From contig BSYQ01000010.1 in assembly GCA_030272585.1 (NCBI GenBank), positions 2,108,001-2,172,000 of the forward strand: a stretch of 64,000 nt of DNA, read 5' to 3'. Below the pieces are notes generated by a model. That model was not told the origin of the DNA, ran no database searches, and saw only the letters and a list, made by a program, of their open reading frames with translations. Shown piece after piece: positions 1-64,000 of this stretch. Made by a program: the position numbers and the translations under genes. Numbering within the stretch: position 1 is the stretch's first letter; each line of letters starts with the position of its first letter. This DNA is from Bryopsis sp. KO-2023 (taxonomy: Eukaryota; Chlorophyta; Ulvophyceae; Bryopsidales; Bryopsidaceae).

Positions 1-3000
1 CCACGTTGTTTGCCGCAAATTCGAGTAAAGGTAACATACTAGACCATTGCTCCGGGTTGTCTTCGATGTAAGGCCTGATAAAGTTTTCGAGAGTTCTAAT
101 CGTAACTTCGGACTGGCCATCGGACTGTGGGTGATAAGCCGAGGACATCCGTAAGTCCGTTTTGAGAATTCGAAATAACTCTGACCAGAAATTACTGGTA
201 AATCGCGGATCCCTATCCGAGATAATAGCCTTAGGTACCCCATAATACCTATAGATATTGTCAACAAATAGTTGAGCGTATTGGGCAGATGTAATCGTCT
301 TCGTGCATGGAACAAACCGTACGTATTTAGTCAACCTATCTACGAAAACCGCCACCGAATCGTACTCGTTCGATAAAGGTAAATCCGTAACAAGGTCCGT
401 AGTAATTTGTTCGAACTTAGCCGTAGGAATCGGAAGAGGTTGTAACAACCCTTTTTGCTTTTGGTTGTCACTCTTGATTCCCTGGCAAGTAGGACACGAA
501 CGTATATATCTCCCAATATCCGTAAACATCCCTTTCCACCAGTATTTTCGTTGTATCAGTTCCGCTGCCCTAGTAATTCCTACATGACCCACAGAGGGGA
601 TATCATGGTGTTCACGAAGGATGTTTTGCCTAAGTGAATCGGGAACTACGAGCTTAGGGTGTGAAGATGTACTAGCCTTATACCATAAGAACTTATCCTC
701 AACATAGTACTTCTTTCCCATCCGAGTCGGTTGCGTTAGCAACTCCTGTAACTTGGGATCGGCATCTAAGGCCTTGATCCAAGTCTCGGTTTCTACAGGA
801 TCCACCATACATGTAGATACAGCGTTAACCTCTTCTGTGGTGGACACATGGAGTGATCGAGATAGAGCGTCTGCAAGAACGTTGGCCTTGCCCGCGATAT
901 ACTTGATAGTAGGCTTGATAGAGAGGAAAAACCCACTCCTCAACCACTTGGTTTGTGTACGAGAGAGTGTTTGTTGGTCCATAAATGAAGTAAGTGGTTT
1001 ATGGTCCGTAAGTACTGTAACTCCTCCATCACAACCCTCCAAGTAGTGTCTCCATGTACTTAGCGCATAAGCAATAGCCCCGAGCTCTCTTTCGTAGGCC
1101 GAATAGTTTCTTTCCGCCGGACGAAGCCTTCTCGAGAGGTATGCGATAGGTTGTAGTCCACTTCCGTTGTCTTGCGTCAGCACAGCCCCATATGCCGTGG
1201 CCGAAGCATCGGTAATAACCGTGTATGGTTTCTTTGCATCTGGTAGTATTAGAATAGGGTAATTAGACATCTGTCGCTTGAGTTCCGTAAAGGCATTTTC
1301 TTCCGCAGGACCCCATTGCCACTGCACATCTTTACGAACCAAGTCGTTAAGTGGTACAGCTATCTTAGCAAAGCCCGGAATGAATTTTCGGTAGTATGAA
1401 ACCATTCCAATAAAGCTTCGAACATCCGCTACGTTGGCGGGTGTTTTCCAATCGTTAATAGCTTTAACCTTTGCTTCCAAAGGTTTAACCCCACTTGGTG
1501 TTATTTGATGTCCCAAATACTCCACTGATTGTACAGCTATATCAGATTTTAGCCCTTTCGCAAATAACTTGTGCTTAGCTAGCCTGGTAAGCACTTGATC
1601 GAGGTGTTCGAGGTGTTCTTCGATGGTGTCCGAGAATACAAGTAAGTCATCCAAAAATACAAGTAAGAAGTCATCGAGCATATCGGAAAATAGATCTTGT
1701 ATCATGTGAGAAAATTGTGGTGGTGCATTTGTGAGTCCAAATGGGACCACTAACATTTCGAAGTGACCATATCGTGTTCGAAATGCCGTTTTCTCTGTAT
1801 CTTCCGGTCGTATTGGCATTTGCCAGTATCCGGACCGTAGGTCTATTTTGCTGTAATATTTAGCCTTAGCTAACCGATCGATGAGTTCTTCCGGAAGAGG
1901 TAATGGATATCTATTCTTTTTCGTAGCCTTATTCAACCATCTGTAGTCCACGCACATGCGCAAACCACCGTCCTTCTTAGGTACGAATAGTATAGGTGCT
2001 CCCCAAGGAGACTTTGATGGTTTAATATACCCGTTACGAAGTAAATAATCCACTTGTCGTTTGACCTCATCCAATTCCAACTGTGAGAGTTTATAGAGTG
2101 GGCGGAATATAGGTTTTACGTTATCCTCCAACTCTATTTGAAACTCATGATCGTTCCGTACCGGTGGAACACCGGGTGGAATATCTTTAGCAAACACCTT
2201 ACGATGTTTCCGTAATAACGCTTGAAACTCCAACGATAACCTTCCTCGTTCTACCATAGCAGTAACATCATCGTCCAAATGACCTTCTCGGGTACTATAA
2301 GAATCGATAGACATCTCTTCTTCCGTAGGTCTGATCACTGCGAAGCATAGTTGTGTCTCCGGGTTACGTCGAACCTCATTGATAAGTTCTTCCATCGAGC
2401 ATAACGTAGAAGGTATAGGTAACTTCTCCTCGCTTTTTGGTGGAAGTACCTTGAGTGGAAGATGTATTTCCGATTTCCCCTTGACCACGGTGATTCTACC
2501 ACTCTTGAAATCAATGAGAGGGTTGGTAGCAATCAACCATGGGACGCCAAGCAAGAAATCATGTCCTAACCCGGGAAATACCTCTAGGTTTATGATAAAC
2601 TTAGCTTGTCCACTCCGAATAGGAACCTTCGTACATATACCCTTTGTATATCGTATAGTACCATCAGCCATTTTCAAAGGTTTTCTTTCTCCCTCGATTC
2701 GAAGGTCTAACTCACGAGCCATCGTTTCCGATATGTAGTTAGCCGTAGAACCGCTATCAATGTAAAGTACTACCGGATGTTCATGTACTTTCCCCAAGAT
2801 TTCATACCCCTTGAAATCTTTGCATGCCATAATTGGACATACACTGTGTTGATCATCTATATCAACACCTCCCTCTTGAACTCTTTCGGAATAAGGCCTC
2901 TCCATATGATCCGAACCCCGTTCAAGACTTGAATCTCTACTCTCAAGCATTCGAGATCCGCTAGATGAATGCTCTTCAATGGGAGTCATCTCATCTTTCC

Positions 3001-3361
3001 GCAACTCTTCCTTCTCCGCTCTAACAGATGCATCAGGAGTAGGTACATTGTTCGTCTCCTCTCCCGAACTATTACTATCATCCGTCCCCACATCCCTCCT
3101 AGGAACCCCTGTGTTCCCGTTTGATTGTCCCTTGCTTTCCCCAAAGCTATCGATCACCGTTCCCGCTTTCTGATCGAGGTGCGCATTGCTTGAGCGAGAA
3201 CTCATATGCACCTTGGGACCATCGCTAGATGTGTACGTCTTATCATCTACCCTTGTCTCATTTCTCTTGCCCTTGATCGTTTCCCTTTTTCTCCTATATC
3301 TACGATTACCGCCTCGTTTCTTCTCTTCTGACCGGGAGGACGGCTCCCTCGGCCAGAGCAT
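1..3361 (-). CDS. pol: pol polyprotein of element A (protease, reverse transcriptase, RNase H, integrase), C-terminus outside window
   Basis: The frame is open from an ATG at 3361 to the window edge in the stretches I translated. About 170 residues of low-complexity acidic linker are followed by a retropepsin motif (LYIDSGSTANYIS, near 2760-2720), then the linker to reverse transcriptase with [23 protein letters not shown] sequence and the catalytic FLDDLLVF (near 1655). RNase H follows and then integrase, whose SEVTIRTLENF motif lies near base 90. The C-terminal chromodomain expected from the related elements lies outside the window. The ATG overlaps the gag stop by one base (TAATG). The pol frame is also open upstream as the -1 frame of gag, so either reinitiation or -1 frameshifting could express it. 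Confidence 0.88.
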   Translation of the reverse strand, partial: MLWPREPSSRSEEKKRGGNRRYRRKRETIKGKRNETRVDDKTYTSSDGPKVHMSSRSSNAHLDQKAGTVIDSFGESKGQSNGNTGVPRRDVGTDDSNSSGEETNNVPTPDASVRAEKEELRKDEMTPIEEHSSSGSRMLESRDSSLERGSDHMERPYSERVQEGGVDIDDQHSVCPIMACKDFKGYEILGKVHEHPVVLYIDSGSTANYISETMARELDLRIEGERKPLKMADGTIRYTKGICTKVPIRSGQAKFIINLEVFPGLGHDFLLGVPWLIATNPLIDFKSGRITVVKGKSEIHLPLKVLPPKSEEKLPIPSTLCSMEELINEVRRNPETQLCFAVIRPTEEEMSIDSYSTREGHLDDDVTAMVERGRLSLEFQALLRKHRKVFAKDIPPGVPPVRNDHEFQIELEDNVKPIFRPLYKLSQLELDEVKRQVDYLLRNGYIKPSKSPWGAPILFVPKKDGGLRMCVDYRWLNKATKKNRYPLPLPEELIDRLAKAKYYSKIDLRSGYWQMPIRPEDTEKTAFRTRYGHFEMLVVPFGLTNAPPQFSHMIQDLFSDMLDDFLLVFLDDLLVFSDTIEEHLEHLDQVLTRLAKHKLFAKGLKSDIAVQSVEYLGHQITPSGVKPLEAKVKAINDWKTPANVADVRSFIGMVSYYRKFIPGFAKIAVPLNDLVRKDVQWQWGPAEENAFTELKRQMSNYPILILPDAKKPYTVITDASATAYGAVLTQDNGSGLQPIAYLSRRLRPAERNYSAYERELGAIAYALSTWRHYLEGCDGGVTVLTDHKPLTSFMDQQTLSRTQTKWLRSGFFLSIKPTIKYIAGKANVLADALSRSLHVSTTEEVNAVSTCMVDPVETETWIKALDADPKLQELLTQPTRMGKKYYVEDKFLWYKASTSSHPKLVVPDSLRQNILREHHDIPSVGHVGITRAAELIQRKYWWKGMFTDIGRYIRSCPTCQGIKSDNQKQKGLLQPLPIPTAKFEQITTDLVTDLPLSNEYDSVAVFVDRLTKYVRFVPCTKTITSAQYAQLFVDNIYRYYGVPKAIISDRDPRFTSNFWSELFRILKTDLRMSSAYHPQSDGQSEVTIRTLENFIRPYIEDNPEQWSSMLPLLEFAANNV

Positions 3362-3369
3362 TAGTTTAA
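3355..3369 (-). promoter_or_regulatory. gag/pol junction of element A: ATTAAAC site and TAATG overlap
   Basis: On the minus strand gag ends GCA TTA AAC TAA and pol is in the -1 frame. The heptamer A TTA AAC directly precedes the stop and is in the phase needed for -1 slippage. The pol ATG overlaps the stop as TAATG, so coupled reinitiation is the alternative. Element D has the same TTA-AAC-stop ending. Confidence 0.5.
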
Positions 3370-5604
3370 TGCCTTTTTAGCCTTGGACATTTGTGGGCAA
3401 GCCCCCACAAAATGACCTTTCTGATTGCACAAGTAGCAAGTTCCCTTGAACTGTCCTTTGTACTTGTTCGTAGGCTTTCCTGGCCGTGTCCTTCCTTCCT
3501 TCTTTGGTCCTGACCTTTGGTGCAAAGCATTAGCTTCCTGGTGTACTGAATTCGCTTGCTTCATTCGCGTACCATTACCCCTGAATCCACCTCTCCATGG
3601 TCTTCGCCTTTGGGGGTTTTGCGGATGGGTGATCTTAAGACTATCTAACCTCTCGGCCAATATGATAGCCTGATCAATACTCCTATTCGATGAAGTTACC
3701 ACTTGCATACGAATATTCTCCTTCAATCCATCCGTGAACAACAAGTATTGTTCTTCCTCGGGAAGATTCGGTACCTTGAGAACCAATCTTCGGAATCGGT
3801 GTACGTATTCCTTTACGGTATGTGTTTGTTTGAGTCTTCGAAGAGCACGTCTTGCCTCATCCGAGACTACTGATGTCTCGAAAGATGCACGAAGCTCCTC
3901 TAAGAAACTTGCCCATGTAGTAAAGGGTAATCTTTGGAGATTCGCTATGCGAAGCTCTTGTACTCCTAACCACTGTGCGGCTGACCCCTTGAGGTTAACC
4001 ATCATCACATTGAGCCATTGATTCTCTTGAACTCCAAGATTTCTGAGGTAACGAGTCATCAACAATTGCCAATCCGTTACCGTAAGAGAACCATCCCCAG
4101 AATACGCATCGGGTATAGGTACTTTAATATTCCTCGGAAAATTATCTCCTCCCAATCCCAAACCATGTCCTTGTCCACCGTCGGGACCACCGGGACCACC
4201 GGGACCACCGGGACCACCGGGGCCACCGGGACCACCGGGACCACCGGGAGGGTTAGGACCCGGAAAATTTGGGCCTCCCCCATCACCGTTGTCACCGTCT
4301 CCACCACCACCACCACCTCCACCTCCACCACCAGAGGTCATCCTTCTCCTAGGATTTGACTGACCCAAAGAGGCATAGGAGCCAATAGCGGCAAAGGGGT
4401 TGTGAGGTTGCAGTGGATAGAATATACTCATCTGTGGTCCGGTTCCATTTCCAAGAATACCAGGACTGAAAGTACTCGGATGTACAGTAGTAGTAGGCTG
4501 AATATTCGAACCAAGGGTACTGAGGTAACTTCCCACGCCTGGAAGCATGAGATTCTGAGGTAATCCACCAACCGAGCTAACACCCAGCGTCGGCGGCTGT
4601 ATACTACCCGCTACTCCAACCTGACTAGTAATAGTCGATGTGACTGGAGGTGCAGTCGTGGGGCGAGCACTTGGCGCTCCTGCTCCTGGAGAATTTTCCC
4701 CGACTCCCCTCGAGTTTGATGATGTTCTCACACCTTCTGCAGCACTGGTAATAGTCTGAGTAGTAGTAACTGGATACGCTTGAAGATGTCTGGGAATACC
4801 CTGTTCCATCTTCTTCCAGAATTCCCTGGTAACCTTTGGTTTTGTAAGAGCATCGATAACCGTTTTCTCATCCAGTTTCACTGGATCGCTCTTTTTCAGC
4901 ATGGACGACTTAGTAGAGTCCAGTTCCTGCTGAATTTCACCAACATACTGATCCGTCTTTTGTACCAAGAGCCCTAACTCTTGTTTAGTACTTTCTGCTT
5001 CCTGATTTACTCTGCGTAATTCAGATACTGCCTGACCATGCTTATCTTCGACAAGCACTTTCATTTCTTCTCCAGCGACAATAGTATTCCTGTTTATCTC
5101 CTCAGTGCGTCGACGAAGTGCTTCGACACTCGATTCCGCTTCGTTACAGCGTTCCTCGATAACCTGTAAAGGTTCTTCGACCAAAGTAAGTCGTTCAAAA
5201 ACTTCGCCAAACGTCTGGCGCAACTCTTCCAGATTCGCGTTTCGAATTTCCTCTCCTTCATCTTGCCTTCCTCGAAGTTCTGCAAGACTTCCTTGAAGAT
5301 TTTCGAAACCAGCGTTCATATTCGAACTGAACTGTTCCAGCACATTCTGGATAGTTACTTCCATGTGATGTTGACGATTCTCCACTACTTCAACATTAAC
5401 ATCGTGGTTCTGTACGTACACATTGTTCTGCACATTGTTCTGTATGTTTACTTCTACATCTTCTTGCTGTTCCTGCTCGGTGTCCATGGAACTATCCGAG
5501 TAGAACTGTTCCTCTACTTGGTAGGGAACTACTTGTTCTTCGACCTGGTAGGGAACCACTGCGCGATCCTCTTCCATGTGGTCGTTTCCACGAGGATTAG
5601 CCAT
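3361..5604 (-). CDS. gag: Gag polyprotein of element A
   Basis: A 747-residue structural protein that would form the cytoplasmic virus-like particle of the retrotransposon. From the N-terminus: an acidic stretch with a duplicated VVPYQVEEQ unit (about residues 17-35); a long predicted coiled coil (about 80-240); a Pro/Ser/Thr-rich linker; a run of 11 glycines followed by collagen-like GGP repeats (about 430-480); a retrotransposon gag (capsid) domain with AAQWLGVQEL and a YLLFTDGL segment (about 500-650); a basic region; and one CCHC zinc knuckle CYLCNQKGHFVGAC near residue 723. It ends ALN-stop. Layout and motifs match the Gag of element D, so the family call is firm. The glycine/proline block is simple-sequence DNA and may vary between copies. 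Confidence 0.92.
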   Translation of the reverse strand: MANPRGNDHMEEDRAVVPYQVEEQVVPYQVEEQFYSDSSMDTEQEQQEDVEVNIQNNVQNNVYVQNHDVNVEVVENRQHHMEVTIQNVLEQFSSNMNAGFENLQGSLAELRGRQDEGEEIRNANLEELRQTFGEVFERLTLVEEPLQVIEERCNEAESSVEALRRRTEEINRNTIVAGEEMKVLVEDKHGQAVSELRRVNQEAESTKQELGLLVQKTDQYVGEIQQELDSTKSSMLKKSDPVKLDEKTVIDALTKPKVTREFWKKMEQGIPRHLQAYPVTTTQTITSAAEGVRTSSNSRGVGENSPGAGAPSARPTTAPPVTSTITSQVGVAGSIQPPTLGVSSVGGLPQNLMLPGVGSYLSTLGSNIQPTTTVHPSTFSPGILGNGTGPQMSIFYPLQPHNPFAAIGSYASLGQSNPRRRMTSGGGGGGGGGGGDGDNGDGGGPNFPGPNPPGGPGGPGGPGGPGGPGGPGGPDGGQGHGLGLGGDNFPRNIKVPIPDAYSGDGSLTVTDWQLLMTRYLRNLGVQENQWLNVMMVNLKGSAAQWLGVQELRIANLQRLPFTTWASFLEELRASFETSVVSDEARRALRRLKQTHTVKEYVHRFRRLVLKVPNLPEEEQYLLFTDGLKENIRMQVVTSSNRSIDQAIILAERLDSLKITHPQNPQRRRPWRGGFRGNGTRMKQANSVHQEANALHQRSGPKKEGRTRPGKPTNKYKGQFKGTCYLCNQKGHFVGACPQMSKAKKALN

Positions 5605-6340
5605 CGTGCTCGTCTACCGACGAGTTTAGAACAAGTGTGACTGTAGTAATAAACCAGATTTGAAGTAGAAGAATGACTTGTCCCTGGCTATTTGGCCTTG
5701 CTGTACGTAAGTCGTTTTAGAGATAGCCAAAAATAGAGTGGCCGACACGTCGTGCCAGTTCCTGTCGCTAGCAGGAATAAAATAGGTCGCACAGATAGAT
5801 TCTGTCGACACAGTTAAACTTAACTTCGGCCTTACGCCTGGGTAAACGTCGTCGACTCAGTAGACTACGTCTGGTCGCGACTTAGGGAGGTAAACAGTGT
5901 GATTCCGACGAACACGCTGATGTATGACGTGTGTCGTCGTCTGCACTGCGCGTCTGGAACTTCCAGTCGCTGTCTGCTTGATAGAGAACTGTTTATAGAC
6001 CTCCTACTGGGTCGTGAACCAGAACGATTACGTTCTTGCGTTCCTGCACGTTAGCTGTAGGCCTGTCGAACTTAGTCGACTGCGAATTTCTGATTACAGA
6101 TTTCGCTAGGGTCGTCTGGGGGTAGCCTACACGTTTCTATACGTGAGGGAAACACGTTTATCGTGTTTGTAGAGTCGCTTCGCCTTTCCTGCGTGAAACA
6201 GAAATTGATATCAGAGTAACTGCAGCGAGCCTTTCACTTATAACCTCGGCTCTGGCGCTTTCCTCTTTCGCTTCCACCTTTAGGATCACTTTTACTTTCG
6301 CTAAGAAAACTTCGGCGTCGTCGTCGACTTAGGAGCTCTA
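5605..6340 (-). other. untranslated leader of element A
   Basis: About 740 nt between the primer-binding site and the gag start, with no long ORF. It presumably carries packaging and dimerisation signals. I see no recognisable internal gene. Confidence 0.6.
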
Positions 6341-6352
6341 GCTCCGAAACCA
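6341..6352 (-). other. primer-binding site of element A
   Basis: The minus strand reads TGGTTTCGGAGC two bases inside the LTR edge at 6355. The same 12 bases lie two bases inside the 5' LTRs of elements C and D. The priming tRNA should therefore end GCTCCGAAACCA. Confidence 0.8.
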
Positions 6353-6354
6353 GT

Positions 6355-6760
6355 TGATACGGGCGAGAAACAATAGACAACAAGAACATTTGATTACATC
6401 GGGTAGCCTCTTAAATAGGCTCTAGATTCACAACAGAGTTCCACCCAGTCACCGGAATTCCAAGGGAATTCCGTCCGACACTATCCCACACCGTTCCACC
6501 TCAGCCTAGTCAGCTCCACCCCACTCCCACTCACCCAAACTACGCTCTCGCCCAAAGCAGGGCTTGAACCCGTGACCTCCGCGACTGGATACACTATCCA
6601 ATGCACTAAGCCAGCTCACTGGCCTGGGGGTTCACGGTATAATACGAGTTCCTTCGTATTACCTAGGGGTCGAACCTAGGTGTTTCCGCACGTTTTTGTG
6701 TGTGTTCCGGCATTTTTCGACGTGTTTCACGTTTCGATCCCGTCGGCGCGAAATTCAAAT
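6355..6760 (-). repeat. 5' LTR of element A (outer boundary uncertain)
   Basis: It starts on the plus strand with TGATACGGG, two bases from the primer-binding site, as expected for the inner end of an LTR. The partner LTR is outside the window, so the right boundary (about 6700-6800) is a guess. It contains several tRNA-like and hairpin modules. Confidence 0.6.
6550..6663 (-). other. tRNA-like module and T-arm-like hairpins inside LTR A
   Basis: On the minus strand 6624-6550 has an A-box-like TGGCTTAGTGC and a B-box-like GGTTCAAGCCC at tRNA spacing. Next to it (about 6675-6635) is a perfect 7-bp hairpin with a TTCGACC loop, resembling a tRNA T-arm, and an 8-bp hairpin TAATACGA/TCGTATTA. The acceptor stem does not pair, so this is not a functional tRNA gene; it could be a tRNA-derived insertion or a Pol III-like promoter. 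Confidence 0.4.
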
Positions 6761-7704
6761 TACAACGTTAATAGTGAATCTCCCATAGTGTAATGGGTAT
6801 CCAGAGGAGGAGAAAGGGGCAAACAGCAGTTTGTCTGTCATCCTCGATCTCCACAGGATATATATATATATATACACATATATATTCCCCACATGCCCAC
6901 AGACATTGTTTCCTGACCGACTCATACCTCACACCCAGACTGATGTCAGTCGCTCTTTAGGGCACGAATTCTGGTGGGATATTGACAACGGTTTAGTGCC
7001 AACAGCTAGAAGCAAAAAAAGGGATGACAAGAACCGAAGAAGCTTGATTTCGACTTTACCCAGGCTTTTCTGTTTTTTTTTTTGGAAAACATGGGTTTAA
7101 TACATGGGTTTAATACCCTCTTTTTCCTCTAACAATCAAATGAATCATGATGAGATCCTCAAATTCGTTGGTGTTTTTTGTTTTTTGTTTTTTTCCTGCA
7201 ACATCCATAAAGAAAAATCGAAATGTCTTCATACTTAAATCCTGTGTGGAAAAAAAACACTTATTCAACATGTTTGATATTTCGTAATGCCCCTCATTCC
7301 TTGGCAGCTAACAGGGCATCAACCAGATGTAACCTGACCAGCAACTCAAAATACTGTTCGGGAAGCTGATGTTTTGACCTGGGGCGAATCGAGGTCCAGG
7401 ACAGATATGAACAGCAAGCGACCTTCTTGGTCGCACCGTTTCTCGACTAGGGTTGACGAAAATGATTGTGCAAAAGTACGGAAGTGGTTGCTGGCAATCG
7501 GACAATGAAATATGTGAGACATGGAGGTAATCCATGTGTTCTGGCAGTGGCTGTCGTGTTGTGTGTTGCGTTGTGTTTTTTTTTTGTACCCACAGTTCCT
7601 TCAAATATCCCCATCTACCCAGTATTACATAGAAAGTTCCTACAACGCCTTGAGCTTGTCTATCCCCAGCTAAGCCCTCAGATACACGCAAAAAAAAAAA
7701 GCTA
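6761..7704. other. no gene recognised
   Basis: AT-rich DNA with a TATATA microsatellite near 6857-6885 and several poly(T) and poly(A) runs. Short ORFs on both strands lack recognisable motifs or splice support. Confidence 0.5.
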
Positions 7705-8055
7705 CTACCGATCGTCCGCAGGAGGATCCACCTGCGTGGAGATCATCCAGCTTTCGTCGACCCCCCTCATTTCATGGAGGGTCGGGCGACGAAAAAGAGC
7801 GCGCCAAAACCCCTTGAAACTCCAGTGTTTCTTTGGGGACGCCTCGCTGCAAGGGAGGTGCAGAAACCGCGCTATCCTCCGTTCCAAGCCGCCAATTTCG
7901 CGACGAGCTTCCGACAGCGCAGCTTCTGTATCGGCTTTTTTCGCCCTGAGGGCGGCGACCTCGGCCTTCAGTTTCTGGTTTTCGGCCTCGTAGGTCTTCA
8001 GGAGCATGGTTGCTTGCCGTGCTGCGAAGAGCCAGGAACAAAAATACGAGTTCAC
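7705..8055 (-). CDS. hypothetical coiled-coil protein
   Basis: A 116-residue minus-strand ORF. About residues 17-65 form a charged, leucine-periodic segment (LLKTYEAENQKLKAEVAAL onward) that should be a coiled coil. It is followed by a short basic hydrophobic stretch (FWRALFRR) and an unremarkable tail. The second methionine (residue 17) gives a cleaner start. Upstream on the same strand a good acceptor (TTATTGCCATCAG, about 8163) suggests at least one further 5' exon, which may be untranslated. I do not recognise the family and assign no function. It could also be the 3' exon of a longer gene. Confidence 0.35.
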   Translation of the reverse strand: MNSYFCSWLFAARQATMLLKTYEAENQKLKAEVAALRAKKADTEAALSEARREIGGLERRIARFLHLPCSEASPKKHWSFKGFWRALFRRPTLHEMRGVDESWMISTQVDPPADDR

Positions 8056-8529
8056 GTCAAAGATTCTCCAAACCAGACAGCGTCACACTTTTCGGAGCGG
8101 CACCTCCGTGTCGGGGTACTCTTCCGCAGCTTTTTGAGCTGCGGAGCGCAAGCACGTTTCGACCTGATGGCAATAAAACAAAGCTAGGCGTACCTTGCGA
8201 CATTGTTGTCCTTGGCAGCGGGTTGTTAGAAAGTCAGGAAGCAAGAAAACACCTTTGTTGTGGAAGGATATTGCAATATTCCAATTGGACCAGGTGTGGA
8301 GAGGTCGCGCGCAACCCAGAATATTAATACCGCCAGGGTTGCTGCCGCGCGAGGACAGCGCGCCAACAGTCATTGAAGATTATGCCGAGATAAGTCAGCG
8401 TAAGTCGTGATATTTTAAAATATCGCTCTCCAGACAGTCCTCTGGGGGGATTCGGTACTACCGAAACCCCTCATACACAGTATGTACTTGAAAAGCTCAT
8501 AATCAATCCACCTCCACCCCTTTATTTTT

Positions 8530-8880
8530 CCTGCTGAAGGATATTTCAGCAACATTCAAGTGCTGTTCACGACAAAACACTCCCGGGTAGAATTGGCCAA
8601 AACAGGGCAGTTTGCAACCGGCCATGGGGTTTCTTTTCCCCTCTATAATCAGCGGGTATTTGAGGCTGATCCCCAGTGTTGGTTCTGCCCACTTCGGGGC
8701 ACTTGGAACCACCTGCTGTGGGATTGTGAGGCATTGGCAGACAGTCACACCCACCATTCAAGCTTTTATGATTCTTTGTGTTCATTTAACTATTCATCCA
8801 TTCAAGTTACTTTATCAAGGACCAAGAGAGGAAATATTGGATAAAGTAACTTGGATTCTTCTCAAGAAGGGAAATATTTG
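8530..8880 (+). pseudogene. decayed LINE (non-LTR retrotransposon) C-terminal fragment
   Basis: The frame starting near 8560 reads ELAKTGQFATGHGVSF, then PQCWFCPLRGTWNHLLWDCEA. This matches the usual end of plant-type LINE ORF2: an LxTGH motif followed by CxxC...HLLxxC (zf-RVT-like). The following hydrophobic tail (about 8765-8880, ending ILLKKGNI) continues in another frame, so at least one frameshift has occurred. Nothing upstream supports an intact reverse transcriptase. Family placement is by motif only. Confidence 0.5.
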
Positions 8881-9254
8881 AACCACCCACCTGAAACCCT
8901 GCTCGCTGGTGGAAAAAAACACACACATAAAAATCACAGTGCAATCGACACAAGGGTCCTACCGATCTTTTACCACCCAACATACATTACATTACATATC
9001 TACAAACCGGGCCAAGTCACCTCATTGCAAACAGCTTTTGTTGAGCAAGTTTGCCTAATATAAATCAAACACCCATTCATCCATATCTACAACCGGCCTT
9101 TTCTTTGGCCCCCACCCAAAAACGAAAAAAAAAAAAGACGGGACGGATTGAAGCCATTACCATTATCTCCAGGAAAAACGGAGGCCAAATCTAATTCAAT
9201 TCGATTTTAATTTCTTGCCCAGAAAACAAATTCGAAAAGTCTGCCGAGTGAAAC

Positions 9255-10933
9255 TCAGGATTTGATTCTCTCCACCATGGCGACGGTCCCCAAATTTCCC
9301 CTGGTGATATGTATATCGTTATCCATGTAGAGAATGTCCAAATGACCCTTGGCAGGTGGAATCTCAACCACCACACTGCCACCTTCATCCTGAAATGCCA
9401 ACCACATTCAATGTTCTAAGCCTCGGTCAAAGTGACATATTTTTTTTCAACCCTTAACGAATTGTATGTTGCTAATATATAATGAATGAATGAAGATTCG
9501 ATTTACATTAGGCACACTGGCCTAACGAAGGCCGTCCACAACAAGGTGATACAGCCAGCTAATTATATAATGTATATATATATATATCTGTTTAAAAATA
9601 TATAAACACAAGGATATAGTCCAAATAATAAAAAAATTCTGTCTGCATATGTTCTAAACAGTTATAAACTCGGACCATTTCTCCAATCCGATCAGTTTTT
9701 CGTTTTTGTTTTTGATTTTCTACAGTGCAACATATTGCCGAATGATCGATAGACGACGTGCAAAAAAAATGAAACCCAGTAAAGGAGCTTTCAAGCTTGA
9801 CGTAATACATTTATTTAAAAAAAACAATAAGAGGAAGCACCCTTTTTGTGTTTTTTTTTTTCGAAACAGAAACACCAGTGCAGGCCCCCAGGGCATCGAT
9901 CCTTTCGACTCCATTACCATGGTTGGGTTGGCTTCTTGGAAAGTCTCCTTCCATTTGGCTAAACCTTCTTCGGTGATGCCAGCAGGGGGTCGCAATTCCA
10001 GGCGAGTGAAAGCGATATCGATCCGATTATCGATTTTCTCGTTCCGAGAAAATTCCCCCACCGTCGCTGAAACCCCTTCGATACCATCAGGTGTAACGAA
10101 AGTGGTATCCACCCGATACATGTTGGGCACCCCATCCCAATCACCTTTTATCTGAAGTCCTCCGGTCAATTTCACCTGGGGAGTGGCAGAACAACTTGCA
10201 GGTTGGGATTCTGGGTCGAAAAAAAAAAGTAAGTCACCAAAAAAAAGTATGTCATGCATACATATTCAAGAAAATGTTCTGATTTTAAGTACAATATGGC
10301 AACTGTTGAATTCCCCCCTTCCCCCTCTTCCCCCCCAAGATTCTTTCAAATAAAACTTCGATTGCATCCAGTACTTTGCCTAGACCTCCCCAAAGCGACA
10401 CAAAATGAAAACAAAATCCATGTGGAAGGTTTTTTTGGTTTTCTTTTCGTGCCCACCTTCATCTCGTTGGGTTGCCACGTGTTGAAACTCAGGCGTGCCA
10501 AAGTCACCGTGGAGCCCGGTTCGAACTGTCGCAGATCCGTCGTCGCCTTCTGGGCGAACGAGCCACCCCAACTGTCCTCCAGATAGACACCTTTCCCTGC
10601 ACTCTCAATCACGTCGACTTCTTGCTGTATCTCCTCGACCGGTACGCGATACTTAGCAGCAAACGACTCCATCGCAGCCGCGACGTCCGCATCGCGAACG
10701 CTGCTCCGTGCGACGACACGACTCGATCGCTACAACCCACAGCAGCGAGGCGAAGGCATCGGTATAGAAAAAAAACAGTTTTCTGCAGCGTTTCCCGTTC
10801 CGAAACGCTCTGTGACCGACTCGGTTGAGAGGGGAAAGAAAAGCGTCGCTGTTCTTACCTGACTAAACTTAATGGATGGACGGGAGGGCTTGAGATGGGG
10901 GAAGTCTGCTCGGACGATCGCAGCGCATCTCAT
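9255..10933 (-). CDS. plastid-lipid-associated protein (PAP/fibrillin family)
   Basis: Four exons read on the minus strand: 10933-10859, 10729-10457, 10175-9876 (or to 9918) and 9389-9255. All junctions are phase 0 with GT-AG borders; the product is about 246-260 residues, normal for the family. The N-terminus (MRCAAIVRADFPHLKPS..., rich in Arg/Ser/Ala, few acids) looks like a plastid transit peptide without an ER signal. The body has a family-like FEPGSTVTLARLSFNTW and VDTTFVTPDGIEG. The last exon carries the C-terminal fibrillin signature GHLDILYMDNDIHITRGN. Fibrillins bind lipids in plastoglobules and thylakoids. The donor of exon 3 is ambiguous (CTG|GTGTTT or ATG|GTAATG, both in frame). 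The call is good; the subfamily is not determined. Confidence 0.8.
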
Positions 10934-12501
10934 CGTGGATTTTGGTGGTGGTGCACACCGTTCGTTTTAAATGTTGTTTGTTTGTTTGTTTGCACACCGT
11001 TCGCTGGTCGAAATGTTGCATATATATTCAAGACAGAAATTTCAATCGTTTACATCTCAATATTCGTCTATATTCGTCATATGTATTCGATGTTTGTTTG
11101 ATGGTTGGATGGGAAAAGTTATGCAGAGGAAAATGCCATTTATTTATCTCGAAGTGGGACAGTTTCTCAAGGCGTTGAAAAGAAAACCGTAACTGAAAGC
11201 TTCGCGAGCCATCGCCACACTTTCCCAAAAAGAGCAATTTTGAGGATGTCCAGATTGGTACCTAATAATTTCAAAAATGGCAAAAAGAGGCCAGCATTCT
11301 TGATCTTCCACCCAATCACTGCCAAGTTTCTATTGAAGGAGAATGAATGAATAGGTTGAGGTTGGATGGATAGGAATAAACAGGATGAGGCAGGTTCAGT
11401 CTACTTCAGAGAAATCAAAAAGTTTGGTTGTGCTCTGAGTAACATTTGTCTGTCAGCTTCCTTTCAAATTGCTATCCTTATTTATTTTTTATTTTTTTTC
11501 AGCATCAGCTGTTTTTTTTTCGAAGCAGTGCCTAAGCACTGCTTTTAATATCTGGACGGCCAAATCAGCGCCCGGTTGATCAGTCCGCCATCCAGACTGG
11601 AGCCTTCCAGTCTGACTGTCAATCAATTCCTGATGTCTCCAGTATTATGATGGGTGATGGCCTCTTCTTGCCACACTACAATTATTGGTGATCGGTCGAT
11701 CAATTTCGTGTTTCAATTTCGACCCTTGGTGCCAATTTCTCTTCATCATAGTTCCAATTCAATGAAATTTTTCCTGGCTGCTGGGATCTCGTAGAAGAGC
11801 AGTTCCAAAATTAATAGTTGCTCTTTTTGGATTCAAGACCTTCCACTTCTTGCTGTGTGAAAAGAAAAATTTGGAGCAAATTTTGCTCAGCAAAGCCACC
11901 CAAAATCGAATCACAAATTTAAAAAGGGGTCAGAGGGCAGTAGTCCTTTCAACTCTGGCTCCCAAAACAAAAATTTTTCAGTGTTGATGCCATTTATTCC
12001 CGGAAAAAAAAAAACTAGTGTTACAAATTACATTCAATTCGTTTCAGAATCCAACTGCAGAGAAAGAAGCTTTTTCTTACTGAAAAAAAAGGGAAAAATA
12101 ATAATGTTCTCATGATGATTATTCAAAATCTGGGCAATCAGGCTGTCCTTGAAGCGCCACAGATTGACCCCACTGCACCATAACATTGCCCCCCCCTCTA
12201 CTGCCCATGTTTTTGTTTTTGTTTTTGTTTTTGTTTTTTTTTTGGGGGGGGGGGGCAGATCTATTAAAAATCATTCATTGACTGGAGTTGACTAGAGTTG
12301 ATGCCCGCCGAATTCGTGAATGAAAGTTCCTGGCAACCCCCACTTCAAAAGAGTGTTTTATCCTTCAGGAAGGATACCCCCATCACAAAATTGCAACCCA
12401 CCATTCATGACCACCTCCGCGAAGCTCGTTTCATACCTATTTCCAGCCAGGGTTGGAGACCATTCCCCTCCCCAAAAAAAAGTTTGATCAGGGATTCAAT
12501 T
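10934..12501. other. intergenic, mostly 3' flank of duplicated arrestin unit
   Basis: No gene recognised. From about 11190 the sequence matches the stretch from about 13850 onward (tandem duplication). It holds (TTTG)n at 10975-10991 and homopolymer runs. Confidence 0.6.
12010..12290. repeat. dispersed repeat, copy 1
   Basis: About 280 bp starting near CTAGTGTTACAAATTACATT and ending at a C-run/T-run/G-run followed by CAGATCTATT. Related copies are at 14985-15240 and, more diverged, at 34505-34745. Confidence 0.6.
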
Positions 12502-13710
12502 CTACTTCCGATAGACTGTTCTCTCGTACATGGGGGCATCATCAGCTGCCCAACTGTCGCTCGGCATCTGTTGGTACATCTGCTCCGAATCCGATTCTTG
12601 TGAATTATACGTAGGATGTCGTCCAGAATCACTCGTAGGGGCGGCGCTGGCCCGGGGCGGCGCCTCAGCATCAACCTTGGGCGGGGCGGCACTAGGTTGG
12701 TTGAAACCCCTTGGATTCGAAGGGCCGTCAGCGAAAAAAATGGGAAGCTTTACGGAACTTCGTCCCAGACTGTATCCTGCGGTCGCCTTCATGATAAATT
12801 GGTGGGTTATGTGTGCGCCGTGGACCGTTGCAGTCGGCAGCTGCCAGTTGTATTGATACTGGGACTCGTCAAAAGTGTGTCGAAACTTGACCTCGTGCGC
12901 GTGCGCCAGAATCTGACCGTTTGAAAGGTGGAAAACTTTCCCAGCCAATTGGTGCCTGTGCGTGTCGACGTGTCCTCGTGCGGCGTACGTCGACACAATC
13001 ACCAACTCGACCTTGAAGTATTTGATCGGCGACCTGCACTCGGAGTTGTCGACCAGCACCTCCACGGGGATCGGTTCCCGCCACCAAAATGAGGCCTTGG
13101 GCAGCTTGATCTTTATCTGGACGAACCCTTTTCCACAGCAGCAAAAACAAAATCTGGGGACCAGACGCCGGTCGACCTCCGCGAAGTAGTTCTGGGGAAC
13201 GGAAGCCACATGGACGTCAGGAAGCATCCGCAATTCGGCCCTGCACTTGAGGTCCAGCTTCATTGGCCTATCGACCCAGCTCTTTATCTCATAGAAGATC
13301 CTGTTCCCAGCGTTGTGCCCGCAGCTTGGGAGGCAATCTCTCGGAAGGGAAAACCTGAGCGGAAGAGAGTATTGACGACCTTTCTCCAAAAAAATCGGAT
13401 CTCCGTCGGATCCCTTTGGCAAGCCGAGCAGCGTCACTTGTTCATCGACGAGCTTTCTTTTAGCGTAATAGCTGGTTTGACTTTGGCCATTGCTTCGAGT
13501 GATGTGCACTTTCTCTTTTCCAACAAGGGAGATCCGAACTGCCCTTGCTTTGGTGCGCTCGTTCGTTTCCAACAACACCTGGCCAGTGACCGCTCCGCCA
13601 GGACTCACATCATAGTTGTCTAAAGCGATGCAATAGCGCTTCACCATCTTGTCAAAAGGCTGCGAGTTCAAGGCCCCAGCTGTCGTTGCAGTCGTCTTTA
13701 TTGTTTGCAC
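12502..13710 (-). CDS. arrestin-domain protein, copy 1
   Basis: An intronless ORF of 402 residues with the two beta-sandwich arrestin domains. The N-terminal domain begins near residue 25 (CIALDNYDVSPGGAVTGQVL, with ARAVRISLVG). The C-terminal domain begins around residue 205 (PKASFWWREPIPVEVLVDNS, with QYNWQLPTATVHGAHITHQF). A 70-residue Pro/Ala/Ser-rich tail ends in a Tyr-containing DAPMYERTVYRK; I see no PPxY ubiquitin-ligase motif. Members of this family act as cytoplasmic adaptors in membrane-protein endocytosis; the cargo here is unknown. The conserved ATG at MVKRY is a plausible alternative start, but the upstream 21 residues are also conserved in copy 2. Length is typical for alpha-arrestin/ARRDC-like proteins. 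Confidence 0.82.
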   Translation of the reverse strand: MQTIKTTATTAGALNSQPFDKMVKRYCIALDNYDVSPGGAVTGQVLLETNERTKARAVRISLVGKEKVHITRSNGQSQTSYYAKRKLVDEQVTLLGLPKGSDGDPIFLEKGRQYSLPLRFSLPRDCLPSCGHNAGNRIFYEIKSWVDRPMKLDLKCRAELRMLPDVHVASVPQNYFAEVDRRLVPRFCFCCCGKGFVQIKIKLPKASFWWREPIPVEVLVDNSECRSPIKYFKVELVIVSTYAARGHVDTHRHQLAGKVFHLSNGQILAHAHEVKFRHTFDESQYQYNWQLPTATVHGAHITHQFIMKATAGYSLGRSSVKLPIFFADGPSNPRGFNQPSAAPPKVDAEAPPRASAAPTSDSGRHPTYNSQESDSEQMYQQMPSDSWAADDAPMYERTVYRK

Positions 13711-14984
13711 TTTTCAGAGAAGAACGCTGCAACGCAGCTGCAGAGAAGCTTCTTGGAAGGTAAACAGTTCAAGTCGATATCTTCGACAGAAAATTCGCCA
13801 TCATTTGCACAGTTCCAAAGTTTCTGAAAAAAAAATTCATATCCCTACCGTAACTGAAGGCTTCGCGAGCCATCGCCACACTTCCCCCAAAAAAGCATTT
13901 TTGAGGATGTCCATATTGGTACCAAATAATTTCAAAAACGGCAAAAAGAGGCCAGCATTTTTCCGCCCCAAAAATGACATTCCACCCAATCACTATCAAG
14001 TTACTATTGAAGGCAAAGGTTTTCCCTGAGAGAAAAGCAGTGCTTTTTTTTGAGGTTGAGGTTGGATGAATAGAAATGAACAGGATAAGTAGGTAGGTTG
14101 AGTCCAGTTCAGAGAAATTGAAAAGTTTGGTTGTGCTCTGATAATCAGAGCCTCTGAATAACATTTGTCTGTAAGCTTGCTTTTAAATTGCTATCCTTAT
14201 TTATTTTTTTATTTTTTTTACTATCTACGAATGGTAGTTTGGACTTCTGTTTGGTATTTGATTGCGATAGAAGGCGAGCGGCTTCTCAGGCAACAGTGTG
14301 ATCATTATCATTGTCAAGAACAGCATCAACCGATTTTTTTCAAAACACTAATTTTGTATGCTTTTATCTGGACGACCAAATCAGTGCCCTGTTGATCAGT
14401 CCGCCATCGAGACTCGAGCCTTCCAGTCTGACTGCCAATCAATTCCTCATGTCTCCGGCATTATGATGGGTGATGGCCTCTTCTTGCCACACTACAATTA
14501 TTGGCGATCGGTCGATCAATTTCGTGTTTCAATTTCGACCCTTGGTGCCAATTTCTCTTCATCATAGTTCCAATTCAATGAAATTTTTCCTGGCTGCTGG
14601 GATCTCGTAGAAGAGCAGTTCCAAAATTAATAGTTGCTCTTTTGGTTTCCTTTTGAAGACCTTCCACTTCACTTGCTGTGTGAAAAGAAAAATTTGGAGC
14701 AAATTTTGCTCAGCAAAGCCACCCGAAATTGAATCACAACTTTAAAAAGGGGTCAGAGGGCAGTAGTCCTTTCAACTCTGGCTCCCAAAACAACGATTTT
14801 TCCGTGTTGATGCCCTGTTCACTGTTTTCCTTTCCACTTGCGCTGCTTTGTCGCACCTTCAAAAAATGTTCCACTCAGAAAGGCGGATGCTGCTCGCTTT
14901 CGTAAACACATTCATCCTGTGCTTCCTTTTCTGTGGCGACAGCGCTGCGCATCAAGGTGTCTTTCAAGCGAAAAGCGTTTAAAA

Positions 14985-15240
14985 ACTAGTGTTACAAATT
15001 ACATTCAATTCGTTTCAGAATCCAACTTTGCTTTTTCTTACTGAAAAAAAAGGGAAAAATAATAATGTTCTCATGATGATAAATCAAAATCTGGGCAATC
15101 AGGCTGTCCTTGAAACGCCACAGATTGACCCCCCAACCCTATTGCATTGCCCCCCCCCCCTCTACTGCCCTTTTTGTTTTTTGTTTTTTTTTTTTTGGGG
15201 GGGGGGCAGATCTATTGAAAATCATTCATTCATTGACTGG
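14985..15240. repeat. dispersed repeat, copy 2
   Basis: Duplicate of 12010-12290 within the second arrestin unit, with longer C-, T- and G-runs. Confidence 0.6.
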
Positions 15241-15472
15241 AGTTGATGCACACCGAATTCGTGAATGAAACTTCCTGGCAACCCCCACTTCAAAACACTC
15301 TTTGTTCACGAAGGAAATACCCCCCCCCCCCTTCTACCCAATCACAAAATTGCAACCCACCATTCGGTCAAAGTCACATGACCACCTCCGCGAAGCTCGT
15401 TTCATACCTATTTCCAGCCAGGGTTGGAGACCATTTCCCCCCCAAAAAAAAAGTTTGATCAGGGATTCAATT

Positions 15473-16729
15473 CTACTTCCGATAGACTGTTCTCTCGTAC
15501 ATGGGGGCATCATCAGCTTCCCAACTGTCGCTCGCCATTTGTTTGTACATCCGCTCCGAATCCGGTTCTTGAGAATTATGCGTAGGATGTCGTCCAGAAT
15601 CACTCGCAGGGGCGGCGCTGGCCCGGGGCGGCGCCTCAGCATGAACCTCGGGCGGGGCGGCACTAGGTTGGTTGAAACCCCTTGGATTCGAAGGGCCATC
15701 GGCGACGAAAATGGGGAGGCTTACGGAACTTCGACCGAGACTGTATCCTGCGGTCGCCTTCACAGTGAATTGGTGGGTTATGTGTGCGCCCTGGACCGTT
15801 AGAGTCGGCAACGGCCATTCGTATTGATACTGGGACTCGTCGAAAGTGTGTCGAAACTTGACCTCTTGAGCGTGCGCCAGAATCTGACCGTTTGAAAGGT
15901 GGAACTCTTTCCCAGCCAATTCGTGCCTGTACGTGTCGACGTGACCTTGTGCAGCGTACGACGACACGATCTCCAACTTAACCTTGAAGTGTTTGATCGG
16001 CGACCTGCACTCGTAGTTGTCGACCAGCACCTCCACGGGGATTGGTTCCCGCCACCAAAATGAGGCTTTGGGCAGCTTGATCTTTATCCGAACGAACCCT
16101 CTTCCAAAGCAGCAACACAATCTGGGGACCAGACGCCGGTCGACCTCCGCAAAGTAGTTCCGGGGAACGGAATCCAAATTGACGTCAGGAAGCATCCGCA
16201 CGTCGGCACTGCACTTGAGGTCCAGCTTCATTGGCCTATCGACCCAGCTCTTTATCTCATAGTTGATCCTCTTCACAGGGTTGTGCCCGCAGCTTGGGAG
16301 GCAATCTCTGGGAAAGGAAAACCTGAGCGGAAAAGAGTATTGACGACCATTCTCCAAAAAAATTGGATCTCCGTCGGTTCCCTTTGGTAAGCCGAGTAGC
16401 GTCACTTGTTCATCGACGAACGTTCTTTTAGCGCAATAGGTGCTGCTGGTTTCACCTTGGCCATTGCTTCGAGTGATGTACACTACCTCGTTTCCAACAA
16501 GGGAGAGCCGAACTGCCCTTGCTTTGGTGCGCTCGTTTATTTCCAAGAACACCTGGCCAGTGACCGTTCCACCAGGATACACATCATAGTTGTCTAAAGC
16601 GATGCAATAGCGCTTCACCGTCTTCACCATCTTTTCAAAAGGCTGCGAGTTCAGTGCCCCAGCTGTCGTTGCAGTCGTCTTTATTTTTTGCCCTGAGTCC
16701 ACGGACCGTACTTGTCCGTTGTGTGACAA
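15473..16729 (-). CDS. arrestin-domain protein, copy 2
   Basis: An intronless 418-residue paralogue of the ORF at 12502-13710, clearly similar along its whole length, including the two arrestin domains and the tail ending DAPMYERTVYRK. It differs by a longer N-terminus (MSHNGQVRSVDSGQ...), an extra TVK near the start of the domain and small indels. Both copies are open, so neither shows signs of decay. A MITE lies 66 bp upstream of its start (16795-17074) and could supply or disturb its promoter. Start choice carries the same uncertainty as copy 1. Confidence 0.82.
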   Translation of the reverse strand: MSHNGQVRSVDSGQKIKTTATTAGALNSQPFEKMVKTVKRYCIALDNYDVYPGGTVTGQVFLEINERTKARAVRLSLVGNEVVYITRSNGQGETSSTYCAKRTFVDEQVTLLGLPKGTDGDPIFLENGRQYSFPLRFSFPRDCLPSCGHNPVKRINYEIKSWVDRPMKLDLKCSADVRMLPDVNLDSVPRNYFAEVDRRLVPRLCCCFGRGFVRIKIKLPKASFWWREPIPVEVLVDNYECRSPIKHFKVKLEIVSSYAAQGHVDTYRHELAGKEFHLSNGQILAHAQEVKFRHTFDESQYQYEWPLPTLTVQGAHITHQFTVKATAGYSLGRSSVSLPIFVADGPSNPRGFNQPSAAPPEVHAEAPPRASAAPASDSGRHPTHNSQEPDSERMYKQMASDSWEADDAPMYERTVYRK

Positions 16730-16794
16730 TGGACAAATTGAGACAGAGTTTCACTTTTTGTTTACGTGTGGCGCATCGTCTTCGATTCGTAATA

Positions 16795-17074
16795 CTGTAA
16801 TACGCAAATCTTTTCGCGCTACCTTATTTTCGCGCGCGGACCAAAGCACGAAAATAAGGTAGGCGAAAAAAAAGCAGGCACGAAAGAAATGCATGGCGTC
16901 AAAAAGAACCTCCGTAGTTGTGCCCATAACTGTTCTAAAGTCACGCCTCGCCTTTATTTTCGCGCCTTCGTTATTTTCGTGCTTATTTTCATGCTCATAT
17001 TTGGAAACGAAAATAAGGTAGGCGAAAAAAAGACTAGCGATCCTAAAGCAATGTGACAGATTTGCGTATTACAG
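16795..17074. mobile_element. 280-bp MITE with 17-bp terminal inverted repeats
   Basis: The left end CTGTAATACGCAAATCT is matched by its reverse complement at 17058-17074. The interior repeats CCTTATTTTCG / CGAAAATAAGG modules that can form nested hairpins. No ORF. I could not define a convincing target duplication, so the transposon superfamily is open. Confidence 0.65.
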
Positions 17075-18032
17075 CACGTTCTTCTCACAACCCTCCGTAT
17101 TAGATTTTTCATTTATTTTGGGCTTCTCTTTGGGAGCAGTGGTGCGATTCGTTGATGAACTCGATTTCATCCGGCGCGAAATGTGAGTTCCGAAAGGGAC
17201 TTCTTTCAGATACGGTGTTTGGCGAAAATGGGCTTACCGTCGAGCCCCACAAAAGAACTCATAATATATTGCAAGAGCTTAAATCGCCGACATCGCCCCC
17301 AATGCATTGTTTCCTTTCGTGTGGTGTCTCACAGGGCTTCATGCAAACTAACTGAGTTCCATCGAAAAACCCCAAATGAAAAAAAAAAGAACAAGGTGGT
17401 TCAATCTTGAAGGTTCAATTCCTTCATGCCTTACTGATATCTTTCTTACAAATTTACTATACTTAGTTTTGAAACCTGATTTTCTTTTGATTTTTGGTTA
17501 AAACAACCGAGGCTTTGGCACTCTGTGCTTGTCATGATATGGCAATATTTCTCTTGGCATCACCTGGTGTATATGCTTTCGAAAACAACCACCTGTGATT
17601 TTCTTATGATCCTGTGAATTCTCTATCATTAGTCAGCAGCACAGTCAAAATAGATGTTCATGACTTTGCCAAAATCCTGTTTCTTTATTTCTTTTCTGTC
17701 GCTGCACTCGGATCCTTTCTGAAAAGCTATCAACCGAGCAATAAAACCTGACTTCCCCTCCAGGGACCTCATGCTTTGAACTCCTCCCGAGAAAAAAAAG
17801 CATCAACTGAAGTGCTGTAGCACCGTTTCTCCATTCATCCAGCAACTAATTTGCTGCTAAGTTTTCACCATCCCATTTGCCCAGTAAAACACATGTCTTA
17901 TATTGATTGCCCTGCCTCTGTATCGATTCCCCAGTTTCAGGGTTTTTCATATTTCGATCATTTGCTGTGCGTTTTGAAAAGAAATCAAGGTTCCAGATGG
18001 AGGTGGTGGTGTGGCAGCTCCTGCTCTATTTC
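17075..18032. other. intergenic, no gene recognised
   Basis: Contains short ORFs on both strands without motifs or matching splice sites. It should hold the promoter region of arrestin copy 2 and the 3' end of the WD40 gene. Confidence 0.5.
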
Positions 18033-19407
18033 TCAGGTGGGGTAAATTGACCACAAAGACACCGTCCCGTCTCTGGATCCAGCAGCCAGCAAACTCTCCC
18101 CCTTCGTGTCGAAATCCAGCGAGGCCACCTCCTTCCTGTGATACTTCAGAACCGCCAAAGGAGTGCATGCCGACCATTTCCAGATTCGAATTTTGCCATC
18201 CCAGCCCCCCGTGGCCAGAATCTTTCCGTCGGATGAACGAATGCTCATCGACCCCACCCCCTCATTCACTACCGTCATGTTTTTCCTGATTTTGATGCTG
18301 CCTTCCTGGAGATTGAGGGAGGTCGACACGAGACTCTTGTTGGCACCCCCCACAATGGCACGTTTTCCGTCCGGAGCGCAGTCGAAGGCGAGGATGGGCT
18401 CCGGGAAGAGATTTCTCGAGCATATGGGTTTCGAAGGTGCATTCAAATCCCAACCGGCGATGTTTCCGTTTTCGTAGCCAACCAGGATGCTGCTTGGGAG
18501 ATCAGGGACATCGCCTGGCAATATCTGAAAAGAAAGAAAAAATAAAAAATAAAAAATTTTAAAAAATAATGTAAAAAAATTCCTAGGTCGTTAGAATTCT
18601 GGCATGTGGATGAGTCATCCATTTGCCCATACTCATCCCAAGTCCATTTTACACAGAAATCGATAGTTTGATTCAATTTTTTGGATCACAGCATCTTTGA
18701 CAAATATGAAATTGTTCTATTTTATTTATTATTTTTATTATTTTTTGGGGGGGGCATGGGGTTGTTTACTCTACCTGAATTGCCATGCACATTCCTGTTC
18801 TGTGTTCCTCCTGATTTGGAGTCAAACTGCAGACCAGCTTGGCATCTTTCAAACTCCAAATTTCCACCGACCCTGTTTCTTTCCCAGGCATTGCCACAAC
18901 GCCCCCCAGGTGATGAGACGAGCAAAACCCATAGTACTCCGTGCAAATCTCAACCTGCGGGTTTTCCACGTCGGGATCCCTGTCCCCAACGCTCCAAGTT
19001 TTCAGCACCCCGTTCCTCCCTTGCACCAACAGCGTGTCTCCTTCGAATCCCACGCGTTGTATTCCTAGCTCCTGCGGCAGGAGTTGCTGCGAAAATTCCG
19101 CTCGACGGCTGTTCAGGTGCCAAAGCTTGACGTTTCCTTGGGCGTCGCCCGACGCCAACAGAGCCTCGCTTCGATGAAAAGCCACCGATTGGACGGAGCT
19201 GCCGTGACCCCTCAGAACGGTTTTCGGTTGAACTGTTCGATCGCTCGACATGCACAAGCACCCGTCAAGCGACCTGCGTTTCAACAGAATCGGAATTCGG
19301 TCTTGCCCTGTGTTACGCGCAAAGCCTTTCTGGAGTTCAGTGGGTGGAGCGAATGTCAGACATGGAAGCACATGGGCCAATCTCTCGCATCTGCCTGATT
19401 CTGTCAT
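18033..19407 (-). CDS. WD40-repeat protein, GNB1L / ASTRA-associated protein 1-like
   Basis: Two exons on the minus strand, 19407-18775 and 18524-18033, joined in phase 0 (donor CAG|GTAGAG, acceptor TTTTCAG). Up to 374 residues; the likelier start is the Met at 19251 (MSSDRTVQPKTVLRGH), giving about 322, close to animal GNB1L. WD repeats are visible at LRGHGSSVQSVAFH...VKLWHLN, VEIWSLKDAKLVCSL, ILVGYENGNIAGWDL, ILATGGWDGKIRIWKW and LLAAGSRDGTVSLWSIYPT. The ILATGGWD...IRIW and LAAGSRD..VSLWS-YP end is characteristic of GNB1L/ASA1; the plant homologue is DSE1. Family members are linked to the TTT/ASTRA complexes that mature PIKK kinases. The orthology is my inference from motif order. Confidence 0.78.
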
Positions 19408-19468
19408 CTTGTGCCTTGCCCGCCCCCTTCTGCCACTTTTCTCCTATCCCCTCCCCCAGCCTGGAATC
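19252..19468. promoter_or_regulatory. compact divergent promoter region
   Basis: The WD40 gene (minus; start at 19251 or 19407) and the PYG7-like gene (plus; start 19469) are head to head with 61-217 bp between their coding starts. Both must use this interval. I see no clear TATA box. Confidence 0.5.
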
Positions 19469-21985
19469 ATGGTCGTTCCGAGTTGCCCCCGGTCGACGTT
19501 TTCCGTTTCACCCGTCTCTATAACGCCCCTGCGCTCCTTGCATCAAGCCAAGAAAGCCAGGGCGTTCCCCCGTCCATCCCTCCTCCCAGGAGGGCGTACC
19601 TGTCGCCATGTATGTCGCTTGGCTGGTCTGGAGGAGATCCCCCACTCCTTGACTTTGGCTTCGAGTAAGACAACATTTCCTGCGTTTTTGCTCGCTTTTG
19701 GTGGTGGTGTTTTTTTTGTTTTTTTTAACTTCCCCTCAGCAGCCCCTGCTTGAGTTTTCTCTATTCAGAAAAAAAGAAAAAAAAACCACAGAATTAAGCA
19801 AACAAATAAACAACCTTAATCAAGGTGAACCAAGGTGCACCTCCCATAGGTTGAGAAATAATACATTTCGAATCAAGGAAGAATTCCTAGGCATTTTTTT
19901 TTTAAATCAAAAAAAAGAAAGAAAAGCAACTCCTGGCATTATGGTTGGACAGGTGTGGTGAACGACCTTTCCCTCCTCGATGTTTTTCCTGCAAACCCCG
20001 CATTTTTTGCATGGTCGATTCCTTTCACCTTGGCGAGCATTTACCCGGTGGCTGCGGTGGCTGATGTGGATATCCAGATTGGGTATTTGTTGATTCTCAT
20101 TTTCCTGTTGTTCGGGGCTGCGTTCCTGGTGGTGAGGCAAGCATTGATTCGGCGAGAATTGGACGAATCTGCGAAATCGCTAGGAGAAACCATCCGAACA
20201 GGCCAGGGTACCAGCGAGGTAAAATTTTTCTGCAAAGAAAGAAAAAATAAAATATAAAAAAAAAAAATGGAAAAGAAAAGTAATGGGAGAAAAAAATGAC
20301 AAATGAATATATATTTTTTGGTCCAGAAAAGAAATGATTGAGTCAAGAAAAAAGACTTTTTTGAACATGCTTTTGGTACATGCAAATTGGTTTGTTGTGT
20401 TGAATCCGTTTTCCCAGCGATCGCCCCCCAAGTCTGACAGATCGAAGAATGAAATGTAATATTAAAGAAAACGAAGATAAGAAAATATGCGTGTCCTTTC
20501 ATCGCTTCTTATCCAGCATTTCCCTCCCCCTGAGTTCAAAATTCCTGTTTATTCTGGGAAACTATTTTGCTTAGTTTTTTTTCCCCTTCTTTTTCCCATA
20601 GCCCATTTCTATGGATTGTTTTCCTCGATTGTCTGTCATCGTCTTGCTAGTTTTGTTCACAGCGGTCCGTTTTTTTTTGTTTTTTCTTTAAATTCAAACA
20701 GGACTATTTCGAATTGGCAGCAGTTTTGATTCGAAAGAAACTCTTCACACAAGCCATCAAGAATTTGGAGAAGGCCATCGCTGTGTGGGATGCCGACGAA
20801 TCCGAGCTGGCACAAGTGTACAATGCCCTCGGGTTTTGCCTCTTCAGCACAGATAAGGTAGTGTATTGGAGTCCTCCCCTCAATTCTCCAGTGTATATAT
20901 ACACACCAATTTGTTTAAATTATACTTATTTTATCTGTTTATGAGTGAATGGATGTTTAATTTACATTAGCCAAACTTGCCCAACGAAGGCCATCCACAA
21001 CGAGGTGATTTAGCCCTGCACCCAGTAATATATCTGTTTATATCAATTCATTTATTTTTTTCTTACTTTTTAGCTGTATGTTATCTTTGGAACAATGGAT
21101 CCTGGCCTTTTTCAGCTCAAACATTGCCCCCCTTTATTTTACTTGCATTTTGTATATATTTTTATACATACATTTTCAATATTTGTTTCTTTTAGTGCAG
21201 TTCTGTTTTTTTGTGTCAAGCATGCTCTGTGATTTTTTTTATATTTTTTTTTCAAGTACCAAGCCTGACCTCTTTTGTTGAGGGAAGGATGGGTTGGGAA
21301 GTTGATTTTCAAATGACTGGCAAATTTAGGTAAAGGAGTCCATCGAGGAGTACAAAAAGGCCGTCGAATTCCAACCGGGATATGTCACTGCTTGGAACAA
21401 TCTTGGCGATGCTTACGAAGCCGTCAGGGAATTCCGGTGAGGTTCCGTTCCGAATCACATGCAGCTTGAAAATTTGCTGTACAGATCTGGTGTGAAACTC
21501 TAATATGATGTTTCATTTGAGCAAAAACGAGGGAAATCCGCAAGCGAATTGAGAAAATAGTAAAAAAGCTTGTGACATGCAATGCATGACTAAGCATATG
21601 CCAGCATCTAATGAGTTCTGATCCCAAAATTCTTGTCAGGTCCCCCTCCCCCCCCCCCAAAAAAAAAGAAACCCTAATGAAGCACTACAAAGTGAGCATA
21701 TTTTTTTAGGTTTTATTTTTCTGTATGCTGAAAAACTGTTGCAGATGCTTGATGTGGTCTACTATTTTATTTATGTTTTATTTATTTTGAAATGTTCTGT
21801 GGCATGAATGATTGGTTGGGTGTTTTTTTGTGAGGGTTAAAAACCAATCTGTGTGTGTGTGTGTGTGGAACGGCAGGGCTGCTTACAATTGCTATAAGGA
21901 AACTTTATCTTATGACCCTGACAACACCATAGCAAAACAAAGAGCAGATTATCTGAAAGTGCGCATGGAAAGATTGCAGATATGA
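19469..21985 (+). CDS. photosystem I assembly TPR protein, PYG7/Ycf37-like, plastid targeted
   Basis: Five exons: 19469-19700, 19953-20218, 20702-20857, 21330-21436, 21877-21985; phases agree at every junction, giving 289 residues. The N-terminal 75 or so residues ([17 protein letters not shown]...) are Ser/Arg/Pro rich and transit-peptide-like. A hydrophobic membrane segment follows ([19 protein letters not shown], exon 2), then TPR repeats in exons 3-5 ([60 protein letters not shown]). One membrane anchor plus about three TPRs is the layout of Ycf37 in cyanobacteria and PYG7 in plants, thylakoid factors for photosystem I assembly. The exon 1/exon 2 join is the least certain; exons 2-5 are firm. 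Confidence 0.75.
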
Positions 21986-23488
21986 GTTTGGGAGGAGGGA
22001 ATGCAAGGAGGTGGAATCGACAGAAAATATCCTCGGGTTGCTTTATCTTTGGTTAGTTTTTGGATTTGGTTTTGTTCCACCCTCGTACAATTCCATTGGT
22101 TTCGTGTGTCGACCTCCAAGCTGCGATATTTTTTTGAGGGGAGGGTTGCTTTGAAATAGGGGGGGGGGGAAAAATGAAAGAAGGAATTGAATGGATGCCA
22201 GCATCAGGACGATCGACTTTTCAACACTGAATTTTGCGATGTGCTTTCATTTGGAGGTGGTGGGGTTTCGGCTGGGGGAGTTTCTTGAGTTTCCGAGGTG
22301 ATATTTCCAAATTGTTTTCCAAACGGGGTCTGTCACAAATCGAGGAGGAAAAAAAAAAATGCCGCAGAAATTTTGATATTGAGTTGGATGTTTTAATGGT
22401 AGAGTCGAACTGTAACGAATGCAGTCATGATGTCAGGAATGGTGACGGTTTCGCTCGACAGCATTTCCAAAGGAGTTTGTTTTGGGGCTGTATAAGGCGG
22501 TGGTGTGCAGTTGCAGATGTTGTTTACTGTCTGTCAGTTCTTTTTCCCCTATAGTGGGTCAGCAACAGCAGCAGCAGCGTAACATTACTTTTTCTGTGTG
22601 TCGAATGTTGAAAATGGAAAGCAAAGGCATCAAAGTTCTTAATCCAGAAAACCCAGCCCAGCCCAACTGAAACTGTAGTCGGAAAAGGTAAGGGTTACGA
22701 CAACATTACGACCGGGATGGTGCAAAAAAGATTCGACAAAAATTTGCAGGGGTTTCGTTATGACTGGTGGGAGTGCTCACATCTGGAAAAAGCATTTCAC
22801 CCACCTCCCCCCCCCCAAAAAAAAAAAAAAAGAACAAAAAAAAACAAAAAACAGAGACCATCGAATCTGTGCAATTTTCTGGAATGATGTGAGAATGTGG
22901 AACACACACTCACACACACACTCACTTGAGGGAAAAACAGAGGAGGGCGCAGCATCGGCGCAACAAGAAAACTAAGTTGTTCCCCACAAATCTGTGCCGT
23001 GATATTGATCTTCTTCTCTGTGCAGCGCTGGGAGGGGGTTTGTTCGTTCTACACCTTTGCTATGGCCAAAAACGAAACAAAACGAAACGAATGACAACAG
23101 CAGACTGGACCAAACCAACCACGTGGGAGCACCATGGTAGGTTCGAAGGCTCCACAAACTCTCCCGCCTTGAAGGCCGCCTGAAACGCGGGCTGACTTCA
23201 CCAACACACCGACCAGTAACGCTCACGATCTACCCTTAACGCCATTCCGAACATGTGCGTCGTCCGTAACGGAACTGTGTGTACCCAGCCCATCAGCTTT
23301 CTTTTCCTTCTTTTTTTTTTTCTTCTTCTCAGATCCCTGCGCCGCGCACCGATAGAGCAAGCCACACAGAAACCAAATCCAAAAACGTTTTTTTGTTTCT
23401 ATTTAAAAGAAAACGTCCGCGCGTCGTCACGACGCCACGGTGGTGGTGTGTGTGTGTGTGTTGTATGCGGTTTTCTTTTTCCATCCGC
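21986..23488. other. intergenic, no gene recognised
   Basis: AT-rich with poly(C)-poly(A) junctions near 22807-22832 and GT/CA microsatellites. Probably the 3' region of the PYG7-like gene and the 5' region of the ankyrin gene. Confidence 0.5.
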
Positions 23489-26400
23489 ATGATCCATATC
23501 GGGAGAATCATTTTCGGAAGCACTTTCACGTTGGTGGTTTTGATCTTCAGCGCTGAGTTTCGATCGACGATCGGCGTTTCAAAAAAGAGCACCGGTACGG
23601 CGGAAAAGGATGCGTTTTTTTTTCTATGAGGTCCCTGCCGCCTCCGTGGTTTGGTTTGGTTTCGCATCGGAGAGAATTCACGATAACGGTTGGCCGTTTC
23701 GTTTCTGCAGGCGTTAACGAGTTTTCTGCTTCTGTTTCGTTCTCCATCCCTTCAGATACCGCATGGAGGCATTCCCGAGTTCTACAGCAAGTGAGTGGTG
23801 GTTCCGCTTTCAACGATTTTTTATTATTATTGTTATTTTTTTTGGGGGGGGGGGTATTTTACAAAAAAACGAAAAAGCGGATCAAAAATTAGTCACGGAC
23901 AGGGGGGGGGGGGGAAGAAGTGCCAGGCGAAATTTTTGGATGGTGTGTGTGCTTCCATGACTGTCTCAGTAATTCGAATTTCCTGTGTCTGTTTTACATC
24001 AAAATAGCTTTTTTTTTCCTTGGCATTTATCTCTGTATTTTTTTAAAATTTATGCATTGCATTTGGAAAAAGAATTAGTGGTTTGGTTGATTTTTTGTCC
24101 CCTTTTTTTTGGGGGGGGGGAGTCCCTCTCACTCCAACTACATTTTTCACAACCAGAAGAAAAAAGTTGTGGGGTTTATTTTTGTGTGCGTGTTTTTTTT
24201 TTCAGGATCGGAACGGCACAGACGCAAAAAAATTATTAAAGGGGAAAAATATCCAAGCTGTAAGAGGCCAGGCACATCGTTCAAAAAATCGTCATATTGA
24301 GCAATAGAATCAATAAACAATGCAATTGAAATGACTCTATGAGCCCATCATTAAAAAATATTATTGTTATTATTACTATTTATTAAAATTTACAAAACAA
24401 AATGGTGAAAATGTGCATTGGGTTTGATGGGTTCCCTCAGAATCAACCATATGGAGGCTGAACAGCAAAACCAAGCCCCCCCCCAAAAAAAAAAATGATA
24501 AATAAATAAATAAATAAAGACCCAGAATTTTTTATTATTTTTTTTTTCATTTTTTTTGCCAGATTTTAAAACAATAGACATTAAGCAAAACCTTTTCAAT
24601 GTGTTGTCAAAATTCACCACCTGTTATTTTTGGGGGGTGGGTTGAATTATGAGTGGATTCATTGTTCGTTTTCATTTTTTATATTTGAGAAGAAAAAAAA
24701 ATAAAAAAATATATATATATATATATATATTCTGGGAACCAGCCTAGGCTGTGCAATTTCATGTTGCTCAAAACTCTGGCTGCTTGTCTTGTAGAAATTG
24801 ATGAAAGCCATAAAAGCAAGCAATGTTACTCGAGTCGAGGTGACTAATTTGCAGTGGCGTTTATCAAATCGTCATTACAATTTATCGAAAAAAAACCCAT
24901 CAAATCTGTATAATTGCTGAGGAACGGAGAATGTTTTTTTTGTCCAAACCAACTTTCTTGTTCTTGTTGTTTCGTTTTTTTTTTTAATAGATTTTTCTGG
25001 AGGCTGGAGCCGATCCAAATCTACGAGATGCGAATGGAGATACGCCATTGATCGAAGCCATGCATTCGTTTTCCATAAATGAATTGGCCAAAGTATGTTT
25101 TTTTGGGGGGGATAAAACAGTCTGAAACCTTTTTAAATCACACACATTGAATATACATTTCTTTTTCTTCAAGAAACAGAAAATTGCGACTCCCTGTGTT
25201 GTCGTGTTTTTTTGGTTTCAAGCATGGTTTTTTCGGAAGAAAAATCTAAGAAAAAGAAAAAAGATGGATCAAAGTGTCAATATAGATGCTTTTTAGAAGA
25301 GAGAAAAAGAAACTAAATAAGAAAAAAACCTGATAAGTGAAACAATAAAACAGTGTCTGTGTGTTTTTCTGCCCAACAATTCACCCATAGGTTTTGGTGG
25401 AGCATGGAGCTAAGGTTAATGCAATAGATTCCAAGGGCAGAGTGCCATTGGTGGAAGTCATATATCATTCGCACCCAAGGTTGCCCCTCACACAGGTCAA
25501 TTTGCTCGGGTCTGCACACACTCTGAGGGTTTTTTTTGTTTTTTTGTTTTTTTGTTTTTTTGCTTTTTTTGTTTTTTTGTTTTTGTTTTTTGTTTTTTAA
25601 TTCAGGGACGGGCCTATGGTAGCCATCCCAACAAATTGAAAAAAAAAACAAAAAAACATCAAATAAAAGATAAACCATCTCATCTGATTAATTTCTTCAA
25701 TCTTGCCCGTTCGACACAGTCGAAAAATTCAACTGTGGGTTTTTTCTTGAAATGAATAACGATGTCGGAGAGTGTGTTTTCTTCTTCCTGTTGAAGATGG
25801 TTTTTGGATAGACCTTCTGCTGGGATTGGGTTTTTAATCCAAGTTTTTTTTTGTTTTTTTTGTTTTTTTTGTTTTTTTTGGGAGGGGGACGGGGCAGGGC
25901 AAAGGGAACATGTTTTTTCCTTCATTTTGTGACGTTTTTCTCGTTTTTTGTTTGTTTCTCATTTCCAGTTTATGCTTGAGAGAGGGGCAGATGTGAACAA
26001 GGGGGACGCAAGCGGAACGACCCCCTTAATCGCTGCAATCCTTAGCGCCGATAAACAAGTCATGAAGGTGAAAGCAGAATTTGTCATATATTCATTTTTT
26101 AGATTTTTTTTCTATTTTATGTGATGTAGTTTTGTTTCCAAACTTCAAGTTTTTTGGGGGGGAAAAGGGGGGGGGGAGGGGCGGATTTTTTTTTTCTTGT
26201 CGGTTAAGGATAAGATTCAAATTCATACATGCATTGAGATGAATCTTCTTTTTTTTTTTTTCTTTTAGAATAAGATTCGATTTCATACATACATTGAGAT
26301 GAATCTTTTTTTTTTTTTTCCTACTCTAGGTTTTATTAAAAGCCGGAGCCAATGTTTCAGCAACCGGCAGTGATGGGAGGACACCCCTTCATTTTGCCAG

Positions 26401-28128
26401 TGGGACTTTTGGCGATGTGACTGGAAGTGTCAAGGTACTATAGAATCTCCATTCAAGAAAAAGAAATAATAAAGTATTCATGAATTAAAATATTCTTTTA
26501 TGTTGATTGAGAATCCCTTTCACACAGCACTTTTTTTAATTGCAGTTTCTGGATCAGCCTCATCATTAAGAGCCGAAAGCGACAAAGAATTGATTTTTGA
26601 AAAACACGCACACACCCGCATAAAATGAAATTTGCTTGATGTTGTTTCACTAATCTGAGTCTTGTTTTTTGTTGATCGATGGATACTTCAGGTCGGTCAA
26701 AAATGAACATGGAAAAAAACGTGTTCTCATGTTTTTTTTACTTGCGCATTTTTTTTTTCCTTCTGTGTGAATGTGATTATTTTTTTGGTTCTTTCGTCCT
26801 TTTGAAACGAACGTAGCTGCTGCTGAGAAACGGAGCAAAAAAAGATGCCAGAGACGATTTCGGAAGAACCCCATTGTTGCTGGCAGCCAGAAAGGGCAAC
26901 TTTTTCATCGTCAAAGTAAGTTATGGTCTGTCATAGCAGCATGGTGTGCTGCTGGTTAAAATTGTGTTGGGTGCTGTTTTTTTTTAGTTTTGAGGATTTT
27001 ATTGTTTGTTTTGGTGTGCTTGTGTTTTGGGGTTTTTTCCACTCGAAGTTATTGTTGGAGAAGGGGGCAGACATAGAAGCAGAGGGGCGAGATGGACGAA
27101 CTGCAGTAATCGAGGCCGCCACTTGGGGTCATATCAACACTCTCAAAGTAAATTGAAGGCAAAAAAAAAACAGCCCAGCATTTTGATTCGCCATATTAAG
27201 CAAATAATAAAAAAAATGAAAAATTGAACAAGAAAAAACTGTTCCAAGGAAAAAAAAAAATAGAACCGTCCACCTTGAGATGTGACTCCTGGTGAGTCAC
27301 CACCAAGTCTTCATTTTCTTGAAATTTTGCCATATTGTTTATTTTTTTTATTTTCTTTTAATTTTAATTTATTTTTTATTTTTGTTTTAATAGATCAAAA
27401 AGGATTGGATATTTCATCGAAAAACGGGAGACATATGTTTTTTTGCTTTGTTTATTTTCAGAGTATGAAAAGATAACAGTTGGTTATTACCTCATTTGGA
27501 AAATCACCCCAACCCATTTTGACCAAAATTCTCCAAAATTGTGTATCAATTTCTGTATCGAATTCAGCTCCTCGTTGAAAAAGGAGCGGACAAAAACCAT
27601 GTCGACAAAAACGGTGCGACCGCCACATCGGAGGCCTGCCACCAGTTCAGCCAGCACCGAGCAACATGTGAAGTAAGATGCCATCGCATTTTCAAAAGAA
27701 TTTTTGTATGGCTGATTTATTTTTATTTTTATTTTTATATTTTTTTTTATCTGATTTTTTTTATTTAAGACAATGTTCGATTCTTCCTTCTCAATGTGTA
27801 GATTTTTTTATCCTCCGGAAAAAAAAAAAAGAAAAAAAAAAGAGGATACTTGAAACTGAGCAGCCTGGCTGCCTGCCCCCCCCCAAAAAAAAATGTAAAA
27901 AAATTTAAAAATCATCCATGTATTTTTGCATTGACACTTGTTTTGTCATAAATTTTTTTTCAGTATCTCTCTCCCGACCACGCCAAAAAGTCGATGAGCA
28001 GCGGGAAGAAAAAGAAGAAAAATGGAAAAAGCCACACCCTTGCAGTCGTCATCCCTGTGGTGGTTGGAGGAGGGATTCTGTTGGCTGGCCTCATGGTGTC
28101 GGTGCTTTATTACAATTTCAAGGGATAA
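23489..28128 (+). CDS. ankyrin-repeat membrane protein, one repeat per exon
   Basis: Eleven exons: 23489-23594, 23756-23790, 24795-24839, 24991-25092, 25391-25495, 25969-26067, 26330-26434, 26817-26915, 27049-27147, 27568-27672, 27964-28128. They join in frame to 354 residues. Exon 1 encodes a hydrophobic N-terminus (IIFGSTFTLVVLIFSA) resembling a signal peptide or anchor. Exon 3 gives the first helix (KLMKAIKASNVTRVE). Exons 4-10 each encode one 33-35-residue ankyrin repeat beginning [VIFL][FML]LxxGAxxN or similar, with phase-0 introns at the same point of the repeat. Exon 11 has a Lys-rich linker and a membrane segment (LAVVIPVVVGGGILLAGLMV) with a short tail. Exons 4-11 are firm; exons 1-2 rest on phase and sequence plausibility. 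Ankyrin repeats bind proteins; the partner is unknown. Confidence 0.8.
24709..24730. repeat. (AT)n microsatellite
   Basis: Uninterrupted AT dinucleotides in intron 2 of the ankyrin gene. Confidence 0.95.
25528..25600 (+). repeat. (GTTTTTTT)n-like simple repeat in intron
   Basis: Runs of 6-9 T separated by single G or C directly follow exon 5 of the ankyrin gene. A similar tract is at 25842-25881. Confidence 0.9.
26210..26329 (+). repeat. tandem duplication including a splice acceptor
   Basis: Two copies of about 60 bp (AAGATTC..TTCATACAT.CATTG followed by AGATGAATCTT, poly(T) and TAG). The first copy ends TCTTTTAG and the second ends CCTACTCTAG, which is the acceptor that keeps the ankyrin frame. 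Confidence 0.7.
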
Positions 28129-30929
28129 CATCCAGTCTTACAGAAAAAAAAAAAAGAACAATGGTGTCTATGTAGGTGCATCAGAAAAGAGAATTGATAT
28201 TTCCTGATTTTGAAAAAGGGGGGGGGGGAATCTATTTGTGGTCGCATCCTTCTAAGAATCCAGGTGAATCTCTCTCTCTCAATTCTCCCTTTCTTTTTAT
28301 TCTTTCATGTTCTCCAGTTTGCTTTTATCTTGAGTGTGTTTCAGAAAAAAGATAAAAAAAAAAAAAAAAACAGAAAGGGGGATGGTGAGAGGATAGGAAA
28401 AAAAAGGGGGGAGGGGATGTAGTAAAGGGAAAAAAAGTTGCAATGGGATGCAATGGTAAAAAAAAACAAATATGAAATTATATTGGTTTGGGTCTGTTAC
28501 AGCAATAGTTCAGCAATCTATCTATCTCTATATATATATGTGTGTGGTTTTTTTTGAAGATGTTTTGTATATTTCTCTTGGTCAGGGAATGGGATGGAAA
28601 ATTAAAAAGAATTATTAGAAAAGAAAAAAAAAACAACAAGGAGACAGGAGATATTGAAAGGATTGTTCATGAGAAATTTTGATTTTTATCAGCCTAGGGG
28701 ACAGATATATTTTTTTTATTCGTTTTTTTTTTCAACTTTATGTTTTTTTTCTTGGATCTTCCCAGAAAAGAGGGGAAAAAAAACGATAGAAAGAAGAAGA
28801 CTCCGTCCAATTTTTTTTTTCATTTTTGGGGTTGGGTGGGCAAAAGTTAAGAAACTCAATGGGGAGGAGAAGTGGCAAAGAATTCTGGAATTACATCAGG
28901 TGCTTTTTTTTTTTAATGGAGAAACAGAGAAAGAATGAAAAAAGAACTTGAGTGGAAATACCCAATTACAGCAGGGCGCGATGGATGAAACATTTCAAAT
29001 GGAGGAATTAATGTCTTGCTGTCAAACATGATGAAAGAATTTTGAAAAATTATTAGGGGAATAACGAAAGCAAGATTTTGAGAAAGAGATGGGGGAACCT
29101 GTTCGTTTTAAACCTTTTTCCCTAGGCACCTTTTTTTTTGCGACGTTTGTGAAACTTTTTTTGCTGGGTGGTAAGGCAAAAAAAAAAAAATAGAAGAAGA
29201 GAAATGCGGAGACGAAACCTCGTCTCGCTTTTTATATTAAAAAGGAAATTATGTATGTACATCTTGGTTTCCCTTTTTTGGTTTTGGTTTTATGGAATAG
29301 AGAAAAAGAAAAAAAAAATGGGTTTGATTAGGCCCAAAACATGAAGCGATGCTTTTTTTTTAACCTTTTTTTTCTTAGAAGAGGAAAAGGGATGTGTTTT
29401 TTTTTGTAATCATCATGGTGCGCTGTGTAATTGGCTTTTGCATCTACGAACAAACGGGGGTGGGAAAAAAAAAAAAAAGACAGAAAGAAGGAAAGAGGCA
29501 GAGATCTACAAGGAAAGAAAAGGAAAAAAACAACAAAAACACTTGGGGACTAAAAATAGCTGCAGGAAATCAAAATTGATGCTGTTTTCCCCTATCAGCA
29601 TGTCTTATAGCCAGGAGTTGATTTTTAAAAAAAGGGAAAAAATGGGGGCAGAAAATAATTAATAATGTGGATGTGTGTGTGTGTGTGTGTGCGCGAAGAG
29701 GAGAGGGGAGGGGAGGCAAGAAATTGGAGAATAAGTCTTGAAGAAAAGTGCAAGAGAATGAGGATCCGAAAAATGCTGTTGAAAAATGAGGGAAAAGAAA
29801 AGAAACCTCACAGTCAGAATAAAAGTTTTTTCTGCAACATTCGATGTATATTTTGCTAGGTCTTCCTGTTCTTTTAATTTTTTTCGGGGGGAAGGGGGGT
29901 GTTCGTTGACAAAAAAAAGAAGTCGAAGAATTTTCTTATTTTTTTAATAAATTAGGTCGAGAAAAGAATAAAATTAGAGTTTTTATGGGGGGGGTGGCTA
30001 AGAGGGGGAAGCAGAATGTTTTTCCCTTTTTTTTAACCAAATGAGTCCAAGGATAAGGGGAAAAATATAGAGAAGAAAAAAATCCCAAATCATCTTCATT
30101 TCACAACATGTTTAGTCTTTCGTTTTATTTTTTTCCAAACACTTTCAAGGATATATTGTTGGCATTGAAATAGCACACTTGAGAAAAAAAAAATTGAGTC
30201 AAAAAGAAGAAAAGAAAGGGATGCGGTTTTTTAGACGAGGTTGGGCTTTCGGGGAATAAATACACTTGCATGGAGAAGAAAAATAAAACTATAGAATTTG
30301 GTCAGTGGGCATTCTTCACAATCTGGAAATGTAAAGGACTCTTGCTTCCCCAGCTTTTGCTATAAAAAAAAAAAAAAATCTGAGAACTCAATGCTAGTGA
30401 GTACACAAGTGGTTTTCCAAGATTTATGCAAAAATGGAATGCCAGTATATGACTGATGATTTTCAAGTTGTTTCACAGGTGAAATGACATTGAAAAAACG
30501 ATATCGAGTTCTTACTGTCAAAATAATGTATTTTACACAAAATATATCCTTCATATGTCTGTCATATGTCAGACAACAGCACTCTGAAATGCTCACACTG
30601 AAAGTAGAAGTGTTGTCTTGAATTGCCTATTCTATATCCCTGTTGGATTGTTGGATCCCTGTCTGACTGAAGAGCAACAAAAATTCATCCCCATGCAAAA
30701 GAGGTTGAGAATATGTGACTGGCAAGAACCCATTTCGCCACATCAAAAAAATTATACAATAGAATCCTGGGCTTCTGCGGATGTAATTTTTTGGTTTGGT
30801 TTGGTTCTGCGGAGTGATTTATTAACTTGGAACCAAAACTTCATTGCAAGGAGCGCTGCCCACTCTCACAAGGACCCATCAAAGAATCAGTCGTCGTCCA
30901 TTCTTCATCCTGCGGTGGCTGTTGACTTA
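28129..30929. other. AT-rich region, no gene recognised
   Basis: About 2.8 kb dominated by A/G and poly(A)/poly(T) runs, with a (CTAT)/(AT) tract near 28516-28540 and (GT)n near 29665-29690. No ORF has recognisable domains. The first part is presumably the ankyrin 3' UTR. Confidence 0.5.
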
Positions 30930-31649
30930 TTAGTCACCCTCCACGTGTACAACAGCCGTCGACATATTCGGCAACGCAGGTAGCCCATACGGTGCACCCT
31001 CAAGAAGCCGATCCATAGGAGCGAAGTCCTTATGGTAGACCAACACAACCTCCTGGGCACCCACCGCATCTCGGAGGACTGACACCCCAGCAAATTCATC
31101 GAGCAAATAGCGACAAGCTATCGCCACCGCCTCCTCAGTTGCTTTCCCGTCCCTTTCCAGCAAGCCTCGAGTCGTTTCCTGTACGTCGCGCCGGAATGCG
31201 TCGTTCGTTTCGTAAGCTGTCTCGATCCTCTTCAATGCTGCAACGTAGGAGGGATTCGTTGATCCTCCTGTGACGTCGTCCCAAGCGCACTCCTTGCAGC
31301 GCACATCGCCAGCGGCTGCGTTGCGTGCGAGTCTGTGCAGTTTCTTACTCCTAATCCTCGCACTGCGAATGGCGCGGTCTTTCGTGTAGCCAAGGGCTAA
31401 GTATGTCCAAACCGACGGCGCCTGTGGAACCAATGGGCGCACGGTCCACCCCTCGGAGAGTGTCGAAAGTATATACTGGAGCCTGCTGGTTACGTTCTTC
31501 TTGTTGTAATGCCCGTTTTTTGGCGACATCGCGAAAATAACCACACCGGAATTGACTGGACGCATAAACGAAAAGGCTTCTCGAGGTACACTTGTTTCGG
31601 GAGGAGCTCCTTTCGTTGTGGCGGCTGCGTCTTGTTTTTGTGCTCCCAT
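30930..31649 (-). CDS. cyclodipeptide synthase (CDPS), copy 1
   Basis: An intronless ORF of 239 residues, the typical CDPS length. CDPSs are class-I aminoacyl-tRNA-synthetase-like enzymes that take two aminoacyl-tRNAs and make a cyclic dipeptide. Aligned by eye to AlbC: VVIFAMSPKNGHYNKKN matches the catalytic loop (Ser42 = Ser37, Asn45 = Asn40); a basic helix (IRSARIRSKKLHRLAR) matches the tRNA-binding alpha4; NPSYVAALKRIETAYETNDAF matches the conserved middle; RYLLDE gives Tyr181 and Glu185 (= Tyr178, Glu182); VLVYHKD gives Tyr205-His206 (= Tyr202-His203). The Tyr-to-Tyr spacing of 24 is identical. Asn/Tyr/His at these positions places it in the NYH subfamily. No tailoring enzyme is visible nearby. 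The amino-acid specificity cannot be read. Confidence 0.82.
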   Translation of the reverse strand: MGAQKQDAAATTKGAPPETSVPREAFSFMRPVNSGVVIFAMSPKNGHYNKKNVTSRLQYILSTLSEGWTVRPLVPQAPSVWTYLALGYTKDRAIRSARIRSKKLHRLARNAAAGDVRCKECAWDDVTGGSTNPSYVAALKRIETAYETNDAFRRDVQETTRGLLERDGKATEEAVAIACRYLLDEFAGVSVLRDAVGAQEVVLVYHKDFAPMDRLLEGAPYGLPALPNMSTAVVHVEGD

Positions 31650-31935
31650 GGCAACAGTTGGAGAGGTGGCGAAGCTGTTGAAAGTCGCGACTTTTGGAGG
31701 GTTGTGGGTTTGAACGGTGCTGTGCGGTATGAATTCTTATGGTGTGAAAAGCCTGAAAGTGTCGACTCGGCTCGGGATGTTTGACAGACTAACGGGCTGT
31801 GCCGATATCCCCGAGGTAGCACCGCAACCCGCACCCCCACTCGTTGTTCTGTGTCACACAACAAGGTTCTGGTTAATGTCCCCTCTCATCCATCATCTCA
31901 CACAGTGTTCCCAACCCTCAACTACGGGTCCTCTA

Positions 31936-31968
31936 CCCTGAACCCCTGAACCCCTAAACCCTAAACCC
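31936..31968 (+). repeat. interstitial telomere-like repeat (CCCTGAA/CCCTAAA)
   Basis: About five units, first CCCTGAA(C) variants then CCCTAAA, the reverse complement of the plant-type TTTAGGG telomere repeat. It lies about 290 bp upstream of CDPS copy 1. Confidence 0.75.
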
Positions 31969-31969
31969 G

Positions 31970-34500
31970 ATGTAATGGATCACAAGTAGAAAGGGGTGCC
32001 GTTACGACTGGTCGTGGTTCGGTTGTGAGGGTCGTGCCAGGCATTGTGGAGCATCGTGACGAGACTGTGAGAGGAGTGTCGTGGGGCCACCACGATGCCT
32101 GCCACGACAAATTTTGTGCTTGGCATTCCGTATCGAAGTCCCATTTTCTAGGCAGCTTGGTGACTTTGGCTCCTATTTTCGAGCGAACTGGCCCGCAAAG
32201 GTCTCTTGAGTTGCGTTTCTGACGTTTGCGAGGTCGAGGTGGAGTTCGCGCATTGCGCCGCTATTTTCGGTTTCAGAGGTCGACTTTCCTCGGTTTTATA
32301 GTCGTCACGATTTACTGAGCGACGACATCATGCTTTACTCACTGGTTCAATTACTACGAAATTTTGTGAGCTCGCGACAGAACATCTGAGGCATGTGTTC
32401 ACGAAATTTTGTGGCAAACGATGAACTTTAACGTGTCAAAACGTTCATAAGGGAGGTGAAAAAATGGTTTTTGCTTTGTTTCTGGTTTCGGAGTCACTGC
32501 ATCACAACCTCTCGATCAATAAATCTAAAATGTTGTGGGCTTTATCTATGTGTATCAGAGATGCTGCCCACAAAATTTCAGATCAAATGGATGTCTTACT
32601 GGTGAACTGTAACCTTAGATATTAGTGGATAGTTATTCTGGGACGGAGTAAGTATGAACAATGCCCAACATTGCATTCCTCTCAACTAACCTGACCTTCG
32701 GTAGCTCAGGTTTTATTATCTTTGCCAACAGGAAGCATCATAGGATACCACTGCCTGACCCTGTGCTTTCTTGCCCCTTCTCCACACCCGTGCTCGCCCT
32801 CAAAAACATCCAGAACCTGTCCCCGCTACTATCAGCACCCCTTCCAAGAAACCAAGAACAGACCTACTACAGAACAGACTATTAGCCCTGTCTTTGATTC
32901 TCCACATTCCATCTGACTGTTTCTCTTGTTCTTATGAGCTCATAAAGTTGATCAAAAAGCATTATGGGGGAACTGATGCACATCTGTGATCGCCGTCTGT
33001 GGTGTTTCTCTGGTCAACGTTTGTTTGATTTGGATACCTTTCCCCAAGCTCTTTTCCAAATCCTGTATCATACAGGCTGTATAGCTGAGTGGGCAATGGC
33101 TTCTTCTTGATTCAAAACGCTCCCATCTCTCAATGTATGAACCCTTGTTAAAGTCACCTGACCAGGGACACAGAGTCGGTTTAATTAACGACCAGTGAAA
33201 AAAACGAACAAAGAACTAGAAGGGTTTGAGAATGTTGTTTCCCATTTCTTTGTTTTGGTAACGAACCAACCTGAGGGGTAGAGGGTGCTCCTCTTGACCT
33301 TTCTCGCCAGACAAGCGGTTGTCCTGCGCGGCACAAACCGACCATTATATGAAAAACGCTTTCTCCCAGACAGTTTTCGTAAATAATGTTTCCGTCGAAA
33401 AACAATTTCTTGCGAAGGTTTTCTGAAAACACTGTACCTCACCACCATTTCGAACGCTCCATCGGCACAGAGCTTTCTCGTCACAAAATCAGGCCGTCCT
33501 CCATAAACCCTGAACAAAAAAAAGTATCAATGCACGAAACTTTTCGACCCCCATCGCCCTCACTCCAGGACCAAGAGTCGGCTGAGGCCGAATTTCTGTC
33601 CCTGCTGCGTTTCCCAGTACCCCGCCATCGTGAAACACCACCCACACGGGAGCTGGAAGTTCGAACAACCATATTGGTTGAGCGCATGGCGAGTTGTTCC
33701 TTGGCAAAAAATACCACTGGCCTGGGTATCAACGACGAAGAAAAGAAAAGAATGATCTGCCACAAACGCTGGGGGGGGAGGCCCCCACCACCAGAACGGG
33801 CAAGGACAACAATAGTGGCGGCTGCTGCCTCTATACCCTGCCATACAAAAACATAAAACTGTCATTCCACAGTGATTCAAAAAAGTCCAAAGTTTACTGC
33901 ACGGGCAAGAAAATCAGTGGTTATGGGGCCTGTTTTTCCCACTATCACTCAAAAACAAAGATTAGATCACGTTGCTAAGAGAGACGTTTTCTATCTGCTA
34001 GCTCAACATCATTCTAATGAATATATGTTGGGGCCAATCAAAAATAGTACAGCTTGCAATTACGTTGGACGTAATTTATTTTTCTTCTCTATTGTAGGTT
34101 GGTTTATTCCAGTTTTCTACGAATGGGGCCAGCCAAACACAAGTCTTTTTTTCCAAAAATGAAATTGCTGCTGCTGATCTGACATAACTTTTTAATTATT
34201 GCTGAGGTCCGTCAGGGTAACCCATGAAAAAAAAAAATCTTAAGCACCTTTATCATACACTCACCGCCCAGCAATTTTTGAATCGATTCAGTTAGGTTTT
34301 AGACGAAGGACGGGATTCTGCACGATTTAGATATCATCCCACCCAGTTTACTAACACTTGGCTTGGGCAGTGTGTCTTCTCAGCACGAGCACTTATAAGT
34401 TGGCAGTTATTCTGGGGCGGGGTAAGTATATTATTTCATTTTGATGTTATCTATTCCAACGAAAAAACAAACAAACAAACATAATTACATTACATTTCCC
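31970..34500. other. intergenic between the CDPS copies; no firm gene
   Basis: An imperfect hairpin lies near 32031-32108 (GTCGTG.CAGGCAT arms). Minus-strand open stretches at about 33880-33560 and 33504-33420 are flanked by a good acceptor (TTTTTTTTGTTCAG near 33506) and could be exons of an unrecognised gene, but no family motif supports this. Confidence 0.35.
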
Positions 34501-34504
34501 AACG

Positions 34505-34745
34505 AAAACATGTAGTGTTACAAGTTATATTCGTTTCAGAATCCACATTCATAGAAAGAATCCTCCTTCCTAGGAGAAGAATAATGAAAGAATGTGCCAT
34601 CACATTATGATAAATCAAAATCTAGGCAATGAGACTGTTCTTGAAACGCCATAGATTGACCCCACTCCACCATTGCATTGCCCTCCTCCCCAACCCCAAA
34701 GAAAACATGGTTGGGGGAGGGGGAGATCTGTAGAAGATCATTGTT
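34505..34745. repeat. dispersed repeat, diverged copy 3
   Basis: Matches the order of 12010-12290 and 14985-15240 (GTGTTACAAGTTATATTCG, TAAATCAAAATCTAGGCAAT, ATAGATTGACCCCACT, ending GGGGGAGATCT). Its terminal C-run/G-run hairpin is better preserved here. Confidence 0.5.
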
Positions 34746-34844
34746 GACCACGCTTAGCCGGTTCATGTCCCAGCCCACACTTCGTGGCAAGATAAACAAT
34801 CAAACCCCACCCAATCTCACAAGAATCCAAAAAAGAATCAGTCG

Positions 34845-35564
34845 TCACACTACAACAGCTGTCGAGATATTCGGCAACGCAGGCAACCCATACGGTGCAC
34901 CCTCAAGAAGGCGGTCCATAATAGCGGCCTCCTTGTGGTAGACCAACACAACCTCCTGGGCACCCACCGCATCTCGAAGGACTGACACCCCAGCAAATTC
35001 TTCGAGCAAATAGCGACAAGCTATCGCCACCGCCTCCTCAGTTGCTTTCCCGTCCCTTTCCAGCGCGCCTCGAGTCGTTTCCTGTACGTCGCGCCGGAAT
35101 GCGTCGTTCGTTTCGTAAGCAGTCTCGATTTGCTTCAATGCTGCAATGTAGGAGGGATTCGTCGATCCTCCTGTCAGGTCGTCCCATTCGCAGTCCTGGT
35201 AGCGCACATCGCCAGCGGCTGCCTCGCGAGCAAGTCGATATAGTTTCCTCCACATCTCCCGCGCACGGCGAATGGCGTGGTTCTTCTTGTAGCCAAGGGC
35301 TAAGTACGTCCAAACCGACGGCGCCTGTGGAACCAATGGGCGCACGGTCCACCCCTCGGAGAGCGTCGAAAGTATATATTGGAGCCTTCTGGTTATGTTC
35401 TTCCTGTTGTAGTACCCGTTCCTGGGCGACATTCCGAAAGTGACCACACCGGACTTGGCTGGACGCATAAACAAAAACGCTTCTCGAGGTTCAGTTCCCG
35501 TCGCCTTTGTTTCGAGAGGCGCTCCTTCCGTTATTACGACAGAGTCTGGATTTTGTGCTTCCAT
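34845..35564 (-). CDS. cyclodipeptide synthase (CDPS), copy 2
   Basis: An intronless paralogue of the ORF at 30930-31649. The start at 35564 (MEAQNPDS) aligns with the copy 1 start and gives 239 residues; an in-frame Met eight codons upstream (35588) is also possible. Catalytic positions are all kept: Ser46 and Asn49 in FGMSPRNGYYN, Tyr185 and Glu189 in RYLLEE, Tyr209-His210 in VLVYHKE. Copies differ mainly in the N-terminal 40 residues, in the segment after the basic helix and near KEAAIMDRL, which could alter substrate choice. About four-fifths of positions look identical by eye. Some 3' flanking DNA is also shared, so this is a DNA-level duplication of roughly 4 kb spacing. Confidence 0.82.
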   Translation of the reverse strand: MEAQNPDSVVITEGAPLETKATGTEPREAFLFMRPAKSGVVTFGMSPRNGYYNRKNITRRLQYILSTLSEGWTVRPLVPQAPSVWTYLALGYKKNHAIRRAREMWRKLYRLAREAAAGDVRYQDCEWDDLTGGSTNPSYIAALKQIETAYETNDAFRRDVQETTRGALERDGKATEEAVAIACRYLLEEFAGVSVLRDAVGAQEVVLVYHKEAAIMDRLLEGAPYGLPALPNISTAVVV

Positions 35565-35639
35565 CGTAACGGCTGCGGAGTGCGTCAAAACGGCACTGGC
35601 ACTGTCACAAGGACGGAAAAGAACAAAAAATCAAGAATG

Positions 35640-36477
35640 ACAGAACCCACTTGTGTCCCAGATTTGAACCCCACTCCCATGAAAAGTACACAACACCGAC
35701 CACCACAAACTAAGTATGTACTGTCCACAATTGAAACCCCAGTGTTTTCAGTCCACAACTCTCATCTCAGTGTTCTGTACCGCGCCGCGTAACCTCATCA
35801 GTTATTGCGACGCGTGGACCCACGATAGCCCTCTGGATTGTTACCTAAACACCACAGTAATATCCGGAGCGAAAATCCGACGTCGATCCGAATTTACTAA
35901 ACACCAGAGTAATTTGCTGGTCGAAATCTGGCATGGATCCGAATTTTTAATTAGTCGAAACTGATTTATGAGTCAGTTTTTGTTTTTCCGGGGCTGTTTT
36001 TGGCTTCGTCGGCGCCACAGTGGGTGAGAGTGTGAGGGGTATGGATGCCCACCAAAAAATGCGCCTTTTGGAGTTGATCACGTTGAAAACGAACGCCTGT
36101 GCGCGGCGCTAGAGGCATTTACTGTAAATTTCGTTTTTTTGAAAAATCTGCTTCGTTTCTTCTTCGTTTTGAGAACGATCAAGCCGAGAAGAAACTTCAG
36201 GCGATTTAGAAACTTTTGTCGCGCGGGGTTTTATCGTTTGGTGCAGTGTTATTTACGGTTCCGCAGGAAGCGCGGTTCCTTTCGCGGAGTTTAGGGTGGG
36301 ACGATTGAAAGGACTAGTTGCTGAGATGGCTTAATGGGGATACCTTTTTGCAGTTTGATCTCAGTAGTTTGGGGTTCTTAAGGTCACTCGGTGGGTCTTT
36401 CTTTACTCGGTTTTTCTGCTTTATCTTTACCCTCACGGGCACTAGAAGTGCACCGTTTCGAACAGACATGGGCTGAG
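35640..36477. other. intergenic, no gene recognised
   Basis: Upstream flank of CDPS copy 2. Short direct repeats are seen (AATTTACTAAACACCAGAGTAATT-like near 35840-35910). No ORF with recognisable motifs. Confidence 0.5.
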
Positions 36478-36845
36478 ACCCCTGTGCACAGGACAGGACA
36501 GGACAGACTGTCTGTTCTGTGCACAGGGTCAGACCTGTGCTGCACAGGCGCACAGACCTGTACAGCACAGCACAGACAGGGTCTGTGCAAAGTCTGTGCA
36601 GGTCTGTGCACAGTCTGTGCACATTCTGTGCAGTTCCTGTGCAGAGTCTGTGCAGAGTCTGTGCAGAGTCTGTGCTGTGCTGTGCAGTCTGTGCACCTGT
36701 GCAGCACAGGTCCGACCTGTGCACAGAACAGACAGTCTGTCCTGTTCTAGCCTGTGGAATTTCGCAAAACAGGACAGGACAGCACAGGGTGCACAGAACC
36801 CGTACAGAACCCTGTCCTGTGCAATGCACAGGACAGGGGTCTGTC
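36478..36845. repeat. CTGTGCA-rich long inverted repeat
   Basis: The left arm 36499-36575 and right arm 36670-36744 are near-perfect reverse complements (a few mismatches and 1-2 nt gaps). They are separated by about 94 nt of degenerate TGTGCAGAGTC tandem units. Both sides continue in CAGGACAGG / CTGTCCTG. Transcription would give one long imperfect hairpin. The overlapping ORFs on both strands are products of the low-complexity repeat. Confidence 0.85.
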
Positions 36846-36931
36846 GTGTTCAGCCCATGACTGGTTTCGAACCATTCCTGGCTCAGCCAGCGTGGGGCTT
36901 AGTCCCTGTTTGTTGTTCCTTTATCTTTTAA

Positions 36932-37060
36932 ATGCCGACAGTTGAGGAAAGGATTGCTGCGTTACAAGCTCAGTTGGATTTGTTGAAAGCGTCAGGAGAG
37001 CAGAGTTCCCCACAAACTCGTTTGGACGGGATGATAAAAACACGGGAAAGTATCGAGTAG
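36932..37060 (+). CDS. short coiled-coil ORF, possible gag N-terminus remnant
   Basis: 42 residues, MPTVEERIAALQAQLDLLKA onward, then a stop. The start resembles gag N-termini of some LTR elements, but there is no further support. It may equally be chance. Confidence 0.2.
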   Translation: MPTVEERIAALQAQLDLLKASGEQSSPQTRLDGMIKTRESIE

Positions 37061-37131
37061 TGGTAGACGTTACGTCTAGAACCACGGAAACACGGATAAG
37101 AGTCTTTGCTTACAAGCTTACTCTAGAACAT

Positions 37132-37441
37132 TGTTACCTCGGTCCGGATCCAATAAATATGGGGCCGGACCGACAACCTGGCAAAAGGAACGGTTGAGAG
37201 CTGTCGGACCCAGCGTCCACTGGACCGACAGATCCAAACCAAATCCTTCTCAGGACCGTTGGTTGGATTGTGTGGACACAGTAACTGCCACCGTGTCCAC
37301 CTCTCACTTGGGTCAGTCGGACTGTACCGCTGGACCGGCTCTGGTACCGAACCAGGCACTGATTACCGGACCAGGCTGATCCAGTCCGACTGGATCGACT
37401 TAGGTGAATGTGTACTCGTTCCAGAGTCCACATTCGTATCA
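37132..37441 (-). repeat. probable 3' LTR of element B
   Basis: On the minus strand a purine tract (GATGGGGGGGGAGTGGT) is followed by TGATACG at 37441, like the inner edges of the other LTRs. The far end is guessed at TGTTACC (37132). The partner LTR is missing, so neither boundary can be confirmed. Confidence 0.35.
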
Positions 37442-38079
37442 ACCACTCCCCCCCCCATCAAGTGCGCGTCCCGAGCACCACGTATATGAGAGGAGATCAG
37501 TTTACACAACCCAAGTCACCTCGAACCTTTTTACATGCCAAAAATGTTTGTGTTCAAAAACAAACAAGGTTCTTATCGGTCCATCCGACACTGGTCCCCT
37601 TGACCACTGTTACCTTGAGATCCAACAACCAAACAAAAACCCCTGGATCCAATAATCAAAACAAAAGAAACCCCTGGATCCAATAATGTCTGCAAAATCG
37701 ATATAGTTCCCTGTTACCTTAGAAAGAAAAGTAAGGTAACCTCTGGATCCCACCCTGGATCCACTCAAATGTTTGATTCTGAACACCCAAATAACCCAAA
37801 TTGATACTTCAACAAAACAGGAAAATCATAACCAGATAAAAAAAAACAGAACTCCCCCATGGTTCCACAGAACATGATTGGTATGCAAAATAAAACAAAT
37901 CCCAAACTGACTGTTGGGTCCATCCAAACAGGTATAGCAAATATGAATCAAAAACTGGTCCCAGTCCAGAAAGTTTATAACCAAAAGAAAAACAAACCGA
38001 AGTCGAAAATATCAAAAACCAACAACCAGAAAATAACCAGCAAAAAGGAAAATAACCCATGCTCAGGCTGGGTTAGCTT

Positions 38080-39285
38080 TTACTTGGGCATGGTGCCTGC
38101 TCGGCTGCGCAAACGCGTTCTCGGACCGGGAACCGCCTGAGTTTGCTGTGAAGATCCTCCAGAGTGCTCTCCACGCTGCTCCTGGGTCCGCTCCTGCGTT
38201 TGCTCCGTTGATACCGCTCCCTGTGAAGTTCCTCTCGCTTGTCGATTCCCAACGGGATCCACCCCAACGGCCTTGAGGTAAGCCGCGTTCCAGTCTCGCA
38301 GCTGCTTTTTGCTTTTCCCGGTCCAGAGCGGGAGAACGTCTTTCTGGCAGATGGGGCAACTCGGGAACGGGTTACCCCATTGCGGCACGAGTTCAACCGC
38401 GCCCTGGACCGGGTCTGCCGAATTGGCTAGCAGTTGCGCCGTTGTCGGGGTGAGGCCTTGCTCGTAGAATTTAGCGGCTCGCACGGCGATGCGATATCCC
38501 GCGTGGTGGGTCCGGCACACGAGGTGATTGCGGGGGCATAGGACCTGGTCCGTTTGGCGTGGGACCGTTCGCGTAACCCCACACGCAATGCAACTAAATG
38601 GGGCTACGACGCTCGGTACTGTTGGTGACGTCGGGATACTGGGAGACGGTGCGAGACCAGGTGGAACGATGGCAGGCTCGGACTCGGTAGTGGGTGGTCG
38701 CGAAGGGGGGTTCACGTCCATCTTACTTTCAGTCCCGTAAAAAGAGTCCCATTCCTCCTGATCTGTATCCACCATTTCTTCGACGGCACCTTCCTCACTT
38801 CCGATATCTCCCTCACTCAGATCCACCTCCGTAGCTTCGTCCAGTATGAAGGAGCTTCGACGCAACACCTTGTTACGACGTCTGGTGGTTTTCCACTTCG
38901 GGGGCTCATCCATTTCTTCGTCAGATGGTTGCTCTGACTGTCCCCCTTCTGCCTCTTTGGCTCGATCCGTTTCCCTTCCGAGCTTCTGATCAATTCCCTC
39001 TGCGTCTGCGACGCTCAGCTGTTTCAACGTTCCTTCCAGAACTCCTATTGCCTTCTCTATCCCTGTAATCATTTCCGCCTCACGGTTCCGTCCCCATTTT
39101 CGCGCGTCCCCTTCTGCTTCCTTCCTAGCGTTCGCCAGTGCCTCCTTTGTAGCGGCTAGTTCATTCTCAAGCTGCTGAATCCTTTCTTTTTGTGCCGCTA
39201 CCGTGGCCTGTAACCTCTTTGTCTCCTCAGTGAACGCTGCATTTAACGCATCAAGGGCGCTAGAGACAGGAGTCGGTGCAGCCAT
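38080..39285 (-). CDS. third ORF of element B: coiled coil plus RING-like Cys/His module
   Basis: 401 residues, encoded downstream of pol on the same strand (313 bp gap), in the position where env would lie. It starts MAAPTPVSSAL. Residues about 12-65 form a coiled coil; an acidic, Ser/Pro-rich middle follows. From about residue 231 a Cys/His module reads C-x2-C-x14-C-x3-H-x2-C-x2-H-x49-C-x2-C, with core CPRNHLVCRTHHAGY. No signal peptide or membrane segment, so it is not an envelope protein. The spacing is RING-like (cross-brace) with His in place of the sixth Cys. Element D has a homologous ORF in the same place. The C-terminus is Gln/Thr/Arg-rich. Function unknown; nucleic-acid or protein binding and ubiquitin-ligase-like activity are both possible. 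Confidence 0.75.
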   Translation of the reverse strand: MAAPTPVSSALDALNAAFTEETKRLQATVAAQKERIQQLENELAATKEALANARKEAEGDARKWGRNREAEMITGIEKAIGVLEGTLKQLSVADAEGIDQKLGRETDRAKEAEGGQSEQPSDEEMDEPPKWKTTRRRNKVLRRSSFILDEATEVDLSEGDIGSEEGAVEEMVDTDQEEWDSFYGTESKMDVNPPSRPPTTESEPAIVPPGLAPSPSIPTSPTVPSVVAPFSCIACGVTRTVPRQTDQVLCPRNHLVCRTHHAGYRIAVRAAKFYEQGLTPTTAQLLANSADPVQGAVELVPQWGNPFPSCPICQKDVLPLWTGKSKKQLRDWNAAYLKAVGVDPVGNRQARGTSQGAVSTEQTQERTQEQRGEHSGGSSQQTQAVPGPRTRLRSRAGTMPK

Positions 39286-42081
39286 TTCGAACGAGAGCGA
39301 AGGAACAGTAGATGTTTGTCGGGGTTTGCAGTAGCGAGTCGGAAAACAGAAACCAAAGTGCGCTTGGTGTATGGTTCCTTGTCTTCGCGCTTAGTTTTTA
39401 TCGTCGTTCTCGGCTCCACGGTCCAGTACTCCTGTACAGCCACGCCTTCCTCGGATCGTGTAGTCAGCTGGGAGTTACCTCAGGACTGAGATGATGTTTC
39501 CCCGTTAAGCTGTCCCATACCAGCCGGGGTCGGATCATTCTCGGTCCGTCTCCATTTGGATCCAACTCCCCCATCGCTGGCTCCAATGCGATCCGGTCTC
39601 AGTTATGGCCATGTTTGGCTGAGTTTTTCCTTTCGAACTCAGCTAACAATTCTGCACAGTGTTCCAGATGTGCAACCGGTTCCCATGTGGCCTCATGGGT
39701 CGGATAACCCTTCCATAGTACCAGGTACCTCTTTCTTTTTCCAGCTCCCTTGGATCGTAGAACCGTCTCCACTTCGAATTCCTCGGCTCTAGTTAGTTCG
39801 TCCACCAGAGCCGGTCCTGGAGGATCGTCCCTCTTAAATTCCTCGGAACGTATATACTCCTTGAGTTTGGAGACGTGGAAGGTTGGATGTAGTCGCCATG
39901 TCTCTGGTAGATCAATGCGGTAGGCCACCGGTGATATCACTTCGGTCACCTTGAATGGCCCGATGAACCGTCTTCGGACCTTAGCTGGAACATGCTTGGT
40001 CACGGCCAAAGGAAGATGTGCACTTCGTAGGCACACTTCTTGGCCCACTTGGAACTCCACGTGCCTCCTTTTCTTGTTGGCTACTTGGCACATTTGCTCC
40101 TGGGCGGCGTGGTAGTTCTTCTTCGCGTCCATCAAATCGTCCCGCATTCGGTCCACCATGGCTTCTGCGGCCTCAACATTACTCTTGGGTCGGTCCAACT
40201 CCAATCCCTTCGGGTGCTGGCCGTACATAAGGTAGAACGGCGTGTACTTGGTACTGGCGTTGATCGAGTTATTCGCTGCAAATTCTGCCGTGCTCAGGTA
40301 GTCGCTCCACTTCTCCGGCCTGGCCTCAATATAGGGCCGAAGGAAGTTCTCCAGGGTCCGGATCGTTACTTCACTCTGGCCATCCGACTGTGGATGGTGA
40401 GCAGTTGACATCCGCAGATCCGTTCCTACGAGCCTGAACAGTTCCTTGTAGAACTGGCTCGTGAACCGTGGATCGCGATCCGAAACGATCACTTCAGGTA
40501 TCCCTGAGGTAGGGAACACCTGGGATAGAAACAACTCGGCATACTCCTTTGCCGATACCTCCTTGGTACATGGCACGAACTTGCACATTTTTGTGAGCCG
40601 GTCCACAAAGACAGCTACAGCGGTATAACCATTCGATTTCGGCAAATCGGTCACAAGGTCCGTTGTCAGCTGTTCCCACTTATATGTCGGAACGGGAAGC
40701 GGATTCAGCAATCCTTTGGGCTTCGCGTTCTCGGTCTTCATCACTTGGCATGTGGGGCACGAGCGGACATAGTCGGTCACGGTTCGTCTCCAACCGCGCC
40801 ACCAATATCTTCGGCTCACGAGCTCGGCCGTTCTGGCCACTCCTGGATGTCCCGCCATCGGAACATCGTGGTGATCGTGCAACACCACTTGTCGTTTTGT
40901 GGTAGGGACCACTAGCTTTGGGTCCACTCCTGGTTCGGTTTGATATAAAAGCATTCCCGGTTCGGTCCGAGAATACCCGGGTACATGTGGTCCTTGGTCC
41001 AGTTGGTCCAGAATACGCTTCAAAGTAGGGTCATCAGTGGTCGCTTGCGTCCATTCCTGCGCCTCCCCGGGCGAAATTTTGGCCTCCAAAATTGCATTCA
41101 ACTTGAGCTGAGGCTTGCGTGACAATGCATCAGCCACCACATTGGATCGGCCCGGGAGGTAGACGATCTTCGGCATAATAGACTGAAAATACCCCGCCTT
41201 CAACCAGCGGGTTTGGGTCCGAGACAGGACCCGTTGCTGGAGGAAATGGGTAGCGGGCTGGTGGTCCGTGAAGACAGTGGTCCCTTTTGGCGCTCCTTCG
41301 AGATAATGGCGCCATTGAGCCAGGGCATAGGAAATGCCCAAAAGCTCCCTTTCATAGGCCGAGTACTTCTGTTCGGCCGAGTTGAGGGACCTACTGAGGA
41401 ACGCCACCGGTTGAAGTCCATCGTCAGCCTCCTGCATCAATGTGGCTCCCAGCGCAAAATCCGAAGCATCCGTGACAACTACATATGGCTTGTCCGGATC
41501 CGGTATCAGCAGGACCGGGGCCGTCGTCAGACTTTCCTTCAGGGCTTCAAAAGCTGCCTTCTGCTCGACTCCCCATTCCCATGGCTGGTCCTTCTTCACA
41601 AGCTTCTGGATCGGCGCCGCTACCTTCGAAAACTGTCGAATGAAGCGTCGGTAATACGAAACCATCCCCAGAAAACTTCGGACCTCAGGAACAGAGGTCA
41701 GCGGCTCCCAGTCCCGGATCGCCTGGACCTTGGACCGATGCGGCGAGATTCCATTCGCCGAGATCCAATGGCCCACAAAATCCAACTCCTTCACGGCGAT
41801 AGAACACTTCGATGCCTTCGCGTACAGGTTGTGCTCCGCTAGCTTGTCCAATACCAAGCGTAGGTGCTCCGCATGCTCCTCCTCGTTCTTGCTGTAGACT
41901 ATGATGTCATCGAGGAACACGACCATGAACCGGTCATGGAAATCCCGGAACAGGTCGTTTATCATAGCCATAAACTGCGGAGGGGCGTTTGTGAGCCCAA
42001 ATGGCACCACCTTGTACTCGTAGTGTCCGTACCGGGTCCGAAACGCTGTCTTCTCCTGGTCCTCAGGCCGGATCGGCATCT

Positions 42082-42091
42082 GCCAGTAGCC
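42082..42091. repeat. target-site duplication of the MITE (left copy)
   Basis: GCCAGTAGCC, repeated at 42555-42564. Confidence 0.9.
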
Positions 42092-42554
42092 AGAGATAGG
42101 ACTTGGGCCAAATTTTTGGTCCGACTCCGGTCCGGTCCGGTTACGGTCCGGTTACGGTCACCGTACTACGGCCGTAACTCCGTACCGTAACCGGAGTAAT
42201 ATGTTGTTTTTACGGTACGGAACAGGTACGGTATAACTACGGTAGGCCCTAAATCACCGTGAAGTAGCGTGGTTCAGTGCTAAAGCGTTAGGCTGCAGTC
42301 AGTAGGGTCGCGGGTTCGAATCCCCCTGGGTTCCTTTGGAATCGCGGGACCCTGCGGGGGTCACTTTCTACGGTTTACGGTTGTTACGGCCGTTACGGTC
42401 GTTACGGTCCGGTACGGAGCGGTACGGAGTGGTACGGTGCTACGGTTACGGCCGTAAAAGTACGATTTTCTGACGAAAATTGTACTCCGGTTACGGTCCG
42501 GTTACGGTGGTTACGGTCCGGTTACGGTGACCGTAACCGTAAAGTCCTATCTCT
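42092..42554. mobile_element. 463-bp non-autonomous Mutator-like element with tRNA-like core
   Basis: 13-bp terminal inverted repeats (AGAGATAGGACTT) bounded by a perfect 10-bp duplication, the size range of Mutator-like elements. Subterminal regions are dense in GGTTACGGTCC-type repeats on both sides. It carries no ORF but has a tRNA-like sequence in its centre. It inserted into a conserved codon block of pol B, and the interrupted frame confirms its borders exactly. Confidence 0.85.
42262..42334 (+). other. tRNA-like sequence inside the MITE
   Basis: It has an A-box-like GTGGTTCAGTGC, a loop region reading CTGCAGT (GCA in the anticodon position) and a perfect B-box GGTTCGAATCC (42313-42323) in a T-arm-like GCGGGTTCGAATCCCCC. 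The anticodon and acceptor stems pair poorly, so a working tRNA is unlikely. Pol III initiation from the boxes is possible. Confidence 0.45.
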
Positions 42555-43139
42555 GCCAGTAGCCGGATCGCAGGTCCAACCGGCTAAACACCTTAGCTCC
42601 CTGTAGTCGGTCCAATAGCTCCTCGGGTAGCGGTAGTGGATAGCGGTTCTTGATGGTCCTCTGGTTGAGCCAGCGGTAGTCGATGCAAAAGCGAAGGCCA
42701 CCGTCCTTCTTGTTAGCGAAGAGGACCGGTGCGCCCCATGGACTCTTGGAGGGCCGGATCAACTCCCGGTCCAACATGTAGTCCAGCTGTTTACGGACCT
42801 CCTGAAGTTCCGCCGGAGATAGTTTATACATGGGACGAAAGATTGGCTTCGTCCCCTCCTCAACCTTGATCTCGAACTCGTGCCCGTTTCGGACCGGTGG
42901 TGGTCCCTTGGGCAGATCCGAGGCAAATACTCTCCGATAGCTCTCCAGTAGGTTCGTAATCTTTCGAGAGGTGTCCTCCCGAATCAGTCGCTCCACATCG
43001 TCCTTCTGATGTCCGTCCTCTGGCTCCACTTCCGTAACTACCACCATCAAAGCTCCACAATCGTTGGACCGTATCCCTCGCCAAACGTTGGTGGCGGATG
43101 TCGGTTCCAATCCCCCAATACTTGTCACGGGAAAGGTTA

Positions 43140-44486
43140 CTCCATGGGAAAAAGTTAAAAAACGTTCGAATACAAAGAAATATATACTCAGGCGTGCTGT
43201 GAACAGAGAGCTATGAAGAACCTGGAGAACCAGAAGTTCCTAGTGAACTTCCCTGTTCTAGAACATTCCAAACCTTCTTAACCTTCTGATAGCTTCCTTT
43301 AGCTTCCATGACCAAACCTTACGTCCCATTACCTAAAAAAGCTACCCTGAAGCTACCCAATGTCTTACACGCCTGTTCCAAACGTCTCAAAGGATCTTAT
43401 ATCGTAACAATTCCCCTTTCTTCATACAAATCGTCCTCGATTTTCTCTTTTCCATTGATCTTTCACAACTTTCTTTTCCAAACACCTCACAAATAAACTT
43501 CCAGAAACACTCATTCCAAAATCCAACCATCAATTCCACTCAAAGTTCAACCATTATCAAATTTATCTTCAAATTCACTTCCCGGCTTCTTTATCCTACG
43601 TCGCCCCAGGTCCACGACCACTTGAACTTTCTTCCCATAAATTTCAAACAGATGTCAACGTCCCATACCGTTGACGTAACCTTAACCGATCTTTAAAATC
43701 AATTTTGAATAGAACTTCTCACTTCAAATGATTCAAAGAAATCAACATCCTTTTCTCCAAACATGTATCCATCAAACATCTTCGATAAAGCAAACATTAG
43801 GACCCTTCAAAATCTCACAAAACTCATCTCTTTCCAAACACAGTTGGCGCTTTAACCGCAATCACACTGCGGACCATCCCTGTGTTAACCGAATATTCAA
43901 ACATGATAATTCCACACTTACTATGGGCTTTCCGGCGGGTGACCTCCACAACCCCCAGCGTACTCTAAACGGCCTCACATCAACCCTACTCAGGTTTCTT
44001 TACATGTCGCCCCGGTTACGACCCTCCACTTCCAGTGCATCATGTTACCAACACCAAACAAACTCAAGTTCCTTTCTTTCGCATCTCACATGCTTCCTTC
44101 CCCAGTTCCCAATGTCTTGTCTAGATATTCAAGCTTCTTCACTCTTTCATCACTCTGTATAATTTCCCGGCTCGACCCATTCATGCAACCCTTTTTCTGG
44201 CGAACCTGACTTTTGAAAACGACCCTGTACCTCACTCCTTTGATCACAGAATCTCAAACGTCGCCATCACACACCCAGCGGCTCAAAATTCGTCGCTCGA
44301 CCTCATTCTCGCACACAGCAAAGACCTTATCGTACCACACCACACACACAGCATCCACAACTCGTCCTCTGTCGCTCAAGCTGACACACCTGACTCCAAA
44401 CGTCCCATTGCGCCACACAGCATACTCCAGTCGCTCAGGCTGACACACCAAACGCCAGTCGCTCTTCTACCGTCGACAACACCAAA
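43140..44486. other. G-poor region between elements B and C, no gene recognised
   Basis: About 1.3 kb whose plus strand is strongly depleted in G and rich in C, A and T. No ORF with motifs. It contains ACACACC and CGCTCA-type short repeats near 44270-44460. Origin unknown; perhaps LTR or UTR remnants. Confidence 0.5.
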
Positions 44487-44491
44487 TTGAG

Positions 44492-44851
44492 TGTAAGGGA
44501 CACGGGGTATAGACAACTCAACAGACTTACAATACAAGAACAACACGGTCTAAGGCGAGAAGCCTTAAGACTCGTCAACCGTTGACCCGGGTTCGAATCC
44601 CGTCAACGGTCACAACCGTAACTGGTTGTACTTCCGCTCACGTGACCCCGGACTACACCGTCCGGATACAGTCACACATACAGTTCCGTTCCATCACACC
44701 TCACTCATTACGTCATGGGTCAGACGGCTACATAACCGACCTAACCGACATGACAACCGTAGCACATGGTTCGCACCAGCGACCGTTACTAGACTCGATA
44801 CTGAGAGGTCCCGGGATCAAATCCCACCTCTCGCACTTTGGAACTGTCACA
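44492..44851 (-). repeat. 3' LTR of element C
   Basis: 360 bp, TGTAAG...TCACA on the plus strand, flanked outside by TTGAG. Inside it are two acceptor-plus-T-arm-like hairpins (44579-44609 with loop TTCGAAT; 44803-44832 with loop ATCAAAT). A purine tract AGGGGGAGTCT precedes it on the minus strand. Confidence 0.95.
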
Positions 44852-45173
44852 AGACTCCCCCTGACCTTAGAAATCTGGACCCCAGACCTAAGGTCACCAA
44901 ATAAGCACATACAGACTCCAGCAAGAAAAGAATAGAGCACTCCCCCATAAGCTAAAAGGAAAAATCCCAAAGACCCTCCAGAAAGCAAAAAGGAAAAGCC
45001 CCATCTGAAAGACCATCCCAAAGACAGTAGAAAAAGAAACAGCTGACCTGGTCTCAGCACTAACACCATCTCCCCTGAACCCCCCAACAATCATAGACTG
45101 AAATCTTTCTCTCATTCCCATGTCTCTTCAGAGATATCTCTCATTTACTCACTATTCAGCTCTTGAAGTCCTC

Positions 45174-48083
45174 TTATCTCCACTTCCAAACCTTCTTCTC
45201 CTGCTCTGTTGCTTCCAAGTGATTCTGCTGGAAGTATGCTGCTGCAACATCTGGACAGTTCTCCAGGTTCCTGATAGGCTCCCAGCTATCATGGCCCCTG
45301 TCATATCCTTGCCATCTGATTAAGAATTCCCTTGCAATTCTCCCCCTGCCTCTGCCTCTCTTGACTTCTCTGTGATCCAATATCCTCTCCACATGGAACT
45401 CTGTGTTTCCATCAATGACCTCAGGTGGAACTGGGTTGGGTTCCCTTTCCCCATACTGTCCATCCTGGTGGAATCTTCTCAACTTGGATATGTGGAACAC
45501 TGGATGTAGACTCCACTGCTGGGGTACCTCCAATTCATAGGCCACTTGGCCCACCCTCTTCAGCACTCTGAATGGTCCCACATATTTGGGTCCAAGCTTC
45601 TTGCATCTATCTCCAGCCAGCTTCAAGTCCTTAGTACTGAGAAGGACCATGTCATCCACATTGAACTCATCTGTTCTCCTGTGCTTGTCTGCACTTTGCT
45701 TCTGTCTATTCTGAGCTCTAGCAATGCATGTCTTGGCCACTTCCACATCCATCTTCAGATCATTCAGTATCTCATCTACACCCCTGATGGGTGTCTCAAT
45801 CTTCTTTCTCCCCAACAAGGCTGCAGGCACCAAAGGTTCCTCTCCAGAGTTCAAGTAGAATGGGCTATACCCAGTACTTGACTGCTTCCCTTGGTTGTAC
45901 ACAAACTCAGCTGCACTTAATTTCAAATCCCAATCTGTTTGGGCATGGCTGACATAAGCTCTCAAGCTCTCTTCCAGTATCCTGTTTAACCTCTCTGTTT
46001 GGCCATCTGATTGTGGATGCCTGGCAGATGACATCTTCAATGTGGTACCCACCAGCTTCATCAACTCCTTCCACAATTCAGAGGTAAATCTGGCATCCCT
46101 GTCAGACACCAGATCCTCAGGCATTCCATGATGCCTCCAAACTTCATCAAACAGCATCCTTGCCATCCCAACAGCTCCAATGGTTCCCTCAGTGGCACAA
46201 AAGTGGGACATCTTTGACATCCTGTCCACAAACACCACAATGGCATCCTTTCCCCTTGATGTCCTTGGCAGTCCTGTGATTAGGTCCAAACTCACAGAGC
46301 TCCATCTCCTGTTTGGGATTTGCAAAGGCTGTAGGTCTCCAGCCAACTTCTGGGTTGATGATTTAGTCTTCTGGCACACTGGGCAGCTCCTGCAGTATTG
46401 GGCTACCTCTTGGGACATCTTCTTCCACCAGAAATGCTGTTGTAACACAGCTAGTGTTCTCTCCTTCCCTTTGTGTCCTCCAATCAGACTATCATGCCCT
46501 TCCTTCATCACCATTGCTTTTAGACTCTTTGGCACAACAATCTTCCCTTCCACAGTCTGTAGAACTCCATCAGCAGACATCTTGAACACCCTTTGGGTCT
46601 GGATGTCAGAATCCAATCTCTTCAGGATTTCTTTGCAATGTACATCATTCTTTTGGGCATCAGCAACCTCTTGTGGACTCCCTTGAGCCATAGGTTCCAT
46701 GGATGACTTCTCCAGTGCATTGATTTGTTCATCAGATCTTGACAATTCATTTACAGTACCCCTTTTGGTACCTCCTCTTGCATCATTTGGCATCACATCT
46801 GTTTTCAGTCTCTCAGGCAGCTTTCCAGTTTGGCATCCAGTAACCTTCACCAATCTGGAACCCAATGGCTCTCCTGGTTGTTCATCAAACACAAGATCCT
46901 GTGGATGATTCTCTCCCCAGGCCCCCAAGCCTTGGTACCTCTGAACCTTGCCATCATGCTTCACAAGAGTTTTGGTTGTGCCATTTGGTGCAGATGCCTT
47001 CAAATCTCCCCCTCCACTTCCAGAATCCCTTGGATCCCCTGGATGTGGACATCTGGAGAGGGCATCAGCCACCACATTATCCTTTCCAGGAATATGCACA
47101 GTCTTGAACCTGAAGGGAGCTAGGAACTCCACCCATCTGGCTTGTCTCCTGCTCAGATGTTGTTGGGAATCCAGCCAAATTAATGACTGGTTGTCAGTCC
47201 TGAGGACAAATTCCCTTCCTTCCAAATAAGCTCTCCACTTCTTTAGGCAGTGTACAATTCCCAACAGTTCGATCTCATGGATAGGGTACCTGGATTCAGC
47301 ATCAGTGAGCTTATGAGATTCAAATGCCACTGGATGCAATCCATCTGGTCCCTCCTGCATCAGTACTCCCCCCACTCCTGTTTGGCTGCCATCAGTAGCC
47401 ACAATCCAGGGCCAATCATCCCTTGGATGTATCAGAACAGGTGCTGAGCACAATGCTTGTTTGAGATCCTCAAATGCTTGTTTTTCCTCTGCTCCCCATA
47501 TGAATTGTTGATTTCCTTTTGTCAGGTTGGTCAATGCTGCTGCTATGCCACTGAAATTTGCCACAAATCTTCTGTAGAAGCAGCACAATCCCAGGAAGCT
47601 CCTGACATCATGGACATTAGTGGGTGTGGGCCATTGCTTGATGGCTTCCAGCTTATCAGCCATAGGCTGTACTCCTTGATGTGTAACCCAGGTACCCAAG
47701 AAATCCACTTCCTTTTTTCCCACAGCAGACTTGACCAGCTTGGCATATAGTTTATGCTTCCTTAGGGCCTCCAGTACCAGCTTCATATGTCTGGCATGCT
47801 CTTCAGGTGAGGATGAATAGATGAGGATGTCATCCAGAAAAACTTGAACAAATTTATCAATATAGGGAGCTAAGATCTCATTCATCATGGACATGAAATG
47901 TCCAGGAGATCCACTCAGCCCCATTGGCATGACCAGGAATTCATACTGGCCATATTTTGTTCTGAATGATGTTTTCCCCTCCTCCCCTGGAGCCATCCTC
48001 AACTGCCAGAAGCCAGCCCTGAGATCCACTTTACTGAAGTACCTGGCTTGATTTAGCCTATCCAGCATCTCATCCATTCTGGG
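45174..48083 (-). pseudogene. pol: pol of element C, 3' part (RT to chromodomain), separated by insertion of D
   Basis: Joined to 59868-58180 it gives an open frame of exactly 1533 codons, so pol was intact when D inserted. This part has most of RT (FSKVDLRAGFWQ, catalytic VFLDDILIYS), RNase H (VATDGSQTGVGGVLMQEG), an integrase finger and DDE core (SLDLITGLPRTS, SDRDARFTS, RHPQSDGQTE) and a C-terminal chromodomain (FLIRWQGYDRGHDSWEP). The RT and integrase sequences are clearly different from those of A, B and D, so C belongs to another chromovirus lineage. Confidence 0.9.
48079..48083. repeat. target-site duplication of element D (left copy)
   Basis: CTGGG, repeated at 58175-58179. Confidence 0.95.
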
Positions 48084-48503
48084 TGTTAGTCTTTTAGCGC
48101 TATACGAGGTAGTTTGGGATAGAGCCGAGGGTGGCTGACGCATGCGGGTTCGCGAGTAAGACAGATTAGACCCAGAGTTTGGGGCATGCGTCAGCGTACT
48201 ACACTTAGGGGTACTTAAGAGGCCCACTCGTTGTTTTGACATTCACTTTACTTTGTAAGAACTCGGGATTCGTGGGATTGGTGTGTTCCCGCTTGTGTGT
48301 GTGTTTGTGTGTGTGTGTGTTAAGTGTTTGCCTGACGCAATCACTTCCCAACCCAAGTGCTCTAGTAGCGTTCACAACCGCGCTAGCTAGAGAGTTGTCT
48401 AAACCAACAAACCCCACAAGTATACTTGCGTTAGCCAGCAAGTTATCACGAATCCAACCAACACAGCCGACCACTATTGCGTCACCCACAAGCTTCACTA
48501 TCA
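48084..48503 (+). repeat. 5' LTR of element D
   Basis: 420 bp, TGTTAG...CTATCA, with a (GT)n tract near 48294-48320. Confidence 0.97.
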
Positions 48504-48505
48504 AT

Positions 48506-48517
48506 TGGTTTCGGAGC
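48506..48517 (+). other. primer-binding site of element D
   Basis: TGGTTTCGGAGC two bases after the 5' LTR, identical to the sites of A and C. Confidence 0.85.
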
Positions 48518-48648
48518 AGGGCAAGAACTTTAAGTTCTTGAGATCGAAACTTGTGAACGTGGCGCAACAAACGTTTTTGTTTGTTTGTTTGGTAGAGAGA
48601 AACTCCAACCGTGGTTGTTGAGTACTCCCAAATAGTGGCTGAGAGACC

Positions 48649-51300
48649 ATGGCTGACCGTGAACACGCATTGGCAGTGCGCGAGCCTCAAGTCGAAGAGC
48701 CAGGGATTGAACCTGAGTTCGATGAGGAATTGCCTGACGCACCCAATGTTGTGTACCAACAAATAAACGTCCAGAACATCCACAATGTCCAGCAAGCAGC
48801 TGTCGACATAGACATGGGAGCTGATGCGGAAGCCTTAAGAGAGGATGTGGATGCGGTCCATGACCGTGTGGACGATTTAGCCCACGGGCTAAGGGGTCAC
48901 CTGCAGCAAGTTGACCAGACACTGGGGCAGAGGCTAGCCCATACTGAGGCCTCTGTGTCGAACCAACTGGCTGGCGCATCAGAGGTGATCGGGCAGGCGC
49001 TGGAAACACAGCACCAGCATGCGCAACAGGTTGAGGCCACACAGCATGCGGTGGTGTCGCAACAGCAGAAGCTGGATTCAGTAGCGGCTCAACATAGTCG
49101 ATACGAGCAGAGGCTATTACGCCAAGATATCGACCATAGGAAAGAAAGAGCCGAGATCAAAGCTTCTGTGGACGCAATAACGAGGAGAATGGATGCCGCA
49201 GACATTCTAGCGGACTCTCGTTTTGCTGACCTAAAAGAAGCAACTGAAGCATCAGCACTTCAGTTAAAACAACTCTCCGAGTTATCCCTTGTTCAAGGGC
49301 GGAGAATTGAAGGCTTATTAGGAACTGTTGCGGATTCCAACGAAAAAGTCGAACGGACTCTAGAATTGTTTCGGGAGTCCTTGCATAAGCAAGGTGCGGA
49401 GGTGAAGCGTTTGCAGAGCTCCAGAGTAGCAATTCAAAAAGATTTGATTGCCTTGGAGAAAAAGGCATCCAAAACCTGGGATCAGCAGCAAGATGCAGCT
49501 GATGTGGTTGCCTTAAGATTATCTGGCCTGGAACGAAGCATGGAGGATGTGAGTGGCGGAAGTCAGAGCGCCCAAAGTGGAAGTGATGCTCGTGCAGTAT
49601 CACCAGAGCGTGAAGAATCAACTTCCCCTGAGCCTGAGGACTCAGCCTTTGGGATGCCGCTGCCGAAGAAATCAGTAAAGCAGTTGGCTGCATCATGGCC
49701 GCCACTGGACCAGAGCTTCGCGGTAGGAATGGTTGGGGCAGGAACCTCAACAATACCGGCTCCTCCAGCAGTACAGGTCGAGGAGGGTGAAATTGTTGCT
49801 GCAGAAGCACCACCATGCACTGCAGTGGACAGCGCACCAGACGCTGATTTCACATTCCCTCAGTTGATACCTCCAAGTACAAGAGCTCAGCCTGGAGTAC
49901 GCATCTCAGAACCCGACTCTGCCGATGGATCACGTAGACCCACACGAACTAACCCAAGAGTTCTCTCCTCAGCAGAAGTGTTATACCAAATTGACCTTGA
50001 GCGTGCTAAGGCACAGGTCAGAGAAGAGAAAGGAAAAGAACCCATGCAGATCCCCACACGTACTGGAAGATTGGGACTTGGGTTAAGTGCTTTGGGAGCA
50101 AGGGTAGAAAATAATCCCTTTGCTGCACTTGGTTCATATGAGTCTACTGGTGGACCCAGTCGAGTTCCTCGCATGCGAGGTAACTTTGGAGACCCTGGTG
50201 ATGACGACCCAGATGATGATGGCGGTGATGATTACCGCGACAGACGAAACCGCCCACCTTCCCGCATTCCAGGTGCGCCTGATGGCGGAGGAGGTGGTGG
50301 CGGCGGTGGAGATGGTGGAGGCGGTGGACCTCCCGGTGGACCTCCTGATGGAGGTGGAGGTGGAGGTGGCGCTGGACCAGCAGGGCCAGGACCTCCTAGG
50401 CAAGGACAGTGGTTGCCTAGCACCGTCAAGTTGCAAATGCCTCGCGCATTTAACGGAAGTGGAGAACCAAAGGCCCGTAAATGGCAAGTGCTCATGACGC
50501 GGTACTTGAGAACCTGCGGAGTGCATGAAGCACAGTGGCAATCGATTATGGCCACTAACCTTTATGGAGCTGCCTCGGATTGGTTAACGATGCAAGAGTT
50601 GAAAATTCACCGAGGTGAAAGACCACCCTTCCGTGACTGGATGGACTTCATGGATGGCTTAGCTACAGCTTTCGAATTCTCTAGTGATCGAGATGAAGCG
50701 TGGCGTGACCTCCACAAACTCAAGCAGACTGGAACCGTGAAACAGTTCGTCAAAGAGTTTCAGCGGTTAGTCTTGAGGATTCCAGACCTCGAAGAGGATC
50801 ACCAGTATTTGCTCTTCGTGGATGGACTTAAAAGTGAAGTTCAGAAGTTAGTCGCAGCAACGGTACCTCGAGATGTCGAGGCCGCCATCATATCCGCCGA
50901 ACGATTGGAAGCCCTTGGAGTTGGAACACAAGGCCAAGGAGGGCAAACCAATCAGAAAAAGAAAGGAGTCTGGCGTGGTGGAAGAAAGAAGAAAGGCCAG
51001 AATCAGGGTCAGCAGCAGCAGAACCCTACACCACCAGCCCAAGCACCACCACAAGCTGCCGCAGGAGTGCAACAGCAGCAGCAACAGCAACAAGGACGAG
51101 GAGGAGGACGTGGTGGTGGTGGACGTGGACGCGGTGGTGGTAACCGTGGAAGAGGACAAGCCAATCAGGGAAGACAGAACCCCCAGGGGGGAGGGGGATA
51201 TAATTGTTATCTTTGTGGAAAGAAGGGTCACCCTGTGAGGCAATGTCCTAGATTGGAGGAGGTGAAAAACCTCCCCGATGTAAAAAAAATGTTAAACTGA
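48649..51300 (+). CDS. gag: Gag polyprotein of element D
   Basis: 883 residues. Acidic N-terminus; long coiled coil (about 60-310); Ser/Pro/acidic linker; a glycine-rich block with GGGGGGGGDGGGGGPPGG-type sequence (about 540-585); gag capsid domain (SDWLTMQELKIHRGERPPF, YLLFVDGLKSEVQKL; about 590-750); Gln-rich and RGG/RGGG repeats (about 780-850); one CCHC knuckle CYLCGKKGHPVRQC near residue 858. It ends MLN-stop. Domain order matches the Gag of element A, with an added poly-Gln/RGG RNA-binding-like tail. It would form the particle and package element RNA. Confidence 0.93.
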   Translation: MADREHALAVREPQVEEPGIEPEFDEELPDAPNVVYQQINVQNIHNVQQAAVDIDMGADAEALREDVDAVHDRVDDLAHGLRGHLQQVDQTLGQRLAHTEASVSNQLAGASEVIGQALETQHQHAQQVEATQHAVVSQQQKLDSVAAQHSRYEQRLLRQDIDHRKERAEIKASVDAITRRMDAADILADSRFADLKEATEASALQLKQLSELSLVQGRRIEGLLGTVADSNEKVERTLELFRESLHKQGAEVKRLQSSRVAIQKDLIALEKKASKTWDQQQDAADVVALRLSGLERSMEDVSGGSQSAQSGSDARAVSPEREESTSPEPEDSAFGMPLPKKSVKQLAASWPPLDQSFAVGMVGAGTSTIPAPPAVQVEEGEIVAAEAPPCTAVDSAPDADFTFPQLIPPSTRAQPGVRISEPDSADGSRRPTRTNPRVLSSAEVLYQIDLERAKAQVREEKGKEPMQIPTRTGRLGLGLSALGARVENNPFAALGSYESTGGPSRVPRMRGNFGDPGDDDPDDDGGDDYRDRRNRPPSRIPGAPDGGGGGGGGGDGGGGGPPGGPPDGGGGGGGAGPAGPGPPRQGQWLPSTVKLQMPRAFNGSGEPKARKWQVLMTRYLRTCGVHEAQWQSIMATNLYGAASDWLTMQELKIHRGERPPFRDWMDFMDGLATAFEFSSDRDEAWRDLHKLKQTGTVKQFVKEFQRLVLRIPDLEEDHQYLLFVDGLKSEVQKLVAATVPRDVEAAIISAERLEALGVGTQGQGGQTNQKKKGVWRGGRKKKGQNQGQQQQNPTPPAQAPPQAAAGVQQQQQQQQGRGGGRGGGGRGRGGGNRGRGQANQGRQNPQGGGGYNCYLCGKKGHPVRQCPRLEEVKNLPDVKKMLN
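51282..51300 (+). promoter_or_regulatory. gag/pol -1 frameshift region of element D
   Basis: Zero-frame codons are GTA AAA AAA ATG TTA AAC TGA. A AAA AAA (51282-51288) and G TTA AAC (51291-51297) both fit the X-XXY-YYZ phase for -1 slippage or a known relaxed variant. The -1 frame is open through this point and into pol without a stop. Confidence 0.6.
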
Positions 51301-51554
51301 CCGCCAGGCAGGAAACTGCTTCGTCTGAGCCTGGCCGACGCAAACGTCGTAAGCGAAACAGAGTTCGTAGGCGGCGTAGGAAGCTAAGATCAAAAGTAGG
51401 TGCCTCGAAAAAGGTTTGTACTCACAGCGGAAAACCTGGGGCGCGGACTAGTACACCGCGTGAAGAGAGAACAGAGACACTCTCCACATCTACCCAATCG
51501 GCACATGACAACTGCGATTGGAAAAATGAACAGAAGGAAAGCACACCGGATGAG

Positions 51555-54500
51555 ATGGACGCGCCTCATGCGTCATCTGCATCTCTTCCCTCTGTTAGTG
51601 AATCTGTGGGCTCATTGGAGTCGCAGAGTAGTCTACAGGAGTCCCTGCCTGCAGACGTAGACGATAGTGGGTCAGAAACAACCCAGCGGTCTACCACAGA
51701 GCGAGTTAATGTGTCAGAAGTTCGATCAACTTCATCAACCAAGGGTGACACATGCCCTCTGTTAAAAATTCAAGAAGTGCCTGTGAGAGGGTACGAAGTA
51801 AAAGCACGGATCAAGACCACGGACCTTTATGCATTCATTGATTGTGGAAGTACCGCAAACTATATCAATGATAAGGTAGCGCGTGATCTCGGGTTGTCGA
51901 TTACACCAAGCTCAAAGAGAGCAATGTTGGCAAACGGAGATATTAAAGAACTGGCTGGCAGCTGTAACAACCTCCGAGTAAAGATAGGAGGGCTGAAGTG
52001 CAAAATGAAAGCGGATCTGTTCCCAGACCTTGGTTATGACCTAATATTGGGCATGCCTTGGTTGCAGAAAGAAAACCCCCGCATAGACTTTCAGCAAAAT
52101 GAGATTTCAGTTTGCAAAAACAGCCAAGTGTTTCATCTCCCGTTGCGTCATCCAACCCAAGAGAGTATTGAACCTGAACGAAAAGTACAGTCGATACTGC
52201 AAGAAGTGCCAGTGACTGAGTGTTCAGCTAAGAGAATGATGCGTCATCTCAAAACAGAGACAGCATTCATGGTTGTAGTGCAAGAGTCTGAAGAGAAAGC
52301 TTTAGGCCAACATGAATTGCCTGACGCAATAGAGCGAACACAGCCATTCAACACTGAGGATGAGATTGGTAAACTTATTCGTTCAGACACCCCTGCCGAA
52401 ATTAAAAAGGTGGTAGAAACACACCGTGGTGTGTTCCCTCGTGATTTACCCCCAGGGATCCCTCCGAAGAGAAAAGGTCATGAGTTTAAGATAGACCTGG
52501 AGGATCCAACACCTATCCATCGTCCAATATACAAGCTTTCACCAGCAGAGCTGGATGAAGTGAAAGCACAAGTGGACTACCTTCTGGAACAGAAGAAAAT
52601 CAAACCATCCGAGTCCCCTTGGGGCGCGCCAATCCTATTTGTACCGAAAAAGGATGGAGGCTTAAGGATGTGTGTGGATTACAGGTGGATCAATAAGGTG
52701 ACGGTGAAAAACCGGTATCCTTTACCCCTGCCAGAAGAATTGATGGATAGAGTGTTCAAAGCCAAAGTGTTCTCAAAGTTAGATCTGCGATCAGGCTACT
52801 GGCAATTTCCAGTAAGGCCATCCGATACAGATAAAACAGCGTTCCGCACGAGATACGGTCACTTTGAGTTTTTGGTAGCGCCTTTTGGGCTAACCAATTG
52901 CCCAGCGCAATTCCAAACTCTAGTGCAAGACCTACTCGCAGAGTTTTTAGATGATTTTGTTGTTGTCTTTATCGATGACATACTTATCTTCTCTGAAAAC
53001 ATGGAACAGCATGCCGAACACTTAGAGAAAGTCCTGTCGCGACTAGCAGAATATCAGCTTTTTGCTAAGGCAAGTAAAAGTGAGCTGGCTGTCGCAACAG
53101 TAGACTATCTTGGCTACCGCATTAGCGGAAGTGGGTTAAAACCACAGGAACAAAAAGTGAAGGCAGTGAAGGAGTGGAAGGAACTACAGAGTGTTAGTGA
53201 TGTACGTAGTTTCCTTGGCATGGTTTCATACTACAGGAAATTCATTCCCCAGTTTGCACATATTGCTGGACCACTCCATGACTTAGTGAAAAAAGACCAT
53301 CCCTGGAGATGGGGACAGGTTGAGCGTGGCGCATTCAATGAACTGAAAAAGCGTCTAAGTCAAGCTCCCGTCCTTATTTTTCCAGATGCGTCACTGCCTT
53401 ACACTGTGATCACTGATGCGTCGAATGAGGCCATCGGTGCCGTGTTAACACAGGATCACGGAGAGGGGCTACAGCCAATAGCTTACCTCTCACGTAGATT
53501 CAAGCCTGCCGAGCTTAACTATGCACCATACGACAAAGAGTTGTGTGCAATATGTTATGCGATGGTGCAGTGGAGACATTATCTAGAAGGTTGTGCGGGT
53601 GGAGTAACAGTGTTCACTGACCACCAACCTCTGACACATATTCTGTCGCAGAGGAACCTTTCTAGAACCCAAGCAAGATGGCTTGAGGCGGGGTACCTGA
53701 CTTCGATCAACCCCAAGATCTCCTATATCAAAGGCAAGGCTAATGTGTTAGCAGATGCTCTCTCCCGCAGTGTTCCTAAGCCCGTGGAAACTGCGATGAA
53801 CATTTCCACTTGGCAAGTGCATCAAGCAAGCCAAGACGAGTGGAAACAAGCCCTCCAAGCTGATAACTCCTTGGTGAAGATATTGCGGAAGCTTGAGAGT
53901 GGCGAGGAAGTTGAGGGATATTTCCTCAGAGGGGGAATACTCTGGACGGTCCCAAAAAGAGGATTAGTCGAGAAAGTGGTGGTTCCTAAAGGCCAGCGCA
54001 ATAAGATTATGAAGGAGTGCCATGAGACACCTTCAGCCGGCCATACAGGACCAGCGCGAACAGGAGAAATCCTAGCGCGGCGATATTGGTGGAAGGGGTG
54101 GATGAATGAGTTGAAGGCATTTGTTCGCGAATGCCCTGTGTGCCAACAAATAAAGGCTGACACACAGAAGCCTATGGGCTTACTTCAACCCCTGCCAATA
54201 CCTGAGCGGAAGTGGGAGCAGATTACCACTGACTTGGTGACAGATCTACCAGCATCCAATGGGTTTAGTGCTGTAGCTGTCTTTGTTGATAGACTTACCA
54301 AGTTTGTGCATTTCGCCCCATGTACTAAAGAGATTACCGCTGCAGGATACGCCCAACTTTTTATCGAACATGTTTACCGCAACCATGGCCTACCTAAAGT
54401 GATTGTGTCTGATCGAGACCCTCGCTTTACCAGCAAGTTCTGGCAGACGCTTTTTAAAGCTCTGGGTACAGAGATTCGTATGAGTACAGCTTACCACCCT

Positions 54501-55295
54501 CAGACGGATGGGCAGAGTGAGGTTACCATACGTACTCTGGAAAATTTTCTAAGGCCATATGCTGAGAGGTATCCCCATAAGTGGGTTGAGTATTTACCTA
54601 CAGCAGAGTTTGCAGCAAACAATGCGGTGAATGCGAGTACAGGGTTCGCACCTGCATATTTGATGTATGGGTACCATCCAGAAACGCCAAACATTGGTGG
54701 GACGGCAACGCAATTTCAAGTGGAAGCAGTTAAGACTATGGTAGCACGGATGGCACAGGACTTAGATACCGCAAAAGCATATTACTCTAGAGCACAACAC
54801 AGAATGTGTGTGAGTGCAAACAAGAAGAGGAAAGATATTGCTTTTGAGAAAGGGGATAAAGTCCTGATAAAAAGCCGTTTTATTCCGTTGGCTGCTTTGA
54901 ACAAAGTGAGTCCCAAACTGCGCCGTCGATTTGTGGGTCCCTTTGAAATTGTGGAGAAAATATCAAAGGTGGCTTACAGAGTTCAACTTCCGGAAACATG
55001 GCTCATTCACCCAGTGTTTCATGTTTCTAAGTTCAAGCGTTATCACGCCTCGAGTGATAACAGCAGGCAGATACAACCTCCAGAAGGAGAGTTGATTGGT
55101 AGCGAAGTAGAGTATGAGGTCGAAAATATCCTAAGGGCTAGAGGTAAACGCAATCGTGAATACCTAGTGCTGTGGAAAGGATACGATCTACTTGACGCTA
55201 CTTGGGAACCTGAAGCTAATCTGGTTAACGCACCAGATATACTTCGCGCATTTAAAGAGAAAGAAAGAAAAGAGTTGCAGAAAGGAAGAGAATAG
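51555..55295 (+). CDS. pol: pol polyprotein of element D with chromodomain
   Basis: 1246 residues from the first ATG, but the frame is open back to the gag end, so a Gag-Pol fusion by -1 frameshift is likely. Domains: retropepsin at about 90-180 with an unusual D-C-G catalytic triplet (AFIDCGSTANYIND); RT at about 330-540 (WGAPILFVPKKDGG, VVFIDDILIF); RNase H at about 610-730 (VITDASNEAIGAVLTQD); integrase zinc finger at about 820-865 (ETPSAGHTGPART, CPVCQQIK); DDE core (TTDLVTDLPASN, VSDRDPRFTSKFW, HPQTDGQSE; about 890-1000); C-terminal chromodomain at about 1185-1240 (YLVLWKGYDLLDATWEP). Complete and intact. Its RT is close to those of A and B. Confidence 0.95.
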   Translation: MDAPHASSASLPSVSESVGSLESQSSLQESLPADVDDSGSETTQRSTTERVNVSEVRSTSSTKGDTCPLLKIQEVPVRGYEVKARIKTTDLYAFIDCGSTANYINDKVARDLGLSITPSSKRAMLANGDIKELAGSCNNLRVKIGGLKCKMKADLFPDLGYDLILGMPWLQKENPRIDFQQNEISVCKNSQVFHLPLRHPTQESIEPERKVQSILQEVPVTECSAKRMMRHLKTETAFMVVVQESEEKALGQHELPDAIERTQPFNTEDEIGKLIRSDTPAEIKKVVETHRGVFPRDLPPGIPPKRKGHEFKIDLEDPTPIHRPIYKLSPAELDEVKAQVDYLLEQKKIKPSESPWGAPILFVPKKDGGLRMCVDYRWINKVTVKNRYPLPLPEELMDRVFKAKVFSKLDLRSGYWQFPVRPSDTDKTAFRTRYGHFEFLVAPFGLTNCPAQFQTLVQDLLAEFLDDFVVVFIDDILIFSENMEQHAEHLEKVLSRLAEYQLFAKASKSELAVATVDYLGYRISGSGLKPQEQKVKAVKEWKELQSVSDVRSFLGMVSYYRKFIPQFAHIAGPLHDLVKKDHPWRWGQVERGAFNELKKRLSQAPVLIFPDASLPYTVITDASNEAIGAVLTQDHGEGLQPIAYLSRRFKPAELNYAPYDKELCAICYAMVQWRHYLEGCAGGVTVFTDHQPLTHILSQRNLSRTQARWLEAGYLTSINPKISYIKGKANVLADALSRSVPKPVETAMNISTWQVHQASQDEWKQALQADNSLVKILRKLESGEEVEGYFLRGGILWTVPKRGLVEKVVVPKGQRNKIMKECHETPSAGHTGPARTGEILARRYWWKGWMNELKAFVRECPVCQQIKADTQKPMGLLQPLPIPERKWEQITTDLVTDLPASNGFSAVAVFVDRLTKFVHFAPCTKEITAAGYAQLFIEHVYRNHGLPKVIVSDRDPRFTSKFWQTLFKALGTEIRMSTAYHPQTDGQSEVTIRTLENFLRPYAERYPHKWVEYLPTAEFAANNAVNASTGFAPAYLMYGYHPETPNIGGTATQFQVEAVKTMVARMAQDLDTAKAYYSRAQHRMCVSANKKRKDIAFEKGDKVLIKSRFIPLAALNKVSPKLRRRFVGPFEIVEKISKVAYRVQLPETWLIHPVFHVSKFKRYHASSDNSRQIQPPEGELIGSEVEYEVENILRARGKRNREYLVLWKGYDLLDATWEPEANLVNAPDILRAFKEKERKELQKGRE

Positions 55296-55744
55296 GGAAA
55301 CAGAGTGTTTGATGGCTAAGGTGGAACTCCTTATAGCAAGGGGGCGCGAAAAAGGATACCTTAGAAAAACTCTGTCAACTTCCAAACCAACTCTTTAACT
55401 TTAATGCGTTAGGTGCCTAAGTTATTTGGCTGGCGCAGTAAGTGTAGCTTCAGTAGTACTTTAGAAACCGGGCAAACGATGTCACATTCGAGATAGTGTG
55501 GTTGTTCCGAGAAAACCCCTATCAAGTGACGTGTTGAGGTGGTCTTGACGAGACTCCAACCGAGCAAAACGTTGGTGTCTCACCCCAATAACCCAACGAG
55601 GAAAGTGTACGAGTCACCCAGCCTTATAAGCGCAGCCCTCGAACCATTTTGCCCTAGTGTTTGTGTAAACGGAGCGAGCTCCTGAGTGAAAAACAGTCTA
55701 AAGACGCACAAACCGTTGTTATTTCTTTCTTTCCGACAAACATA
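55296..55744 (+). other. spacer between pol and third ORF of element D
   Basis: About 450 nt with no long ORF of its own; an in-frame ATG at 55661 precedes the preferred third-ORF start. How the third ORF is expressed (subgenomic RNA, splicing or internal promoter) cannot be read. Confidence 0.5.
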
Positions 55745-57559
55745 ATGGCTGCCGACACACCCGCCGCAATTATTGCGAGGTTGGAAGCGGAGGTAGCTCA
55801 AAAAGAAGAGGAGCTGCAGCACTTTGTTACGACCGCAGAGGAGGTGCTGCAGAACAATGAGGCCTTAACCCGGCAGCTCGCAGAGTTGAGTGACCGGACG
55901 AAAGCAGCTGAGGCTGCGAAGGAGGCAGCGGAAAAAGCCAAGGATAAGGCGGAGGCGGAAAAGAAAGAAGCGGAGGACAAGACTAAGGTCTTGGAAGAAA
56001 AATTGGAAGCCATGAAGCTGAAGAAGCAGCGGTTCCAATCTCACATGATGGCTAACCATCGTGAGAATGACCTCCGCAAGCAAGCTCTCGGGGGAATGGT
56101 GGATCGATTTACCGCGGTAGAGGAAACGCTGCAGCGAGCTGTAGCAACCGCGTGGAGTGCAGCAGCCAACAACCTTGAGAAGGAATTGGCAGAACAAGAG
56201 CTGCAGATCGATTTGCTGGGAGAGTCCCTCAGAGACGGCTCTGAAAAACTTCAAGTGCAGAGCGAAACAACGGACAAGATGCTGCGTTTGAACCCGGCGG
56301 TACCAGCACCACGGGTACGCGAAGAACTGGATCGCCAAGTCCAAGTTCTGTTGTCAAACGCAACACTTGACCTGGAACCGTCCAAGGACGATGATGCGGG
56401 AGGCTCAAGCAAGGGCAAGGGGAAAGGGAAAAACAAACGCCCAAGCTCGCCGTGTAGGGATGAAGATCCACACGGAAAGAGAAGGCGAGAGGACGGTGAC
56501 GATGAAGGTGGTGAGCCACCGAGGGATCGTATGCCTGGAGATGCAGCAAGAGCCAACTTGTTACTCAAGTTAAAGGCTGCCGCATTAAAGACTCCAGCAC
56601 CCTCACAACCAGCGCCAACAGTTCAGACTCCCGGAGATGAGGCTACCGCAATAGCACCGGGGGAGGACTTATTCGACATGCGAGAGGAGGAGCTTTTGGA
56701 CTTGGATTTTCACGAAGAAATTGACTTCGGCAGTCCACCTCCTAGGCTCGAAGGTCCTAGTTCTGAACTGGAGGACGGGGAAATAAGGAATGATGAAGGG
56801 CCAAGCCAGGTGACAGAGGTTCAGCGTGCGGTCCATCCACCGTTGGAGTTAGCTCCAACAGAAGCAGCACTTCGGGCTTTCCGAGAAAAGGTTAAGCTCA
56901 GAAGACTAAGGGCGGCTGCTCAGGACAAAGTGGATGCTGCACCCAGCGAAGTGAACCTGTCACGGGAGGATATCGAGGAGGCTTGCAACCCCATCACTGC
57001 GTCAGAGAAATGGCCGAAGGTCCAATATACGAACCCCAGGGACCGAGCCTTGCAAAATTACCGCGGCAACCGGCACTTTCACGAGTTGCCCATGTGCATT
57101 TGGTGCGGGAGAAGCCCAATGCAGGCAAGTGCTCAGCGGCTGACGCAGAAGAAGTATTCCGTCCTTCCTTGTGGGTATCACCTCGTGTGTGATGCTCATT
57201 GGTTGGCATACTCGATGCTGGGGCGCATCGTCACGGCGGTCCAAAAAGTCGCGGAAGTGGACAACAAGTCCATCGCCACCGTCTCCCCATTCTCTCTACC
57301 TGCCCATATGTTGAAGCTGACACGCTCGACGTTCGAAGAAATCCCTCCGTTCCCGGCTGAGCACGAGAAGTTGCCACACTGCAACATGTGTGTGAAGCGG
57401 CAGCTCAAGGTGTCCGGCATCACCAGGGATCTGCCATTCCTTAAGTCCAAGAGGGTGGCTGCCGCATTTGATCCCTGTGTCCGGTATCGTGCAGTGCAGC
57501 AAGCGCATGCGCAGGAGCAGCGTGCTATTCAGCAAGCGCAAGCGCCGGAACAGCGTTAA
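55745..57559 (+). CDS. third ORF of element D: coiled coil plus RING-like Cys/His module
   Basis: 604 residues from MAADTPAAIIARL; this start aligns with the MAAPTP start of the homologous ORF in element B, so I prefer it to the ATG at 55661. Residues about 5-110 form a strong Ala/Glu/Lys coiled coil; a second helical segment lies around 120-200; a Lys/Arg stretch (KGKGKGKNKRPSS) may be a nuclear signal; an acidic middle follows. From about residue 450 the module reads C-x2-C-x21-C-x2-H-x2-C-x2-H-x60-C-x2-C, with core CGYHLVCDAHWLAY. The tail repeats QQAHAQEQR/QQAQAPEQR. No signal peptide or membrane span. Function unknown. Confidence 0.8.
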   Translation: MAADTPAAIIARLEAEVAQKEEELQHFVTTAEEVLQNNEALTRQLAELSDRTKAAEAAKEAAEKAKDKAEAEKKEAEDKTKVLEEKLEAMKLKKQRFQSHMMANHRENDLRKQALGGMVDRFTAVEETLQRAVATAWSAAANNLEKELAEQELQIDLLGESLRDGSEKLQVQSETTDKMLRLNPAVPAPRVREELDRQVQVLLSNATLDLEPSKDDDAGGSSKGKGKGKNKRPSSPCRDEDPHGKRRREDGDDEGGEPPRDRMPGDAARANLLLKLKAAALKTPAPSQPAPTVQTPGDEATAIAPGEDLFDMREEELLDLDFHEEIDFGSPPPRLEGPSSELEDGEIRNDEGPSQVTEVQRAVHPPLELAPTEAALRAFREKVKLRRLRAAAQDKVDAAPSEVNLSREDIEEACNPITASEKWPKVQYTNPRDRALQNYRGNRHFHELPMCIWCGRSPMQASAQRLTQKKYSVLPCGYHLVCDAHWLAYSMLGRIVTAVQKVAEVDNKSIATVSPFSLPAHMLKLTRSTFEEIPPFPAEHEKLPHCNMCVKRQLKVSGITRDLPFLKSKRVAAAFDPCVRYRAVQQAHAQEQRAIQQAQAPEQR

Positions 57560-57754
57560 GGAGGAGGGAAAAGGAGTTATCGTCGACCAAGTGTGTGCGT
57601 GCAGCAGCTGTCAGCGACGTCAGAGCAAGAGACAGGTCCAAGACAGTTGGGTGTGGGTATGGGAGTGGGTGAGTTTTGTGTTTGTATTTTTGTGTTTTTG
57701 TTTTTCTTTGTGTTTTGGTGTGCGTGGGCGCCCACTTTTTGCGGGGGGGGCGTA

Positions 57755-58174
57755 TGTTAGTCTTTTAGCGCTATACGAGGTAGTTTGGGATAGAGCCGAG
57801 GGTGGCTGACGCATGCGGGTTCGCGAGTAAGACAGATTAGACCCAGAGTTTGGGGCATGCGTCAGCGTACTACACTTAGGGGTACTTAAGAGGCCCACTC
57901 GTTGTTTTGACATTCACTTTACTTTGTAAGAACTCGGGATTCGTGGGATTGGTGTGTTCCCGCTTGTGTGTGTGTTTGTGTGTGTGTGTGTTAAGTGTTT
58001 GCCTGACGCAATCACTTCCCAACCCAAGTGCTCTAGTAGCGTTCACAACCGCGCTAGCTAGAGAGTTGTCTAAACCAACAAACCCCACAAGTATACTTGC
58101 GTTAGCCAGCAAGTTATCACGAATCCAACCAACACAGCCGACCACTATTGCGTCACCCACAAGCTTCACTATCA
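57755..58174 (+). repeat. 3' LTR of element D
   Basis: 420 bp, no difference from the 5' LTR noticed by eye. Preceded by GCGGGGGGGGCGTA as the likely plus-strand primer tract; followed by the target duplication CTGGG (58175-58179). Confidence 0.97.
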
Positions 58175-58179
58175 CTGGG

Positions 58180-59868
58180 AATGGGGAACTGGGTGACTTT
58201 TGTGGCCCTATTCAAGGCTCTGTAGTCCACACAGAACCTCAAAGCTCCTCCAGGCTTGGGGACAAAAAGCACAGGGGCTCCAAAATTGCTATGGCTTGGT
58301 CTTATCATCCCTTTCTCCAGTAAGTAGTCCAATTGCTCCCTTAATGCATCTAATTCTTTTGGGGATTGCTTGTAGAGTGGGCCAAACACTGGTTTAGTGT
58401 CATCCTTCAATGGGATCTTCATATCCCATGGTCTGTGAGGTGGTAGATGGTCTGGTAAATCCATTGGGAAGACATCCTTATAGTCATTCAGGACATCCTT
58501 CAGCTCTTGTAGCTCATCATCCAGTCCATCAACCATGCTCTTAAAATTAGCATCTGTACCATCCTCTGTACCCTTGACTGCCTTTGCTTCACCAGGATTC
58601 CTGATTTGCTTGGCTGCATTGATTTCCCCTGATTCCTGGGGATCCTGAACTTTCCTGACCAGCACCAGGTAAGCCTCTCCATCTCTGTTCTTCAAACATT
58701 TCTTAGCTTCACTGGCTGAGAGGAGATTGATCTCTTGTGGATCCTGGACTGCTGCTACTTTTGGATGGAATCCTTGTAGCCTGATTGGGACTTTGTTAGG
58801 CTTGCAGATGGTGATCACATGACTCCTCCAGTCAATGTGTGGATTGTGGTCAACCAGCCAAGCTTTTCCCAGTATGATCTTATGCTTTAGATTTGGCACC
58901 ATCCAGAAGGTCCTCTTAATCACCCATGGACCCAATCTGAGTCTGATCAGTGCTTTCTCCTTTAGCAGGATTCTGGATCCATCAGCTAATTCCACTGACA
59001 GATGTTCATCCCTGATGATTTTCAATGCATTGTCTTGGGCTGTGGTGACATCTATAAAATCACCAGTGGCTCCACTGTCAATAAGACATTTGACTGTCTG
59101 TTGTTTCAATTTTCCAGGCACATATAGCAGGGTGGATCCCAGGTCTCCTTGACCCACTGATCCCAATTTCCCTGTCACCATTTTTTCCTCTGTATCCTGG
59201 TTTGGTGTTGGACAATGTTTCTCAGTTGGTGATGAGAATCTGACTTGCTTGTGAATCCCATGATTCCCTTTTGATTCCTCTTTTGCATGTATGGATTTCC
59301 ATACTCCTGAGGCTGTGAGAACCTCTCTGGGTTTAGAGATGGATTCCTTGATTGTCTGTAGCTGTTTCTGCATCACCACTGATCCTTTTGGAGAGGAGGA
59401 CTGTAGACTGTCCTTCGTTATCCCTTCCATCTCAGGGGTTTTCTGTATGGATTGTCCCAACACTGTGGGGATGGATCCCTTAGCTTTGTTGCTGACCGGA
59501 TCCCCTTTGCCAGCCCTCGAATCTGAGGTACTGGATCTGGCAAGCTTCCCTCCCCCAAACCTTCCCAAATAAGATGAAGATGTCTTACATCTGGATCCTG
59601 CCTTTGCCTGAGCACCATTCTCAGGAGATCCTTTAGATGTTCCCCCTTCAACCTTATCAACCACTAGCACCTTCCCATCACTGACATTCCTCTGATTTCC
59701 TTGTAATCCTTCCTTGTCTTGAGAACCATTCTGACGACTTTCCGACGACATTTCCGACATCACATTTGCATGTCCAGGTTTCTTTGACGCCCCTCCTGGC
59801 CTGGTCCAGGGAGGCCCTACTCGTTTCCCGACGACTTGTTTTGGCCACCCTTCTTCTTCGATCGACAT
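58180..59868 (-). pseudogene. pol: pol of element C, 5' part (protease to start of RT)
   Basis: It starts MSIEEEGWPKQ inside the end of gag (52-bp overlap, -1 frame). A long Lys/Ser-rich linker is followed by a retropepsin motif CLIDSGATGDFIDV (about residues 262-275), the connecting region, and RT as far as FGAPVLFVPKPGGALRFC and FPIP, where element D interrupts it. Continues at 48083. Confidence 0.9.
59817..59830 (-). promoter_or_regulatory. gag/pol frameshift site of element C (GGGAAAC)
   Basis: The minus strand reads TCG GGA AAC GAG TAG. G GGA AAC is a canonical slippery heptamer in the right phase, six bases before the gag stop, and pol is in the -1 frame. Confidence 0.65.
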
Positions 59869-61385
59869 TCTCTCGCGAAATGCCCGAACTTTCCGCAGTT
59901 ATGACATTTCCCTTTCTTGGGTGACGACTGGTTCCACTTCTCTCCTGACACTGCGCCAATCTCCATCTTATCGTCATACTGCCGGTTTTGTTTTGGGTAC
60001 CAAGGAGTCTGCTCGTTTCCTGCTCGGCCTGTAGCCCGGTCTGCTTGCAGTGCCAACTGAACAGCCTCGTCGAATGTCTGAGGACGGTTTAAGAAGACGT
60101 GAGATTTTATCTTCGCCTGTAGGCTGTGCGTGAAGAGATGTATTTTGTCTTCCGTTGCCATAGTTGGAGTCTTGATCAAGAGTTTGGAAAACAGAGAGAT
60201 GTGCTCTCTGAGCGTGCCCTTCTTGTGCGTTAGCCTGAATAGCTGGTCCCTGGCCGTCTCTGCCTTGTCAAAGGGGTCGAAGTATTCGATAAGCTCCTGC
60301 CCCAGCACATCCCAGCTCGCCATCACCATCGGGTTTGACGCTTTCTTCACCGTGTACCACTCTTGTGCAGCTCCTCTCAACACCGTTGACGCCAGCAGTG
60401 CCCGTTTTCCAACCGGACACCCGGACGCCACAAAATAGGTTTCCATGCTCTCCACCCAGTCTGAAGCTCCTTCTCCGGTTTTTCCGAAGAACTGAGGAGG
60501 ATTCCCCAGCCGTATAGGCGCGAAGTTCCACGCATCAGGTATCGACGGCCCTGCAGCGGAGCCTCCACTCGTTGCTCCCGCCGTTGTTCTCGCTTGCCGT
60601 ATCCTTTCTTCCATTTCGTGTTTTGCTGACAGTAACGATGCCTGCAGTTCAAGCTTCTGATTCGCCATTTGTTCTTGCAGGTCCAATAGTTTCTTGTGCA
60701 GGCCTGAGCCTGCTTCCAGTGTATGACCTGCAGCAGACTGCGCCGTCGACTGCTGTTCCGTAAGTTCCGCCATCGTTGCCAGCACCGTGGTAAACTTCGT
60801 GTCCGTCTCCGTCCGAAACTCCATCGCCTGGGTTTCTCGTAGGGTTTGGCTCAGCGTCAGTTCGTCCAACTTCTGCATAAGCTTCTGGTGGTTCGCTTGG
60901 CTTTCGAGGCTCACTTTTGACACCTTCTGTTCCAGTTTCGTGCCTCCCTGTCGAACTTTCAGCATGTCCGCGCGGATCTCGCCCGCCGATTTTTCCAACA
61001 ACTCCAGTTTTCCGGTAGTCTCGACATGTCTGGTTTCGTTCGTGGTTCCAAGCTCAGCAACTTTCTCCTTTACAGCTTTGACCTTGTCCTGTAGCCCGGC
61101 TCCCGCTTCATCGAGCTTGCCGACCGCTTTCGACAGTTTCTGTAAGGACTCTCCATGTTTATTCGCCAGTTTTTCGACTGCCAAGCCTGCTTTGTGAACC
61201 TTTGCGAACTCGTCGCCATGCTTATTCACCAGTTTCTCCACGTTCTGTCCTGCTTTGTGGATATTCGCGATTTCTGTCTTTATCTCCAACCCTTCGAGTT
61301 CCCCGATTCGGTCTTCCAGTGCTTTGCACCCCGTCTTTAGTGCCGCCACCGACTCCACCAAGTTATTAAAGTCTTCCGCCGACAT
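59817..61385 (-). CDS. gag: Gag polyprotein of element C
   Basis: 522 residues. The N-terminal 260 residues are an extended coiled coil with repeated AGxxVEKLxNKHGxxxxK units (about 45-95). It is followed by a gag capsid domain (IRLGNPPQFFGKTGEGASDW, LFRLTHKKGTLREHISLF) and one CCHC knuckle CHNCGKFGHFAREC near residue 497, then a short Lys-rich end. It lacks the glycine-rich block seen in the Gags of A and D. Intact. It would assemble the particle of element C. Confidence 0.92.
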   Translation of the reverse strand: MSAEDFNNLVESVAALKTGCKALEDRIGELEGLEIKTEIANIHKAGQNVEKLVNKHGDEFAKVHKAGLAVEKLANKHGESLQKLSKAVGKLDEAGAGLQDKVKAVKEKVAELGTTNETRHVETTGKLELLEKSAGEIRADMLKVRQGGTKLEQKVSKVSLESQANHQKLMQKLDELTLSQTLRETQAMEFRTETDTKFTTVLATMAELTEQQSTAQSAAGHTLEAGSGLHKKLLDLQEQMANQKLELQASLLSAKHEMEERIRQARTTAGATSGGSAAGPSIPDAWNFAPIRLGNPPQFFGKTGEGASDWVESMETYFVASGCPVGKRALLASTVLRGAAQEWYTVKKASNPMVMASWDVLGQELIEYFDPFDKAETARDQLFRLTHKKGTLREHISLFSKLLIKTPTMATEDKIHLFTHSLQAKIKSHVFLNRPQTFDEAVQLALQADRATGRAGNEQTPWYPKQNRQYDDKMEIGAVSGEKWNQSSPKKGKCHNCGKFGHFARECRSKKKGGQNKSSGNE

Positions 61386-61466
61386 TCTGGTTCTCCCCCC
61401 GGTCTCTCACGATGAACCCACTCTTTACAGGCCGCCCGATCGTTTGGGTGTAGCCTTGTACACTTC

Positions 61467-61478
61467 GCTCCGAAACCA
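61467..61478 (-). other. primer-binding site of element C
   Basis: The minus strand reads TGGTTTCGGAGC two bases from the 5' LTR edge at 61481. Confidence 0.85.
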
Positions 61479-61480
61479 CT

Positions 61481-61840
61481 TGTAAGGGACACGGGGTATA
61501 GACAACTCAACAGACTTACAATACAAGAACAACACGGTCTAAGGCGAGAAGCCTTAAGACTCGTCAACCGTTGACCCGGGTTCGAATCCCGTCAACGGTC
61601 ACAACCGTCACTGGTTGTACTTCCGCTCACGTGACCCCGGACTACACCGTCCGGATACAGTCACACATACAGTTCCGTTCCATCACACCTCACTCATTAC
61701 GTCATGGGTCAGACGGCTACATAACCGACCTAACCGACATGACAACCGTAGCACATGGTTCGCACCAGCGACCGTTACTAGACTCGATACTGAGAGGTCC
61801 CGGGATCAAATCCCACCTCTCGCACTTTGGAACTGTCACA
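61481..61840 (-). repeat. 5' LTR of element C
   Basis: 360 bp, partner of 44492-44851, followed outside by TTGAG. It carries the same tRNA-like hairpins (first at 61568-61598). Confidence 0.95.
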
Positions 61841-61845
61841 TTGAG

Positions 61846-63174
61846 CGTCCCTGTCGTTACCACACGACGTGACCACTCCACAGCGCGCCCTACTGGTCGC
61901 CACACTCACTGCCGACGCGGATATACGCTTCCTTTTCGTCCCCCACATCACCAGACTCCCTCGCGATCGCAAAACACTAGTGAAAAAACCCCCCATTTTA
62001 CATATATGTGTTTTTGCTGTTTTGTAAATTGTATGTACTTCGAGTGTGAAATTATGTAAAAATCATGTCCTGTGAAGCACCGTCATGTGCACATGTATTA
62101 TTGTTGTAGAGAAGGTGTAAAAAACATGTCGACCACAATTCCTGGAACATATGATAGAAACACGGTTTGAAACAAATAAAAAAAACACACGACTGTCCCA
62201 AACTCTTAACCCAGAGTTTTTATAAAAAAACCCTTCAACCAACAACTTCGAATACACACGTCCAAACCCAATACAATATTATATGCGCAGAAGCCCATAA
62301 ATCCTTTCGCTATTGCAGTGGTGTGCTCAATTTTGGTGCAACGTTCCAGTTTGCTAGAAATGCGAACAGCAGCCCTTCAGCTCCGACTCGATGATAATCG
62401 TCACATGGTGCGACTACAACATTAGTCGGCAAGACATACTGGACAGGCCATAAAACAGGCAAGTTATATGAGTGACTGTCCAAACTCGAAAGGAGAGCGT
62501 TCAAATGCCTGAACACTAATTCAGATTGTGATCAAATCATTGTGACTCGTGTAGGTTTGAATCTCTCTGAAGATGCCCGTGACGGTGGCGTTGATGGTGA
62601 TGGTGACAATGGTAGTGATGGTAGCGATTGATGGTGCATAGTTTACACTGTAAACAACCCCCATCCAGTTCGGTGAACCAAATTCAGATAGAAATTCCCA
62701 CCAGCCTCTGACAAAGAAAAGTTGATGCAACTGGTAAGGAAACTGAAAACGGAGAGCAAACAAACTCGCTTCACCACATACAAACATCACTACATTCCTC
62801 CAATTCTCCCCTTTTCCCTTCATGCCTCACTTCTCCTCACCACAGACGTATGCTACTACAGCCCTACAGTTCCACTTCTCACAGCCACCCCCCCTCCAAG
62901 AACCACAGCACCTTTACCTGCGAAACAAGCAAAACTTCGCTATGAAAGTCCCACCCAAATTCCTTACTGCAAAATAACTGTACTCACTTCATTGATAACC
63001 AAACGAATGAAAATAAACCCAAATAATCCCCGTTTGTTCCTATTTTGAGCGAATCCATCATACCATGCACCGGAATGGAATGCCAGAAAACTGATGCTAT
63101 AAATTCAGATGATGATGGGTGGTTGGCTTGGTTCATTTATGAGTCATGTGGAGTTTTTCAGCCTTCGAACTTAC
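61846..63174. other. no firm gene recognised
   Basis: AT-rich flank of element C. Further exons of the Cys-rich gene may lie here on the minus strand, but none is convincing. Confidence 0.4.
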
Positions 63175-64000
63175 CTGCAGCAGGCAATGGTTGCAGATGG
63201 AAGGATTTGAGCTGTTGGCACATACCGGACAGGTTGGTTTAATATCATCCGTGATTGCACTTCTCAAGCACTCATTGCACATCGCAGGATCAGCTGCACC
63301 CAATGTCAAAACACCGTAAACCACCAACAAACAACGATGCAAACAATACATACATGAACCCAGAAGCTACCCCTGTTAGAACATTTGGGTTCTATCTCCA
63401 CATAGTTGGCACAAGAGAATGCTTGCTTGTTCGAATGGATGTGTTTTTCAATGATGATTTCTTGGAAGGAGCATGTGTTGTGAATTTATCGCATACCAGT
63501 GTCTGAACAAGTCAAACAGTATTCCTCCTTGACGGAGTCGGTGACCGCTAAAGTGAGGCATCCGTTGCACTCTGCATGATTTTTAGTCCCCGCACATTGA
63601 GCGCACAATTTCAACTTGAGAAAATCAGTAATCGCCTGGGGACAGAAACCAACACTCTGGAATCAAAGGAAACTGAAGATGCCTTTTTTTTTTAAACGGC
63701 AAAAAAGGCAAAAGTGTTTCAGATGACATATGACAGGCCAATTCCAACAATCGATTCATAAAACAATATATGCTGCCACAAGCATTGATACAAAATCCAC
63801 TAACCCTGGTGTATCAACGGACTCTTGAGAAGAGCATGTTTCCTAAAAGGAGACAGGGAAAAACCTACCGATGCAAGGCATTCTGTGCATTTGCATGGCT
63901 CAGGGGTTGCTGCACACAGGGGGCAATGTTCCTCCTTGATCGAGTCCTCTACGGCAAAAGAAAGGCAATGGATGCAGGCATTCGGGAGGGAAGTCTCCAT
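63175..64000 (-). CDS. CxxC-rich repeat protein, partial gene
   Basis: Three exons on the minus strand: 64000-63869, 63635-63497 and 63293-63175, with good GT-AG borders and consistent phases (0, 1, 0), giving 130 residues so far. The sequence is a tandem array of 28-30-residue units of the form C-x2-C-L-x2-A-[IV]-x-D-x-[IV]-K-x(1,2)-C-x2-C-x(6-9), four full units and part of a fifth (CIHCLSFAVEDSIKEEHC; CTECLASAITDFLK; CNGCLTLAVTDSVKEEYC; CNECLRSAITDDIKPTC; CNHCLLQ). Two CxxC pairs per unit suggest zinc ribbons or paired disulfides. The Met at base 64000 is at the window edge and may be internal; the 3' end was not found. Family not recognised. Confidence 0.6.

Follow-up and report, generated by a model that had tools for sequence, protein, structure and literature searches.

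A family of predicted cyclodipeptide synthase genes in the green alga Bryopsis sp. KO-2023

Cyclodipeptide synthases (CDPSs) connect the substrates of translation with small-molecule chemistry and, according to the accessible sections of PMC5816076 and PMC2922099, are mainly bacterial, with a few representatives in fungi and marine animals. The NYH-type enzymes AlbC, YvmC and Rv2275 (PF16715; TIGR04539) share with the CDPSs of Bryopsis the fold, the length, the Ser/Asn/Tyr/Glu/Tyr/His set with its spacing, and the basic helix, but differ strongly in sequence (∼16 to 20% identity in structural alignments); furthermore, an AlbC-type CDPS is encoded by a single gene in an operon, whereas Bryopsis, a plant-kingdom host, carries a seven-gene family. 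Among eukaryotes, Nvec-CDPS2 of Nematostella and the CDPSs of other marine animals are nuclear and of the NYH type, as in Bryopsis, and the fungal XYP types and the candidates from the diatom Seminavis robusta are likewise nuclear, although none of these hosts is a green alga; the animal, fungal and diatom proteins are compared here by their descriptions in the accessible parts of PMC5816076, PMC2922099 and PMC8027222, not by sequence. The attraction pheromone of S. robusta is diproline, and its synthase is not yet identified in the text available from PMC8027222, so that a clonable and assayable algal CDPS bears on an open question. No CDPS reported for a green alga was found in the literature covered, which excludes most subscription papers, the Bryopsis genome paper among them. 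CDPSs as such are known in eukaryotes; what is new is the green-algal lineage, and a seven-gene family there would extend CDPSs to the plant kingdom.

The window analyzed here is a stretch of 64,000 nucleotides of contig C10 of the nuclear genome of Bryopsis sp. KO-2023 (Chlorophyta, Ulvophyceae, Bryopsidales in the NCBI taxonomy), in agreement with a preliminary description that had assigned two CDPS genes to a plastid-bearing eukaryote. Both genes were recovered at the proposed length and position (Table 1), and they are 81% identical. Each matches the Pfam CDPS profile PF16715 far above chance (gene 1, E 3.3e-13, 50.3 bits; gene 2, E 1.4e-17, 64.7 bits; curated cut-off, 27 bits) and TIGR04539, the tRNA-dependent cyclodipeptide synthase model (E 1.2e-21, 77.3 bits and E 2.4e-27, 95.9 bits, respectively; cut-off, 45 bits). 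A single-sequence search of the PDB with the gene 2 protein yielded nothing below E 0.04; therefore, the Bryopsis family is strongly diverged. A protein search retrieved four close relatives from this alga, BSKO_11118, BSKO_11155, BSKO_11241 and BSKO_10830, all annotated "hypothetical protein"; the public proteins listed included neither the two window proteins nor the 140-kb copy.

Alignment with AlbC places the complete catalytic set (AlbC S37, N40, Y178, E182, Y202 and H203) at S42, N45, Y181, E185, Y205 and H206 in gene 1 and at S46-x-x-N49, Y185, E189 and Y209-H210 in gene 2, where Y185 lies 4 residues from E189 and 24 from Y209, as the preliminary description had read it from the letters. 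The catalytic Ser, Tyr, Glu and Tyr of CDPSs (AlbC S37, Y178, E182 and Y202) are named in the available text of PMC7566563. The same six letters occur in 121 of the 126 alignment rows and in all seven intact Bryopsis copies, which thus also have the residues that define the NYH subfamily (AlbC Asn40, Tyr202 and His203; N45/Y205/H206 in gene 1 and N49/Y209/H210 in gene 2). AlbC position 35 is A in gene 1 and G in gene 2. The basic helix was likewise present in both proteins: alpha4 has nine K/R against one D/E in gene 1 and nine against two in gene 2, compared with nine against four in AlbC and with six to nine against one to four across the six copies compared. A role of this helix in tRNA binding is a proposal cited in PMC7566563, as far as its accessible text goes. 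The AlphaFold model of the gene 2 protein (mean pLDDT, 88.2) is predicted to adopt the class I tRNA-synthetase-like Rossmann fold of CDPSs; in a Foldseek search with this model, CDPS chains made up 46 of the 46 matches at E ≤ 0.001. Profile, residues and predicted fold together identify the window genes as NYH-type CDPSs, as originally proposed.

What had been described as a pair is, however, part of a larger family. A six-frame search of the genome gave 8 matches with the Pfam CDPS profile and 10 with the gene 2 protein, all on C10, where the inventory comprises seven intact copies (the two window genes included), one broken copy and one fragment (Table 1). An expansion to seven CDPS genes in one genome is unusual. 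The duplicate of the 3.6-kb segment that carries gene 1 contains the broken copy. Gene 2 shares with the copy at C10:2198690-2199418 a unit that consists of the coding sequence, 39 bp on the 5′ side and 90 bp on the 3′ side (90.2% identity over 864 columns), outside which the flanks are unlike. Although homology stops near the coding sequence, neither a poly-A tract nor a target-site duplication that would mark this pair (gene 2 and L005) as retrocopies was found. The window genes arose by duplication, and this half of the earlier proposal of gene transfer followed by duplication stands.

Table 1. Coordinates of the CDPS copies and of neighboring features (window positions unless prefixed with C10)
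Feature	Coordinates	Strand	Remarks
CDPS gene 1 (P0001)	30930..31649	-	239 aa, ATG to stop, no internal stop
CDPS gene 2 (P0002)	34845..35564	-	239 aa, ATG to stop, no internal stop
3.6-kb segment with CDPS gene 1	28339..31935		Duplicated at C10:2187524-2191044, 89.4% identical (blastn)
Unit common to CDPS gene 2 and the C10:2198690-2199418 copy	34755..35603	-	blastn, flank alignment
Intact CDPS copy	C10:106764-107477		
Intact CDPS copy	C10:140655-141407		
Intact CDPS copy	C10:2198690-2199418		
Intact CDPS copy	C10:2375722-2376453		
Intact CDPS copy	C10:2882218-2882904		
Broken CDPS copy	C10:2190065-2190752		
CDPS fragment	C10:2883275-2883448		
P450 gene	C10:2199877-2202250	+	Main exon PF00067, E 2.2e-62; first exon by eye; outside the window
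NAD(P)-binding (NmrA-like) ORF, uninterrupted	C10:2379513-2380214	+	NAD_binding_10, E 4.9e-15
Two arrestin-like ORFs, alike, side by side	12505-13713, 15476-16750	-	Arrestin_N and Arrestin_C in each
Ty3-type gag/pol ORFs	3364-5613, 51252-55292		Profile-checked
Ty3-type gag/pol ORFs	39599-42151, 45174-48242		By reading

The predominantly bacterial distribution of CDPSs and the non-axenic culture, from which at least 50 bacterial metagenome-assembled genomes (MAGs) were obtained (PMC12509668), might suggest that the genes entered the assembly as bacterial contamination. Against this stand their location inside a contig of 5138194 bases (5.14 Mb) with arrestin-like, WD40 and Ty3-type genes, the dispersal of the seven copies over 2.8 Mb, and the large distance to the bacterial relatives in TIGR04539. 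The window CDPS genes are also host-like in GC3 (0.57 and 0.59, compared with 0.60 to 0.63 in the arrestin-like and WD40 ORFs of the host and 0.41 and 0.44 in retroelement ORFs). On the grounds of contig size, eukaryotic neighbors, GC3 and dispersed copies, contamination is rejected as very unlikely.

The copies could instead be passengers, that is, duplicates in repeat-rich DNA that are dispensable to the alga and decaying, as the broken copy, the fragment and the retroelement ORFs near several copies might suggest, along with dN/dS of ∼0.5 in young pairs. The four youngest pairs indeed have dN/dS of 0.48 to 0.51, but each ratio is below 1 (Fisher p 0.0011 to 0.012), a constraint significantly below neutrality; the other 17 of the 21 pairs have 0.16 to 0.44, with synonymous sites near saturation in many. 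Seven ORFs are intact, some of them with synonymous distances above 1. The ratios point to net purifying selection on the intact copies, moderate in the young ones, and make the passenger explanation quite improbable.

We therefore favor, with a probability of about 0.8, the interpretation that the window genes belong to a nuclear family of seven intact CDPS genes that would make cyclic dipeptides and differ in their substrate pockets, one copy of which may be coupled to a cytochrome P450. Weighing against it are the A of gene 1 at AlbC position 35, the strong divergence of the family, the moderate constraint on the young pairs and the finding of no modifying-enzyme cluster next to the window genes. 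We infer the catalytic cycle by analogy with AlbC, as laid out in the accessible parts of PMC5816076 and PMC7566563, and likewise expression, activity and product. The CDPS would bind a first aminoacyl-tRNA and load the aminoacyl group on its catalytic serine (S46 in gene 2); a second aminoacyl-tRNA would then donate its amino acid, with E189 and Y185 assisting, to give a dipeptidyl-enzyme, from which the cyclic dipeptide (2,5-diketopiperazine) would be released with the help of Y209. Because intact CDPS genes are present, the alga may make cyclic dipeptides itself, and whether seaweed diketopiperazines come from the alga or from its bacteria becomes testable; the earlier suggestion of a new source of cyclic dipeptides is a sound prediction. 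According to the text available from PMC5816076, expression of two fungal CDPSs in Escherichia coli yielded no product, and a eukaryotic CDPS may therefore show no activity in that host. An unlikely alternative, if somewhat less so than passenger copies, is that the proteins keep the CDPS fold for another activity, such that they bind aminoacyl-tRNA and transfer the aminoacyl group elsewhere, hydrolyze it or regulate tRNA use, and form no diketopiperazine. The strong divergence of the family, with a stem of ∼2 changes per column in the tree described below, is compatible with such a shift, as is the sharing of the class I tRNA-synthetase-like fold with TyrRS. However, the catalytic six, including residues used only in dipeptide formation and cyclization, are unchanged in all seven copies.

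The substrate pockets of the family were read at the positions in the methods list of PMC5816076, which gives 67 as the fourth P1 residue where the accessible main text gives 119. The P1 motifs are IALPWGVL in gene 1, TGLPWGVL in gene 2, LGLPWGLL, LGCPWGLL and LGFPWALL in three further copies, AAFPWCMW in two copies near the contig end, and FAFPWCVM in the metagenome relative P0007; these differences indicate at least two pocket types in the family. The small G185 in the motifs of the window genes is unusual. None of the Bryopsis motifs has an exact match in Table 2 of PMC5816076, as far as that table is accessible, which can also be read in favor of an activity other than dipeptide synthesis. 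In the same table, a P-W pair is found in the prolyl set (LGFPWFMF, VGLPWFFF, LGLPWLFF and CGHPWLLY), but also in one leucyl (LGFPWLVF) and one F/I (LGLPWFLF) enzyme, so that prolyl in P1 of the window CDPSs can be offered only as a first guess. Since the catalytic set is fixed and the pocket residues vary, the copies probably make different dipeptides. A test for faster divergence of the pocket than of the rest, run without copy L002, gave p 0.023 for three young copies and 0.18 and 0.15 when more copies were included, and an acceleration is therefore not claimed. With constant catalytic residues and variable pockets, the paralogs would be a natural set for the study of substrate choice.

No modifying-enzyme domain was detected among the nine window ORFs scanned, and neither of the two window genes is flanked by a cluster of such enzymes. 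Outside the window, the CDPS copy at C10:2198690-2199418 is head-to-head with a P450 gene, with start codons 458 bp apart as proposed, or 335 bp apart should the public start of BSKO_11118, the longer one, prove correct. The proposed first exon of the P450 gene is a membrane-anchor-like ORF with its ATG at 2199877, an 82-aa piece of which has no Pfam match. An intron is likely, because the main exon fits the profile only from position 88 and is preceded by a pyrimidine tract ending in AG. In the PDB, the P450 comes closest in sequence to 7wzl (a putative P450) and CYP3A5, and within the genome its closest paralog shares 37% identity. The number of P450 neighbors expected by chance near any intact copy is 0.001 within 458 bp and 0.008 within 3 kb, an estimate computed post hoc from 18 loci grouped by hand from 33 matches, with two enzyme families looked for and one found. 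The arrangement is suggestive, and the P450 may be a tailoring partner of this CDPS copy. A CDPS gene also adjoins a P450 gene on plasmids of Priestia megaterium and Streptomyces tsukubensis; unlike in those bacterial pairs, the Bryopsis P450 is of the eukaryotic type, divergently oriented and apparently interrupted by an intron, so the resemblance would be convergent at most. The NmrA-like ORF, which is reductase-like, follows the CDPS copy at 2375722 on the same strand, ∼3 kb further downstream; it and the P450 are leads for tailoring enzymes, no more. An exon-wise search of the genome for a nitroreductase-type cyclodipeptide oxidase gave no match to PF00881, the family to which we take AlbA to belong. 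A more far-reaching and less likely possibility is that the alga has a tRNA-dependent pathway of its own for cyclic dipeptides, based on an expanded CDPS family with at least two pocket types, in which the P450 shares a bidirectional promoter with the CDPS and modifies its product, yielding defense or gamete-signaling diketopiperazines made by the alga and not by bacteria.

The origin of the family was addressed with trees whose rows were chosen by hand from 122 proteins and from genomic loci. The 37-row tree unites the seven copies with P0007, a protein from a 1191-base metagenome contig, in a single clade (100/100) on the long stem noted above. This clade joins Patescibacteria, further bacterial MAGs and an archaeal MAG with 99/97 support, and Actinomycetota, Bacillota and Legionella lie outside that grouping. 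In a tree of 44 rows that includes a very long cyanobacterial row, the eight-row clade is retained (98/100) and the wider grouping has 84/73. P0007 is nested among the Bryopsis paralogs (98/94 and 91/92), although monophyly of the seven Bryopsis copies with P0007 outside was not rejected (AU p 0.293); its position, if true, would make the duplication older than the P0007 split. No close donor was found: the A2 search of genome contigs returned no relative, viral contigs yielded none, and the A4 search of genome contigs returned 20 loci. Across the genomes of three phyla, seed genomes included, PF16715 matched in 1 of 398 (the seed itself), 5 of 246 (4 over the cut-off) and 2 of 292. Horizontal transfer from bacteria, the other half of the earlier proposal, is plausible only, because the CDPS sample was drawn by a query that included P0008, itself one of these relatives, and is thus biased to its kin, and because Bryopsis is its only named eukaryote. 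The A2 protein search behind this sample scored the 7997 candidates with most words in common and gave the best 120 of 130 proteins. 'Candidatus Megaira', Rickettsiales symbionts of algae and ciliates with a CDPS predicted by antiSMASH, is by its description in the accessible text of PMC10132079 a candidate for the kind of bacterial donor. An ancient eukaryotic origin followed by loss in other lineages, or acquisition from a different eukaryote, is a lesser possibility that concerns history only and is compatible with the favored interpretation. It draws on the NYH CDPSs of cnidarians and marine worms and on the diatom candidates (accessible parts of PMC5816076 and PMC8027222), all absent from the trees, and on the long stem, which leaves the donor open; the 99/97 grouping with prokaryotes speaks against it, within the biased sample. 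In at least 10 of the Patescibacteria and other MAG loci (L009-L024), the CDPS open frames extend to ∼440 to 500 codons, and several database relatives carry PF00497, a solute-binding domain, that is, a CDPS fused to a second domain.

The preliminary description had also taken intronless genes among intron-rich neighbors as a sign of transfer. The CDPS ORFs are uninterrupted, and a WD40 gene (two ORFs) and ankyrin-like pieces at ∼25.4 to 27.7 kb (by eye) look split, but the two arrestin-like ORFs nearby are also uninterrupted, so that the description of the neighbors is correct only in part and the argument is too weak to prove recent transfer. These arrestin-like ORFs form a further tandem pair. 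The surroundings of the window CDPS genes are rich in retroelements. Rfam gave no match in the window. A short telomere-like repeat of the plant type (CCCTAAA), in two tandem units, lies internally in the contig at 31952-31968, ∼300 bp upstream of CDPS gene 1. Finally, an array of 11-base units rich in CAGAGTCTGTG is present at 36577-36695 and a similar stretch near C10:2191548-2191960; such sequence is found near CDPS copies at two places and belongs to a dispersed repeat.
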